Shown in pieces: positions 1 to 64,000 of a stretch of 64,000 nucleotides of DNA. How positions within the stretch are numbered: position 1 is the first letter of the stretch; each line of letters opens with the position of its first letter. The notes below the pieces were generated by a model that saw nothing but the letters and a program-made list of their open reading frames with translations, had not been told where the DNA came from and searched no databases. The stretch comes from Mesostigma viride (taxonomy: Eukaryota > Streptophyta > Mesostigmatophyceae > Mesostigmatales > Mesostigmataceae): NCBI GenBank assembly GCA_009746045.1, contig RPFO01001959.1, forward strand, positions 1 to 64,000, in the 5' to 3' direction. A program made the translations under genes and the position numbers.

Positions 1-612
1 AGTTACTTTGCCTACCATCAGAATATTGGACCCTGACAGGCACAGGGTGAGGAAGGACTGGCAAATGCAGTTCCTGCAAAGGGAAGTGGAAATGTAGTTC
101 TTACTGCACCAGAGTCAATCATGAAGAGACATAAAGGCTGAGCCAAAGGGACTGGCACGTTCAGCAGCCTACTAGCTTGAAACTTCAAAAGCTGACTGGG
201 AATAGGAGGGCCCAATGAGGTGGCAGAATCAGAGGCAACAGGTTGTTCACAGGGCGAACATGCACAGCAGGCAAACCAGTTAACTCCCAGCTGGACGTAG
301 TCCTGGGGGCTCCACTAGCTTTTTTGGCAACTCAGGGGGGTGATCTGAAGACGAGCCCCAACTGGAAGCTGCACCTGCTGCTCCTCTAGGTTGTCCTCCT
401 CCCTTCCATCCTCCTCCTCCGCTAGAAGATGCCACAGGCGTTGACCATCCTCCGTCTGTCTTGTCTGCTGAAGTCCCTGGGCTTGAATGGTCCCTGCCCG
501 ATGCCTGAAAGTTGGGTCTGAACCCAGGCTGCATCCTGTGGTCGCTCTGGTTCACCCCGGGAGGTAGGAGGGATGGTCTGGCGGTGAATGGAAGCACCCC
601 TTGGGGACCTTG
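1..612 (-). pseudogene. 3' part of a disrupted minus-strand retrotransposon Gag region
   Basis: This piece continues the minus-strand Gag region seen at 15195-16656. Removing the copia-like insertion (613-15194) and one copy of its CCTTG duplication rejoins the two. The joined minus strand reads from a CCHC-like knuckle into a Pro/Gly/Ser/Arg-rich low-complexity stretch (about 300-612) and then stops. Frames change several times, so this copy is not an intact gene. No protease or RT is visible before the window edge; the rest of the element, including its 3' LTR, must lie to the left. The assignment rests on continuity with the right-hand piece, since the low-complexity part alone is not diagnostic. 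Confidence 0.5.
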
Positions 613-1018
613 TGTTAGGGATATTATATCCACCTGGCCACAATATATCCCAGCCTGATTTATTTCTTGTTGGATTTATTCCATATGGACTGGGAATTTG
701 ATAGCTTTGATAAGCTAGGTGAATTGGGCTCATGAGCTGATCAATATTCATGTGCCATAGTCCTATACTTGGACATGGATGACTTGTAACCTGAGTCAGC
801 CTAGTAGCATCACGTATTTGATTGACAAGTGGTGCTATGGCCTATTGGACAAGTGTTTGGTCCATGAGCTGACAAGTGTTGGCAGCTCATGATGACACAT
901 GTTATCACTTACATGATGACAAGTGGGTAGACTCATTGCATGACACTTGTCACTCCAAGGAGAAGAGATGTGTCACTTTATTAATCATGTTATGTGGCAC
1001 ATTATTATGTAGACACTT

Positions 1019-2262
1019 TGTCACGGACGCGAGCTATGTCATCCGGGCGGCGCCCACTATGCACAAGACGGTGACGTGCGCAAGGAATTTGTTTTCTACG
1101 CATTTTCGACAAAGGCTAGTGACCGGGGGGGACACTAGCACTTGCAGCATAAGAGCGGCGAAAGTGTACGTGCACGCGCGCCGGGCCAGGCACAGCTGGG
1201 CGCGCAGCACTGACTTGAGCGGACGGCAGCACAAGTGCGCAGCGTCGAGAGGATCATACGCGTGTTAGTGGACAGCTGGAGCTGAAGCTGGACTGCTGGA
1301 CTTCAACAGCGCCGAGGCTATTGACAGGCCAGGTGTCTTTGTGGTGTAGAATAGCGGGTCACGTTATGAGGACTGGACAGAAAATGGAAAAGGACAATTT
1401 GCGGTGCGGAGCAGATCGCTGGAATGAATGCGAAATCGCTGGCAGCCCTACAAAGGGATTTTTCTAGAAAGGAACGATTAGACGCAATGTTTGCTGGGCC
1501 ACTCACACGCAAGGTGTGAGCGTGCAGATTGTCTGAAGGATATTATGCTTCGACCTTGCTGGACGTGACTCAATGTCGGACATTCCCAGGGACAGAAATG
1601 CCGGAGCTTCTAGGAGATGAGATCGGCAACAGGGTAGCAATTTAGATTTGTCGGGATGCCTTCCTGCTTTTGTTGGCATGTGTGGTAGAAAGCCAGGACG
1701 GCAACTGGAATGCGGTTTCTATTTGCATGGTTCAGGCAGCAAGATAGTTTTGGCATTCCTGGCTGGACTGACAAGTGTGGCGTGTGTCATGCGTGTGGCA
1801 TGACGACTGGTTTGGTTCATAGTCGAAGAGGATCTCACGCAGCGTGTAGTCTCTTCGAGTCTCTCGTTAGTGGCCTTCGTGTTTCTCCTTTCCTTGGGAG
1901 CAAGGCCGGTAGCATGTCATGGAGCGCTGCCTAACTGCGGGCTCGTGAGCATGGAGTGCATCGATATTGAGACTATCAACGTGTTGTAATTGTATTAACT
2001 TTCTCAATAAATTCCGCATGTGCGGCTTCATCATCAGACTGTGCAAAGTGTGTGTTGTGAAAGCATTGTTCTATAGCAGGGGAGGCAAAAGCACCCTCTT
2101 GCACCATCATATTGTCGCAATTAGAGTAGTTGGAGCGTCTAGCTAACGCCCCAGCAAGGATATTCAAAGGCGGCACGCGACGGTACACAAGGGGATCAAG
2201 AAGGTGGTCATCAGGCACGAGGGACAGTTCCTTGTCCTCGGCTGAGAGCCCTCTTTTCATTA
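1019..2262 (+). repeat. Terminal repeat A1 of the Ty3-like element
   Basis: It matches A2 (9671-10920) at about 99 percent from TGTCACGG through TTTTCATTA. It is followed at 2263 by unique internal sequence (CTCGAAGAG), not by the 142-bp B segment that follows A2. I see no TGG-type tRNA primer site right after it. Confidence 0.9.
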
Positions 2263-2534
2263 CTCGAAGAGACTAGCTCCATCTGCAAAGGAACATTTTC
2301 ATTTCAGCAAAGAGAGACGGTGTGCAGTTTTCTGGGGAAGACTAGCACACATAGTGGCCTGATCAACCATTAAGTCTTTCAGATTAGACCGTTGCTACTT
2401 GGTAGTGGTTGTGGCAGTTTATGTCATATCACACTAGGTCGGTCACAGCGTTTTTGGCAAGCCACGCAGGCTGTGCCAACACGGGCGTCGACACCGACGG
2501 GCAGGAGCTCTCCAGGGTCGATACCACCATCAAC

Positions 2535-3640
2535 ATGTCAGGAACTGACCCCACAGCATCAGGCAGTGGTGGGTCAGCGCCGGCAGCTACGGGCGGTCAA
2601 GCAACTGACCCGCCCAGCGGTCGTCTCGGCACTAGTGCGGACACCGCTTTGTTAGGTAATGGAGCGCCTTCCCTTTCTTCGGCAGGGGACGGTGGTGCTC
2701 TTACCCAAGTGCTGCGCCTGCTGCAAGAGCAAGCGGCAGAGCTGGCGGCACTCCGAGCTCAGCAAGCGACGCAGTTATCGCAACAGGCGACGCTTGTTGA
2801 AGAAACTGTGCGACTTGCTTTGGAGCGCGCGGAATCTACGGCTGAAGCGAGGCGTGCTACGGAGCGCGCTGAGCAACGGCGGCAGGAGGAGGCAACCACG
2901 GAAGCTGCACGCGCCTGCCAAGCTGCGGCCCAACGCGACGCCGAGGCCAGGCAGGCTGCCGACGAGGAGGCCGCTGCCGAGGAAGCGCGGCGACATGAGG
3001 CGCTGCGTGACCAACGCGGACACTTCGACGAAGAGCGCAGTGGGACAGGTCCACTACGCAACGTTGAGCCCAGTCAGCCACGCGTCGGACCAAGCGGTCA
3101 ACGGCGGGGCGACGGGGAAATGGCGCAGGATGACGAGCTGCAGCCGAACGTCGGTCGGGTAGGCACCCGGTCGACTGCCGACGCATCTTATACGCTGGGG
3201 GGGAACCTACGGGCACCCAACCAAGGCACGTTATGGTGGCGGCGGCAGTGGCTACGGTGGTCGGGGTCGCGGTGGTGGTCGAGGCGGAGGCGGTCGTCCG
3301 CCGTCATCGGATGGGACTCAGGAACCGCAGGGCGTGCAAGGCGCGCTGGGCGCACCCACCCCGTCACGCGGTAAATGTTACCTTTGCGACAAGGATGGGC
3401 ACCTTAGTCGCGAGTGTCCAAGCCGCTGCACGAAGCCGCATGGGGCAGACACGAAGTGGCACCTGATGAACAAGTGTCCAGCCGCGGGCATCAAGACGGT
3501 CCACTTCGCCGAGATGGCGGGCAAGACCGACTCGATGGAAGCCCAGGTGGCTGCCATCAAGCATGGTGAGGAGGCGACGGCGCCCCCCAACCAATTCGAC
3601 GGTGTACCGGGAGGACCCATTCTGGGCGCCCATGCCGGGT
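2535..3640 (+). pseudogene. Gag of the Ty3-like element (coiled coil, RGG box, CCHC knuckle), frameshifted
   Basis: The likely start is the ATG at 2535 (MSGTDP). The N-terminal part is a long Ala/Glu/Arg/Gln-rich coiled coil (about 2710-3040). A single-base frame change in the seven-G run at 3197-3203 leads into a Gly/Arg-rich RGG segment (3203-3310), then the zinc knuckle CYLCDKDGHLSREC (CX2CX4HX4C, about 3376-3417). The frame then changes again near 3600 into the protease ORF. Gag packages element RNA; the RGG and CCHC parts would bind nucleic acid. No conventional capsid fold is recognisable by eye. Either the copy has decayed or the G run is miscalled; dropping one G would make coil, RGG and knuckle continuous. 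Confidence 0.75.
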
Positions 3641-5524
3641 GACGTCGAGATCAACGCTGCGGAGGCTACCAAAGGCAAGCAGGCACGCAGCCCGCTTTCT
3701 TTTCAGCAGGCACCCATGTTGCCTGCCGGGCAGTTGCCCGCGTCCTTTTCCATGCCGCTGGCTGGGGTGCAATCTGCTTTTGAGCATGCGAACCCTGCTG
3801 GGCTGGAGCAGCGTAGGCGATTGGCGCCTGTGTACCCAATGCCGTTCATTGTGGACGTACCCATGTTTTCAGCACGGCAGGTGGTCGACACCTTCGGGCA
3901 GAAGGGGGTTGAGTGGCTGGGGTCGGTTGTGTCCGAGATCCAGTTGTTCGCAGATGGGCATGATGTGCGCACCTTGCGCAATTCTGAGTCCGTCACCTAC
4001 GGGCGTCAGCCGGTAGAAGCCGCAGTGCCCGTGGTGCAAGCGGGAGTGGTCAGCACAAGTAGCCAGCAGCGCACTAGTGCAGTTCCCCAGGTTCCCACGG
4101 TGGTTCCATACCCCAATGGTGAGCCGTCCATAGCGTTCCAAGCAGTTGGAGCCTGTGGAGATGTATGGAGCGACATGGTGACATGTCCGTTGGTTGGCGC
4201 AGTCAAGCTTGATAGCGGTGCTCAGCCGCTAGTCATCAGCACAGACTTGGCCACCATGCTGAACCTGACCTACGAGAACGGTGGCTTAGTGGAAAGCCCC
4301 GTGTCTGTGTCAGGTTGGCAGGGTCCGGCTAGTAAGCCGTACGCTATGACGGCGGTTAAAGTCAACGTGATTTTCAATCCGTTGCGCGCCTCTAGCATGA
4401 CCACCGTGTCCGCGTATGCGCTGGTGGTCAACAAGTGTGGATATTCCGCACTACTCGGGGTGGATGTCCTTGCTCGCGCCATGGTTCAGGTGGACTATAG
4501 GGCGGAGGAGGCATCTTACATCCCTGATTGGGATGGGGCTGGCCTGAAGCGGGCCAGTGTGCCGGTCTCATGCTTCAGTTCTTCAGCCGGGGCTGCACGC
4601 CTCAACCCTTCCGCGGCTGCGGGCGTGGTGGAGGTCAGCATGGTGGAGGTACGGGCGGCGGGCTCATCGGCGTGGGACAAGCATCGGACGGTGCTGCCTC
4701 AGCCAACGGCGAGCATTGCCAAGATGCGCACGCAGTGGTCGCTGGATGCTGTGACGTCCACGCGGCAGCTGGCTATGCGCAAGCGGGTGACTGAAGCCGT
4801 CATCACCATTCCTCAGATGGCCAGCCATGGCCTCACTTTGGTGCAACCGGGTGTCTCGGAGGCCCAAGGTAATTTTTCTGCTGCAATCTTACCGCAGGCC
4901 CCTGATTTTGCCAAGGGTGCGGTAGTGTTGGAACTGTTTGCGGGGATCGGAGGGGGCATTGCAGGCTTTTTGGCCGCAGGCGGCGTGTGCCGTAAACTCA
5001 TCGCGGTAGAGCCATCGCACAAGGCGCGTCAGGTGTACTTCAGTCACTGTGGCGTGTTGTCGCGAGAGTATCCCGCGCAGTTTCCGCCATCAGCATGGCG
5101 TGACCCGTTTGGGGAATGTCCTCAAGATATCCGAGCCATCGGTGAGGTGCAGGTGCAGCAGTTGTTGCGCAGGCATCATGCCATCGACTTGGTAATTGCG
5201 GGTTGGGAGTGCCAGGGCCTGAGCCAGGCAGGGCAAGGGCGGGGGCTAGCCGATCCGCGTAGCGCGCTGTTCTGGGAACTGTTGCGTGTGGTGGGACTGT
5301 TGCAGTCGCGTCAGCCCCATCCGCCTGCGTATCTGTTTGAGAACGTTGTGGCGGGTGACAGCCCACATCAGGCGGTGCGGGAGGACTGGGCTACAATCGT
5401 GGCACTCCTGGGGGAGCCCATCGTGTGTGACAACGCAGGGCTGGGTGGGCTCACGCATCGTTTGCGTGCCTATTGGACCAACGTGGCGTGTGCGACCGGT
5501 GTGCAGGCGGTCTTGGGGCCGTAG
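3563..5524 (+). CDS. Retropepsin plus N-terminal two-thirds of a C5-cytosine DNA methyltransferase
   Basis: This long frame starts in overlap with the Gag frame. An aspartic protease lies near residues 205-320, with catalytic LDSGAQ at about 4208 and the flap-side ALLGVDVL at about 4450. From residue 450 comes a methyltransferase: motif I LELFAGIGGG (about 4927), motif IV with the putative catalytic Cys at residue 550 (5210-5212) in GWECQG, motif VI ENV at 5339-5347, and a motif VIII-like HRLRAYW near 5457. The frame stops at 5524 but the domain continues in the next ORF. The domain would transfer a methyl group from AdoMet to cytosine. The usual Pro-Cys is Glu-Cys here. It lies between protease and RT, so it is probably made as part of the polyprotein. 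Confidence 0.85.
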   Translation: MVRRRRRPPTNSTVYREDPFWAPMPGDVEINAAEATKGKQARSPLSFQQAPMLPAGQLPASFSMPLAGVQSAFEHANPAGLEQRRRLAPVYPMPFIVDVPMFSARQVVDTFGQKGVEWLGSVVSEIQLFADGHDVRTLRNSESVTYGRQPVEAAVPVVQAGVVSTSSQQRTSAVPQVPTVVPYPNGEPSIAFQAVGACGDVWSDMVTCPLVGAVKLDSGAQPLVISTDLATMLNLTYENGGLVESPVSVSGWQGPASKPYAMTAVKVNVIFNPLRASSMTTVSAYALVVNKCGYSALLGVDVLARAMVQVDYRAEEASYIPDWDGAGLKRASVPVSCFSSSAGAARLNPSAAAGVVEVSMVEVRAAGSSAWDKHRTVLPQPTASIAKMRTQWSLDAVTSTRQLAMRKRVTEAVITIPQMASHGLTLVQPGVSEAQGNFSAAILPQAPDFAKGAVVLELFAGIGGGIAGFLAAGGVCRKLIAVEPSHKARQVYFSHCGVLSREYPAQFPPSAWRDPFGECPQDIRAIGEVQVQQLLRRHHAIDLVIAGWECQGLSQAGQGRGLADPRSALFWELLRVVGLLQSRQPHPPAYLFENVVAGDSPHQAVREDWATIVALLGEPIVCDNAGLGGLTHRLRAYWTNVACATGVQAVLGP

Positions 5525-8016
5525 CAAGGCAGCATCCGAGTGTGTCTGCGGAGGTAGCATTGCCTTCCCACCTAGTCACGCAGAAGGTGGATAGCGAGGA
5601 TCGCCCACCGTATGCACGCGTCAACCGGGTCGGGAGCCCCATGTGTGCACTGCCGACCCTGGTCAGTTACCAAGGGTCGACAGCATACCGTGATCGGGGT
5701 AAGGGTCTCGTTTGGGACACTACCACCGGTCTGTTGGTGCAGCCACCCGCAGAATTTCGTGAGGCCAGCATGGGTTTTCATGTCGGGGCCTCGGCGCTGC
5801 CGGGCGTGCTCGAGAGTGAGCGCTGGTCTTTGATAGGCCAGGCTATGTCGGTGTTGCAGGTCGGGTATGTGCTGCTTGCATCGGTTGCCGTGCGCCAGTC
5901 TGGGGGGGCGTCCCCAGCCAATCCGCCTCAGCAGGTTGAGGCGCGCGCAGCCAAACTGAAGCGCCCTGCAGCGACGGGGACTTCATCAGCATGGGGGTGG
6001 CGTCTGCGACAGGTGTGGACTATCATTCTCATGACCGCCCTGCTGACCAGCACCGTGCTGGCCGGCGAGCCCACGCTGCATCGGGTAATACACCGTGCGG
6101 CACGCGAGGCTCCGGCGGTGGGTGTCACACCAGGTGTGGCAGCCTTTTCCTTGTTCCACGACGATGCGGCTAGGGCGCCGCATCTTGAGGCACATGCGGT
6201 AGCTGTGGGTGATCCCGCGGATACGCACCCCTGGGCTATTGGCGAACACCTTTCTGATGCGCAGCGCTCAGCCATGCTAAAGTGGCTAGGCACTGCAAGG
6301 GGGGCCTTCGCTTTCACAAGTGATGAACTGGGGTGTTTCAATGGTGGGACCATGCGTGTTCCATTGGACACTGACACTCCTTTGTTCCGACGCCAGCATC
6401 GCCTGAGTCAGGCCGAGTTGGATTTTGTAGCCGAGCAATGCAAGGAGTTAGAGGATGCCGGTATCATCAGGCAATCTTCCTCCAGCTATGCTGCTGCCGT
6501 TGTCGTTGCGCCCAAGAAGGACGCTATCACCGGGGCATGGACGGGTATGCGCATGGCCACCGATCTGCGGTTGCTGAATGCACACACACCCGTGGACCGT
6601 TACCCCATGCCACGTGTGGATGATGTCCTGGATAAGATATCTCCTCATGTGAAGTTTGTGTCCTCGCTGGACCTGCGTAGCGGCTTTCATCAGATCGCAG
6701 TTGCGCCGGAGGATCAGCGGAAGCTTGCATTCTGGGGGGGCGGCAATTTGTATGAGTGGGTGCGCATGCCCTTTGGGCACCGCAACGCTAGTGCTGTTTT
6801 CCAACGAGCTATGGACAAAGTGCTTGCAGGTCTTCCTTTCGCCGCTTGTTACATTGATGATGTAATCGTCTTTAGCGCGACATTTGAGGAGCACCTGGCG
6901 CACTTGGAGCAGGTTCGCTTGGCTCTCGAGGAGCATAATATGCGGCTGCACCCTGAGAAGTGCAAGTTCGCCCAGCGGACCCTCTCATTCCTTGGTCATC
7001 AGATTGTGCCGGGTGGCCGGACGCCTGATGCCGCCAAGGTCGAATCCATTGCGCAGGCCGCCGTACCCACGGATGTCTCAGGGGTGCGGGCGTATTTGGG
7101 TTTGGCTGGCTATTACCGAGGTTACATTGAGAACTTCAGCAGCAAGGTGAAGCCCTTGACCGAGTTACTCAAGAAGGGGTGCGTGTGGGCGTGGGGTCCC
7201 GCACAGCAACGCGCCATCGAGACAATCAAGCAGGAGCTCACGTCGGCACCGATTCTGCGCGCCCCTGACTATGCTTTGCCATTTGTGTTATATACCGACT
7301 GGTCCAAGGTAGGACTGGGTGCGGTCTTGGCGCAAAAGGATGGTGATGGGCGCGAGCACGTTATTGCTTATGCTAGTCGCAGCAACAACCCAGCGGAGAG
7401 CCGGTATTCTTCCTATGAGGGGGAGGCACTGGCTGTGGTGTGGGCCATCAAGCACTTTCGCCCGTATTTATTTGGGCGCGTGTTTACTCTGGTGACAGAC
7501 CACCAGCCGCTTCAGTGGCTAATGACCAACACCAACCTGACGGGTAAGCTCGCCCGATGGGCCATGATTATCCAGGAGTACCACATGACCATTGTGCATC
7601 GGGCCGGCAAGGACCATGTCAACGCCGATGTGCTATCCCGATACGCCATGCCTACCACTGTTGACCACACTGGAGCCCGGGCCATGGGTGCCGAGGGCTC
7701 GTCTGGTTCTGTGGTCTTTGTGAACGCTGCTGGGTATGCGGCCGACGATGAGGAGGAGGCGTGGTGGCGCAGTGTCGAGTACTCTGTGGCGGACTTCGGC
7801 ATCAGCGACGACCCGGTGCGGCCGTCGCCATTCACGCCATCCAAAGCTGTGTGCGCTATGGAAGAGGGTAGGTCTCTGTCCTTTGACATTGATCCTTCTC
7901 TGCAGCAGCTGATCGCTGTGCAGGCTCTCTTAGCGCGTAGCTCTCTTGCTGATTGCTACACCGCTGATATCTGGCTAGATGGTCGAGTTTGGAGCAAGTG
8001 CAGGGTGCTGTCTTGA
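5473..8016 (+). CDS. C-terminal methyltransferase part, reverse transcriptase and RNase H
   Basis: The frame overlaps the previous ORF by about 50 bases and is offset as for a -1 shift. Its first 130 residues complete the methyltransferase: a target-recognition-like region, MGFHVG (about 5769, resembling the MGFP motif) and GQAMSVLQVGYVLL (motif X-like, about 5840). A hydrophobic segment near 6005-6065 follows. RT comes next, with the SLDLRSGFHQI block (about 6664), the catalytic YIDD at 6850-6861 and the FLGH motif. RNase H starts at YTDWSKVGLGAVLA (about 7291), with the usual TDHQPL later. Domain order and motifs are typical Ty3/gypsy. The frame ends just before integrase, which continues in another frame. 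GGGG at about 5515 lies at the upstream junction. Confidence 0.88.
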   Translation: MDQRGVCDRCAGGLGAVARQHPSVSAEVALPSHLVTQKVDSEDRPPYARVNRVGSPMCALPTLVSYQGSTAYRDRGKGLVWDTTTGLLVQPPAEFREASMGFHVGASALPGVLESERWSLIGQAMSVLQVGYVLLASVAVRQSGGASPANPPQQVEARAAKLKRPAATGTSSAWGWRLRQVWTIILMTALLTSTVLAGEPTLHRVIHRAAREAPAVGVTPGVAAFSLFHDDAARAPHLEAHAVAVGDPADTHPWAIGEHLSDAQRSAMLKWLGTARGAFAFTSDELGCFNGGTMRVPLDTDTPLFRRQHRLSQAELDFVAEQCKELEDAGIIRQSSSSYAAAVVVAPKKDAITGAWTGMRMATDLRLLNAHTPVDRYPMPRVDDVLDKISPHVKFVSSLDLRSGFHQIAVAPEDQRKLAFWGGGNLYEWVRMPFGHRNASAVFQRAMDKVLAGLPFAACYIDDVIVFSATFEEHLAHLEQVRLALEEHNMRLHPEKCKFAQRTLSFLGHQIVPGGRTPDAAKVESIAQAAVPTDVSGVRAYLGLAGYYRGYIENFSSKVKPLTELLKKGCVWAWGPAQQRAIETIKQELTSAPILRAPDYALPFVLYTDWSKVGLGAVLAQKDGDGREHVIAYASRSNNPAESRYSSYEGEALAVVWAIKHFRPYLFGRVFTLVTDHQPLQWLMTNTNLTGKLARWAMIIQEYHMTIVHRAGKDHVNADVLSRYAMPTTVDHTGARAMGAEGSSGSVVFVNAAGYAADDEEEAWWRSVEYSVADFGISDDPVRPSPFTPSKAVCAMEEGRSLSFDIDPSLQQLIAVQALLARSSLADCYTADIWLDGRVWSKCRVLS

Positions 8017-8564
8017 CTCCTACTCCAGTCGATTGGACTCCTGCTCAGAAGGCGACGGAGTTGAACAGGGTGCAGCACAGGGCTGCAACCTATGGTTGGG
8101 AAGATGGGGTTTTGTACAAGCTGTTGGGCAAGCGTAGGGTGGTCGTCCCACCGCCTGACAAGCGCGTTGCTATAGTGCAGGCGTACCACGAGCGGTATGG
8201 TCACTTGGGTGGCAATCGCACGCTCAGCCTCGTACGGACCAGCTATTGGTGGAATAACATGCGACACACGGTGGCCCAGGTAGTGGCCAGCTGTGTCCCG
8301 TGTGCTCGAACCAAGGCTAACTTTAGCGCAGATCATGGTGCCAAGGAGCTGATGTCGCTTCCCATCAAGGGCTTGTTTTATCGCTGGCACGTCGATCTGT
8401 GCGGGCCGTTTCAGGAGAGCCCTGACGGCAACCTCTATGTCATGGTATGCGTGGAGAGCTTTAGCAAATGGGTTGAGTTGATCCCCATTGCTGACAAGCA
8501 TGCCGCTACCACAGCGAAGCATTTTGCGGACATCATACCAGGTTTGGGGCTCCCGCGGAGGTAG
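7989..8564 (+). CDS. Integrase N-terminal zinc domain and start of the DDE core
   Basis: This frame overlaps the RNase H ORF by 28 bases. It shows the HHCC zinc domain (H and H in HERYGHLGG near 8190, then CVPC near 8296) and the first catalytic Asp in WHVDLCGPF (about 8386). The frame is lost near 8545, at a GGGG run, just before the second catalytic Asp. Joined to the following ORF it makes a complete Ty3-type integrase. It would insert element cDNA, consistent with the 4-bp ACTT duplication at the ends. Confidence 0.85.
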   Translation: MEQVQGAVLTPTPVDWTPAQKATELNRVQHRAATYGWEDGVLYKLLGKRRVVVPPPDKRVAIVQAYHERYGHLGGNRTLSLVRTSYWWNNMRHTVAQVVASCVPCARTKANFSADHGAKELMSLPIKGLFYRWHVDLCGPFQESPDGNLYVMVCVESFSKWVELIPIADKHAATTAKHFADIIPGLGLPRR

Positions 8565-9499
8565 TCACGGACCAGGGTGGTGAGTTCAGGGGTGAGTTCC
8601 AGGAGTTGCTGGATGGATGTCTTATTGATCACCGTCGCACTTCTCGGGAGCATCCTCAGGCCAATGGTTTGGCTGAGAGATTGGTGCAGACCGTCAAGCA
8701 GGCGCTGCGCAAGTGGAGCCTGCAGGTGCCGGAGTCGGCCAGGTGGGATCGCGAGTTGGCATGGATTGCCATGGGTTATCGCATGTCTCCCCAGGAGTCT
8801 CTCGCTACCTTCTCCCCGTATTTCCTTCTGTTCGGGCGTAATCCTCTTTTGCCTACGGAGGCACAGGTTGCGCACCCCGAACCCATGGCCTTCGACAACG
8901 CTCAGCAATTTTTGGTTGAGGTGCTGGCCAGGGCAGAGACTTTTAAGAAGGTCATGCCCATCGCGATGAACAACTTGTTCATTGCTCAGCACAGGGACTC
9001 CCTGCGCTACGCTCAGCGCCGGGGGGGCACATACATGGCTCGCCAGCTGCGGTTTAGGCCAGGGCAGTATGTTTTCCTGCGCACTCAGCTGAAGCACACT
9101 TTGGATGTGGAGGCGGGGCCCACCATTTTGCGCATTGTGGCTATCAAACCATCGGGAGTGGCAATTTTGGAGGGCGCCGACGGGAGCCGTACGACTGACA
9201 ACCTCAGCAATCTCAGTCCCTGCTCGCTGCCCAATTTGGTCCACGACCTCCAACCGCACACGTCTCGCCGAGTCAAGGACGCCCAGTGTCAGGTTTGTCA
9301 CCGGGTCGATCAGGCGGAGTCCATGTTATTGTGTGATCAGTGTAACTGTGGTTGGCACATGCAGTGCTTGCAGCCAGTGGTCACCAGCATTCCGGAGGGG
9401 GATTGGTTTTGTCCAGTGTGCACCGCTGCGCAGTTTACCTCCCGCAGCTTGACTGCGGTCACCGCTGCCCTTGTCTTGGTACGATCGCTGTCTTCGTGA
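8563..9499 (+). CDS. Integrase catalytic core (second Asp, Glu) with C-terminal PHD finger
   Basis: This frame supplies VVTDQGGEF (second Asp, about 8567) and the catalytic Glu in ANGLAERLVQ (about 8665), then the usual FLLFGRNP block (about 8824) and a C-terminal region. A canonical C4HC3 PHD finger follows at about 9290-9421: CQVC, CDQC, GWH, C and CPVC with normal spacing. Ty3-type chromoviruses often carry a chromodomain at this position; here a PHD finger takes its place. PHD fingers typically read histone H3 tails, so targeting to particular chromatin is a reasonable inference. The ORF ends at 9499, about 20 bases before the purine tract. Confidence 0.87.
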
Positions 9500-9516
9500 T
9501 GGGGCCGGTCGCCAGC

Positions 9517-9527
9517 GAGGGGGGGAA
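9517..9527 (+). promoter_or_regulatory. Polypurine tract of the Ty3-like element
   Basis: GAGGGGGGGAA immediately precedes the first B segment. In a conventional element the 3' LTR starts right after this tract, which would make B1 the start of the reverse-transcription-defined LTR, not A2. Confidence 0.65.
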
Positions 9528-9668
9528 TCATGGGACAGGTCCTCGCCCACCCCACAGGGCATGCAGTTAAGGCAGGCACGTCAGCTCAGCTCATTTGGGT
9601 TTTACCAAATTAAGCTGAGTGGCCAGCCGCCATGGTGGCGCCGGAGATTGTGGCACGCAGACGCGACA
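9527..9668 (+). repeat. Segment B1 of the Ty3-like element
   Basis: This 142-bp segment from TCATGGGACAGG through GACGCGACA is repeated at 10921-11062. It is followed by GC and then A2, giving the palindromic junction GACAGCTGTC at 9665-9674. Confidence 0.9.
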
Positions 9669-9670
9669 GC

Positions 9671-10920
9671 TGTCACGGACGCGAGCTATGTCATCCGGGC
9701 GGCGCCCACTATGCACAAGACCGGTGACGTGCGCAAGGAATTTGTTTTCTACGCATTTTCGACAAAGGCTAGTGACCGGGGGGGACACTAGCACTTGCAG
9801 CATAAGAGCGGACGAAAGTGTACGTGCACGCGCGCCGGGCCAGGCACAGCTGGGCGCGCAGCACTGACTTGAGCGGACGGCAGCACAAGTGCGCAGCGTC
9901 GAGAGGATCATACGCGTGTTAGTGGACAGCTGGAGCTGAAGCTGGACTGCTGGACTTCAACAGCGCCGAGGCTATTGACAGGCCAGGTGTCTTTGTGGTG
10001 TAGAATAGCGGGTCAACGTTATGAGGACTGGACAGAAAATGGAAAAGGACAATTTGCGGTGCGGAGCCAGATCGCTGGAATGAATGCGAAATCGCTGGCA
10101 GCCCTACAAAGGGATTTCTTCTAGAAAGGAACGATTAGACGCAATGTTTGCTGGGCCACTCACACGCAAGGTGTGAGCGTGCAGATTGTCTGAAGGATAT
10201 TATGCTTCGACCTTGCTGGACGTGACTCAATGTCGGACATTCCCAGGGACAGAAATGCCGGAGCCTCTAGGAGATGAGATCGGCAACAGGGTAGCAATTT
10301 AGATTTGTCGGGATGCCTTCCTGCTTTTGTTGGCATGTGTGGTAGAAAGCCAGGACGGCAACTGGAATGCGGTTTCTATTTGCATGGTTCAGGCAGCAAG
10401 ATAGTTTTGGCATTCCTGGCTGGACTGACAAGTGTGGCGTGTGTCATGCGTGTGGCATGACGAATGGTTTGGTTCATAGTCGAAGAGGACTCTCACGCAG
10501 CGTGTAGTCTCTTCGAGTCTCTCGTTAGTGGCCTTCGTGTTTCTCCCTTTCCTTGGGAGCAAGGCCGGTAGCATGTCATGGAGCGCTGCCTAACTGCGGG
10601 CTCGTGAGCATGGAGTGCATCGATATTGAGACTATCAACGTGTTGTAATTGTATTAACTTTCTCAATAAATTCCGCATGTGCGGCTTCATCATCAGACTG
10701 TGCAAAGTGTGTGTTGTGAAAGCATTGTTCTATAGCAGGGGAGGCAAAAGCACCCTCTTGCACCATCATATTGTCGCAATTAGAGTAGTTGGAGCGTCTA
10801 GCTAACGCCCCAGCAAGGATATTCAAAGCGGCACGCGACGGTACACAAGGGGATCAAGAAGGTGGTCATCAGGCACGAGGGACAGTTCCTTGTCCTCGGC
10901 TGAGAGCCCTCTTTTCATTA
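9671..10920 (+). repeat. Terminal repeat A2 of the Ty3-like element
   Basis: It is the second copy of A1 with roughly ten small differences. It runs without spacer into B2 at TTCATTA/ATCATGGG. Confidence 0.9.
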
Positions 10921-11062
10921 ATCATGGGACAGGTCCTCGCCCACCCCACAGGGCATGCAGTTAAGGCAGGCACGTCAGCTCAGCTCATTTGGGTTTTACC
11001 AAATTAAGCTGAGTGGCCAGCCGCCATGGTGGCGCCGGAGATTGTGGCACGCAGACGCGACA
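10921..11062 (+). repeat. Segment B2 at the right end of the Ty3-like element
   Basis: It is the same 142 bp as B1 and ends in CA directly against the ACTT target duplication (11063-11066). It therefore forms the true right terminus of the inserted DNA. Confidence 0.9.
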
Positions 11063-11477
11063 ACTTGGCATCTAGCTATTATGCCAGCTCATTGGATCAT
11101 GTCTAGAATGTTCTAGGATTGTTCTAAGAATATGCCAGGAATATTCCTGGAATATACTGAGAATATGCTGGGAATATGCTAGGATTATGCTAGGATGTTT
11201 CTACAAGCTTCTGTGATGATGTCATTGCTGATGTCATCCTTCCTAGCCTAAAAGGTATAAAAGGAAACTGCCCCCTAAGGGCAGGTACCTCCATTCAACC
11301 TCCATTCAACCTCCATTCAAGCTCTTCTCCAACTATTATATTCTAATAAACCATTTATTCTTCCACGTAAATTGTCTTCAACCTCTCTTTCTTTCAGCAC
11401 CTGCAAGGTGTGTGGGTAGCAAGGCCAAGCACAAGGCATTGTGTAAAACCCATTAGTCTCCTCTCCCAATCCAAACA

Positions 11478-11488
11478 TGGTATCGGAG
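11478..11488 (+). other. Primer binding site of the copia-like element
   Basis: TGGTATCGGAG follows the CA end of the 5' LTR with no gap. It resembles the complement of the 3' end of initiator tRNA-Met, a common primer for plant-type LTR elements. Confidence 0.8.
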
Positions 11489-11542
11489 GTTTGTTACTGA
11501 GGAACAAGAAGACCACTGTGAACCCAGAGACATCCAGTTCCA

Positions 11543-12898
11543 TTGGCGACTGAAGACACCATGGCTACCAAGGAAGCGTGCTACAAGCAATTCCGGGCAA
11601 CAAGCAAGTCCATCACAACGTTTGATGGGCGGTCTCTGAGGAAATGGGAAGAAATCAAGGCTGTGTTGAAGGCCTTAGCATCGGCCTATTGTGACCTGGT
11701 CAAGGTCCTAACTGGAGAGGAGGATTCGCTAAAGGAGGTCAAGACTGCGCTGCTGGAGGCGGAGGAGCTACTGCACGGAAGGCGTTCTGCTCAAGCAAAG
11801 AAGGAGGGCTCCCCTAACGGCCAGGTTTTCCACACTACTACGAAGAAAAGTGGAGGAAAGAGGCGGTGCAATTACTGCAAGAAGGCCGGGCACGTGGACA
11901 CCCAGTGCTGGGAGAAGCATCCGGAGCTGAAGCAAGAACGCAAGAACAAGGCAACGCGACGGAACCAAGCGAGAAAGGAGCACTCACCAGGTGCCAGCGA
12001 GGCGCGTATCACCGAGGAGGCTGCGGAGCGGTCCGGCTTCGTCTTCGCCACCATCGCCGAGTCGCCATCGCCGTCGGATGCTGCTGCACTCACGCAGTAT
12101 GAAAAGAAAGCACCGACCAGCTGGGTGCTGGATTCTGCAGCGAGCTGTCACATGACGCCATGCCCGTCGGATTTCGTGTGCCTGCACCCTCACAACAGGG
12201 AAATCGCCGGCTCAGGCGGCAAACTGAAGGCGACAGCCATCGGGACTGTCAAGCTGAAGCTGCCGGGCCAGGAGGCAGACGTGCACCTCCAAAACGCGCT
12301 GCTCGTTCCCAGGCTGAGCACCCGACTTTTATCTGTCGGCCAGCTCGTCAAGGATGGCCACAACGTCGACCTCGCCCAGCGGGTTGCTGTGCTGGACAGC
12401 AGGCACTGCAGCATCGGGACGAGGAACAACACCTACTTTTTGCCCGCGCACGGTGCGGACGCAGCGATGGACGCCATCCCAGAGCTGAAATCGTCGGCGA
12501 CGAGCTTCAAGAACGACGCTGCCTGTCAAGGGCAGAAAATGGCGAGCAGCGAGCGCAGCATCTCACGTGCCTCGGGACACGCGGCGGAGTGGCTGGCCGT
12601 GGGCCTAACGGTCATACTGGCCATGCTTGCCCGTGTATGCGGGATCGGGGGCGGCCTACTGGGCATTACTCGCACACTGCGTGGCTTTAATACTCTGCGC
12701 CGGCCCAGTGGAAGTTCACGCCAATTCGAGAAGTTTCCAGCGCAATGGAGAAGTCCGTGTCAGACGCTGAAGTACTTCCAGAAACTGCGGTCCAGAACAG
12801 CCCAGTGCAGGCGGAGCGCGTTGTCGCCGCCAGCATACCAGGTGATACTGGTGCTAGTAACCAAAGTCCGGCGACCAGACCAAAGGCGCGGCGCATGA
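11543..12898 (+). CDS. Short copia-like Gag and aspartic protease, without the rest of pol
   Basis: The protein has a short Gag region, a CCHC knuckle CNYCKKAGHVDTQC (about residues 110-123) and a copia-type protease with WVLDSAASCHMT (residues about 194-205) and the LLSVGQL block (about 260-266). The DSA active site and the SCHMT context are typical of Ty1/copia. After YFLPAH the sequence becomes unrecognisable and includes a hydrophobic stretch. No GAG-pre-integrase, integrase or RT follows. The ORF lies 65 bases after the primer site, as expected for gag. I read it as a deletion derivative whose product could still supply Gag and protease. Confidence 0.85.
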   Translation: MATEDTMATKEACYKQFRATSKSITTFDGRSLRKWEEIKAVLKALASAYCDLVKVLTGEEDSLKEVKTALLEAEELLHGRRSAQAKKEGSPNGQVFHTTTKKSGGKRRCNYCKKAGHVDTQCWEKHPELKQERKNKATRRNQARKEHSPGASEARITEEAAERSGFVFATIAESPSPSDAAALTQYEKKAPTSWVLDSAASCHMTPCPSDFVCLHPHNREIAGSGGKLKATAIGTVKLKLPGQEADVHLQNALLVPRLSTRLLSVGQLVKDGHNVDLAQRVAVLDSRHCSIGTRNNTYFLPAHGADAAMDAIPELKSSATSFKNDAACQGQKMASSERSISRASGHAAEWLAVGLTVILAMLARVCGIGGGLLGITRTLRGFNTLRRPSGSSRQFEKFPAQWRSPCQTLKYFQKLRSRTAQCRRSALSPPAYQVILVLVTKVRRPDQRRGA

Positions 12899-14376
12899 AC
12901 GCTGCCAGCCTAACTGAGGGGGAACAAATTCGTGGCGCAAGGGCGAAATCGACCAAGCTGCAAAATTTTTCCAAGTCCTGGACTGCCAAGTCCGGTGCTG
13001 GCGCGAGGCCTCGAGCGAGCCGACAACGACGTGGACAGCGACCTGTCAGCCAAAGTGCGGTCAAGCACCAACGGTCAAGTCGACTGCAAAATGCTGCCAA
13101 GGCATCACGTCGGTCAGTTGACGGTGTTCGGCCAGGCCATGGCATTTGCAATTGCGCTAGCTGCAACGACCCTTGGAAATTGTCGCCCAGGATGCACAGA
13201 CCCCACTCCTCAAGGTTGCCCTAATATTTGTCTGTGGGAAATTAACTTGTATGTCGACTTTTGTGTCGTGTTTGCTGGAAATTGTGAGGCGCCGTAAGCG
13301 TGCGTTTTCTGGTTCTTTCTTTGTGTTCTTCCAGCAATTATGTGTTTATTTTGCCATGCGTTCAGTGGCAATGGCCCACGCATTTCGGTATTGTTCCCAC
13401 GAGACGTTTTCTACGTACCTGGAGTGTATCTCCAGAGTTTTTGCACGCTATTTGTGGCACTAGTCTGCGGCGTAGTGAAGCGCCGTTGTATCGTCGTCTA
13501 CGACTTGTTTTCGTGAGTTAAGTGCCTGTGACGCGTGTGTTATTTTGTTTTGTGCTGAGAGCATTGCTTGTATGCAAATGCTTACGTCCTTTGTGTCGAA
13601 TTTGGCTGTGCATTTCGGCATAGCCTGTAATGTCGGACGTAATGTTTACTCTCGGGCACTGATTTGTGAATCGTGACCAAGTAATCGTTACTTGTGTTCG
13701 CCTTTGTGGCGGTAATGTTTTGCACGTCCTGTTTTCTTTGCTATGAAGCGCGTTTATCTGTTATGGCCACTGTGTATTGTGTTGAAGGTTGTATTGCACC
13801 TTGTTTGTGTGGCATTTGTTGCCAATATGTTTGTTTGCTCACCCCGTTTATTTGGCGTAAAACGTGATGTTGGTGTCATTTATTTTGTGAGATGGCGTAT
13901 GTTATGTTGCTCCGTGTGTGTACAGCACGTATTGTTGCCGTTGCCCTACCTCTATACCGTTTGGGTTAGCTCATAGGGACTTTCTTTGTTGGCATGTGTT
14001 GCCGTATTATATGTGTGGGACTGTGTGGCCCTATTGTGTCCATGGGCAGCCGCTTTGAGTGAGGGGGGAATGTAGCATCTAGAGCACTTTTTCCAACTAA
14101 GGGTTGGGTATCAGCCATCCAGGATTGATGGGCAGCTAGTGCGTTGCTGCTATGGTAGGACACTCATTCGCGTTGCCGGGGGGGACGGATCAGTGGCGGT
14201 AGTGCGGCTCATGACCGCATGTTGGAGCTTCAAGCGTTTCACGAGGACGGCATCTTCATTTTCAGTTGCACTATGCTAGCAACTGGACGGCATGCTACGA
14301 GCATGTGGTTAAGGGGGGTGTTGAGATTCCACCTACCCAGTCATCTTTTGCTTTGTGCCCATGTGGCTAAGGGGGG
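12899..14376 (+). other. Non-coding internal remainder of the copia-like element with purine tract
   Basis: There are no recognisable domains. 13230-13980 is T/G-rich with short frames only. Two similar tracts occur, TTAAGGGGGGTGTTGAG near 14310 and CTAAGGGGGGTGTTAGG at 14368-14384. The second is the polypurine tract abutting the 3' LTR; the first looks like a duplicated copy of the same junction. Confidence 0.7.
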
Positions 14377-15194
14377 TGTTAGGGATATTATATCCACCTG
14401 GCCACAATATATCCCAGCCTGATTTATTTCTTGTTGGATTTATTCCATATGGACTGGGAATTTGATAGCTTTGATAAGCTAGATGAATTGGGCTCAATGA
14501 GCTGATCAATATTCATGTGCCATAGTCCTATACTTGGACATGGATGACTTGTAACCTGAGTCAGCCTAGTAGCATCACGTATTTGATTGACAAGTGGTGC
14601 TATGGCCTATTGGACAAGTGTTTGGTCCATGAGCTGACAAGTGTTGGCAGCTCATGATGACACATGTTATCACTTACATGATGACAAGTGGGTAGACTCA
14701 TTGCATGACACTTGTCACTCCAAGGAGAAGAGATGTGTCACTTTATTAATCATGTTATGTGGCACATTATTATGTAGACACTTGGCATCTAGCTATTATG
14801 CCAGCTCATTGGATCATGTCTAGAATGTTCTAGGATTGTTCTAAGAATATGCCAGGAATATTCCTGGAATATACTGAGAATATGCTGGGAATATGCTAGG
14901 ATTATGCTAGGATGTTTCTACAAGCTTCTGTGATGATGTCATTGCTGATGTCATCCTTCCTAGCCTAAAAGGTATAAAAGGAAACTGCCCCCTAAGGGCA
15001 GGTACCTCCATTCAACCTCCATTCAACCTCCATTCAAGCTCTTCTCCAACTATTATATTCTAATAAACCATTTATTCTTCCACGTAAATTGTCTTCAACC
15101 TCTCTTTCTTTCAGCACCTGCAAGGTGTGTGGGTAGCAAGGCCAAGCACAAGGCATTGTGTAAAACCCATTAGTTTCCTCTCCCAATCCAAACA
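14377..15194 (+). repeat. 3' LTR of the copia-like element (intact)
   Basis: TGTTAGGG to CCAAACA, 818 bp. It contains the uninterrupted sequence that serves as the empty site for the Ty3-like insertion (ACTTGGCATC near 14780), and is followed by the CCTTG target duplication. Confidence 0.92.
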
Positions 15195-16656
15195 CCTTGG
15201 TCTCGACAGGAAACTGGTCTCTCTTGGGGCGATCTCGTGCAAAGTGCCCTAGCTGACCACATGTGAAGCAGGCCCCCTTGGACTGCTCCAGGGCATTGAG
15301 CTCCTCCAACACAGAGTGCAACTGGTTCAGGGGCCGGCTTCTTGACCGAGGATGCTTGGGGACCTGTAGGGGGCTCCCACTTGAGGGAAAAGTCGGGTAC
15401 ACGACACAGCATGAGAGCATATGACAGCACAGTGTCCCATTTCCACTCGACGTAGTCGTGGGGGGAAAAGTGCTTGTCAATATCCACCCTGACTTGAGGA
15501 GCCCGTGGAGAAACCTGTGCAGAGCTTCAGCGTAAGAGCACTGAGGGATCTTCGCCCTGAGGTTGGTAAACGTCTCCACGTATTGTGGTAGCGTCAAACC
15601 CGCCTGTGTACAGTTGGCTAAAGCATCCCTGTCCTGGCAGACGAAGCTGATCCTGGGGAAGCAAGAAGCGTCGAAAAGACAGCATGAGGGAGGGTAAATC
15701 CTGGCAATTGTTACCTGCTGGGGAACGTTAGAACTCGTCAAACCTGTCTGCTGCACTGTCGCTCATTCACTGCCGGACCATTTTCTTCTGGATATCCAGG
15801 GAAAGTCGTTCTTCCGCTCTCTTGCTATAGTTGGCAAAATGGATAGCTAACACATCCTGAAATCGAGTAGGGAAATGATCGAAACTGCGGTGAGTAAGAT
15901 TGGTAAGCGAAAGCTTGTCTACAGATTCAATTTTTGGAAAAGGCGGAGCTGAACCTTGATGTGGCGGCAGAGTGACGGTCACGGGGACGTCGCTGGCGGG
16001 CGTGGTGAAGGTGACCGATGTCGTCTGCGAAGGATCCTGTTTCTCACTATCCTGCGTCGCATTCCCCGTAGCAACTGTGGCGTAATAAGGTAGAACCCCT
16101 CTGTCACCCATCCTAGGAGCCTCTCTCCCCACTCCAGCAACCATCTCACGCATGGCCACATCCTCATCCTCAATCCTCTGACGTAATCTTCCCACATCCT
16201 GTTCAACCTCCTCCACCATCTTTCTATACATCGCTGCGTGTTGTTCATCTTGTTGTAGCCTGATCTTTGCTGCTGAGAGGCGATCTGCTGCTAATCGGGC
16301 CCCGTCTCGTCCTGGCGTGGTATTAACAGGAAAAAGAAACGATGATGATGCACTGGGCACCGGAGTTCGTTCCCTCAGGATCCTCGGGGCGACAGCGACC
16401 CGTTTCCTCGACCCACGCCAGTGAGAGATGGCTCGCCTGGTTGTAGACCAGACGCAATGACAGAAAACTTGGGCCCGACGGACAACGAGGCCCGCCTCAC
16501 TTCAGACATAGAAGTACGATTGAAATCAAGTTGACGCCGTGGAGTATGGGTAGTTGTCTCAGCACCTTCCCTAGTAATGGGTTCAAGAGATGATGATGGG
16601 TCGCTTGCACCTTGATTAGTAGGGGGTAAAGGTGATTGTGTCTTCGAACTACTCAT
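15195..16656 (-). pseudogene. Gag of a minus-strand LTR retrotransposon, frameshifted and interrupted
   Basis: Read on the minus strand from the ATG at 16656: a Ser/Thr/Pro-rich N-terminus (16656-16375), a coiled-coil part (16360-15767, with LRQRIEDED) and a retrotransposon Gag core in 15756-15200 (QYVETFTNLRAKI, EALHRFLHGL). A CCHC-like knuckle CFTCGQLGHFARD follows at about 15270; its last Cys is replaced by Asp. The three pieces are in different frames. The reading continues across the copia-like insertion into 612-300. The element's primer site and LTR lie just upstream. It looks like an old Ty3-like or related Gag, broken both by insertion and by frameshifts. Confidence 0.75.
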
Positions 16657-16874
16657 ACTACCACACGAGGTCGCGATTGTCTGCCTAGTAGTAGAAACAA
16701 CGGTTACGGCTGACTTCCAGTGTTAAAGAGCAAGACAGTCACATAAGGATGTGTCTCTCTCTGTATCACCATAAGTTTTCCGCAACTCCATGAATCTTCT
16801 CGGATGACAGACATCTTTTCAACATTGTACTACCCGGAAGGTTACAACTCAAGAGAAACACCGAAGTAGAGATC

Positions 16875-16886
16875 CTCCGATACCAA
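16875..16886 (-). other. Primer binding site of the minus-strand LTR retrotransposon
   Basis: On the minus strand the LTR end GTTACA is followed by T and then TGGTATCGGAG, an initiator tRNA-Met-type primer site like the one at 11478. Confidence 0.7.
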
Positions 16887-17579
16887 TGTAACGACTAAAA
16901 ATGATCATCTGCATCATCCGTAGTCCAAATACGAAAGATCTTTTACCTGGGTTGCTTTCTTGAGTTACAGATCTTCAAGTATCCGAGCAACGTTGAGATG
17001 GAGATTCCACAGCACGTGATTTAATAGGGAAATCACACCCCTTGTAGACACAAAGACAAGCTTGTGTATAGACGACCTCTGTGGAACTGAAGGTAGTCTA
17101 TAGCCAAGGGGCTCTTATGAATGGACAACAAAGACAAGCTTTATTATACCATGATGACTCAAACCAACGTAGCAACAATGGCGACTCCACGTCCTTGATA
17201 TCGACGTGCTTGTCGAGCATGCCTCAACGTTAGCCTGAAGAGAACCAATCAGAATCATGGAATTCTAAACAAGATCTTCGTATCCATCCTAGTCACACAA
17301 AACAGAACAACACCACAAACAGCCTGGCAGAAACTGTACATGAGATCGTGAATCTGTAGTAAGCACTAAAGTCCCAAAGGAACATTTAAGACTTGGTAGT
17401 ACCGACCAACAAACTATAACCCCACGTGGATCAGGCCACGACCAATGAGGGCTTCTACCAGTCGGTTAGTACAGTACAAGCTCCAAGTACCTCCGTCTTA
17501 GAAATCTCATAACTTTCTCAATACTGATCCAAAAGTCCTCGAATAAAAGTCAAACATTCACAAAACAAAGGATGTAACA
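16887..17579 (-). repeat. 5' LTR of the minus-strand retrotransposon
   Basis: On the minus strand it starts TGTTACATCC (17579) and ends GTTACA (16887), 693 bp, with the primer site immediately downstream and Gag beginning about 230 bp further. The partner 3' LTR is not in the window. Confidence 0.7.
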
Positions 17580-17581
17580 AC

Positions 17582-19549
17582 AATCGGGGTTCTTTGAACG
17601 GAGTTTCTTCTATACGTGAATGCGGGAACAAGAGGCCGCAGCCTGGATGAGCGGCTTATAGGTCGTAGTGTTTACTCGTAGCTGTTTGGCTAGAGCTTTT
17701 GTGATTAGTAGATGCAATATAGTGCATGGTTGAAAAATGAATTAAATAAAATGTGCGTTCCGCGCTTAGGTTGATTATACCCGGGCGGAACGGGGCGTGA
17801 GGTGCAGTGCCCCTGAAAAGAACAACCTACGCATTATTTAATACTAGCCGTGCAGATTCGGGATATTCTACCCCCGGTCTGTACGGTTAGCGTCTTACTA
17901 GCATCCACTAAACATAAGGGTTTAATGACGTCAGTTAGCTAGGGATAAGGGAGGTTTTGCGACTAAAAGCCGCTCTGGCTGGTTTTGTCGGCCTCTTTCT
18001 TTGCTCGTTGTCGTTGCGGCGGCAGCCGCAGCTATGGGTGCTGCGGAGCAAAATCCCAAAAGCACTGGTTGCACTGGCCACTTGGCCAGTGGTGAGACTT
18101 CCAGTTGTTAACCGGCCAGGCGTAGTTCCTCGCCCGGTTAACTAAAAGAAAAGAAAATGATTACCTCCGGTCCGCACCTTTTCCCCAGCTTGGGGTCTTT
18201 GGTGGGCCGGATGCCGTGACAGGTGCTCAACTGTCGCTTGGTCGGCCCAGTGCGCGAGCTGGTGCTCCGTACCTGGGGATGCTTGCACCCCGGGTTGGAG
18301 CCGGATGGCTGGCACTGGCGACCCGTGTCTCGGTCCGCGGCCTGCGGCTTTTTCTTCGGAAATTGCTGCTGGCCAGCAAACTTTGCAATTGCCTTCCGCC
18401 GAGGGGGGGTGGTTGGGGCTGGGGACGGCGATGGGAAAAGCGCCTAAGCTAGAAATTTTTTCCCCACGCATAGAAACCTCGGGGGGGAATGCGGTCTTGG
18501 CTGAACGGACTCTCGTTCAGCCAGGTGCCTGGGGCTGTGGCCTCGGGCATCCGGGCTGGCGGGGCCTGGGCTAGGTCCACGTTTTTTCTCGAAGCACCCC
18601 GGGTCTATGGGGAGACGGCCATAGCGGTACCGACTCGGGGCCCCGAGAGGGGTCATGATAGGCTGGCCGTGCGCAATCGCAGTGCAAATGCGCTGGGCCT
18701 TTTTGGGCCTGGCCATGCATCCACAGCCGCCGGGCACACGCCTCCCGATGTGGGGGGCTCCCGTTTTGCGGCAGGGCGGTCACTTGTGACAACGAGCAAG
18801 GTGGAGTGCGGCTTCAAGGGAAAGCCAGGGCGGGGGTGATTGGGCAACGTACTTCATGAAGGGCCTTGAACGGCGTGCCTCCGGGCATGTCAATTAGTGT
18901 CACATGTATGCTTCCACTTATTGTTTTAATGAAGATGCTGGTTTTTGTGGGAGCTACGTGGGACATGAATCGGGGTTCTTTGAACGGAGTTTCTTCTATA
19001 CGTGAATGCGGGAACAAGAGGCCGCTGGATGAGCGGCTTATAGGTCGTAGTGTTTACTCGTAGCTGTTTGGCTAGAGCTTTTGTGATTAGTAGATGCAAT
19101 ATAGTGCATGGTTGAAAAATAAATTAAATAAAATGTGCGTTCCGCGCTTGGGTTGATTATACCCGGGCGGAACGGGGCGTGAGGTGCAGTGCCCCTGAAA
19201 AGAACAACCTACGCATTATTTAATACTAGCCGTGCAGATTCGGGATATTCTACCCCCGGTCTGTACGGTTAGCGTCTTACTAGCATCCACTAAACATAAG
19301 GGGTTAATGACGTCAGTTAGCTAGGGATAAGGGAGGTTTTGCGACTTAAAGCCGCTCTGGCTGGTTTTGTCGGCCTCTTTCTTTGCTCCCCACCCACCCA
19401 CCCTTGTCTTGGTTGCCTCTAGGGCAACGTACTTCATGAAGGGCCTTGAACGGCGTGCCTCCGGGCATGTCAATTAGTGTCACATGTATGCTTCCACTTA
19501 TTGTTTTAATGAAGATGCTGGTTTTTGTGGGAGCTACGTGGGACATGAA
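17582..19549 (+). mobile_element. Non-autonomous split-direct-repeat element, family 1, copy 1
   Basis: The order is A1 (17582-18006), internal (18007-18841), B1 (18842-18967), A2 (18968-19387), a CCCA-repeat spacer (19388-19421), B2 (19422-19549). A starts AATCGGGG and B ends GGGACATGAA. The left end, the B1/A2 junction and the right end all share an AA core. This is the A1-I-B1-A2-B2 topology known from PAT-like, tyrosine-recombinase retroelements such as Kangaroo of Volvox. No recombinase or RT is encoded, so it would be a non-autonomous derivative. A second, inverted copy lies at 52891-54823. Long frames in the internal part show no recognisable domain. Confidence 0.75.
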
Positions 19550-19574
19550 AGTCATTTTTGCTTGTTACAGCGGA

Positions 19575-19745
19575 GTGTGGGTGGGGGCCCTGCCATGACG
19601 AGGGCTAGGGCCTCCGTTTTGGGGCTGATTTCTAGACCAACCGCCCGAGCCTCGAGCGCCAGGCAGTCCAGCCAAAGTTGGGCAGACTCCGGCTTCTCGA
19701 TGAGCGCGATAGAAACGTTGACAGCAATACCTTCCCGGCGTATTG
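19575..19745 (-). pseudogene. LINE reverse transcriptase fragment
   Basis: The stretch matches, with differences, the part of the LINE RT at 48946-49065 (same orientation; shared RQSSQSWADSGF-like and LGLISRPTARA-like readings on the shadow strand). Only about 170 bp remain. Confidence 0.6.
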
Positions 19746-20280
19746 GGGAGGTGGCACCCCAAAAACCTTTGACATATATATGCTATAATATCAATTGAAA
19801 TTCATTTGCACAATGTTAATAATTATGATTGGGGGCACTAAATAACATCTCTAGTGAGTTGTCCATGCACTTGTTGGGGGTACTACCCTCATGTACATGC
19901 CAATATTGCGCTATAAAGGGGAAAAAGACGCTAATTAGGGCTGGGTATGCCCCAGCCAATTCACTTATTTGTTGGCTACCAAAAATCAAGGTCTTATAGT
20001 TCCCTGAGTTTGTAGCTTGCTGAGCTATGTACATCATGGAAATGGCAAAACCTTGAACAGTTATTACTTTTCCCGCAAAACAGGTCATTTTTTACCGGAC
20101 ATTGGGATTAAACATATCATTACTGACACTTCCGATAAGGCCACAAAATCAATAAAAAGTCCGTCTAACAGGGGGACAGCAGTGTTCCAAGTCCCAGGTC
20201 ATTCCGACAAGCCTAGCTCGAGTTATTGCGTCAGACGTGTTTTCAGAAAAATGCCCGCTAAAACAGAAAATATCACTATA
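19746..20280. other. No recognised feature
   Basis: AT-rich sequence with short frames only. A motif GACAAGCCTAGCTCGAGTTATT occurs at its 3' side (about 20206) and recurs near 20563 and 52801. Confidence 0.4.
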
Positions 20281-20559
20281 TCAGCCCTTGTAAGCATCCT
20301 GCACAATGCAGGCAGGGCAAAACCAATCCCCCTTGGGCTCCTTAGTCAACGGGGGGTCAGCGCAGCACCCATGCAGTCCTCCCTTGCACCCGAATGTGCT
20401 GCACAGCAGGAAAGGGACACCATCGATTTCATCCGGGGACGCACATGCAAGGCAAGGAATATCATCAACATCATTCTCATCATCACTACTACCTTCCCCA
20501 TCGCCCCCCTGCCCCTCCCTTTGCATCACGTCGTGGCAGCCACCCTTAAAACAGGTCAT
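20281..20559 (-). CDS. PHD-finger fragment or exon
   Basis: The 92-residue minus-strand frame has an acidic stretch (SSDDENDVDD) followed by a PHD-like zinc finger: CLAC, CSTFGC, a His within GGLHGCC, then DWFCPAC. The C4HC3 ligand order is complete, with a longer second knuckle than usual. It is a different sequence from the PHD at the end of the Ty3-like integrase. No other domain lies next to it, so it may be one exon of a larger gene, a captured fragment or a pseudogene. The surrounding 1.5 kb has no coding evidence that I recognise. Confidence 0.5.
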   Translation of the reverse strand: MTCFKGGCHDVMQREGQGGDGEGSSDDENDVDDIPCLACASPDEIDGVPFLLCSTFGCKGGLHGCCADPPLTKEPKGDWFCPACIVQDAYKG

Positions 20560-22433
20560 GCCGACAAGTCTAGCTCAAGTAATAAGGTTATATGCGTGCT
20601 AAAACCTGAACATAAGCTAAAGGGGGGTTTTCTTTGTATAATACACGGCCACTTAGGCATGCTGTTTTCCATCAAAAAAGCCAGAAAGCATGCCCCACTG
20701 GATCACAAAACATAAGCAAATGGCTAGGCACCACATCTGCCCTCACCTGCCCTCGGCATGGCCAACCTTGCTAGCGCAAGCATAGCAACACGATCGCTAG
20801 GCATACATGCCAAGAGAGCATACACTATACTCTACCCAAGGTTACCTTGTAAACATAATGCCAAGAACTCAGCAAATCTATGATCAAAAGCACATATAAT
20901 TAACTCTAGCACAATGATGACGACACATTCTCAAGGTTGGGGGTCACTGTGGCACGCACTGATGGGTTTCCTAGACGACCACTCACCACCTGACAAGGCG
21001 CTAAGGACCACTCGATCAGAAAGCAAGTAAACACAATCACACTTTACATGCCATCAACATGGATCAAATCCATGCTGAATATGTTATGAAGTACAAAGGG
21101 GTGGCCACGCACCTCGTACTCCTTCACCGTCCCTCGAGCATGGCCAGAATTATATACGTACGTGAATAGCAATAATGATGATGGCACTAACATGCATTAC
21201 CAGCATTTTCTATGTTTCTCCCAGGTTAGAGTGTAAGGGTTATGCCAACCAAGCTTACCAACACAGCAACAACTCCTTAACTGCCCTACCCGACATGGGC
21301 AACAAACTGGAACTATGGAGGGCAAGGAACCAAGGAGATCATGGCATACAAAGCTTGCATGCAGCTAGTCAACCATGTCAACCATGGTTGGCTCAGCACA
21401 TTGCTGTCTTGTCACATCATCATAACAAGGAAAGCTCAAATAAACCAATGATGGCAGCTATCTACATGCAGTCACACAAATGCAGTATCTCCAACATGAT
21501 CGTCGATAAGAAAAACTTCCTTCCCTGCACGATAAAATGCAAAGAAACCAGTGGCGGCCGTTCAGCTTCTGAGCGCTGTGATGCCGCTGCAAAGAAAGGG
21601 TGCGTCACTATCACACAACAAGAAGCGTCCTTACGCACAACATCCTTGCCAGAACACGTGCTATGAAATCCCTTACGCGTTCCCTAGGATCTATCGGCTG
21701 AGACTGAAGCGGATTTGATCAAGACATCAACGAAAACAAGCTAAAGCTGCCAGGTATTCGTCAACACGACGGCAAGCAACGGAGAGTTAACTGGCGGAAA
21801 CTGACCAAAACCAACGCAAAAAACTTCGAACGATGAGCTCTTCGCAGAAAGAACTGATAGTAGATAACAGTCTCCACAAATCTATACCTTGCCCTCGTAG
21901 ATCCCTCGCCCAGGCGCGCAACAACGGCCGTTCTTCCATGGAAGGTTCCGACATGGCGGACATGCACTGCGCAGGCCTGAAGAAATACTTACCGAGAATG
22001 GCCGAAAATGTAGCAAAAAGCACCCGTTCGGTTTAGAATTTGATGCTACCGATATGAATGCATCCTTCACGGTCAAAAAGACCCCCAGAACTGACAATTT
22101 ACTGCCGCAATCACGAATTCTATGTAATTCCGCGCGACCAAAAAATGCAGATTACCCCCCATGCCGATGGCAGTAAAAGAAAGCCGCGATATTGTAAACC
22201 AGCCGCTTGCCGCCGCAACCCAACATCACTAAATCATCATCTTCAACATCCAAGCATTTTTTTTGCATTTCTCTAGCCCTACATTGCTAGTTTCGCCTAA
22301 ACGCAGTCGCCATGGCCGCTTCCGCAAGTGGCGCGCGCACGGAGCACCCACTTTTCACGGTACGGCCGGTGCCGCGAATTTTTTTGCGCGGAAAATTTTC
22401 GGCGCGCCACGTCCCCTTAAAGGATATATCGGT
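20560..22433. other. No recognised gene; unclassified sequence
   Basis: Open frames are at most about 160 codons and show no recognisable domain. A second copy of the GACAAG...TAGCTCAAGTAAT motif is at about 20563. Confidence 0.4.
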
Positions 22434-24635
22434 TTATATACATTTCTTGTTTTTGGTCCATTGGAGTTCCTTTCCACCAAGAGAAACATTTATTTTACAT
22501 TTTTGTGTGCTAGGCTTTATACGGACAGCCTATACCACAGCTTCAAACTCAGTGCACATCATTATCAAGTTGGTTATTGTAGCACCATGCTGGGGGGCCA
22601 GCATACACTATGTACTCGAACACAAGGTGTTGCCCCTCTTAGCAGCGTGGGTGGGTGGGTGGGTGGGTGGGTGGGTGGGTGGGTGGGAGCTGAAAAGAGG
22701 CCTCCCTACGTCCCCTACACCACTCTAAGTACTGACTATCATTCACATTGCGCCACGCAGGCCTGCCGGCTGGCGCAGGTATAAGGTGTACTGACTGCCC
22801 ATCACGGTTGCGCCACGCCTGGCGGCTGGCGCAGGTAACAAGGTCTAGTGACGTACGTTAGAAGCTACCTAGGCCTGCACTCCGGAACCACACTCAGCCT
22901 CGGCACAAAAAGGGCCGGCCAGTGCAGTACCCTCGTGACAAGCGCTAGTCTTACGCTACCTACGGCAGGTCGGTCCCCTTTGAGCCCGTCCACGCGTCAT
23001 ATATAAAATGAGCGAAGCTCAACAAATACATTTCTTGTTTTTGGTCCATTGGAGTTCCTTCCCATCAAGAGAAACATTTATTTCACATTTTTGTTTGCTA
23101 GGCTTTATACGGACAGCCTATCTATACCACACCTTCAAACTCAGTGCACATCATTATCAAGTTGGTTATTGTAGCACCATGCTGGGGCCGGGCCCAGCAT
23201 ACTCGAACACAAGAAGGTGTTGCCCCCACACCTCCTACCTGCTGGCCACCAAGGCTGATCGCCAACCTTGGTGCCGAGTTTCTTTCCGCCCCTGGCCCCC
23301 CTCCCGCACGCTGCCGCGGCTGTATGTACTGCCGGCCCCGTGACAGTGGCCGCTACGGTTTCCCGGCGGACGCAGGGTGGCACCCATGTCGTTCCCCCTG
23401 TTAGGGGGGCGGTTTCCAGCGCGGCTGCTCGTTAGGCCTTACGCCCCCGGACCGCGTCTCTCACAAGCCCAGGACCCATCACCAGCCCCCCCCCGAGGCT
23501 GGGATTTCCCGGCATTGAAACCATTGTGGCAATAGGCCCTCTACCCTACCGAGGCCTTGGCTTGGAAACTGCTTAGCCAAGGCCCCGACCAGGGCTTGTG
23601 TTTTTGTAGGAAATTTTTATGGCATAGATACATGTATGCCCCCCTGGCTGAACCGAACTCTTTATTGCTTTTCCTATAATGCATCATACAGGATAAAAAC
23701 AAAGGCGGAAAACAGCCAGAATTGCAGCCTCGCCAGGCGAACAGTCTTTGCTGAAAAAACTGGGCAATGATGAAGAGCGCGCTTCTCCCACCAAGATTTG
23801 CTCCAGCCCCGCATCCTCCCCAAAACTCCCGTCTGCATGGCCACAGGCCGAAAGATCGGGTCCGCTGTCAGGCTCCTGGCAGTTATGGGCTACCCTGGCA
23901 CCCCGCGCTAGCCATCTCCACGTTTAAGGCAGATTCGCCTCCACCTGTGATTCTTTCCACCGTAGCCGAGCTGGCCCTGGCCTGTATGGCTCCTTCCCTG
24001 ACGTTGTCCGACTTAAAACGCAGCTTCCCCAGTGTCAGGAAGCTGCTTGCCGCACCCAGGGGTAGAGGGCAATTGTCAGTGGGCCCAGCGCCGGAAATCA
24101 CACCCTTTTACTCAAATTGTAGAGCCCCCCACCCAACAACCATTACCGTGGCCTGTAACGGTCGGTGGAGAACATAAAGAAATTTATTCTACTCAGGCCT
24201 CTCCACGCCCGGAGAGGCCGATAGCATCGTCTTACATTCAGCGCAGCCGCCATAGCGGCCAGCCGACCTTGCCAGCGAATGCTGGGATAAAGTTGCGAAG
24301 CTGAAAAGAGGCCTCCCTACGTCCCCTACACCACTCTAAGTACTGACTATCATTCACATTGCGCCACGCAGGCCTGCCGGCTGGCGCAGATATAAGGTGT
24401 ACTGACTGCCCATCACAGTTGCGCCACGCCTGGCGGCTGGCGCAGGTAACAAGGTCTAGTGACGTACGTTAGAAGCTACCTAGGCCTGCACTCCGGAACC
24501 ACACTCAGCCTCGGCACAAAAAGGGCCGGCCGGTGCAGTACCCTCGTGACAAGCGCTAGTCTTACGCTACCTACGGCAGGTCGGTCCCCTTTGAGCCCGT
24601 CCACGCGTCATATATAAAATGAGCGAAGCTCAACA
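22434..24635 (-). mobile_element. Split-direct-repeat element, family 2 (minus strand)
   Basis: On the minus strand: A1 (24635-24299), internal (24298-23229), B1 (23228-23026), A2 (23024-22686), a CCCA-type spacer (22685-22645), B2 (22640-22434). A begins TTGTTGAGC; B ends AAGAAATGTAT. The copies A1/A2 (about 338 bp) are nearly identical. B1/B2 are similar but B1 has a small indel region near 23190. The topology, and even the position of the CCCA microsatellite between A2 and B2, repeat what is seen in family 1, although the sequences are different. No protein domain is recognisable in the internal 1.1 kb, so it appears non-autonomous. Confidence 0.65.
22648..22685 (+). repeat. GGGT tetranucleotide microsatellite, about 9 copies
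   Basis: An uninterrupted GGGT run capable of forming a G-quadruplex, located in the spacer between A2 and B2 of the family 2 element. Confidence 0.95.
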
Positions 24636-25585
24636 ATTGTACTTTTTATGATGATTTGTAGTCGTAAACGTGCAAGGGTGGCCAGAAATCGCCGAATCCA
24701 GCGACCATGCTGCACAACTTTGGTGCGCCGCAATGCCCCATTTTGCGGCCACTGCCTGGGCCAACTGAGGTAGTGCCAGCCATGCCAGGTAAAGCTGAAG
24801 CATCGTTTTCCTATCAATGTTTGACGTGTATATATACGTTCTAGCTTGTGTATCACATTCTTTTTGCATTATTCATGCTCTTTCTTGACCCTGGCCTGGC
24901 CCCTTTCTAAAACACCATTCTTAGATGCTTCCCTCAGTCAGTTGACCTGCCATAGTGTGATGGTGATAAGTTTTAGAGGCTGTACGGGTTTGAAAACCTC
25001 CATAGATGTTTGTTATACATTTCCCACACACATATTGCATGAGTGTGAGGGAGTTGGCTGGTCTCTGTGGCATCATCAAGCATGTAACTGGTGAATTAAA
25101 GCTTCCCGTTGTCAGCACGTGCCACCAGGCGTGCTGGCCATCACCTGGAAAGCTATAGCAGCTTAGGCCTAGTTTATCCTTGCTAGGGCAAGCTGAAATA
25201 GGCTTAACATCACTAGTTTGTTGGTGGCTGCCTCCTAGAATGCATGCCTTGCATAGGGTATGTATCCGTACCACATTACCTACATGCATGGACAAGGTGG
25301 CGCCTGCACATAGATGCCATGTAAGGGCAGTGTGATGATGCATTATGTTTCCCCATCATTGTGGAAGGGAAATGTATTGTATGGCATGTTTGGTGGCCAT
25401 ATTAGTAGGTAGTATGCCCACCCCCCTACCCCCTTGGTTGTTAAAAATTACCAAAGGTACCCCTATGGGCTGTACTGCTGGGTGTAACTACTGGTGTACC
25501 CACCCAAATGATGACCCCAATGGCTCAAAATGTTCAGCAACTAATTGTTTATAAATTATCATTCCTGAAGTGGTAGGCGCCCAGG
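24636..25585. other. No recognised gene
   Basis: Frames up to 140 codons without recognisable domains; moderately AT-rich. Confidence 0.4.
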
Positions 25586-25880
25586 TCTTTTCTCCTCTTT
25601 TCTCCTCTTTTCTCCTCTTTTCTCCTCTTTTCTCCTCTTTTCTCCTCTTTTCTCCTCTTTTCTCCTCTTTTCTCCTCTTTTCTCCTCCTTTCTCCTCTTT
25701 TCTCCTCTTTTCTCCTCTTTTCTCCTCTTTTCTCCTCTTTTCTCCTCTTTTCTCCTCTTTTCTCCTCTTTTCTCCTCTTTTCTCCTCTTTTCTCCTCTTT
25801 TCTCCTCTTTTCTCCTCTTTTCTCCTCTTTTCTCCTCTTTTCTCCTCTTTTCTCCTCTTTTCTCTTCTTTTTTCTTTTTT
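25586..25880. repeat. 10-bp polypyrimidine minisatellite (TTTTCTCCTC)n
   Basis: About 27 nearly perfect units; degenerates to TTCTTTT at the right end. The strand asymmetry (all pyrimidine on the plus strand) means that frames through it in any direction are artefacts. Confidence 0.97.
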
Positions 25881-25990
25881 CTTTTCTTTCAAAATCATAA
25901 TCTACCAATATTTAAGACGCGCGTCTTGACCGGCCCTGACTGTGACGGTAGTTTTCTATGGCCTACCCTGCAGATATGTGCAGGTTGTGA

Positions 25991-26365
25991 TTAATTAATT
26001 AAATAATTAATTAATAGACACGTGACTGCGTCACGTGAGCATAAGTCCTCAGTGGGAGGGGAACATGGGATGGAATGGATGGTGTAAGCTATCTAGGTCC
26101 TAGTTACAGGGGTGTGGGCGCCGCGGCCCGAATCGCTATGAATGCCATACTTGGCCACACGTGGAGCCCCCACATGCTTGGGGGTGGTCTCCTTCATCAC
26201 TACTTGCCATCTATCCGGCCTTGCGCACCATCTGCCTCCATATTACAGACAAACCAGGAGGCTGCCCGGGTGTGAGCCCGTCACGTCTAGTGTAGCACAT
26301 GTCCATGCCGAGTCTATCACGAAAAGTCCACGGGTGGCGGCCCTGCCGCGCGCGGCCGGGGGCAC
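25991..26365 (-). mobile_element. 5'-truncated LINE 3' end with target-site duplication
   Basis: On the minus strand this is the last part of the same LINE family as 48061-49815 (C-terminal RWQVV...TPK-type reading), then the 3' UTR, a CACGTGAC/GTCACGTG hairpin and a TTAATTAA-type tail. It is flanked by an 11-bp duplication GCAGGTTGTGA at 25980-25990 and 26366-26376. Confidence 0.85.
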
Positions 26366-26376
26366 GCAGGTTGTGA

Positions 26377-27393
26377 TATATCAACCCTTAGTAGGGCAAC
26401 TCATGGACATGCTTGCCTCCCAAGGACAGCCATTGGATATGGGTAGGTTGGATGGCATCTGGTTTGCAAAATTGTGAAGTTACAGCCGATTCATCGGCAG
26501 GAGGATATGTGAGGAAAAGGAATATGTGCTGCATGAGCTTTCAACGGAGTCATCTTATAATTTAATTTTTAATGTAATTTTATCGGCAGGATCTCGGCCC
26601 ATTTAGGGGTTAAAAGTCTTGGGATGAACCTCGGCGGCAAAGCCTGGGCGGGGAAAGCTGGGCGGGAGAAAATGGGCGGCAAAGCCGGTACTCAATGGGC
26701 CCCAGGGGAGGGTGGGGGGGGTCAGTTATATCGCCCCTGACCGGCTAATCTATGGCGGTCGGTCTAGGCGTACACGTTGAGCTTGGAAGATTGCGAACGC
26801 AGAGAGCTAACGTCGGAGCTGGCCAACCACAGGCTTATACCACCTTAGTAGCCAGCAAAGCCATCCTTAGCCGTAACCGTGTGACAGTCTAGCTGTCCGT
26901 ACCGACCCGGATAAGGGCCCGGACTTGGGGCCTAGGCGGTGCCGGCCCTAGGTGCCGCCCTTAGACTGGTCGACCGCACCGCACCGCCGGATAATAGCCG
27001 GCGGCTTAGCGGACGCTAGCGGAACTAGGCTTGCGGACGGACGTGGGGAACTTTTGGGGAGCCATGCAGATGCTAGGGCTCTAGAGTTACCCAACTCCGA
27101 CATACTCTCTTGTTCTTCGATTATTATTATCAAAATAATTACATCAAATGCAGACCATACAAAACCCTCTAAGGTAGGGAACTCAAGGGGGCCTCAAGGC
27201 CGTCAAAATCACCACGGTATCGACCCGTGACCTTGAGTTAGCATTTTGGGCAACCAATATGCTAAGTGGATGCAGTTTGGAAAGACCTTTCCAACGCCGT
27301 GCTGACTGCCTGAAACAGACAAGGGACGAGAAAGATATGAGGTCCCGAAGTCCTAGCCGTCCGTGGCCGACTAGGGTGCAGTCCTCTGGTATA
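26377..27393. other. No recognised gene
   Basis: Contains GGCGGCAAAGCC/GGGCGGGGAAAGC-like short repeats near 26625-26700 and otherwise nothing I can classify. Confidence 0.4.
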
Positions 27394-27880
27394 GTGGACA
27401 GGACACGTGGCAGGCCGTGCCTGCACAGGCTTAGCCTGACTATCACGTGACTGTGGTCCACGTAGACCAGGAGGAGCAGCAGCCTGTGACTGGTGGAACA
27501 CTGGAGCTGGCACAGGGCTGCAAGGATACTAGGCCTTGCAGGCTTAATTGCGACAGGTCCTGTACTTCCTAGGTTGCAGAGTCTAGGCAAATCCAGTTCG
27601 TCCTGGCTCTGCACTGATGCCAGTGGACGTTGAGGATTTGCTTGCACGCCTGCACGTGCCTCGTCACGCCGATGGGAACGAGGAACAACACAAAGGATAT
27701 AGCTTGGTCATGGGGGATGACCAGCTATCTTGGCAAGCACGAACCGAGGCTCCCACATTGGACGTGGAAACGCTCACCGTGGTCGTGGCTTGGTGCACGG
27801 GTTAAAAGGTTGCTGTCCTGCAACTTTGGCTCATTCCGTTGTGCGCGTGAAAGACCAGGAGCTCACGCTCTGGCTTTGTT
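27394..27880 (+). repeat. Left copy of a 487-bp inverted repeat
   Basis: It starts GTGGACAGGACACGTGG and matches the reverse complement of 33727-34213 with scattered differences. It could be an LTR or terminal part of an element; the two copies face each other across 5.8 kb containing the hypothetical ORF, the hAT fragment and the Gag-integrase element. Confidence 0.8.
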
Positions 27881-27917
27881 GCTAACTCGTATTATTGCAT
27901 TCCTGTTGCGGGGTTTC

Positions 27918-28900
27918 ATGTCGGCCGAAGCTCGGGTTGAAACACCTGAGTCGTCTTCTAGTCCCAGTCGCGAAGCTGCACCAGAGCCGCCGGCGCGCGA
28001 GAGCTCTTTTTATCCCTATACTCATCGATCCAACGCCTCCACCTTCGTGCAAGCGGCATACGTTGCGCGGGGCCTTGCTGAGGGTGGTTGGGTGGCTGTG
28101 TTTGGCAACGCAGCAGGGCCGTCGGCGAACGACCCGGTGGTGATGAGGATCCGGGCGACGACGTCGCCAGGAGAAACAGGGAGAGTGTGCACGGAGCGTC
28201 TCGTGGGCATACGAGACGAGATAGCTTCGTTGATATATAGTCTGGAAGTTGCGTACCAGGGCGGGCACGTGACCATTCAGGCGCTCGACTTGGCACGAGA
28301 AACGCTGAGTCAGCTGGTGGCCATCTGCTTAGGTGGTGCCAGGTTATGTAACCACTGGGTGGCGACGAGCTCGTTGGGAGAGGGGACCGACGCGTCGCAC
28401 ATAATTCGGGACGCGCAGACGCGCGAAGCGGACAGCCCGTGGGATTCCGCCGAGGTGGTTGCTCAGATCGACTTGTGAGCATTTGGTCAACATATTGATC
28501 CAGGAGTCGCGGGGGCACGCGGATCACTGGGTTATCACCACACGTCTGCCAGGCATCTGGTCGACCTTGGACACGCAAAGAGTACAGAGCAGGCCAGGGG
28601 CGACGGGGCCAACTGTGACGGTAATCACCGGTCGAGAGGTCACCGACGAGGACTTCCACGAGCAGTTCGTGGATAGACCGACGGGCATCATAGCCAGGTC
28701 GTCACAGCAGATCGACGAGGGCGACGGCACGAACGAGGGGTACTCCGCTCGGCGCAGAGCAGAGTTGCACATTCCGTTTGAGCCGGAGCACGACTTTGCT
28801 GAAATAGGTCGGGGGTCTCGCAACGATCGGCGAGGTGGTGGTAGCAGGTGGGTCAGGAACCTTCAGTGGTATCGCCGGGGCAGTGCGCCTAGAGTGCCGG
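27918..28900 (+). pseudogene. Unrecognised ORF pair, possibly one frameshifted protein of about 320 residues
   Basis: The first frame starts at ATG 27918 (MSAEARVE) and ends at 28478. A second frame open from about 28459 continues a similar GC-rich composition (HADHWVITTRLPGIW, EVTDEDFHEQF) and ends in an Arg/Gly-rich tail (GRGSRNDRRGGG). The two overlap by 20 bases and read as one protein with a one-base shift. I recognise no domain. The RGG-like tail and the position between inverted repeats would fit a retroelement Gag, but this is weak. I make no functional assignment. Confidence 0.4.
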
Positions 28901-28926
28901 TGGCCCGTGTTGGTCTGTACGGCAGT

Positions 28927-29095
28927 ACGGGGTACTCTGTAAAACCCTTGCGTACTGTAAAAATACAGGTATTTTTGCGAGGGGTAAAAAATACGCGAAA
29001 AAACACGCAGTACGGCATACGGGGTATTTTTGAAATTGTGCTAAAAAAGTACGGGGTATTATTGAGGCCAAGGCTTAAAGTACGGGGTATTCTAA
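28927..29095. repeat. Cluster of TACGGGGTATT-like motifs
   Basis: TACGGGGTA occurs near 28927, 29049 and 29079, with the variant TACGGCATACGGGGTATT near 29012 and related GTACTG/ATACGCG words between. Related TACGGCGTA words recur near 30378 and 30415. Confidence 0.6.
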
Positions 29096-29424
29096 GGATG
29101 TGTGGCCCTGCATCCAACAAATGTTACTATGTACTATGCTCTCTGCTATTCATTAATGAGCATAATGGCAGTGACTTGCCACCTGCCACACTTAGATCGA
29201 CATTGCAATACATCCTTCAAGTACATTTGTATATTGTGGACACGCAAACTATTGACCATCTAACACCGGTCTCTTTTATTACAATGCATGCATAATTGAC
29301 AACCTAATACATGATTGAATGGTATCATGCACCCAGAGCTCTGGCAGCCTCGATGCAGAGGATGTCATAGCACTATAGATGGCAGCTACGCTGCACAATG
29401 ACAACAAGTGCATGCCACGAATCC

Positions 29425-30020
29425 CTAAGAAATAAAATCATTGGCAATGAACCCAGAATTGACCTTCACTGCTGCGGCAGGTCCATACTTTGCCACTGCC
29501 GCGATCATGTTCTTGTACGAGGCGCTAGCTGGCGGCGACGTGAAACGGAATGCCATTCTCGTAAAAGAAAGAGGCCTGGGCAAGGCGGACTTCCTGGAGC
29601 TGCGCATTGGAAAAGCACTGTGGAATCGTCTTCTGCACTGCCTTGCCAGAGCCACAAGGGCCAGCACCCGGGGCAGAGGCAGGCAGAAGGGCCTTGGCAA
29701 CGCGGGCACCGAGCACTGCCTTTTGCTCCTTCTTTTCCAACCGGGCTGCCTCAGCCGCCTGAAGCCTCCCGATCAGGCCTTCTACATTCCTAGACTGCTG
29801 GCAAAATGTGGCTCCCTTGTTGGGGATGTGGCCGAGATGGCCGACAGCGCGATCCTTGCTAAAGTTGCCAGGCCTGCCGAACTTGTAATCGCACAGCTTG
29901 CACGCCTGGCCACCTCTGGCCGACTACCACGTCTTCCCCACTCACGGTCTTTTCCACCTCGTCAATCAGGTGGAGGTATTGATACTCCTCTCCCCTTTTG
30001 ACGACTGGAACTCTAGGCAT
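29425..30020 (-). pseudogene. N-terminal fragment of a hAT-like transposase (BED-type finger)
   Basis: On the minus strand, from an ATG at 30020 (MPRVPVVKRG), there is a BED-like zinc finger (ACKLCDYKF, then HLGHIPNKG and C) around 29930-29830. A basic linker follows, then ARFFYENGIPFxV-like and AVAKYGP motifs near 29550-29470, characteristic of the DUF659/hAT transposase family. A one-base shift near 29925 separates the start from the finger. The sequence stops shortly after the AVAKYGP block, so the catalytic RNase H-like domain is absent. It is a truncated DNA-transposon relic. Its terminal inverted repeats were not identified. Confidence 0.7.
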
Positions 30021-30691
30021 GGTCGCCTCTTTTAGGATTGCCTAGCGCACAATACATGAACCGGCGCACCCGGCACCCTCTATTTGCTTTAATTGCGTCT
30101 TCACTCTTCTGCGTCTTTCTGGAAGTGCACCCGTCCCTAAACCTTATGATTCTGCCATGCATGCTCTGTCCCCTCGCAGCTTTTCTCCCGCGAATAAAAA
30201 ATCCTGTCAAAAAATGTAGAAAGGCACACCGTCACGCGTGTACTAGCAAGTAGCTATGCACTCGCTGCAATTTCAGCAATTTTAGTACCACTGACAGGTC
30301 TGGGCCTCTCCCCACCGCGTGACACGTCCACGACCTCCAAAATCGGCTAAGTCCAAAGTGAAAAACAGTGAAAATCGTACGGCGTACGCGGTCGAAAGCG
30401 TCAGTACCGTGGAATACGGCGTATTTTCATACCCGAGGTGCCGTACGAACCAACACGGCCGGTGGCGCAGACAGCAGCCGGGAGGCCGGTGAGCCGTGTG
30501 CTTGGTCCTTACAACGCGGAGGAAGTCCGCGCAGTTCCACGAGTGGGGACACCGGTGGCGCGCACGGCACAAGAGCGTGAAGAGGAGGCAGCACCTGGAG
30601 AGCAGCCGACGGCCTCTTCAGGCAGTGCCAGCGCTTGAGCCTGTTCTTCTTTGCCTTTCGCCTGTGTTGTTTTGTCGTCCCACTGTATATA
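30021..30691. other. No recognised gene; leader of the following Gag ORF
   Basis: Contains TACGGCGTA words near 30378 and 30415. A TATATAATG just before the Gag ATG (about 30686) could be TATA-like, but no LTR could be delimited here. Confidence 0.35.
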
Positions 30692-32047
30692 ATGCCTCGT
30701 GGCAAACCGGGCGACGGCGACAAGGGCGAGGCGGAGGCACCGGCAGGGGAAAGCCAGGAGCCTAGGAAGGACAAGGAGCAGCTGGTGGGGGAGGCAATCC
30801 CTGCCAGCGACGGCGATGGGGGAAAGCGGCCAGGCAGCAAGAGACGGCACGAGGACTCAGTGGAGGAGGCGCGTAAGGTGCGGGCGACATGGCCATCTGA
30901 CGCAATGACGGTGGCGAATGGGCAACCAGCCGTGGAGAAGCGTAAGAGGGACACCTCCGCTGACGGCAATGGTAAGAGGCTTCATGTGGATGTGCCCTCC
31001 CCTGTGCCTGCTGGCCCAAGTGGTGCTGTTGCTGTGACACCCACTGTGGTGGAGCCAGTGAAGGCGATGCCAGGGTCGAGGCCTCACATGAGTGCAGTCA
31101 CTGTCATGAATGGACAAAAGCCTCTTAACCCACCACTAGCACAGGAAGCTTTAGACAAGTGGCTAGAGGACATGGAGCTGGTTGTACTCTCCGTGGACCC
31201 CACTGTCAACCTAGTGCAAGTGTTTCACTCGTCCACATGCAACAGGGACTCATCAGAGCGTGTCAGGGAAAAGGCTAGGACTGGTGTCAAGGATAAGCTA
31301 ACCTGGGCACAGTTCCTGGATGGGTTGAGGGAGGAGTTCTCTGATAAGGTTCTCAACCTCACCAACTATCATAAACACCAGTATGACACCTTTGAGATAG
31401 TGGGCTCTGTGGCAGAGGAATGGGCTAGGCTCAACCGTATCAGGGACAAGGGGGCCAAGTATGGCTTCCTGGTCACAGATAGGGCCTTGGCAGATTATTT
31501 CCTGGACCGTATGGGTCTGAGTGTGGATGGTAGGAACAGTGCCCGCATGTTTCTTAACCAGACTGATGGCTCCTTGCGTGCTCTGGAGCTTGTAATCCTC
31601 AGCATAAGGAAGCCAGATCCTGCCTGCAAAGCTATCCAGTCCCATGGCAGCAATGCCACCTCCGCTGTGCAGGGCCAAGGTGATGTCCCCGGGTACCCAG
31701 CCCGTGATGGGGCAAGGCCTAACAAGCGTAAGCGCTTCAGGCGCCAGAGGCAGGGGGCTCAGGGTGGCAAGGGTGCAGGTTCCCAAGGAGGGGTTGGGAG
31801 CCAGCAAGCTGGTGGTCAGCAGGGTAAGGGTGGCCAAGGGCAAGGCAAGGGCCAAGCTCAAGGCAACCAGGGCAAGCAGGGTGGACAGTCTCAGGGAGGC
31901 CAGGGGAAGCCTGGCAAGGGTGGGGCTGGGTCTGGGAAGAAGGGTGGAGCATGCTTTGTGTGTGGCAAGGAAGGTCACTGGCGTCGTGAGTGCCCTGACA
32001 GGAAGGCCAAGCCTGCTGGGGCAGGGGGCCAGTCTGGGCAGCAGTGA
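30692..32047 (+). CDS. Retrotransposon Gag with Gly/Gln-rich tract and CCHC knuckle
   Basis: The start chosen is MPRGKPGDG at 30692; an upstream in-frame ATG at 30635 adds a hydrophobic leader that looks spurious. An N-terminal Lys/Glu-rich part is followed by a Gag core (about 31130-31630: WLEDMELVVLS, WAQFLDGLREEFSD, EEWARLNRI). A Gly/Gln/Lys low-complexity tract (31730-31930) comes next, then the knuckle CFVCGKEGHWRREC (about 31953-31994). This order is typical of LTR-retrotransposon Gag. It is uninterrupted and well conserved in frame, unlike most transposon ORFs nearby. A truncated integrase follows. Confidence 0.85.
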   Translation: MPRGKPGDGDKGEAEAPAGESQEPRKDKEQLVGEAIPASDGDGGKRPGSKRRHEDSVEEARKVRATWPSDAMTVANGQPAVEKRKRDTSADGNGKRLHVDVPSPVPAGPSGAVAVTPTVVEPVKAMPGSRPHMSAVTVMNGQKPLNPPLAQEALDKWLEDMELVVLSVDPTVNLVQVFHSSTCNRDSSERVREKARTGVKDKLTWAQFLDGLREEFSDKVLNLTNYHKHQYDTFEIVGSVAEEWARLNRIRDKGAKYGFLVTDRALADYFLDRMGLSVDGRNSARMFLNQTDGSLRALELVILSIRKPDPACKAIQSHGSNATSAVQGQGDVPGYPARDGARPNKRKRFRRQRQGAQGGKGAGSQGGVGSQQAGGQQGKGGQGQGKGQAQGNQGKQGGQSQGGQGKPGKGGAGSGKKGGACFVCGKEGHWRRECPDRKAKPAGAGGQSGQQ

Positions 32048-32084
32048 CTAGCTACATCATCCCCTGTAAATAGTCAATCACCCC

Positions 32085-33454
32085 TTGGGGAAGGTGTGCT
32101 GGATGTACATAAGGACGGGGGTGTGCCCCTTGTGCAGCACCAAGGGTGTAAGGATGTTGTTCTTCCACTGGATTGCAATAACAATGCTGCAGCTGAATTC
32201 CCTATGCCTCATGCAGGTGGTGGGTCTCCAGCAGGTGCTGGCCTGGAGGGCCAAGGGACCTTGCTGGAAGGGCCTGAAGCGGTCCAGGGATCGAGCAGGG
32301 CCTGGCTTGGGGAGTCAGGATGGCCTGCAGGGAAGCCCTGGAACCTCAGGAGTGGATCATGTGTCCCCACACACGGTTCAGACGTCTCGCCAGGTCAGTA
32401 CTGAGAGAGTGCTGAGCTATGCTGAGGCTGGCCATAGGTTGCATCACATGTTTGGGCATTCTGGGCAGGCAGCAATGTTTGCTTGGAAGCTAGGTAGAGA
32501 GCCTTTGTGGGAGGCATGCCAGGCTGCTGCTGAGAACTGTGGTTGCCAGGAGAATGCTGTTCACCCACCTCAGTCCCATGCTAGGGAGCCTGCTAGGGAG
32601 CGTGGCGACATCCAGATGGATATCCAGCATATTAGGGGCTTGTACATATTGGTGGGGGTGGACAGGTTCAGTAGATACAGGCTGATAGACGTTCTGCCTG
32701 GTATGCAGGAGCACCACTTGTTGTTGGGTATGAAGGCCCTGGTCCCAGGCTTTGGGGTGTGCAAGAGTGTGCAGGCAGACTTGCAGTTTGACTGTTTGCT
32801 CAAGCATCAGGACCAGCTGCCTTGTAAGCTGGTAGTAGTCCCCAGGGAGAGTCATGGGCAGCAAGGGGCTGTAGAGAGATCCATACGAGAGGTGAAGACA
32901 GTGGTGCTAGCAGCAGAGTCAGTGCCACTTGTGGCATCTGCCTTAGAGAGGGCAGCCTGGTGTAAGGGGATATAGAAGAGCAGCTGAACCACAGGGTTAA
33001 CTATTACTTTGATGGTGTGGCTGTTTCTCCCCTGGCCCTGCAGTATAGCTTATTACCTGAAAACGTGGTGCAGGCCAGTCTTAGGAAGGCAGACAGGCTG
33101 TTTGCCCAGCTGAGACGTAAGGACAAGAACTGGAATGTGCTGAGGCCTCAGGTGGGGCTGAAGGTCAGGATGTGGAAGGAACCATCTATTCCAGGCAAGC
33201 GGGGGATGTGGCAGGATGGGGTTGTCACTCGTGTGGAAGAAGCTAACAGATCTTGCCTGGTGGCTTTGGAAAAGGATCCAAGGCACGTGTACAGGTTGTC
33301 CTGGGCTCATGTCAAGGAAAGAAGGCCACATGCAATCTGGCCTGCAGACGGGCCAGGCCCTCCCAGCTGGGTTGAGGAGCCAGGCCAGAGCCAGGCAGCA
33401 GCAGCTAACAATCTTCTGGTGATGGATGATGGTCTGTCCCTGCTGGAAGATTAG
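32085..33454 (+). pseudogene. Copia-type integrase remnant without protease, RT or RNase H
   Basis: The frame 32085-32975 has a GAG-pre-integrase-like His-rich block (HRLHHMFGHSG, about 32439), then an integrase core with DIQHIRG and GVDRFSRY (about 32613-32670), a second Asp in VQADLQFD (about 32773) and Glu in QQGAVERSIREV (about 32860). It stops at 32975 after a GGGG run; a one-base shift gives NYYFDGVAV and the C-terminal region (33017-33454, VGLKVRMW, WAHVKER). The Gag-integrase order fits Ty1/copia, where RT should follow, but RT is absent. The protease is also not visible between 32047 and 32400. It is a deleted or non-autonomous element. Confidence 0.7.
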
Positions 33455-33726
33455 ACGAGCAGGAGGAGGCTGCTGAAGCAACTGTCACAAGGCCAGAGGG
33501 GACGGGGCAGCCACCTAAGGCCCGGGGGCCTCTCATGGCGGACGTCATCCGAGCACTCATGCGCAGCAAACATGATCCCAAGGTATCCAAGCTCACGGGG
33601 TGGGGGTCGTGCTGGGCAGCTACAATGGAGGTATAGTACTGCGGCCTCTCTTTCCACATCTCGAATGACGTGGATGTCATCTGAGCGCATATATCATGCT
33701 TCTTCGTGTTCATCCAAAGTTAGACG

Positions 33727-34213
33727 AGCTCCCAGCAGCTGTGAGCTCTTGGTCTTTCACAACACGGCTGAGCCAAGGTTGCAAGGCAGCAACCTTTAAC
33801 CTGTGCACCAAGCCACGACCACGGTGGTCACTTCCACGTCCAATGTGGGCGCCCACGGTTCGTGCTTGCCAAGACAGCTGGTCATCCCCATGACCAAGCA
33901 AGCTATATCCTTCTTTGTTGCTCCTCGTTCCCATCGGCGTGACGAGGCACGTGCAGGCTTGCAAGCAAATCCCCAACGTCCACTGGCATCAGTGCAGAGC
34001 CAGGACGAGCTGGATTTGCCTAGCTAGACACCTGCAACCTAGGAAGTACAGGACCTGTCACAAGCCTGCAAGGCCTAGTATCCTTGCAGCCTTGTGCCAG
34101 TCCCAGTACCCCACCAGTCACAGGCTGCTGCTCCTCCTGGTCTACGTGGACCACAGTAACGTGATGGACAGGCTAAGCCTGTGCAGGCCCGACCTGCCAC
34201 GTGTCCTGTCCAC
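33727..34213 (-). repeat. Right copy of the 487-bp inverted repeat
   Basis: Reverse complement of 27394-27880. The 33455-33726 stretch before it shows no recognisable feature. Confidence 0.8.
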
Positions 34214-34311
34214 TAAGTATGGTCTAGAAAAAATAATTAGGCTGAATGGGGGCACCTGTGGCATAATGTGCAACTCGTGACTCATTTTAGTCACGAGTCA
34301 GACACGGTTGA

Positions 34312-34357
34312 GGGGTTTAGGGTTTAGGGTTTAGGGTTTAGAGTTTAGGGTTTAGGT
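34312..34357 (+). repeat. Interstitial telomere-like tract (TTTAGGG)n, about six units
   Basis: Five to six TTTAGGG units, one reading TTTAGAG and the last shortened. Plant/green-algal type. It lies between the 487-bp repeat and a truncated LINE. Confidence 0.9.
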
Positions 34358-34454
34358 TTACTTGTGCTGGGTTCATAGTTTGAAGTTCGTTTCCTCGGGT
34401 TCGTCTACATATCAAGGATTTAGTGGATGGCCGGTAACAGGTTGACATATGAGC

Positions 34455-35185
34455 ATGCATTGAGAAACACGAGGATTTGTACGCTGATTTGCCCTATGTT
34501 TCCCACATTATCAGGCACAGGCGCCTGGGCCTAGCCGGGCACCTGGCCCGCACAGATCAGGTAGACACATCAGATAGACTAGCTGGCACCAAGCCCGCCC
34601 AGCCTGGGCGATATGTCCTCATGACCTGGCGTGCCCCAGGCCGCGCGCGGCAGGGCCGCCACCCGTGGACTTTTCATGATAGACTCGGGATGGACATGTG
34701 CTACACTAGACGCGACGGGCTCACGCCCGGGCAGCCTCCTGGCTTGTCTGTAATATGGAGGCAGATGGTACGCAAGGATAGATGGCAAGTAGTGATGAAG
34801 GAGACCACCCCCAAGTCTGTGGGGGCTCCGCGTGTGACCGCGTATGGCATTCATAGCGATTCGGGCCGCGGTGCCCACACCCCTGTAACTAGGACCTAGA
34901 TTAATTAATTAATTAATTAGTTAATAGACACGTGACTGCGTCACGTGAGCATAAGTCCTCAGTGGGAGGGGAACATGGGATGGAATGGATGGTGTAAGCT
35001 ATCATCTAGGTCCTACTAGTTACAGGGGCGTGGGCACCGCGGCCCGAATCACTATGAATGCCATACGCGGTCACACGCGGAGCCCCCACAGACCTAGATA
35101 GCTTACACCATCCATTCCATCCCATGTTCCCCTCCCACTGAGGACTTATGCTCACGTGACGCAGTCACGTGTCTAGTAATTAATT
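34455..35185 (+). mobile_element. 5'-truncated LINE, C-terminal ORF2 end and 3' UTR, itself interrupted
   Basis: The frame 34477-34899 encodes the LINE C-terminus (RRLGLAGHLARTDQ, WRAPGRARQGR, VIWRQMVRKDRWQVV), ending ...TPVTRT at 34899. The 3' UTR is interrupted at 34901 by a minus-strand LINE and resumes at 35091 (duplicated GACCTAGA), continuing to the CACGTGAC/GTCACGTG hairpin (35153-35171) and a TTAATT tail. Confidence 0.85.
34901..35090 (-). mobile_element. Short LINE 3' end inserted into another LINE
   Basis: 190 bp, tail TTAATTAATT at its left, hairpin at 34929-34947, truncated after the C-terminal coding end. Flanked by an 8-bp duplication GACCTAGA at 34893-34900 and 35091-35098. 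Confidence 0.85.
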
Positions 35186-35892
35186 GAGAAACATTCGGTC
35201 GGTAGTTCCTGGATCATTCACCTTTGGACTGGGACATCCTCTACCTTAGTTAGTCTAGGTCAGATTAGTCGAGGTCGCGGTGGCCGTGGTGGTCGAGGGT
35301 TAGGTAGAGCCGCTCTACCTAACCGCCGGCGGCCGGAGGTTTGGATCGTAACAGTCGGCCATGGACGGCTAAGGTCGCTTTCCGTTATTCAATTAATTTA
35401 GTATTTCGCTGCCCTGCCCATTCAAGTACACCAAAAAGTGTGTTGTGGACATCGACTTAGCATTCTCTGTTTCTATCAAGAGCATTCAAATATTGAAGCT
35501 GTCTAAACTCTCTAAAACCCCGCGGCCGCAGCTCGCGAGCCGGCGACATAGCCGCTTGGCCGGAACACGTGGCCTCATTGCCCACTGGCCCTGCCACGTC
35601 ACACGGCACTGGCGCGCCGCTAATGCTCGCATCTTTCGCGCATCTTGCCAGCGAACCATTTTTTTTTGCCTCATGCCTGAGGATTTCGCGGGAGACCCAA
35701 ACCACCGTTGGAAGCCCGATCGTACCTCCTGGCACGTGGTTTGATACTACTAGCCCCCCACAACAAAAGAACACGGAAAAACACAGTTAAGTGACTGGAA
35801 AGGAGAAGAGAAATACCCCCATCTCTTACGTGAGGGCCTGCCTTGCTTCCTGCCTGCCTTGCACCTGGTTGTTGCCCAGCAGCGGGCTCGCA
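35186..35892 (+). other. Upstream region of SQD2; no promoter element identified
   Basis: Contains a self-complementary stretch GTAGAGCCGCTCTAC near 35304. No clear TATA box. The 5' UTR probably lies in the last few hundred bases. Confidence 0.35.
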
Positions 35893-38800
35893 ATGGCGAA
35901 CTTGGCGACGGTAGGACAGGCGAGCCTCGCTTTAGCGCGCACAGCTGATGCCTCCACTGCCAGGAAGCCTGGCATTGTGGGAGATGTCATCGCTCGGCAC
36001 ACGCAAGTAGGAAGTTTGACCTGCGCAATTCGCCCGGCGTTGTTGGTGTACAACACTTATGGTGTGACAAATAGCATGCCCTTGTGCGCAAAGGGTTCAT
36101 TTGCCGGCGTATCCCTGTCTGAGGCTATTAGAGCCCCGTCGTTGCGCTCTCGGCGACCGCTACTCGCTGTCAATCGTCAGGTGGCGGCTATAGCCGTGGG
36201 TTCTTCCCATGCGGCACATACCACAAAGCATGGACCGAGGAAGGTCGCCATATTCGTGGAGCCCTCACCATTTACGTGAGTACGGCCCTCCTCGGTTGCT
36301 ATCAATTGTAATAGCCTCTGGTGTACTATCCATACCCAACGAGGCGGCTGAGCTAGCTGAAGCTATCCTAGCAGTGCTTTGTAGTCATTAGTTATGCTTT
36401 TGTTCTGGATCATGGTCAGGCCCGTCTATCGTTCATTGTTACATTGTCATCCGTAACTGTCGCTGTGCCTACGCATCTACGTGGATTTCTAGATAGCGAG
36501 CATGGGCACGTTATTAGTCCTATGCTCTTTTCAGGTCAGTATATGCGCTACAGAAGCACGCATCATGATCGGGAAAAGCCTCTGGTACCCTGGTTTGCAT
36601 GCCATGTAGCCCGTAGGTTTTGCATTTCCATGGGCATGCCCAAACGCTTCACTGCGACAAACCCCCCCTGTCCACCTTGCCCGAGCGGTCGTCCACCATA
36701 CCGCCCTGTGCTAATCGTATCAAATGCGCCCCTCAATCCCATACTAGTATGTGGGTGTGCTGGCATACATGCGAGCACGTGCGTATGCATGTCCCTGCAG
36801 GTATGTGTGCGGTTACAAGAACCGCTTTTGCAACCTGATCCGGTACCTGAGGGAGGCAGGAGATGAGGTATGTCTGCCCACCCATGCACATTTGTAGAGT
36901 GACCATTGCATTTCGGTGTGCCTTTCCTATTAATTGTGCCTTTCCTATGAATTGCGCCTTTCCTATCAATTGCATCCATTGGTGGTTGCTATGGGACTGG
37001 GTATGCTCTTTTCAGCGCAAGGGAGGTCCATCTAGGCCCGTTTATTTAGCCTGTCGGACAGAAAATCGAGTGAAGGGCCGGGTATGCAGTAGGGTGGGGT
37101 GTTGAGGCACACAGAAGTCAGGGGGCATCCCCCCCCCCCTCCAAATAGCCAGAGACTATAGATGGAGAGAAAGTATCTCACAATGTCGTGGTTATAGTAT
37201 CAGGATTCTAGAGCCCTGTCATGGGTCATTGTCATCGCACTTTGTTGCCATCATAGTATACTCCCCAGGATGGGTTCCTCACAGCGCACTGAGGGCGGTT
37301 GTCAAAATATACCGGGAACTATGTATCCTTGTTGTCCAAGGGTGATGACTGGGGAGTAGGAAGCTTATTAATCCCAGTGGTACACCTCTACCGTCTCACG
37401 TCTGTAAAATCCTGCCTGTGGCGGCCCCGGTATGCCAAATGACGAACAAGGATTTAAAGACCAGCCAAAAGAGAAGGGAGCTGCAACAGCGAAATAAATC
37501 ATTCTTTAAGGTAGAGGGTGGCATGTTTACACTCCCTAAAAGCTTAGTGACTTCCCAGAGGCTTTAGAATTGGGTTCAGAATTGGCCCCTGCACATGTGA
37601 AAATGCCAGATGGTGCAGTGCCAAGCAACCGGGGTTGTACTCCTGCAGCTCACCATGCTGCTCATTGAACGCACTCGAGTCATGTAGCATCAGACCACAG
37701 CATTATCGCAAGCCACCCCCCTCATAGCGGGTTCCTTTGCGAATTCGTAGCATGCAATGCAGCGCCATGCGGCGTTCCACTTTGTGCCGTACCGTACCGG
37801 GTGCGTTTCAAGATCTGTCCGGTTCTGTGTGGGCTGACTACGGGCTGGCCATGGAGGCTGCTTTCCTGGTCATGCACTGGTGGCACCCTGCTGCCCCTTT
37901 CAATTGCGTGTGGCTGGCCAACGGGGGTAGGTGCTGGTGGTCACATCGGGGCACAACAACCCGGTCGAGTATCATGGGGCCAAGGTCGTCACCGCACCCA
38001 GGTAATGCTGGCAGCTGGCAGCATACTGTACCATAATTACTTGCGGTATTGATTTTCCTGTACAGATGTGCACTTGCCACGTTTCGATTTTTTCCCTCAA
38101 GCATTTCGTTTATCTGGTGCATTTGTCTCACTGATTCGCCGTTCATAATTGCCATGGCTGTCATTATTATGGTTATTTATATACTTCCATTTACCTGATC
38201 TAAGATTCACTGCCACCCGTCTGGATGCGGGCATGTTGTCTGCTTAGCTGGCCCGGTTATATCAAAGTCAAATACCCGTCCTTGGCAAGGCAGCACTCTG
38301 CCATTGAGCTGCTTCCACGGAGTCTGTGGGGCTAGAACAATGCGGTGTCAGATTTTTTTTGCTATCTTGTTACCCACTGATGTGGCGTCTGGCCGACAAA
38401 TGCCACCACTCGGGTATGTTTGGCATAAAATGGCTTTCTCATGCACGCCTGAAAAGCAGCGTCATAAGAGCGAATGATATTTTATTCTTTGTGAACGGAA
38501 TAATTTCAAACGCCTAAAGTAGCACTTGGCTGAATGCAAGCAGCACTTGGCTGTTCGTAAAGCGCAATAACTCTTTCTCCAAACAGGGCTTGGTGGGTGG
38601 TGAAAGGTTGCCAACATTTGCGTGACTTATGTTTTACCCAACTGGTCTCCCCTTGCAAGTCGGAGCCTTGAGATACCGTTGACGTCTTATCAAGCATCCT
38701 TCCAATGCCACCATCCCGTTGAGCTAGCGCGTCCGCAGTTTCGCTGCCGCCGCCGCAGCAGCAGCAGCAGGAAAAGAGGGATGGACATCGTAAACAGGGT

Positions 38801-41800
38801 ATGGCCAGGTGGCCTGGCTGCCAAGCTGCCCCTGCCATGATGTCTCGAAACGGACAAAGAGGACCATGCCGAGCAAGTCCGCTGGGACGTTGTGCCTGTA
38901 GACAGTCGTCTTCAATTAGGCCTGTTGCTTTATCTCAATGGTCTTGGACTGTCTGGTGTGCCTTATCGTTCCCTGTGCTTCTATTTTGCCTCCCTTCCCC
39001 CTTCCCCCTCCCCCCCCCATTGGTTCCTCCCTTTCCCCTGTTCATCATTTCAATCCTCTCCCACCCTGTGCCGATCCCTTCCCCCTGTCCTTTGCTGCGT
39101 TTTCCCCTGGCCTTCAGCTTCTCGTTCCCCTTTTACCCCTCGCTCTACCTCTCCCTGGGCGTGTCCCCCACGGTGTACAAAGCCATCCGCGACTTCAAGC
39201 CGGACATCATCCACGCGTCATCGCCCGGGTTCATGGTGCGTGCGTGCGTACACTGTCCCTCCCCCCCCTGCCCCCGCAACACCTGCGCAACACCCCCACA
39301 CCACGCTGCTCATCTGGACTTGTCTTTGGGCTGTCAGATTCACAATTACATGCCTGAAACCCAAGGCTGAGCGTGCTCGAGTTTGTTTCGAAGACGCAAG
39401 GTTGACTATGATTCTCCCCCTACAAAGCTCCCCCTACTTTTTTTGGGCATCAATTTCGTGCTCCATTCTTCTAAGATGGGCAGGTTCTGCCTGTGTCTGC
39501 TTTGAATCGTAAGATGCGAGGTTTATTTCTATTTTTAGGCTGCACGGATCCCTGGCAGTCTCATATACTTGTTGATGTCCGGGCACTCGGCCGCAATGCC
39601 AACATCATCATTTGTTCATGGTACATGCCTGTCGTGAGATCAGGGCCAAAACGCCTACAGCAGGTTCCTGGTTTGCCACGCAAACATAGGTATCTGAATA
39701 CTCTCAAAGGGTGGCCGAGCTCTTTTCAGCTTTGCGCAAATTCTTTTCCTCTTTAATGTCAACATGTGTGCTCCCTGCTGCTGTCTGTTGCCAACCCTGG
39801 CAGGTCTTTGCGGCGCTCGTGTATGCCAAACTGCTCTCCTCGCCGCTAGTGCTGTCGTACCACACGCACGTGCCCCAGTGAGTCCATCGCCGCTATGCCG
39901 TTTTTCTACGTCCTTTCCCACAGTCCTTTTGGCTCCATCTTGCCGATGTGTCGAGCTGTATTTCCTCGACGAAACATTCTCTTGCTGAGCGTGAACTGCT
40001 GTGGTAAGATTGGCATGTTGGACCTAGTAGTTTCTCTAAAGCTGCTCATTCAATTGAATTCGTCTGTAAGGGTAGACGTATCCTGTGGTGTCATGGTCAT
40101 CCCATGCCGGTGCAGATAACTGCCTGTATCACTACTCAATCAAGCAGTTTTCCCCATCGGGGCTTTGGGTGATATGAGCCCCATTTTTGTTACTTACTGC
40201 GGTAGGGAGATTTTTTCTGTTTAGTGGGCATCCCGCTGTCATGTCCCGCTGCGAAGCCAACCTGGGCTCTCAACTTGGCACCCTCCTTTGCATGGGCTAC
40301 TTCCGTGCTCTCCCCACCCCATGCAGGTATATCCCCCGCTACACGTTCAAGTGGCTCGTGTACCCGATGTGGGCCATCCTGAGTACGTGCGGGCGCTGCG
40401 CTTTGCCTTGCGATGCTGAAGGAAGAGTTCGCCCCGCCAGCTTAGTACATGTGAATTGAAGGACATGACCTATGCGAATTGAAGGACATGACCTATACAG
40501 GTGTATTAGCTCGCGTTGTTGAAGCAATCGCGCACCATTAATGAAGGTTGGAAAGGCAGTGGGGATCTGTTCACATCGTGCAGAGTCTTTTGTGGGTCGT
40601 GAGCAGTACGGTGTGCCCTTGACGAGTGCCAAGTGGAAACCTGAGAGTATACTAGTATATTAGAAACCGGAGAGTATACCAGTCGTATGGAGTCCAGAGA
40701 AGCTGCTTGGATATGTCTTTCTGCTCACTCTTGTTTGTGTAATCCATTTCAATTCGGGGGGTTCTGAACAAGAAACGGCGATGGCATGGTCAGCATTCAC
40801 ATAATTTCTTTCCGTGACTGTTATGTGCATTGGATTCATCCACTCCTCTAGCCATGATGTGCCCATGCTTATCTTCCTCCTCCTTAATCATGTGCCCATC
40901 CTTATCTTCCTCCTTCATAATCGCATGGTCTGGTTGTATTCGCCCCACTCACCGCAGGGTTCCTGCATCAGGCGGCCAACCTGACACTAGTCACCTCCAC
41001 GCAAATGCGCGACGAACTGCGGAAGGAGGACGCCGGTTAGTGGCCGGCGTTGTTGTGGGTTGGTGCACCCGGGACGGCGCCCCGATGGAACGGTGTGCTC
41101 AGGGTTTGGGAAGTTTATCATAAAGAAATTTTATTGTAGCGTGACTAAGAGGGAGGCCAGCCAAGCTTCGCTTGCCTTTCTATGGGGGTGGGGTGGGGAC
41201 CCTGTGCATGTGCATGTGTGTATGTGCATGTGCATGTGTGTTTTGGGGAACAGGTAGCATGAAAGGCAGCGGGGGTTTCCTCTTCCAGTGCCAACAGTGG
41301 TAACCAAGTTATTAACCATGGTTATCACCTCTAGTTAGGCAACCGAGCTGAAACACTTGATAGTCTTATGGTCCCAACCCTTGCCCTGCATCTTGCATTG
41401 GATGTGTGCGGCGTGGAGGACGTGCTGTCAATGTTTGCACCCTGCGTTCTGCCTCGAACCCCACCCCATTTCAACCTTATGTGTTCATTTTCTAGGGACA
41501 CTGATACTGCCCCCTGCACCACTGCACCACTGCTGCTAACTGGCACTGCCCCTGCATGACTGCACCACCACCGCTACTTAAGAAGTGGGTAAGGGTGCCT
41601 CCCAGCGTCGGTAATGGTTGCATGTTCGTCCCCCTGATTCCGTGTTGGTCCATACTGCTATGCGGGGTAATTATGAGGGGGCCCAAAGGATGGACCAACA
41701 CTGCCCCCAACGCCGCCCTCCCCTCAGCCCTTTGATGGTATGGTGTCTGCCTCTTCCCACGTTTTACGAGGGGGCCACGTGCAGAAGGGAAAGGCACATG

Positions 41801-44800
41801 CAGAGAAGACCGTGTTTCCCAGGAGCAGCCCTTTTGTGCAATAGGGACCATATTATCAGCTACAGATTGCTGCTGACATTGACGGCTGCTTGCTGTGCAT
41901 CCCTCCCTTCGTACCTCGATTCATACCCCCCATCAGCGCACACAATCAAGGTCTGGCGGCGCGGCGTGGATTCCGACATCTTCCATCCTCGCTTCCGCTC
42001 CCCAGCCATGCGCGCGCGGCTCTGGTGAGTCATTCCGCACCTTTTCATCATTCAGAGAGAGAGAGAGACAGTGAGAGAGACTGAGAGTGAGTTCTGAGGG
42101 TTCTGTTCTTGAGTTTTATCTCCCCTTTGCCTGATCCTGTATCTATCGCTTCCTTTTGGCTCATTTCACGGTGCTTGCATGGCCCCACTTTGGGTTGGTA
42201 GCGGGCGCGAGCCTGGCAATGTTTGCATAGGAATGCTCCGTCGCTGTTGCTGTCGTAATCAGCCTGTACCGTGGACCCCTCCTAGTGCTGGTCTTGGTAT
42301 GTCGCGCGAGCAGGGTATGGCGCGCGTCGTTTTGGCTCCGTGCCTGCTTCTGCTAAACTGTGTCCTAATTCTTGCATGCACGCAGCTGTGATGTTCCCTT
42401 TATGCAAGCACTTTTGTAGATGCATCTGCAAAAGCAGATGTGTGCTGACAATAAATGTTCATAGTGAATGTTTACCGTCAATATGAAGTGCTGAACTCAG
42501 TAAATACTTGTGAAAGTTCCTGGCAGAATCACTAAAAGCGATATCCAAGTACGGCTGGTCAATAGTGGCTTTCCACCTTTCAATATACTGACCTTCCATC
42601 CTTCAGTATAGTAATATCTTTTAATATTCTAACATCCTTCAATATCCTTTCATATACTAACATCCTTCGAGATACTAACATTACGTGATCTTGCACCTCC
42701 AACCCGCTTGGCCTGTCCCTGCAGTGGTGGCGACCCTAGCAAGCCCCTGGTCGTCCACGTGGGTCGCCTTGGGGCCGAGAAGAACTTGACAGCGCTCAAA
42801 ACGTAGGTTTGCGCGCGCAAGCTCGTTGGCACGTGGGAGCTGGGTGGAGGCAACCAGAGTTGCCGACTGCACTCCACGCACATGCCTAGTCTTGCAGCGC
42901 CCATCTATAATAGTGTATTGCACACTTGTGCCGTATTGTGCATCGAGGTGGCAATCCTTCCTACAAACCAAGGTGCCAATCCTTCCGAACAAACCAATGT
43001 GGCCATCCTTTCTGATAAACCGCGATGACCACGCTTTCTAACAACCAAGGTGGCAATCCTTCCTAACCAACCGCAGTGGCCACGGGTCCCAACAACCAAG
43101 GTGGCAATCCTTCCTAACAAACTGCGGTGGACGGCCTCCCTAACAAACCAGAGCAATATACCACTTGGTGGCGAGTATTCTATTGTACTTGTTAGGAATG
43201 GCCTGCCAAAACGAAGAGCTTTTCTGAGAGGTATATGCATGGTATGCCTCTTTCTCCGCCTTAACTGTACTGATTTTCATAGGATCCCAACCTCCACGTT
43301 CTCCTACCTATGACTCAACCTCCAGCGCAGTCCTTCACATCTGTCCTTCCCAACTGCAGTCCTGAGTACTGCTTTATGGGTACGATGGATGTGGATCGAT
43401 ATGAAGAGTATTTATGACAGTGTTATGGCTTGTTGCGTAACAGGCTTTTCTCATGGCGCCTACACGGCAAACTTGCGTGGTAAACTTGCCAATGCTGTCG
43501 GCCTAGTTTGTGACACGCCACGCCTCCGTGTCCATTCCAATTACCTTTTCTCGACCACGCCGCATGCCTGCACCATCTCCTTGATTAATTACACCACCAT
43601 TGCCTTCCGGTGTGCCACGCCACGTCATATCCCCCTATCATCTATCCTCTCTATCCGCATCATCTCCCCCTTCTTCCCCCGTTCTTTGCCATCCCCCCTC
43701 CTATACGCATTCCTGTGCCGTCCCCCTTGCCCCGTGCCGCGTGCGCCAGCATCATGGCCAACATCCCTGATGGCCGGCTGGCCTTTGTGGGCGATGGCCC
43801 CGAGCGCGCAGCACTGGAGGAACACTTCAAGGGCACGCCCACCGTGTTCACAGGCATGCTTCACGACGAGGAGCTCTCGCAGGCTTTTGCGAGCGGCGAC
43901 GTGTTTGTGATGCCGAGCGAAACAGAGACGCTAGGCTTTGTGGTTCTGGAGGCCATGGCGTCGGGCGTGCCGGTTGTCGCGGTGAGTACATTTCTCTCTA
44001 TGCAGCGATCCCTTTATCTACTGCTAGCCTTGACCAGCTTAGAGTCGTACTGCCGGCTACTGCTAGCTGTCATACTGCTGGCAGCCTCCAGTGTGCTGGT
44101 GATGCCCATGTTGGTCTCTGTTCTGTGAACACGGGGCATCTAATGCTGCAGGCATGCAAAGGAATGCGTTCACATGGACCAGAGGCGAATCTCATGCAGA
44201 TGGTGCACATCTTCATTTACATACGTGACCAATTGGTTGCCTTTTTTTTTTCTTCGTTCAGCATGTTTGGCTGTTGTTTGATTATTGCATTTGATATACT
44301 TCCATGTTCTGCGCGGGCCCATGCGCATGACACGCAAGTACTTACTTATGTTCTGCTTGGGCGTATGTGGTCGCAGGTTCGAGCGGGCGGCATCCCCGAC
44401 ATCGTCACGGAGGATGGCAAGAATGTACGTGGTGACGCGAGATCCTTGAGATGGTGCCCCACCTAGGTTTTGGTAAGGTATCCCGATCTAGTATAGACAA
44501 GGAGACCCTGCGAGGGCCAAGCCCCCTAGTATTTAAGACTCCACTATTGGAGACTCCTATTCAAGTCTAGCTGCTATCTAAACTCCCGTGCCCATGCCCG
44601 TGGCCCAGTGCCCGTGGGGGGCCCGTCGCCCGTGGCCAGAAATTCCTTCCGTCCCTCCGTTGCTAAAATTTTTTGCCCATGGCTAGTTGCCCGTGGCCCG
44701 AGTCTACTGGCTAGAGTAGTGGCTACAGAAGTGGCCGGCCGCCCGTCATCGTCCGTCATTCATTCCGTCCCTTGCTAAATTGCCCGTGGCTAGTTGCCCG

Positions 44801-47619
44801 TGGCTAGTTGTCCGTGGCATTTGGCCCGTGGTAGTCGCACGTCGCACGTCGCACGTCGCACGTCGCCCGTTGCCCGTTGCCCGTTGCCCGTTGCCCGTTG
44901 CCCGTTGCCCGTTGCCCGTTGCCCGTTGCCCGTTGCCCGTTGCCCGTTGCCCGTTGCCCGTTGCCCGTTGCCCGTTGCCTGTTGCCCATGAAATTCCTTC
45001 CGTCCCTCGCCGAAATCACCCTTTGCTGGTAGCCCGTCACGTGAAATTCCTTCCGTCCCTTGATGAATGGCCCGTGGCTAGCGTCCCGTCGCCCGTCGCC
45101 GCTGAAAATCCTTCCGTTCCATGTTCCTAGTAGTAACGTGCTCCTTCGCCGCGCCCCGGAGAGGAGGCCGCTGAACTGGCACTTCGCGCGTAGTGTATCT
45201 GTGATTCATCCCTCGATCTCCGGAGATCTCTGGATTAGGCCCAGATGGCTTATTTTAGTACCTCGATATGCTACCTAATTATCGGCGGTACTCCCCCTAA
45301 TTATAGGACCAACAGTCACGAAGTTCGATTTATATAGGTGTTAAGGGTACTCCCCCTAATTATAGGACCAACAGTCACGAAGTTCGATTTATATAGGTGT
45401 TAAGATCATTACGTCCAATTAGCAGGTCCATGGTATGTACTGTGTTCGTGTTGCTGCTAAGTATCAAGGCAAGGGCTTTGGTGAAGCAAAGTCTATGTCT
45501 TTTGGGCTAATGCCTGTGCTGTCATGGCCAGCCATGGATGCTGATACCCCTGCGCTTGTCATGCCACCCCTGTGCTCTCCCTCATCCCCCCAACACCCCG
45601 CCCACCTGCCAGGGGCTCATGTACTCCCCAGGAGATTACGATCAGGCGAGTTGGCTGGTCAAGCGCCTGCTGGAGGACGCAGCGTTCCGCAAACAGGTGC
45701 GTGAGACTTGATCTAGTTAACCTGGGGAGCGGGGGCTTTTCATGCTGGTGGATGGCCAAGCCTGTGTTCATATTGCCTTGGTGAATACACATTCACCCGT
45801 ATGCCTCAGGAACACTGACGTCGTCGTCATCTGGTTCCACCACGGGCACTGTTTTAAAGGACACATAGTTCTAGCGGTGCAAGCTGCGTGGAGACTAGCT
45901 TCCTTGTTGTATAGGTGGCCTGTTGCAATGCGCTGTAGTTGCTGAGGTATGGATCACCTGGCATGCATGGGTGTCCCCAGGCGTCACCCCTTGCACCAGG
46001 GCTAGGGCATAGACCACCAGTTGCATGCGCAAGATGGGGCGGATTGATAGACTGCTCAGTACACATCGCACTCACTGCAGTCGGATAACCATTTGCAATC
46101 GGGGCGGGCGAGGTGGAAGTGGGCACAGTTGTGCTATTAACCATGATGCAGTCATCATCAAGCTTGGAGACACGACATAGTTGCTTGTTTCGATGTTAGT
46201 AAGCATGAATGACGCATCCAAAGCTTTGTAGGTGTGACTCTCGGTGGGGTTCATTGTAGAAAAAAAAGAAACGAAAGAAAGAAAGGCACAGCTGCCTGGA
46301 GATAAGCTTTTTGTGGAACTGCATGGCCATACACTCCCAGCAGTCTGGTGTCTAACCCGTGTATTTTTACGACACGACACATGGCATTTGAGGGTTAGAA
46401 CGCGATGTATCTCGTTGTAATCTGACACGCGGCAAACCCAGTAGACATGAGATTTTAGGCCTGCAAATCGGTACGGAGGTCACATACATCCTAGAGAATC
46501 TTAAAAAAAAAATGGTGCATTTTTGCAATTTTTTTGTGACGGCCGTACGCAAGAATCTACCACTTAACTTAAGTGTCAGCGTGGGTGAAGGAGTTGATAC
46601 GGATGCATCATGGTTTCTGGGTGTGCCACGTGTCACCTTGCACCCCGATGTATCGCGTTGTCAAGCCTTGGGTTGTATACATCGTGATGGAAGAGAAAAC
46701 GTGTTAAAAACCCAGCACCTCCCTCTGCGTGAGGATGCAACAGGTTGTAAGAATGGATGATGCTTTGGCTATGGCTGCCTGTTTTAGTCATGTGCAGCGT
46801 GGAAGTATAATATATGATGCATGTTAGATGTTGTATAACATGTAAACAACCTATTTTCGACGATTTGACCCTCGTAGCTCATGACGGCCCCATGTACGGG
46901 GCTTGCGCCGGTGCGTCATGTTGTCAGGGGCCGCCATTACTGCTGACTGCATTGTACTTGTGATGCATATGAAAAATAGCTGCAGTGGCCATATGGCCCT
47001 AAGTTTGTGCCACACAGTTTACATATGTTGCCCATATCTAACGCAAAATGCCAGATTTCTTTACGGAACCATTTGTGAATTAATGCATGAGTCGTCACCC
47101 AGGGTCATGAAATCGCAGTCATGACCAGACCCCCCTGTGCTCAAACCATTGTATCTCTTCATGGAATCAGCATCTGGTACGTCTCAGTAGCTGGAAAAAA
47201 ACTTTGAATCATGGATATTCCGGAGAGCATGAACATGTCCATGAAGAAAAAAACTTATGATGTGTTATACGCGTTCTCCAAAAAGCTTACAACGCGATAT
47301 ATTGCGTTCTACAGAAAAACACACGCAGGCTGATCTCTGTCCTTTACTCCACCCCTATCTTGTCCTGGTCCCCATCCCCATCTCTGCCCTCTTTGCGAAA
47401 TCCGCAAGAAAGTTGGTTGGCGATCTGAGCGTTCAAACTGCTGAGCTTGATATGCGATTGTGTGGCATGTCCACTGATGTGCAGATTGCGGACAATGGGC
47501 GCGCAGAGGTGGAGCGGTGGGACTGGCGGGCAGCCACAACGCATCTGCGGGAGAAGCAGTATCCGCTGGCCGTGCAGCACCATGCACAAGGCACAACTGC
47601 AACCATTTCTTCAGCCTAG
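35893..47619 (+). CDS. SQD2: Sulfoquinovosyltransferase SQD2 (sulfolipid synthase), 13 exons
   Basis: Transfers sulfoquinovose from UDP-sulfoquinovose to diacylglycerol in plastid membranes, making SQDG. Exons: 35893-36275, 36801-36867, 37931-38001, 39118-39235, 39804-39877, 40327-40382, 40958-41035, 41937-42024, 42725-42802, 43750-43981, 44377-44424, 45613-45696, 47485-47619. All introns are GT-AG and the phases join, giving 503 codons plus stop, close to the plant enzyme's length. Exon 1 encodes an Ala/Ser/Arg-rich, acid-poor leader (likely transit peptide) then [11 protein letters not shown]. Later landmarks are [58 protein letters not shown] and the GT4 signature [11 protein letters not shown] in exon 10. 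The start at 35893 was chosen for its good context; an in-frame ATG at 35791 is possible. The C-terminus is shorter than in land plants. Introns are large and carry repeats. Confidence 0.93.
44575..45125. repeat. Degenerate CCCGTGG/GTTGCCC minisatellite in SQD2 intron 11
   Basis: The core at about 44869-44988 is about 17 head-to-tail copies of the 7-mer GTTGCCC, preceded by four CGTCGCA units and flanked by diverged CCCGTGGCTAGT units. Because 7 is not a multiple of 3, all frames repeat with a 21-base period and are artefactual. Confidence 0.95.
45288..45405. repeat. Tandem duplication of about 59 bp in SQD2 intron 11
   Basis: Two consecutive, essentially identical copies beginning GGTACTCCCCCTAATTATAG and ending TATATAGGTGTTAAG. 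Confidence 0.95.
47009..47312 (+). repeat. Left arm of an inverted repeat bracketing the last SQD2 exon
   Basis: About 300 bp from GCCACAC to a GCGATATATTGCG-like end. It matches the reverse complement of 47731-48054 with moderate divergence. It lies inside the last intron. Confidence 0.85.
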
Positions 47620-47730
47620 AAGTGTTATAAGCTGCACATGGAATGGTGGCCAGTTTGGCTGACGCAGGGTGTGCATGACACAAGATCAACGTCTAATTCC
47701 TTGTGCAATTTAGCCCCTTTTATTTTAATG

Positions 47731-48054
47731 GAACGCGATATATCGCGTTTTCAGCTTTTTGGAGAACGCTTATAACACATTTTGGAGAACGCGTATAACA
47801 CATCATGTAATTTTTTTTCATGGACATGTTCATGCTCCCCGGAATGCCCACTATGCAGTGTTTTATTTAGCTACTGAGACCTACCAGATACTGATTCAAT
47901 GAAGAGATGTAATGGTTTGAGCACAGGGGGGTCTGGTCATGACCGCGATTTCATGACCCCTAGGTGACAACTCATGCGTTTATTCACAAATGGTTCCGTT
48001 AAAAAAATCTGGCATTTTGCGTGAGATATGGGCAACATATGTAGACCGTGTGGC
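47731..48054 (-). repeat. Right arm of the inverted repeat bracketing the last SQD2 exon
   Basis: Starts with the palindrome GAACGCGATATATCGCGTTTTC and ends GTGTGGC against the LINE tail. The 418 bp between the arms contain the whole of exon 13. Confidence 0.85.
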
Positions 48055-48060
48055 AAAAAA

Positions 48061-49815
48061 TAATTAATTAATTAACACGTAACAGCGTTACGTGAGCATA
48101 AGTCCTCAGTGCAGTTGAGTGGGATGGGGTGGGATGGGATGGGATGGCATGGATGGAGCTAGCTGTCTAAGACCTAGTTACGGGGTTGTGGGCACCACAG
48201 CCCGAATCACTGTGAATGCCAAACTGGGTCACACGCGGAGCCCCCATTGACTGACTTGGGGGTGGCCTCCTTCACGACTACCTGCCACCTATCCTTGCGA
48301 ACCATCTGCCTCCAGATTACAGACATGCCAGGGGGCTGCCCTGGCATGAGCCCATTGCGACGTGGGTAACACATATCCATGCCTAGCCTATCCCGGAAAG
48401 CCAACGGCTGGCGCCCCGGCCGCGCTCGGCCCGGGGCACGCCATGTGAGAACAAAAAGCCCAGGTTGGGCGGGCTTGGTGCCTGCTGAGCTATCCAACGT
48501 GTCTACCTAATCTGTGCGTGCGAGGTGCCCGGATAGGCCCAGGCGCCTTTGCCAAATAATATGGGAAGCATATGGTAAATCAGCATACAAATCCTCATGG
48601 CTAATGTGCAGGCTAAATGGAATATTGAGCGCACTACGTAGCATCTTGGTGACCGCGCCGTCGAGTTGCTGCTCCAGCTCTTGCGTCAGCGTCCACCTCT
48701 CGGCTCCATAGGTTAGGATCGTCAGGATGACGACCTTGAAGAGGTCGCGTTTGACAGTCCGGGGCAGGGCGAGGTTGCTCCACCAGCGACGGTGCTCGTG
48801 GAGCTGTGCCCAGGCCATACCAATCCGGGTTGTCATGTCGTCCTCGCAGTCAGGGAGCCAGCTGCCAAGCAGCTTGGAGCGACCGAAAGCGAGGAAGGAA
48901 AGTGGGGTGTCGTCTAACAGGCGCAGCTTGGGGGGGGGCGGCCAGGACGAGCCTGGCAATTGCCTCCGTCTTGGGACTATTTTCGAGACCAACAGCCCGG
49001 GCCACGAGAGCCAGGCAGTCCAAGGCAAAGTCGGGCAGACTCCGGCTTCTCAATGAGCGTGATGTCGTCAGCATAAATGAGCTCAGCGAGTAGATTCTGC
49101 TTGTTAGTCGGACCCCGTTCCCAGGGATCATTCTGAATCTCGAGGCCCCTGGGGCACGGCCAGCAATCACTAGCATGTGCTTGGCGCACAACATAATCCA
49201 CTACAATAATGAACAGGTACGGTGACAGGACGCAGCCCTGCCAGACGCCTGTCTGCAGTGGACATGGCGGGGTATGTATTGCCGTGTTGAGTGCGCACCG
49301 AGGTGGTCGACCCCAGTCATATACAGCGAGCGGCCGATGACAGCAATCAGGGGGGTGGGGACGCAATCTTGGGCGAGAACAGCCCAAAGACCGTCCCAGA
49401 TAACAGAGTCAAATGCCTTGATTAAGTCAACAAAGATTAAGATCATCGGCGGGAAACTCACCAGGTTGCAGGAGTGCGATCTTCTCTATGAGGCGGCGCG
49501 CCACAAAGATGGCCATGACGGTGTTACGACCAGGCCGGAACCCCAGTTGGCTTTCCCCCACTAGTGACGGTCGAGAGCAGAACCAAAGCGGACATTAAGT
49601 ATCATGCGCATGAACAACTTGAGCGCGGCGCTCTGGATGCAGACTCCTCGGTAGTTTGCGGGGTCGTCAGGAGAGCCTTTGTTTATGCAGAGCATCACCC
49701 GGAAGCTGTGTTGCCATTCAGGGATAGGCGGGGCATCAGCCAGCAGAAGCCGGTTGCGGACGTTGAGCAGAAACTGCTGTGCGCCTCCAGTTTAACCACC
49801 GGTCACTGCGGGGAT
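48061..49815 (-). pseudogene. LINE reverse transcriptase, 5'-truncated and frameshifted
   Basis: On the minus strand: NYRGVCIQSAALKLF (about 49640), FVDLIKAFDSVIWDGLW (about 49430), GCVLSPYLF (about 49240), then the catalytic YADD (about 49070). A C-terminal region follows with VILTILTYGAERWTL (about 48710), RRLGLSGHLARTD (about 48520) and WRQMVRKDRWQVVVK (about 48290). The 3' UTR ends in a hairpin (48076-48094) and a TTAATTAA tail. There are several frame changes and a stop near 49563, so it is inactive. The motif order is that of non-LTR RTs. No endonuclease is retained. The tail is a TTAA-type repeat, not poly(A). Confidence 0.85.
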
Positions 49816-50341
49816 TGAGCTGGTCGGGACCAACGCGTTCAATGCTCGCCGCTCGCTGCGCTCTCCGTGCGCTTTCAGCGCAGCTCGCTTCGCTCGCGCT
49901 CGCTGCGCTCGCTGGGCGCTTCGCGCAGGTTGGTGGTCAGTAGGTCCGCTTATTTCGTATTGGCACCCAGTATTTCCTAGGCTTTTTGAATTGGCAGGGA
50001 AGTCGCCAATGCATGGTAATGCTAGCTGTCCGCTACTCAACCACTAATGCCATGACAGTTTTACGAATGGCCTGAAAGTTCTGCTAGTCAACCACGAATG
50101 GCCTAACAATTCCACAATCATTGCATGGAGCCACAAGCCACGAGCCACGAGGTAGCCATGGCTGACGGCGGAGCTCATAACTTTCACGTTTGGGCACTGA
50201 ATTCGGCTGTGAATATCACAATCACTTCGTCTTTCTAAGACGCACACACTGATATAATTTTCCGAAGCTGTTACGCAATATATGACGAGCAAACGCTCAT
50301 CTACACAACGCAGCCTGGCGGCTGCGTTAAGCAATTAAAAT
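49816..50341. other. No recognised gene; short-repeat GC tract
   Basis: 49840-49930 is made of CGCTCGCTGCGCTC-type overlapping palindromic words. The remainder is unclassified. Confidence 0.4.
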
Positions 50342-51570
50342 ACGTCTGCAGCTCCGGCTGCAGCTTCGCCCTCACGTACGGGTCCGGAAGGCAGCGGTGA
50401 CACTAGTCGCACACTGGTGGTTGCCCAGCCCCCCTCCGGGCTTGCCTCGCCATCTGCATCGCCTGAGCCCAAGCGCAGTCGCCCTGCCGAGCCGCACTGG
50501 GACGAGATCGCCTTTGACATCAACGCACCTGGCTTCTAGAAACGAAGCCCGGGAGCCTTCATGGAAGACGTGTTTTTCGGCACGCACGCCTCGCTTGTAG
50601 CCCTGACAGTGCTCGCACCTCATCTCCCACAACCGCGGCCTCTGGCCAGGTGGCCAGCCTTTCAACACCGCCGAGGATCTCCCAAAAGTTGTCTGCATGA
50701 ATCGCACCCGGCTCCAGCGCTTCGCCCTCTGCTCCCTCCTCGGGCGTTCCAACGCCAAGATCTGGGCTCCCCCTCCCACCCCTCCAACCGTCGCGACAGA
50801 ATCCATCGTCCGCACCCTCCTTAAGGAAGCTTTCGAGCAGCACGTGACCCCCCTTGCCACAGATGTGCCAGGCGGCAATGGGAGGCACGCTGGCTGCTGA
50901 GCTCCCTCACATTTCCACCACCGTCACCTCCACCTCCACCCTCCTCGTCTCCACCTCCACTGCCACTGCCACCTCCACCGCCGCCCTCAAGGCCCAGCTC
51001 CTCGACATCGACCAACGCCTCAAGGACACCGTCATCGCCATCGAATGCATGCAGAACACCGCAGGCATCACCGCCCATGCAGGCGGTGAAGGACATTGCC
51101 GCCAAGCCAGCCCCCGCTGGCCCAACCGGCGATGCCCCTCCGGCCACCCAGACCTGGGCGCCGGACCTGCTCAAGCACCTGACGCCACCTCCACCACCTC
51201 CACCATCGCGGCACAGCTTAAGCAACAAGCCCTCGACCTCCGCGGGGAGGCCGACCGCACCCAGCGCAGCCACAATGTCATCGTCAAGCACTTCGACCAG
51301 CCTGAAGATGAGACCTCGACGACTCTTCTCTGACACGGCATGCTTGCCCCCATGCACATCACTGGTGAGGCTGCTGCTGCGGATGTCGGCTGCCCGCCTT
51401 CCCCGCGCGCGGGGTAAGGCTGGCCCGGCTCCCCTGCTCCTCACCATGGCGGTACATGGCGGACAAGCTTTTGTTAATTCTTAAAAACCGCAAGAAGCTC
51501 TCGAGGACTCGCTTCACGCTGGACGACGACCTGACCGGCCCTGGCCCAGCAACAACGGCGAGTCGCGAGC
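50342..51570 (+). pseudogene. LINE ORF1-like remnant
   Basis: A Ser/Ala/Pro-rich frame (50342-50539) ends PHWDEIAFDINAPGF. After frame changes there is a Ser/Thr-rich coiled-coil part (50854-51333, LLDIDQRLKDTVIAIE) with RSHNVIVKHFDQPEDE. The end reads LLLILKNRKKLSRTRF followed by TLDDDLTGP at about 51470-51540. The last two blocks resemble the RNA-binding end of LINE ORF1 proteins. Frames are broken several times. It lies on the plus strand, opposite to the adjacent LINE RT, so the two pieces belong to different insertions. The assignment is tentative. Confidence 0.5.
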
Positions 51571-51602
51571 TATGGCCGACCTAGTAGGTCGGCCATAGCT
51601 CG
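51566..51602. repeat. 17-bp perfect hairpin with 3-nt loop
   Basis: CGAGCTATGGCCGACCT, loop AGT, then the exact reverse complement. It lies just after the ORF1-like remnant and could be that element's 3' structure. Confidence 0.9.
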
Positions 51603-52890
51603 GAGCTGGAGGTAACCTCCTGCTCCGGCACAGCGCAGGGGGGAAACCGGTATACTGGCGGGGGGACGTCATCCACGTCGACCACAAGCCTTGGCAGGCA
51701 CCCCCAGTCTAGGGAATATAGCAGAAGTGTAGATTAGTAAGGCTTAGCCCACCACGTGGCCCACGCGCATGTGCGCCCATAATGGCCCCCATGGATGATG
51801 CATTAAGAATTTAGCCACGCCCTGCCTATAATGGGACCCCCATGGATGATGCATTAAGAATTAGCTCAGCCCTGCCTATACAGAGAGTCGCTCTCTGATG
51901 AGAAGCCATGCCCTAGCTCTTGTATAGCCATGGTGATCTTCCCCCCCCATGACAGGCTCCCCTTAGTTGGGTTGAGCTTGAGACTCTGGGGGGTGCAGGT
52001 GCCCTTGGTGCACCTAGAGCAAGTGTTGTTTACATTCCCACCGGCCTTGCAGGAAGTAGCTTAGGATGCCATATGCCTCTTCTCTGGGACATGTGCTACA
52101 TATACTCCCAACGGAGTTATGTTCCTAATTAATTAACTCGCATGTCCAAAAGCCTGAAAAACTGAATTTAATGAATATCAATTCCAATGCACTTGGGAAC
52201 CATCTAGTGATGATTGAGTACCATAAATATGATGTTTGGACTTTCATACCACCACTTGTTGGGGGTACTACACCCAACCATGCACCGGTGGCGAGCTAAA
52301 AATAGAAAACTTTTGCGGATGACTGTAGGTGTAAGTTGGCGATGCCATGGTAACCGGAGACGTCCGTCCTATAGTCAGCAAAATTGGTGCGAGAGGTCCC
52401 CAGTTCGATTCCGGTCGGATTCATTTGCAGATCGCGTTTTTCCGCGTTTTCCGCGGCCCGGCACTGAACGCAAATGGTTTTCACCTTTGCGGAGTGCCTG
52501 ATCAGAATAGAAAAAGCCGCTATTTATGAGATATTTTGCCCAAGACAAACCACTTACATATCCAAATGACCTGCCCATACATTCCTGCAAAGTCCCCCCA
52601 CTTCTAAAAAATCTGGGCTATTTACATGGCCAAAATAATCACATTTGTTTAAGTTATTAATTTCCCAAAAAAATGGATACTTTTTTGAGAAAAAATAAAA
52701 TAAAATAAAATCGTTAACACATCGAATTGGGTCATCCATACATTCAAAATTTCACTGAGTAGGGGGAAACACAACCCCAAAGTTTGAGCTCATTCTGTCA
52801 GACAAGCGTAGCTCAAGTTATTGATTTTCCTGTGATGCCACCTGGGCAGACGCTAAAAGAGAATTGAGCTAGTGCTGAGCCAAAATGACA
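51603..52890. other. No recognised gene; tandem duplication and tRNA-like relic
   Basis: A roughly 51-bp duplication (CCCATGGATGATGCATTAAG core) occupies 51779-51880. A tRNA-like stretch at 52363-52419 was considered and not accepted. The rest is AT-rich with short frames. Confidence 0.5.
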
Positions 52891-54823
52891 TTTCATGTCC
52901 CACGTAGCTCCCACAAAAACCAGCATCTTCATTAAAACAATAAGTGGAAGCATACATGTGACACTATTGACATGCCCGGAGGCACGCCGTTCAAGGCCCT
53001 TCATGAAGTACGTTGCCCTAGAGGCAACCAAGACAAGGGTGGGTGGGTGGGGAGCAAAGAAAGAGGCCGACAAAACCAGCCAGAGCGGCTTTTAGTCGCA
53101 AAACCTCCCTTATCCCTAGCTAACTGACGTCATTAAACCCTTATGTTCAGTGATGCTAGTAAGACGCTAACCGTACAGACCGGGGGTAGAATATCCCGAA
53201 TCTGCACGGCTAGTATTAAATAATGCGTAGGTTGTTCTTTTCAGGGGCACTGCACCTCACGCCCCGTTCCGCCCGGGTATAATCAACCCAAGCGCGGAAC
53301 GCACATTTTATTTAATTCATTTTTCAACCATGCACTATACTGCATCTACTAATCACAAAAGCTCTAGCCAAACAGCTACGAGAAAACACTACGACCTATA
53401 AGCCGCTCATCCAGCGGCCTCTTGTTCCCGCATTCACGTATAGAAGAAACTCCGTTCAAAGAACCCCGATTCATGTCCCACGTAGCTCCCACAAAAACCA
53501 GCATCTTCATTAAAACAATAAGTGGAAGCATACATGTGACACTATTGACATGCCCGGAGGCACGCCGTTCAAGGCCCTTCATGAAGTACGTTGCCCAATC
53601 ACCCCCGCCCTGGCTTTCCCTTGAAGCCGCACTCCACCTTGCTCGTTGTCACAAGTGACCGCCCTGCCGCAAAACGGGAGCCCCCCCACATCGGGAGGCG
53701 TGTGCCCGGCGGCTGTGGATGCATGGCCAGGCCCAAAAAGGCCCAGCGCATTTGCACTGCGATTGCGCACGGCCAGCCTATCATGACCCCTCTCGGGGCC
53801 CCGAGTCGGTACCGCTATGGCCGTCTCCCCATAGACCCGGGGTGCTTCGAGAAAAAACGTGGACCTAGCCCAGGCCCCGCCAGCCCGGATGCCCGAGGCC
53901 ACAGCCCCAGGCACCTGGCTGAACGAGAGTCCGTTCAGCCAAGACCGCATTCCCCCCGAGGTTTCTATGCGTGGGGAAAAAATTTCTAGCTTAGGCGCTT
54001 TTCCCATCGCCGTCCCCAGCCCCAACCACCCCCCCCTCGGCGGAAGGCAATTGCAAAGTTTGCTGGCCAGCAGCAATTTCCGAAGAAAAAGCCTCAGGCC
54101 GCGGACCGAGACACGGGTCGCCAGTGCCAGCCATCCGGCTCCAACCCGGGGTGCAAGCATCCCCAGGTACGGAGCACCAGCTCGCGCACTGGGCCGACCA
54201 AGCGACAGTTGAGCACCTGTCACGGCACCCGGCCCACCAAAGACCCCAAGCTGGGGAAAAGGTGCGGACCGGAGGTAATCATTTTCTTTTCTTTTAGTTA
54301 ACCGGGCGAGGAACTACGCCTGGCCGGTTAACAACTGGAAGTCTCACCACTGGCCAAGTGGCCGGTGCAACCAGTGCTTTTGGGATTTTGCTCCGCAGCA
54401 CCCATAGCTGCGGCTGCCGCCGCAACGACAACGAGCAAAGAAAGAGGCCGACAAAACCAGCCAGAGCGGCTTTTAGTCGCAAAACCTCCCTTATCCCTAG
54501 CTAACTGACGTCATTAAACCCTTATGTTCAGTGATGCTAGTAAGACGCTAACCGTACAGACCGGGGGTAGAATATCCCGAATCTGCACGGCTAGTATTAA
54601 ATAATGCGTAGGTTGTTCTTTTCAGGGGCACTGCACCTCACGCCCCGTTCCGCCCGGGTATAATCAACCCAAGCGCGGAACGCACATTTTATTTAATTCA
54701 TTTTTCAACCATGCACTATACTGCATCTACTAATCACAAAAGCTCTAGCCAAACAGCTACGAGAAAACACTACGACCTATAAGCCGCTCATCCAGCGGCC
54801 TCTTGTTCCCGCATTCACGTATA
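52891..54823 (-). mobile_element. Split-direct-repeat element, family 1, copy 2 (inverted)
   Basis: On the minus strand: A1 (54823-54433, missing about its first 30 bp), internal (54432-53597), B1 (53596-53471), A2 (53470-53052), CCCA spacer (53051-53019), B2 (53018-52891). It is nearly identical to copy 1 at 17582-19549 and keeps the same order, including the spacer. The truncated left end shows that the two are not a simple segmental duplication of one flanking context. No recognisable coding domain. Confidence 0.75.
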
Positions 54824-55101
54824 CTACAAAAACCCAAGGTGACCCCAAGGGTGGGCACCTGGGACACATGGATCCACGGGAAAATCATCACAAGTGGCCA
54901 GGGTGTGACAGTAGCCAGCCTATCATCACAATCCCGTGGGGGTGCATGGACACGTGTACAATACATCCATTATTATTCATAATAAAATCCAATTACACAT
55001 TGTGATGCCATGAAATGACTCAATAATGCAAACAGTGTCCATTGCTTTATTCATTTATTCAAAAACAGCTGTCCTTCATGAACTGTCAAGCCACCAAATG
55101 T
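54824..55101. other. 3' flank of the following minus-strand gene
   Basis: On the minus strand, AATAAA-type signals lie at 55046-55051 and 55054-55059, about 45-55 bases after the stop codon at 55102. Confidence 0.6.
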
Positions 55102-56102
55102 CTACGTCTTCTTCTGGGCGGCCTGGGCGGCCATGCTCTCTGCGATTTGAGCGGGTGTGAACCCCATAGTCGCCATGTGGTTCAACATCCTCTGCAGGGT
55201 GTCTAGTCCAGCAGCAACTTGAGCGTTACTAGGGACAGGCTTGCTCCCTGAACCCTGCCCAGCTGCTGGCTTCTCCTGCCCAGCTGCTGGCTCCTCCACA
55301 GGAGTGACAGGTGCAGGCTTCTCCTCCTCGCTGGCGGGTGCAGTCTTCTTTCCAGCACTGGGTGCAGGCTTCTCCTCAGCACCGGCTGCAGTCTTCTGGG
55401 AAGGGACGGGGGTCTTCTTGATAGCGAATGACCTGTCCGCCGGGCTCGGCGTGATCTTTGTTAGCTTTACGCGTCGTCCCACCGGGGGGGACTTCATTGC
55501 CCTCTTTGAGGAGGGAGTGGATCCCTCCTCCTTCTTCACCACAACCTCCCATTGCATGGGAGGGGCTTCCTCGCCCACATCGACCACCTCCTGTCCCTGG
55601 AGACACTCCTCATGCCGGACGTGCTCACGCCATGAATCACGCGCCATCTTGGCCGTCACCTTGTTGCCATTGCCGTTTCCAGGGCTCCCTCTGAAATTCT
55701 TGAGGAAATCGCGCATGCGCGCGTCATACTGAATATCGATTTTAGACATAGGGAGCCATGCCTGTGTCGCATCTGAAAACATGGTCTTGACGTGAAGCGA
55801 GCCTGCTTCGAACTTGACTCCAGTAAACCTGTCGATTTTGCCATCGTCGAACTGCGTCTGAACACGCTCCTCCTCCTCGTCATCCTCATCTGACGAGGAG
55901 GAGGAGGAGACGATGTCGGCATGTGTTGCCGCCCCCCCTGGATGGCCTTGGCCCTAGTGTTTCTCTTCGAAATGTCGTCTACTGTCTCCTGGAGTATATC
56001 TCCTACAGCGTGAAATAGAGCGGCGATCGGCAGCCGCTTCGCCTGCCTCACGTTATCCTTCATAATATCGCTATCCTTCATCGCACCTGGGCTATCGTTC
56101 AT
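55102..56102 (-). CDS. Unrecognised acidic/Lys-Pro-rich protein of about 333 residues, one frameshift
   Basis: The minus-strand start is MNDSPGAMKDSD at 56102. The first 55 residues contain a helical stretch (LPIAALFHAVGDILQETVDD). The frame breaks at a seven-C run (55931-55937); one extra base joins it to an acidic Ser/Asp/Glu run, then FTGVKFEAGSLHV, WLPMSKIDIQYDARMRDFLK and a C-terminal half of Lys/Glu/Ala/Pro repeats (EKPAP units). It ends with a helix, MLNHMATMGFTPAQIAES. The composition suggests a nuclear or DNA-associated protein, but I recognise no family. It shares the compact style of its neighbours (close poly(A) signals, no transposon features). The break may be a homopolymer error. 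Confidence 0.6.
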
Positions 56103-56752
56103 CGTGTCACTTCTCTTCTCGTTGCTTGATCAATTAATTCATTGCACGCATGCACGCCGCCTTTGATTCATTTTGTATATGTTTACCACCCCCAAAATTC
56201 GACAATTTGCCAAGTGGGCCGCCAGCCACCCCCTTACAATTCGTTCCAAGTTCAGAATGTACATTATATACGATTCTGATGCGTGATACTGCATTCGTAC
56301 GGTGCAAGTACCATATTCTGGCGTCGTACGGTGCAGTATAGGCGCGGGTCTGAATTCGGCGGTCCCGGACTTGAGAAAATTGCCTAAGTCCCAAACACTA
56401 AGGCGTATGGGCCTGCTACCTAAGTGCACAGGCCAAAGTACTTGTCCAAATTGTAATTAAATTATATATCCATGCAAGGCTTGATAAGCACATTGTTCGT
56501 GAATGTTTGCATGCAAAAAACTTTTATTATTTCAATAAAATCATGAGTAAATATATGAAAATGCACAAGGTCCCACGGGACTTGCCCTATACTGACTACC
56601 ATGCGTGCTAGTGTACATCACAAATGACAAAGTCCTAGGGACTTGTCTCTAGTCCCCCTTCATGGAGCAGGGCCTCATGGAGGGGTTGGAGCCAGACGGG
56701 CCAGCTCGAAAACGCTGGGAGGGGTTGGCACCACGGAAGACCTTCTCCTTCT

Positions 56753-57763
56753 TCACGACTGGCTCCTCAGAGGTGGGGGGGAGTCAGCAGGGCGCTTTCC
56801 CTTGAGGAAGTCGCTCTTGGGGACCTCCACAACGTCGTCATCGTCATCCTCCACCTCGATGACCTTGGGGGCCATCTTGGAAGGCGTGGTCTTCACCCTC
56901 CTGCAGGTGGGCTCCTCCTCCTCCTCCTCCTCCTCCTCCTCCTTGACCACAGCCTCCTGGGGCTGCTGCTCCTCCTCCTCCTCGGGATCCCGCTCGAACT
57001 GGTACCACGGGTCCTCCGCGTCGTCCAACGGCTCCTCGTCGTCCTCGTCCTTCTCAGACTCGAGGGCCCCCACCTCAGCGTCAGACTCGTCCTGGATTTC
57101 CTGGAGGCGCCTGCGTGCCTCCTCCTGGATCGCCTTCCTCCTCTCGTCCCTGTCCGCCTTCCTCACTTGCCACTTGAGTGGCATGTTGTAGCGAGGGTCG
57201 GACTCGCAGGGGTCCACGGGCCTGGGGATGTTCGGAGCAGTGAAGACGTTCTCCTCCTTGGAGAAGAAGCAATTGACGCAGAGCTCGCGCTTCCAGTTGG
57301 CGTTGGGGAAGAAAGCCCACGGAGCGGTCTCATCCCCGCACTCTGGGCACTCGGGGGGGAAAATCGGCTTGTGGTCGATCTCGTTGTTCTGCAAAGTGGG
57401 GCGGGCAGCACAAAAAATGACAAGGGGCAGTGCGTCTTGTTAGAATCCACAGGAGGAGTGCAAAAATGCAGCCAAAGTCAGCAAAAAACGCAAGGAAAAG
57501 AAGTTTACCTCGAGCATGTGCTCGCAGAGGATGCATTCCGTGTGGTAGCCACCGATATCCTCGGGGACCTTGCGAAACTTGTCAATGGGGAGCAAGGTAT
57601 TGCAACAAATGCAAATGGACAGCACTTCTGCGACTGGCTTGTTTTCCTTGTTCCTTTTTGCGAGAGCTGCGTCAAAAGCGTCGTGGAGCTTGTCTGTCAT
57701 ATCGTGGACTTTGACTCCATTGCCTGGGTAAGCGCGGACTGGGAAACGCTTAGTGCGGGCCAT
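56753..57763 (-). CDS. Double zinc-ribbon protein with acidic tail, left-arm copy (2 exons)
   Basis: Exon 1 is 57763-57509, intron 57508-57389 (GT-AG, 120 bp), exon 2 57388-56753; 296 residues. Exon 1 holds CICCNTLLPIDKF...ECILC and exon 2 holds CPEC...AFF...LCVNC. Each has the CXXC-Phe-CXXC spacing of small zinc ribbons, also seen beside HNH domains in phages and large viruses. A Lys/Arg/Glu helix and a long Glu/Asp tail follow. The frame stops at 56753, but the other frame beyond the seven-G run at 56776 continues as a plausible Lys/Arg-rich tail to about 56638, so the true C-terminus may be longer. The function is unknown; nucleic-acid or chromatin binding is an inference. It is transcribed divergently from the RING/TRAF gene. 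Confidence 0.75.
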
Positions 57764-57805
57764 TGTGTTTTGGTGCTAAGGGGTTGGTTTTGCTGAGAGC
57801 TTTTT

Positions 57806-57863
57806 GGCTATGGCGGTTTGGCTTGCAGAATGCCCTTGGATGCAAAGGGGGAAGTGTTTTATA
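57806..57863 (-). promoter_or_regulatory. Core promoter of the zinc-ribbon gene (left arm)
   Basis: TATAAAA at 57857-57863 and the motif CCGCCATAGCC at 57806-57816 (minus strand), 47 bases apart start to start. The same pair with the same spacing is found upstream of the RING/TRAF gene. Confidence 0.75.
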
Positions 57864-57984
57864 CCTTCCCCGTGGATGACGCATGGGACTTGTGAAAAAT
57901 CCTGTGGTCGCCGCTGTGACAGGCTGGTAACGGCAAAACGGCCGTGGAAATCCACGCGGTGAAGGCCGCGGGCCGCGTGAATCC

Positions 57985-58280
57985 GCGGGAAATCTGATAC
58001 GAAACCGCCTTTCCCGCGTCACGCCACGCTGGACTGGCATGTAACCGCCGTTTCCCGCGGCACTCCACGCTGGACAAGTTCAGAAAACCGCCGTTTCCCG
58101 CGTCACGCCACGCTGGACTGGCATGTAATCTCCGTTTCCCGCGGCACTCCACGCTGGACAAGTTCAGAAAACCGCCGTTTCCCGCGTCACGCCACGCTGG
58201 CCTGGCATGTAACCGCCGTTTCCCGCGGCACGCCACGCTGGACCGGCACGTAACGGCCGTTTCCCGCGGCACGCCACGCT
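57985..58280 (+). promoter_or_regulatory. Phased array of TTTCCCGC (E2F-like) sites between divergent genes, left arm
   Basis: TTTCCCGCG starts at 58010, 58051, 58094, 58135, 58178, 58219 and 58260 (spacings 41-43), plus one more on the other strand near 57985. The sites lie in a roughly 84-bp higher-order tandem repeat with CACGCCACGCTGG. TTTSSCGC is the known E2F consensus. Confidence 0.75.
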
Positions 58281-58492
58281 AAAATCGTGAAGTAACCGCC
58301 ACGCCAACTTGTCAGTCCCGAGCCGCGGCACGAGAAAACGGAGATCCCGAGATCTTCCAGCGGATTTTTTTGGCGTGATTCCATGTACGGCGTGCTGTCT
58401 CACGGGAAATCTCCTGCAAAACGCCTGTTCAGGCCAATCGCACGGTCACAAATCGCCCAAAAACTTTGAGGCGGAGAAGGGTCTTCGAAGTG

Positions 58493-58550
58493 TATATGTG
58501 CCCAACCACCACGCCTCCACGAGCACTCACCACTACACACCGCCATAGCC
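58493..58550 (+). promoter_or_regulatory. Core promoter of the RING/TRAF gene (left arm)
   Basis: TATATG at 58493 and CCGCCATAGCC at 58540-58550, 47 bases start to start, followed 41 bases later by the ATG. Confidence 0.7.
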
Positions 58551-58580
58551 AAGAAAGCTCACTACATCTCTCAGAACACG

Positions 58581-59804
58581 ATGCCTAGGGCTGGATCCGC
58601 TTCTAACTCTCATGGTAGCCAGGGCGTGAGGGGGGGAATGAGGCCTGTGCCTCGCCCATTTCCAAGGGAAGGAACTCGCGACAGGCCATACGACGCTGAG
58701 CAGGAGCAAGAGCCGGGTAATGTTCCTTTTCCTGTCTTTTTCCGTCTTTTCCCGTGGAGAGCTGTCGTTTGCAAGTGGTTTTGCCCCCAAAAGCTCACCC
58801 CTTGTGTGGTTTTCCGTGGCTTATAAATTTGTTTTTTTTTCAATGCTTGCGTTTTTTTTTTTTGCTTTTTTGTTTTGCTTGCAGAAGAAAGCCGTGACGC
58901 CAAACGGCTGAAGGAGATGCCTATGAGGCAGAAGGTCTCCACTCCCGCCGGCCTCCGCGAACGCTCTTGGCAGGAGAAATACGAAGGGCTGTCCTGCAAC
59001 GTCAAAAACGCTGTCGTCATCAAGTTGCCGCAGTGCCCCTTCTGCCTGGCCCCCAGCAAGACGGGGAAGTACGCGAGGCTGGTCGCCCTCATCGACCATC
59101 CCCACATCCACGAGTGCAACTGCGTGATGTGCCCCGAGTGCGTGGAGAAGATGAAGGCGTTCCATCTCACCAAGCCGAACGGCAAGACCACGAACATGAA
59201 GTGCCCCATGTGCAGCTGCGAAGTCCTGACGCACTACCACAAGTTCTACCAGATGGACCACGCCCTCAACGAGCTGGTGGCCTCCCTCCCCTACGGCTTC
59301 TGCGACTACGGCTGCGGGATGTTCCTTCACAGGGAGGACGTCGACGAGCACTTCGCCACCTGCGAGAAGAACCGCTTCGAGTGCGGTTTCTCCGTCGACA
59401 TCAAGAGGCAGGACGGCTCCAAGTCCAAGACGGGCTGTTCTTACACTGGCAGGAAGGCGGACGTGGAGGCTCACATGAAGAGGTGCGCCTACTACCACGA
59501 GGCCTGCGCTGTGCTGGAGCTGAAGGAGAAGGCCAAGCAGGCAGATGCTGTCAAGGAGCGCCTGATGAAGGAAGGCCACGGCGCCAGGGATGACTTGAGG
59601 ATGCTCCTCGGCTTCACGGCTGAGGAGATGGACGATGTAATGGAGCGGCTGGTGGTGAAGGAGCTGGACCGCGTGGGGCGGCTCCCGTGTGCCAGCTCGC
59701 TACCTGATGGAGGCCAGGCGTTCCCAACAGATAGCGAGATACAGAACGCCTCGTTCCCAGTCCTTGATGCGTCACAGGGCGCCCAGTCTGCAAGGATAGT
59801 GTAG
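58581..59804 (+). CDS. RING-like/TRAF-type zinc-finger protein, left-arm copy (2 exons)
   Basis: Exon 1 is 58581-58716, intron 58717-58884 (GT-AG, T-rich), exon 2 58885-59804; 351 residues. The N-terminus is Gly/Arg/Pro-rich. From residue 96 there is a RING-like cluster (CPFC, HECNCVMCPEC, then KCPMCSC). Two TRAF/SIAH-type fingers follow (CDYGCG...HFATCEKNRFEC; CSYTG...HMKRCAYYHEAC), then a helical C-terminus. RING plus TRAF-type fingers suggests an E3 ubiquitin ligase or adaptor; this is inferred from the fold pattern only. The start is supported by the spacing from the shared promoter motif. The gene is transcribed towards the palindrome centre, so the two copies converge. Confidence 0.85.
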
Positions 59805-60072
59805 GTGACAGATGCCAGCATAAGATGTGCATGTTTTCAGCACTAGGCAGTTGGAGATAGGATGCCAGCATAGGATGTAGATGTTTGCCAGAATTAGGCC
59901 AGTAGATATGCGAATGCCTGCATAACACAACGATGTTTTTTTAATGACTTGGAAAAGATGTGAATGTTCTGGCCCAAACGTAAAAAATATCTAAGTGCCA
60001 TAGTATATTTAAGTATCTGTAGTTAGGAACAGGCCACGTGGCAGCCACAAAGCCCGAGGGTAGCCAGCCGAA

Positions 60073-60160
60073 TCTGTAGTACGAGATCCGACGGTTACGG
60101 AACGGACGGGTACGGACGGGTACGGACGAGTACGGACGGGTACGGCCAGTACGGAACGGA
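60073..60160. repeat. GTACGGACGG short repeats near the palindrome centre (left arm)
   Basis: About five 10-bp units GTACGGACGG/GTACGGACGA in tandem; mirrored at about 60327-60414. Confidence 0.9.
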
Positions 60161-60682
60161 CGCGGCACGCGGAATCCCGTGGACCACCACGAGGCCCCCG
60201 TGGGTCCCGGCGGTTTTTAGGTTCCAGGGTTAGTATTACGGGCGCCCGTAATACTAACCCTGGAACCTAAAAACCGCCGGGACCCACGGGGGCCTCGTGG
60301 TGGTCCACGGGATTCCGCGTGCCGCGTCCGTTCCGTACTGGCCGTACCCGTCCGTACTCGTCCGTACCCGTCCGTACCCGTCCGTTCCGTAACCGTCGGA
60401 TCTCGTACTACAGATTCGGCTGGCTACCCTCGGGCTTTGTGGCTGCCACGTGGCCTGTTCCTAACTACAGATACTTAAATATACTATGGCACTTAGATAT
60501 TTTTTACGTTTGGGCCAGAACATTCACATCTTTTCCAAGTCATTAAAAAAACATCGTTGTGTTATGCAGGCATTCGCATATCTACTGGCCTAATTCTGGC
60601 AAACATCTACATCCTATGCTGGCATCCTATCTCCAACTGCCTAGTGCTGAAAACATGCACATCTTATGCTGGCATCTGTCAC

Positions 60683-61906
60683 CTACACTATCCTTGCAGA
60701 CTGGGCGCCCTGTGACGCATCAAGGACTGGGAACGAGGCGTTCTGTATCTCGCTATCTGTTGGGAACGCCTGGCCTCCATCAGGTAGCGAGCTGGCACAC
60801 GGGAGCCGCCCCACGCGGTCCAGCTCCTTCACCACCAGCCGCTCCATTACATCGTCCATCTCCTCAGCCGTGAAGCCGAGGAGCATCCTCAAGTCATCCC
60901 TGGCGCCGTGGCCTTCCTTCATCAGGCGCTCCTTGACAGCATCTGCCTGCTTGGCCTTCTCCTTCAGCTCCAGCACAGCGCAGGCCTCGTGGTAGTAGGC
61001 GCACCTCTTCATGTGAGCCTCCACGTCCGCCTTCCTGCCAGTGTAAGAACAGCCCGTCTTGGACTTGGAGCCGTCCTGCCTCTTGATGTCGACGGAGAAA
61101 CCGCACTCGAAGCGGTTCTTCTCGCAGGTGGCGAAGTGCTCGTCGACGTCCTCCCTGTGAAGGAACATCCCGCAGCCGTAGTCGCAGAAGCCGTAGGGGA
61201 GGGAGGCCACCAGCTCGTTGAGGGCGTGGTCCATCTGGTAGAACTTGTGGTAGTGCGTCAGGACTTCGCAGCTGCACATGGGGCACTTCATGTTCGTGGT
61301 CTTGCCGTTCGGCTTGGTGAGATGGAACGCCTTCATCTTCTCCACGCACTCGGGGCACATCACGCAGTTGCACTCGTGGATGTGGGGATGGTCGATGAGG
61401 GCGACCAGCCTCGCGTACTTCCCCGTCTTGCTGGGGGCCAGGCAGAAGGGGCACTGCGGCAACTTGATGACGACAGCGTTTTTGACGTTGCAGGACAGCC
61501 CTTCGTATTTCTCCTGCCAAGAGCGTTCGCGGAGGCCGGCGGGAGTGGAGACCTTCTGCCTCATAGGCATCTCCTTCAGCCGTTTGGCGTCACGGCTTTC
61601 TTCTGCAAGCAAAACAAAAAAGCAAAAAAAAAAAACGCAAGCATTGAAAAAAAAACAAATTTATAAGCCACGGAAAACCACACAAGGGGTGAGCTTTTGG
61701 GGGCAAAACCACTTGCAAACGACAGCTCTCCACGGGAAAAGACGGAAAAAGACAGGAAAAGGAACATTACCCGGCTCTTGCTCCTGCTCAGCGTCGTATG
61801 GCCTGTCGCGAGTTCCTTCCCTTGGAAATGGGCGAGGCACAGGCCTCATTCCCCCCCTCACGCCCTGGCTACCATGAGAGTTAGAAGCGGATCCAGCCCT
61901 AGGCAT
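60683..61906 (-). CDS. RING-like/TRAF-type zinc-finger protein, right-arm copy
   Basis: Exact mirror of 58581-59804: exon 1 61906-61771, intron 61770-61603, exon 2 61602-60683. The predicted protein is identical to the left copy, with the same RING-like and two TRAF-type fingers. If the palindrome is real this is a second, convergent copy; if it is an assembly fold-back there is only one gene. Confidence 0.8.
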
Positions 61907-61936
61907 CGTGTTCTGAGAGATGTAGTGAGCTTTCTT

Positions 61937-61994
61937 GGCTATGGCGGTGTGTAGTGGTGAGTGCTCGTGGAGGCGTGGTGGTTGGGCACATATA
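61937..61994 (-). promoter_or_regulatory. Core promoter of the RING/TRAF gene (right arm)
   Basis: Mirror of 58493-58550: TATATG-type box at 61989-61994 and CCGCCATAGCC at 61937-61947 on the minus strand. Confidence 0.65.
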
Positions 61995-62206
61995 CACTTC
62001 GAAGACCCTTCTCCGCCTCAAAGTTTTTGGGCGATTTGTGACCGTGCGATTGGCCTGAACAGGCGTTTTGCAGGAGATTTCCCGTGAGACAGCACGCCGT
62101 ACATGGAATCACGCCAAAAAAATCCGCTGGAAGATCTCGGGATCTCCGTTTTCTCGTGCCGCGGCTCGGGACTGACAAGTTGGCGTGGCGGTTACTTCAC
62201 GATTTT

Positions 62207-62502
62207 AGCGTGGCGTGCCGCGGGAAACGGCCGTTACGTGCCGGTCCAGCGTGGCGTGCCGCGGGAAACGGCGGTTACATGCCAGGCCAGCGTGGCGTGA
62301 CGCGGGAAACGGCGGTTTTCTGAACTTGTCCAGCGTGGAGTGCCGCGGGAAACGGAGATTACATGCCAGTCCAGCGTGGCGTGACGCGGGAAACGGCGGT
62401 TTTCTGAACTTGTCCAGCGTGGAGTGCCGCGGGAAACGGCGGTTACATGCCAGTCCAGCGTGGCGTGACGCGGGAAAGGCGGTTTCGTATCAGATTTCCC
62501 GC
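62207..62502 (-). promoter_or_regulatory. Phased TTTCCCGC array, right arm
   Basis: Mirror of 57985-58280, here read as GCGGGAAA on the plus strand with the same 41-43 bp periodicity. Confidence 0.7.
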
Positions 62503-62623
62503 GGATTCACGCGGCCCGCGGCCTTCACCGCGTGGATTTCCACGGCCGTTTTGCCGTTACCAGCCTGTCACAGCGGCGACCACAGGATTTTTCACAAGTC
62601 CCATGCGTCATCCACGGGGAAGG

Positions 62624-62681
62624 TATAAAACACTTCCCCCTTTGCATCCAAGGGCATTCTGCAAGCCAAACCGCCATAGCC
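62624..62681 (+). promoter_or_regulatory. Core promoter of the zinc-ribbon gene (right arm)
   Basis: TATAAAA at 62624 and CCGCCATAGCC at 62671-62681, 47 bases start to start, then the ATG 53 bases further at 62724. Confidence 0.75.
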
Positions 62682-62723
62682 AAAAAGCTCTCAGCAAAAC
62701 CAACCCCTTAGCACCAAAACACA

Positions 62724-63733
62724 ATGGCCCGCACTAAGCGTTTCCCAGTCCGCGCTTACCCAGGCAATGGAGTCAAAGTCCACGATATGACAGACAAGCT
62801 CCACGACGCTTTTGACGCAGCTCTCGCAAAAAGGAACAAGGAAAACAAGCCAGTCGCAGAAGTGCTGTCCATTTGCATTTGTTGCAATACCTTGCTCCCC
62901 ATTGACAAGTTTCGCAAGGTCCCCGAGGATATCGGTGGCTACCACACGGAATGCATCCTCTGCGAGCACATGCTCGAGGTAAACTTCTTTTCCTTGCGTT
63001 TTTTGCTGACTTTGGCTGCATTTTTGCACTCCTCCTGTGGATTCTAACAAGACGCACTGCCCCTTGTCATTTTTTGTGCTGCCCGCCCCACTTTGCAGAA
63101 CAACGAGATCGACCACAAGCCGATTTTCCCCCCGAGTGCCCAGAGTGCGGGGATGAGACCGCTCCGTGGGCTTTCTTCCCCAACGCCAACTGGAAGCGCG
63201 AGCTCTGCGTCAATTGCTTCTTCTCCAAGGAGGAGAACGTCTTCACTGCTCCGAACATCCCCAGGCCCGTGGACCCCTGCGAGTCCGACCCTCGCTACAA
63301 CATGCCACTCAAGTGGCAAGTGAGGAAGGCGGACAGGGACGAGAGGAGGAAGGCGATCCAGGAGGAGGCACGCAGGCGCCTCCAGGAAATCCAGGACGAG
63401 TCTGACGCTGAGGTGGGGGCCCTCGAGTCTGAGAAGGACGAGGACGACGAGGAGCCGTTGGACGACGCGGAGGACCCGTGGTACCAGTTCGAGCGGGATC
63501 CCGAGGAGGAGGAGGAGCAGCAGCCCCAGGAGGCTGTGGTCAAGGAGGAGGAGGAGGAGGAGGAGGAGGAGGAGCCCACCTGCAGGAGGGTGAAGACCAC
63601 GCCTTCCAAGATGGCCCCCAAGGTCATCGAGGTGGAGGATGACGATGACGACGTTGTGGAGGTCCCCAAGAGCGACTTCCTCAAGGGAAAGCGCCCTGCT
63701 GACTCCCCCCCACCTCTGAGGAGCCAGTCGTGA
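62724..63733 (+). pseudogene. Double zinc-ribbon protein, right-arm copy with one-base frameshift
   Basis: Exon 1 is 62724-62978 and the intron 62979-63098. Exon 2 begins at 63099 but loses frame at the six-C run (63128-63133) where the left arm has seven G, just before the second zinc ribbon. The frame that encodes the second ribbon and acidic tail is open again from there to 63733. The left-arm copy reads through. Because the sole coding difference is in a homopolymer, miscalling is at least as likely as a real mutation. An AATAATAAAA-type poly(A) signal lies near 63954. Confidence 0.65.
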
Positions 63734-64000
63734 AGAAGGAGAAGGTCTTCCGTGGTGCCAACCCCTCCCAGCGTTTTCGAGCTGGCCCGTCTGGCTCCAA
63801 CCCCTCCATGAGGCCCTGCTCCATGAAGGGGGACTAGAGACAAGTCCCTAGGACTTTGTCATTTGTGATGTACACTAGCACGCATGGTAGTCAGTATAGG
63901 GCAAGTCCCGTGGGACCTTGTGCATTTCATATATTTACTCATGATTTTATTGAAATAATAAAAGTTTTTTGCATGCAAACATTCACGAACAATGTGCTTA

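Follow-up and report, generated by a model that had tools for sequence, protein, structure and literature searches.

The window analysed here, a 64,000 nt stretch of Mesostigma viride DNA (contig RPFO01001959.1, forward strand), contains one inserted Ty3/gypsy-type element at positions 1019-11062 (Table 1). It was inserted into a copia-type element, within its 5' LTR; the 3' LTR of that copia-type element (14376-15194) is intact, represents the empty site and holds a single ACTT. The same coordinates had been proposed for the element in an earlier sequence-only reading, and comparison with the empty site confirmed them as the exact inserted unit. With regard to targeting, a single insertion in a copia LTR carries no statistical information. 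No Rfam match was found within the window.

Table 1. Features of the element and of its insertion site, in window coordinates.
Feature	Position	Strand	Basis
Copia-type LTR, 5' part, left of insertion	612-1018	+	99.5% to 14376-14783
Target-site duplication ACTT, left copy	1015-1018	.	flank and empty-site comparison
Repeat A1, starts TGTCACGG	1019-2262	+	repeat comparison
gag-like reading frame, without Pfam match	2406-3374	+	
Reading frame with CCHC zinc knuckle	3163-3642	+	zf-CCHC PF00098 3.9e-5
Aspartyl-protease-like stretch	4205-4465	+	PF13650 0.026, PF13975 0.03, under cut-off
Dnmt3-like C5-methyltransferase, motifs I-VIII (Pfam match 4925-5347)	4886-5521	+	DNA_methylase PF00145 8.8e-12; profile to DNMT3
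Methyltransferase C-terminal part, motif IX region onward, end approximate, other frame	5431-5800	+	alignment with P0121
Reverse transcriptase, YIDD	6511-7005	+	RVT_1 PF00078 1.2e-27
RNase H	7267-7581	+	PF17917 4.2e-39
Integrase H2C2 zinc domain and first half of core	8148-8528	+	Integrase_H2C2 PF17921 5.5e-18, rve 0.00019
Second half of integrase core and C-terminal domain, other frame	8495-9286	+	Pfam rve 0.02 and alignment
PHD finger C4HC3	9287-9421	+	PHD PF00628 1.2e-9
Polypurine tract GAGGGGGGGAA, 2-nt overlap with B1 start	9517-9527	+	
Repeat B1, 3' end GACA	9526-9668	+	repeat comparison
Palindrome GACAGCTGTC at B1|A2 joint, proposed integrase site	9665-9674	.	
Repeat A2	9671-10919	+	repeat comparison
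Repeat B2, 3' end GACA is the element's end	10920-11062	+	repeat comparison
Target-site duplication ACTT, right copy	11063-11066	.	flank and empty-site comparison
Interrupted copia-type LTR, 3' part	11063-11477	+	empty-site comparison

Pfam matches along the element follow the order zf-CCHC, protease, DNA_methylase, RVT_1, RNase H, Integrase_H2C2, rve and PHD, which includes the protease-RT-RNase H-integrase order of Ty3/gypsy, although the protease match is weak and does not reach the cut-off. The sequence-only reading had placed a C5-methyltransferase between the protease and the RT and a PHD finger of the C4HC3 type at the C-terminal end of the integrase, and had proposed a profile search; DNA_methylase, PHD and RVT were indeed matched at these places, and the rve matches on the two integrase halves were both under the curated cut-off. 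No tyrosine recombinase was found among the Pfam matches of the element's ORFs, and a tyrosine-recombinase element was rejected on this ground and on the presence of a DDE integrase. The window copy is broken: its coding sequence is spread over six frames in succession, with five changes, and it is missing approximately 1.05-1.07 kb of gag-region sequence that copies 5 and 9 contain.

The 15-mer CGACAGCTGTCACGG was found at 247 places in the same genome, compared to 2 for the reversed control. Twenty junctions were picked from the approximately 100 listed of these 247 places, with room to the contig ends, and are therefore a non-random sample. The complete layout was present in 6 of the 20 (within 10 kb around each), all with exact 4-bp target duplications and the same termini; including the window, TGTC...GACA ends and exact 4-bp duplications characterize 7/7 complete copies. 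Three junctions had no match to any of four protein pieces. The methyltransferase was found in 10 of the 20 junctions and the PHD in all 10 of those, excluding a one-off insertion of a host gene and supporting a family-wide presence of the domains. The methyltransferase lies in one frame, with 411-414 bits to the domain profile, in 8 of these 10 copies, and methyltransferase, RT, integrase and PHD share a single frame in two of them (1701 and 2074 codons). The polyprotein of the longest-frame copy reads CCHC - protease - Dnmt3-like methyltransferase - RT/RNase H - DDE integrase - PHD, and a soil-crust metagenome contig (L066) also carries methyltransferase and PHD. Repeats A1 and A2 of the window copy are 99.2% identical (2 substitutions and 8 single-base indels after realignment), in agreement with the earlier estimate of about 99 percent for a young copy, and B1 and B2 are identical over all 143 nt. 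The youth of this copy suggests recent activity.

The repeats form an A-pol-B-A-B layout of split direct repeats. The ordinary arrangement, in which identical LTRs are directly bounded by a polypurine tract and a tRNA primer site, was not found, and an ordinary LTR element was rejected given the A-pol-B-A-B layout in the window and in sampled copies. B begins at the polypurine tract, and a tract GAGGGGGG(G)AA was present 142-151 nt 5' of the joint in 17 of the 20 sampled junctions and missing from three. B2 was found 3' of A2 in 13 of the 20. At the B|A joint, 148 nt from the tract in the window, lies a palindrome reading GACA-GC-TGTC. This palindrome, GACAGCTGTC, is common to the joints of four divergent PHD-integrase elements (the window element, L066, L067 and L068), as is GACAGCTGTCACG, which lies 59-148 nt 3' of a G-run; the palindrome itself lies 59-112 nt 3' of the G-run in L066-L068. 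The tract of L067 is not certain because its G-run is one of 12 in the spacer. In shuffles of three spacers, GACAGCTGTC arose in 2, 11 and 17 of 3000 shuffles.

We consider it probable, though by no means secure, that the integrase of this gypsy-type element linearises circular cDNA at the B|A palindrome, with the methyltransferase marking the cDNA and the PHD providing a tether. Reverse transcription would yield a linear cDNA with B-A as LTR equivalent, and joining of its ends would give a circle with an A2|B2 joint. The integrase could then cut the palindrome within one B-A copy, leaving CA-3'OH ends and a 2-base GC overhang, and A-pol-B-A-B would be inserted with loss of GC. A precedent is foamy virus integrase, for which cleavage of a palindrome flanked by CA ends is reported, with 2 nt lost in the model (PMC1180852), and by analogy we infer the same mode of linearisation here. 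The methyltransferase, carried in the particle, is predicted to methylate the new cDNA, and the PHD, of a type reading unmodified H3K4, is predicted to hold the integrase complex at chromatin that is poor in promoters. The circle is a predicted intermediate, and none was observed.

A less likely explanation, although the strongest of the alternatives, is a templated route like that of DIRS/PAT elements. The RNA would span A1 to B2, the internal B1-A2 would bridge the ends, and the layout would be passed on by copying instead of reassembly; the integrase would then act either on linear ends or on the closed B|A joint. The repeat order is that of PAT/Ngaro elements (PMC6681497), and no TGG primer site was found in the 60 nt checked 3' of A1. 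Moreover, of the 13 copies holding both A2 and B2, 11 have the two repeats precisely adjacent and the other two show an offset of one base; a templated route accounts for this as well, while sloppy end-joining of circles predicts small deletions. By contrast, the absence of a tyrosine recombinase from the ORF matches, the DDE integrase, the TG...CA ends with 4-bp duplications and the start of B at the polypurine tract, a prediction of the LTR route, all argue against templating.

The methyltransferase is, by sequence profile and predicted fold, Dnmt3-like. Against solved structures, its profile scored 57-68 bits for DNMT3C/3A/3B versus 41 for HhaI, 39.4 for 4onj and 37.5 for DRM2, and the 50 Foldseek matches listed out of 163 (E <= 0.001; model mean pLDDT 61) were all DNMT3. 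Motif VIII, H-R-x-R-x-x-W-x-N, was found in both DNMT3 sequences, in 4 of 6 retro-type enzymes and in none of 58 viral enzymes, 45 of which have QxRxR; in sequence terms, this motif speaks for Dnmt3. With methyltransferase profile A2, phage enzymes reached 84 bits versus 68 bits for DNMT3C, but had themselves been retrieved with motifs from that same alignment. A tree placed the six retro-type enzymes in a group of their own and DNMT3 beside the phage enzymes, and does not decide for or against a bacterial or phage origin. The viral-contig scan (65 methyltransferase loci) was taken as an out-group only, and neither P0121 nor the integrase-PHD alignment had a relative among viral contigs. For the second domain, the integrase-PHD is 48% identical to KFL_015960010 of Klebsormidium nitens, a protein in whose element no methyltransferase was seen; no K. 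nitens methyltransferase was among the matches found.

It is rather improbable that the two domains are passengers that contribute nothing to transposition, the enzyme decaying and the tail kept by drift. Motif IV is ECQ instead of the usual PCQ in both Mesostigma methyltransferase proteins and in a Closterium protein, and activity is therefore not to be assumed (L066 has the PCQ type); the methyltransferase frame is also broken in the window and in 2 of the 10 sampled methyltransferase copies. However, the frame is open in the other 8, and the two Mesostigma proteins, which are 51% identical, both retain the catalytic Cys, ENV and R.R..W.N. All eight PHD zinc ligands are invariant in 13 integrases (picked among PHD-bearing ones), and Ka/Ks is reported to be below 0.2 for the K. 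nitens enzyme (PMC5890265). Finally, although foamy virus and HIV-1 integrases are able to cut such joints (PMC1180852, PMC1905944) and a tandem dimer exists on another contig of this genome (C111), it is most improbable that an ordinary LTR element acquired B2 by one aberrant integration of a 2-LTR circle or a local duplication, as the layout recurs in six other complete copies at different target sites, the joint is conserved in three other elements and the published K. nitens family has the same repeat order (PMC5890265).

Returning to linearisation of a circle by the integrase, a broader scenario can be put forward tentatively, and we regard it as possible rather than probable. A green-lineage clade of PHD-integrase gypsy elements may have abandoned linear LTR ends for a palindromic joint that is hard-wired into the circular cDNA, and part of it may have gained a Dnmt3-like writer; one polyprotein would then unite the two sides of DNMT3 logic, de novo methylation and the reading of H3K4me0, and newly made copies would arrive pre-methylated in permissive chromatin. 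The findings extend the range of retrotransposon-borne Dnmt3 to Mesostigma and show that a single frame can hold both a Dnmt3-like enzyme and a finger of the histone-reader type, a predicted reader. In addition, the DIRS-like layout in a gypsy element, so far merely noted, gains a concrete and testable explanation in a palindrome inside the LTR equivalent and a circle cut by a DDE integrase.

KnitGypsy-Dnmt3 of K. nitens (de Mendoza 2018, PMC5890265) is an earlier example of a gypsy retrotransposon that carries a Dnmt3 and has its repeats in a DIRS-like order. The sequence-only interpretation missed this precedent and the split-repeat layout, but was upheld on architecture, youth and family-wide presence. 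KnitGypsy-Dnmt3 shares with the M. viride element the gypsy domain composition, a Dnmt3 in pol, an unrearranged methyltransferase and the A-coding-B-A-B order, described as "the same as that of a DIRS retrotransposon"; it belongs to another alga, the main text of that paper does not contain the term PHD, and its sections on the element mention no target duplications, polypurine tract or palindrome for the gypsy element. In the titles and abstract openings covered, neither a PHD in the same polyprotein as a Dnmt3, or in any gypsy element with a methyltransferase, nor an explanation of the A-pol-B-A-B layout was found. SymbioDIRS-Dnmt3 of Symbiodinium likewise has a Dnmt3 in pol and the A-coding-B-A-B order, but encodes a tyrosine recombinase in place of the DDE integrase (PMC5890265). 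PAT, Ngaro and DIRS elements share the split direct repeats, with A1 at the 5' end and B1, A2 and B2 at the 3' end (PMC6681497); the M. viride element differs in its 4-bp duplications, its TG...CA ends and its lack of a tyrosine recombinase. Chromoviruses also carry a chromatin reader at the C-terminus of a gypsy-type integrase, but it is a chromodomain, and no methyltransferase is named in the source (PMC3605345). The one case found in the literature of a PHD next to a gypsy-type integrase is Ginger1-9_HM, where it lies beside Ulp1, but this is a DNA transposon, again with no methyltransferase named (PMC2836005). With the 2-LTR circle joints of foamy virus and HIV-1, the element shares a palindrome between CA ends, which the viral integrases can cut; in those viruses the palindrome arises by joining of LTR ends (PMC1180852, PMC1905944), whereas in the M. 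viride element it is built into the repeat.

Within the Ty3/gypsy-type element of the window, a Pfam search of the plus strand matched a CCHC knuckle, a C5-methyltransferase (PF00145, 8.8e-12), RT, RNase H, an integrase with both H2C2 and core matched, and a PHD finger (1.2e-9), along with a weak match to an aspartyl protease. The observation of the sequence-only reading that a single pol encodes both a methyltransferase and a PHD finger was therefore borne out. The reading frame of the coding sequence shifts five times, giving six frames in succession, and about 1.05-1.07 kb of gag-region sequence found in copies 5 and 9 of the 20 genomic copies sampled is missing from it.

The element is laid out as A-pol-B-A-B. 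Aligned with each other, A1 and A2 show 2 substitutions and 8 single-base indels, with the base missing from A1 in 7 of the 8 indels, and residual long-read errors may contribute to these differences; B1 and B2 are identical. The element splits the 5' LTR of a copia-type element, whose intact 3' LTR crosses the insertion site with a single ACTT. Since ACTT is found on each flank of the window element, what inserted was A-pol-B-A-B in its entirety; this unit begins with TGTC, ends with GACA and is bordered by a 4-bp duplication. Normally the polypurine tract of an LTR element directly adjoins the TG of the LTR; here, 148 nt upstream of the palindrome GACA-GC-TGTC at the B1|A2 joint, it reaches the beginning of B1. 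CpG observed/expected was 0.06 in the almost CpG-free copia-type 3' LTR versus 0.85 in the inserted element.

Positions of features in the window
Feature	Positions
Ty3/gypsy-type element	1019-11062
Repeat A1	1019-2262
Repeat A2	9671-10919
Repeat B1	9526-9668
Repeat B2	10920-11062
Polypurine tract	9517-9527
Intact copia-type 3' LTR	14376-15194
Inverted pair	17611-19562 and 52878-54823
10-base repeat unit	25586-25889
Self inverted repeat	56485-64000

Elsewhere in the window, the inverted pair (1.95 kb, 98.7%, with internal direct repeats) is probably another mobile element, the 10-base unit TCTTTTCTCC is present in about 30 copies, and the 7.5-kb self inverted repeat, which runs up to the window end with 99.95% identity, is either a large palindrome or a hairpin artefact of long reads.

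In the Mesostigma viride genome (439.9 Mb, 2243 contigs), the B1|A2 joint 15-mer CGACAGCTGTCACGG occurred 125 + 122 times versus 0 + 2 for the reversed control. Twenty junctions, picked for distance from contig ends, were taken from about 100 listed of these 247 joints. The tract GAGGGGGG(G)AA was found 142-151 nt upstream of the joint in 17 of the 20 and was not found in junctions 8, 18 and 19; B2 lay downstream of A2 in 13, with exact A2|B2 abutment in 11 of these and a one-base offset in two. The PHD finger was present in 17 junctions and the methyltransferase in 10, all 10 of which also carried the PHD finger; the two are thus not confined to the window copy, as the sequence-only reading had allowed they might be. 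PHD and integrase matched and the methyltransferase did not in junctions 7, 11, 13, 14, 15, 17 and 19 (loss, truncation or absence), and none of the four protein pieces matched in junctions 1, 8 and 18. The complete layout was contained in the fetched 10 kb for 6 of the 20 junctions, and all six complete copies showed both methyltransferase and PHD as well as 4-bp duplications (ACAT, GGTT, GCCT, CAGG, GCGG and CAAG).

Among the 10 methyltransferase copies, the methyltransferase domain profile matched in one frame at 411-414 bits in eight, spanning model positions 2-293 of 295 among the matches listed, and solely across two frames in two. Methyltransferase, RT, integrase and PHD share one frame in 2 of the 10 (1701 and 2074 codons), the longer of which additionally holds CCHC and protease. 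Contig C111 carries two same-direction joints spaced 9450 nt apart (L075 and L076), and at the upstream joint, L076, the sequence after A is 100% identical over 338 nt to that of the 5' untranslated region in copy 12; the pair is a tandem dimer of the element. A joint pair with the same spacing is found on contig C133.

The window methyltransferase piece showed 99% identity to P0121 (Mesvir1 Mv19666) and 51% to P0122, both Mesostigma viride proteins. Profile scores and fold point to a Dnmt3-like enzyme. A profile of six sequences (A2; five protein pieces and the window's own piece) scored 57-68 bits with DNMT3C/3A/3B, 41 with M.HhaI, 39.4 with 4onj, 37.5 with DRM2 and 27.5 with DNMT2. With an AlphaFold2 model (mean pLDDT 61, pTM 0.62) of the methyltransferase domain of L066, a related element, DNMT3 entries made up all 50 of the Foldseek matches listed. 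Phage enzymes, however, reached 84 bits with the six-sequence profile, which counts against a Dnmt3 class, as does a tree in which the retro-type methyltransferases were not joined to DNMT3. Motif order in the retroelement methyltransferases is canonical, unlike the rearranged order described for DRM methyltransferases (PMC5890265). Motif IV is ECQ in P0121, P0122 and the Closterium protein P0123, which also carries CCHC and protease, and PCQ in L066 and two further methyltransferases, P0124 and P0125.

The nearest relatives of the PHD finger are those of BAZ2B, Lid/KDM5, BAZ2A, WSTF and ATXR5. Several of these read unmodified H3K4, and the finger may share this preference. Among the integrase relatives listed (120 of 172), 30 carry the PHD pattern, including proteins from K. 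nitens (48%), Calypogeia fissa (52%) and Gonium pectorale (45%); the liverwort C. fissa contributes two such proteins, P0004 and P0005. With a looser pattern, PHD was found in 34 of 124 sequences (the 120 listed relatives, the window and L066-L068), and 3 of the 124 extend at least 75 residues past the recognised integrase end with no PHD match, two of them with a PHD-like start. P0062 (Closterium NIES-54), overlooked by the looser-pattern test, has a chain extending well beyond the integrase with no PHD; the finger is therefore not universal among integrase relatives.

Contigs L066, L067 and L068 were found by an integrase-PHD alignment scan of prokaryote genome contigs. They hold eukaryote-type retroelements in genomes labelled Synechococcales, Mollicutes and Halorubrum, and are probably eukaryotic contigs mis-binned into bacterial or archaeal genomes. 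L066 (9285 nt, identical 127-nt ends) is a second element with both methyltransferase and PHD: its first frame contains a weak protease match and the PCQ methyltransferase, and the next frame RT-RNase H-integrase-PHD. Because these frames, which are in register, are parted solely by a UAG followed by CAAUCA (L066:3489-3497), fitting the leaky-stop context motif UAG-CAR-YYA (chance about 1 in 512 for the six letters), the methyltransferase may be produced in the larger, Gag-side amount. Integrase-PHD is also encoded on L067 and L068, whose gag-to-RT region lies outside the contigs. GACAGCTGTCACG lies 59-112 nt downstream of a G-run in the three elements and 148 nt in the window; the spacers of L066 and L068 hold two G-runs each and that of L067 holds 12, so that the L067 tract is not certain. 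The joint accounts for nearly all 12-mers that the window spacer shares with any of the other three, with one extra, GCGAGGGGGGGA, in L068. Among 3000 shuffles, GACAGCTGTC appeared in 2, 11 and 17 for the three L066-L068 spacers.

Alongside the observed ends, duplications, tract position, conserved joint and methyltransferase-PHD co-occurrence, we propose that the RT product would carry B-A as its LTR and that its ends would meet in a circle, forming A2|B2. Near-exact A2|B2 abutment is also expected from a templated, DIRS-like route, which would be the alternative, and this represents the main weakness of the circle mechanism. In the circle mechanism, the integrase would cut GACA^GC^TGTC on both strands, leaving CA-3'OH ends and a 2-nt overhang, like ordinary 3' processing, and would insert with a 4-bp stagger. 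Work on foamy virus (PMC1180852) has reported or proposed that the 2-LTR palindrome is cleaved so that the two processed ends arise in one step and 2 nt are lost, and HIV-1 integrase is described as cutting its own joint in vitro (PMC1905944). The PHD finger could serve in tethering and the methyltransferase in cDNA methylation, a role proposed for retrotransposon methyltransferases (PMC5890265).

The Mesostigma genome has been reported to have CMT/DMT orthologues and 5mC (PMC6947507), and gypsy, 'DNA methyl' and PHD do not occur in the main text of the genome paper PMC7027972. According to a 2025 paper (PMC12344493), some DNMT3 members reside in retrotransposons, for which it names the LTR Copia and DIRS families. 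The 2018 paper on KnitGypsy-Dnmt3 of K. nitens, an element that, as the window element does, already joins gypsy pol, Dnmt3 and DIRS-like repeats, makes no mention of PHD in its main text (PMC5890265). Given this precedent and the literature comparison, the combination of gypsy, Dnmt3 and DIRS-like repeats is known already, and we rate the window element as a variant of that kind.
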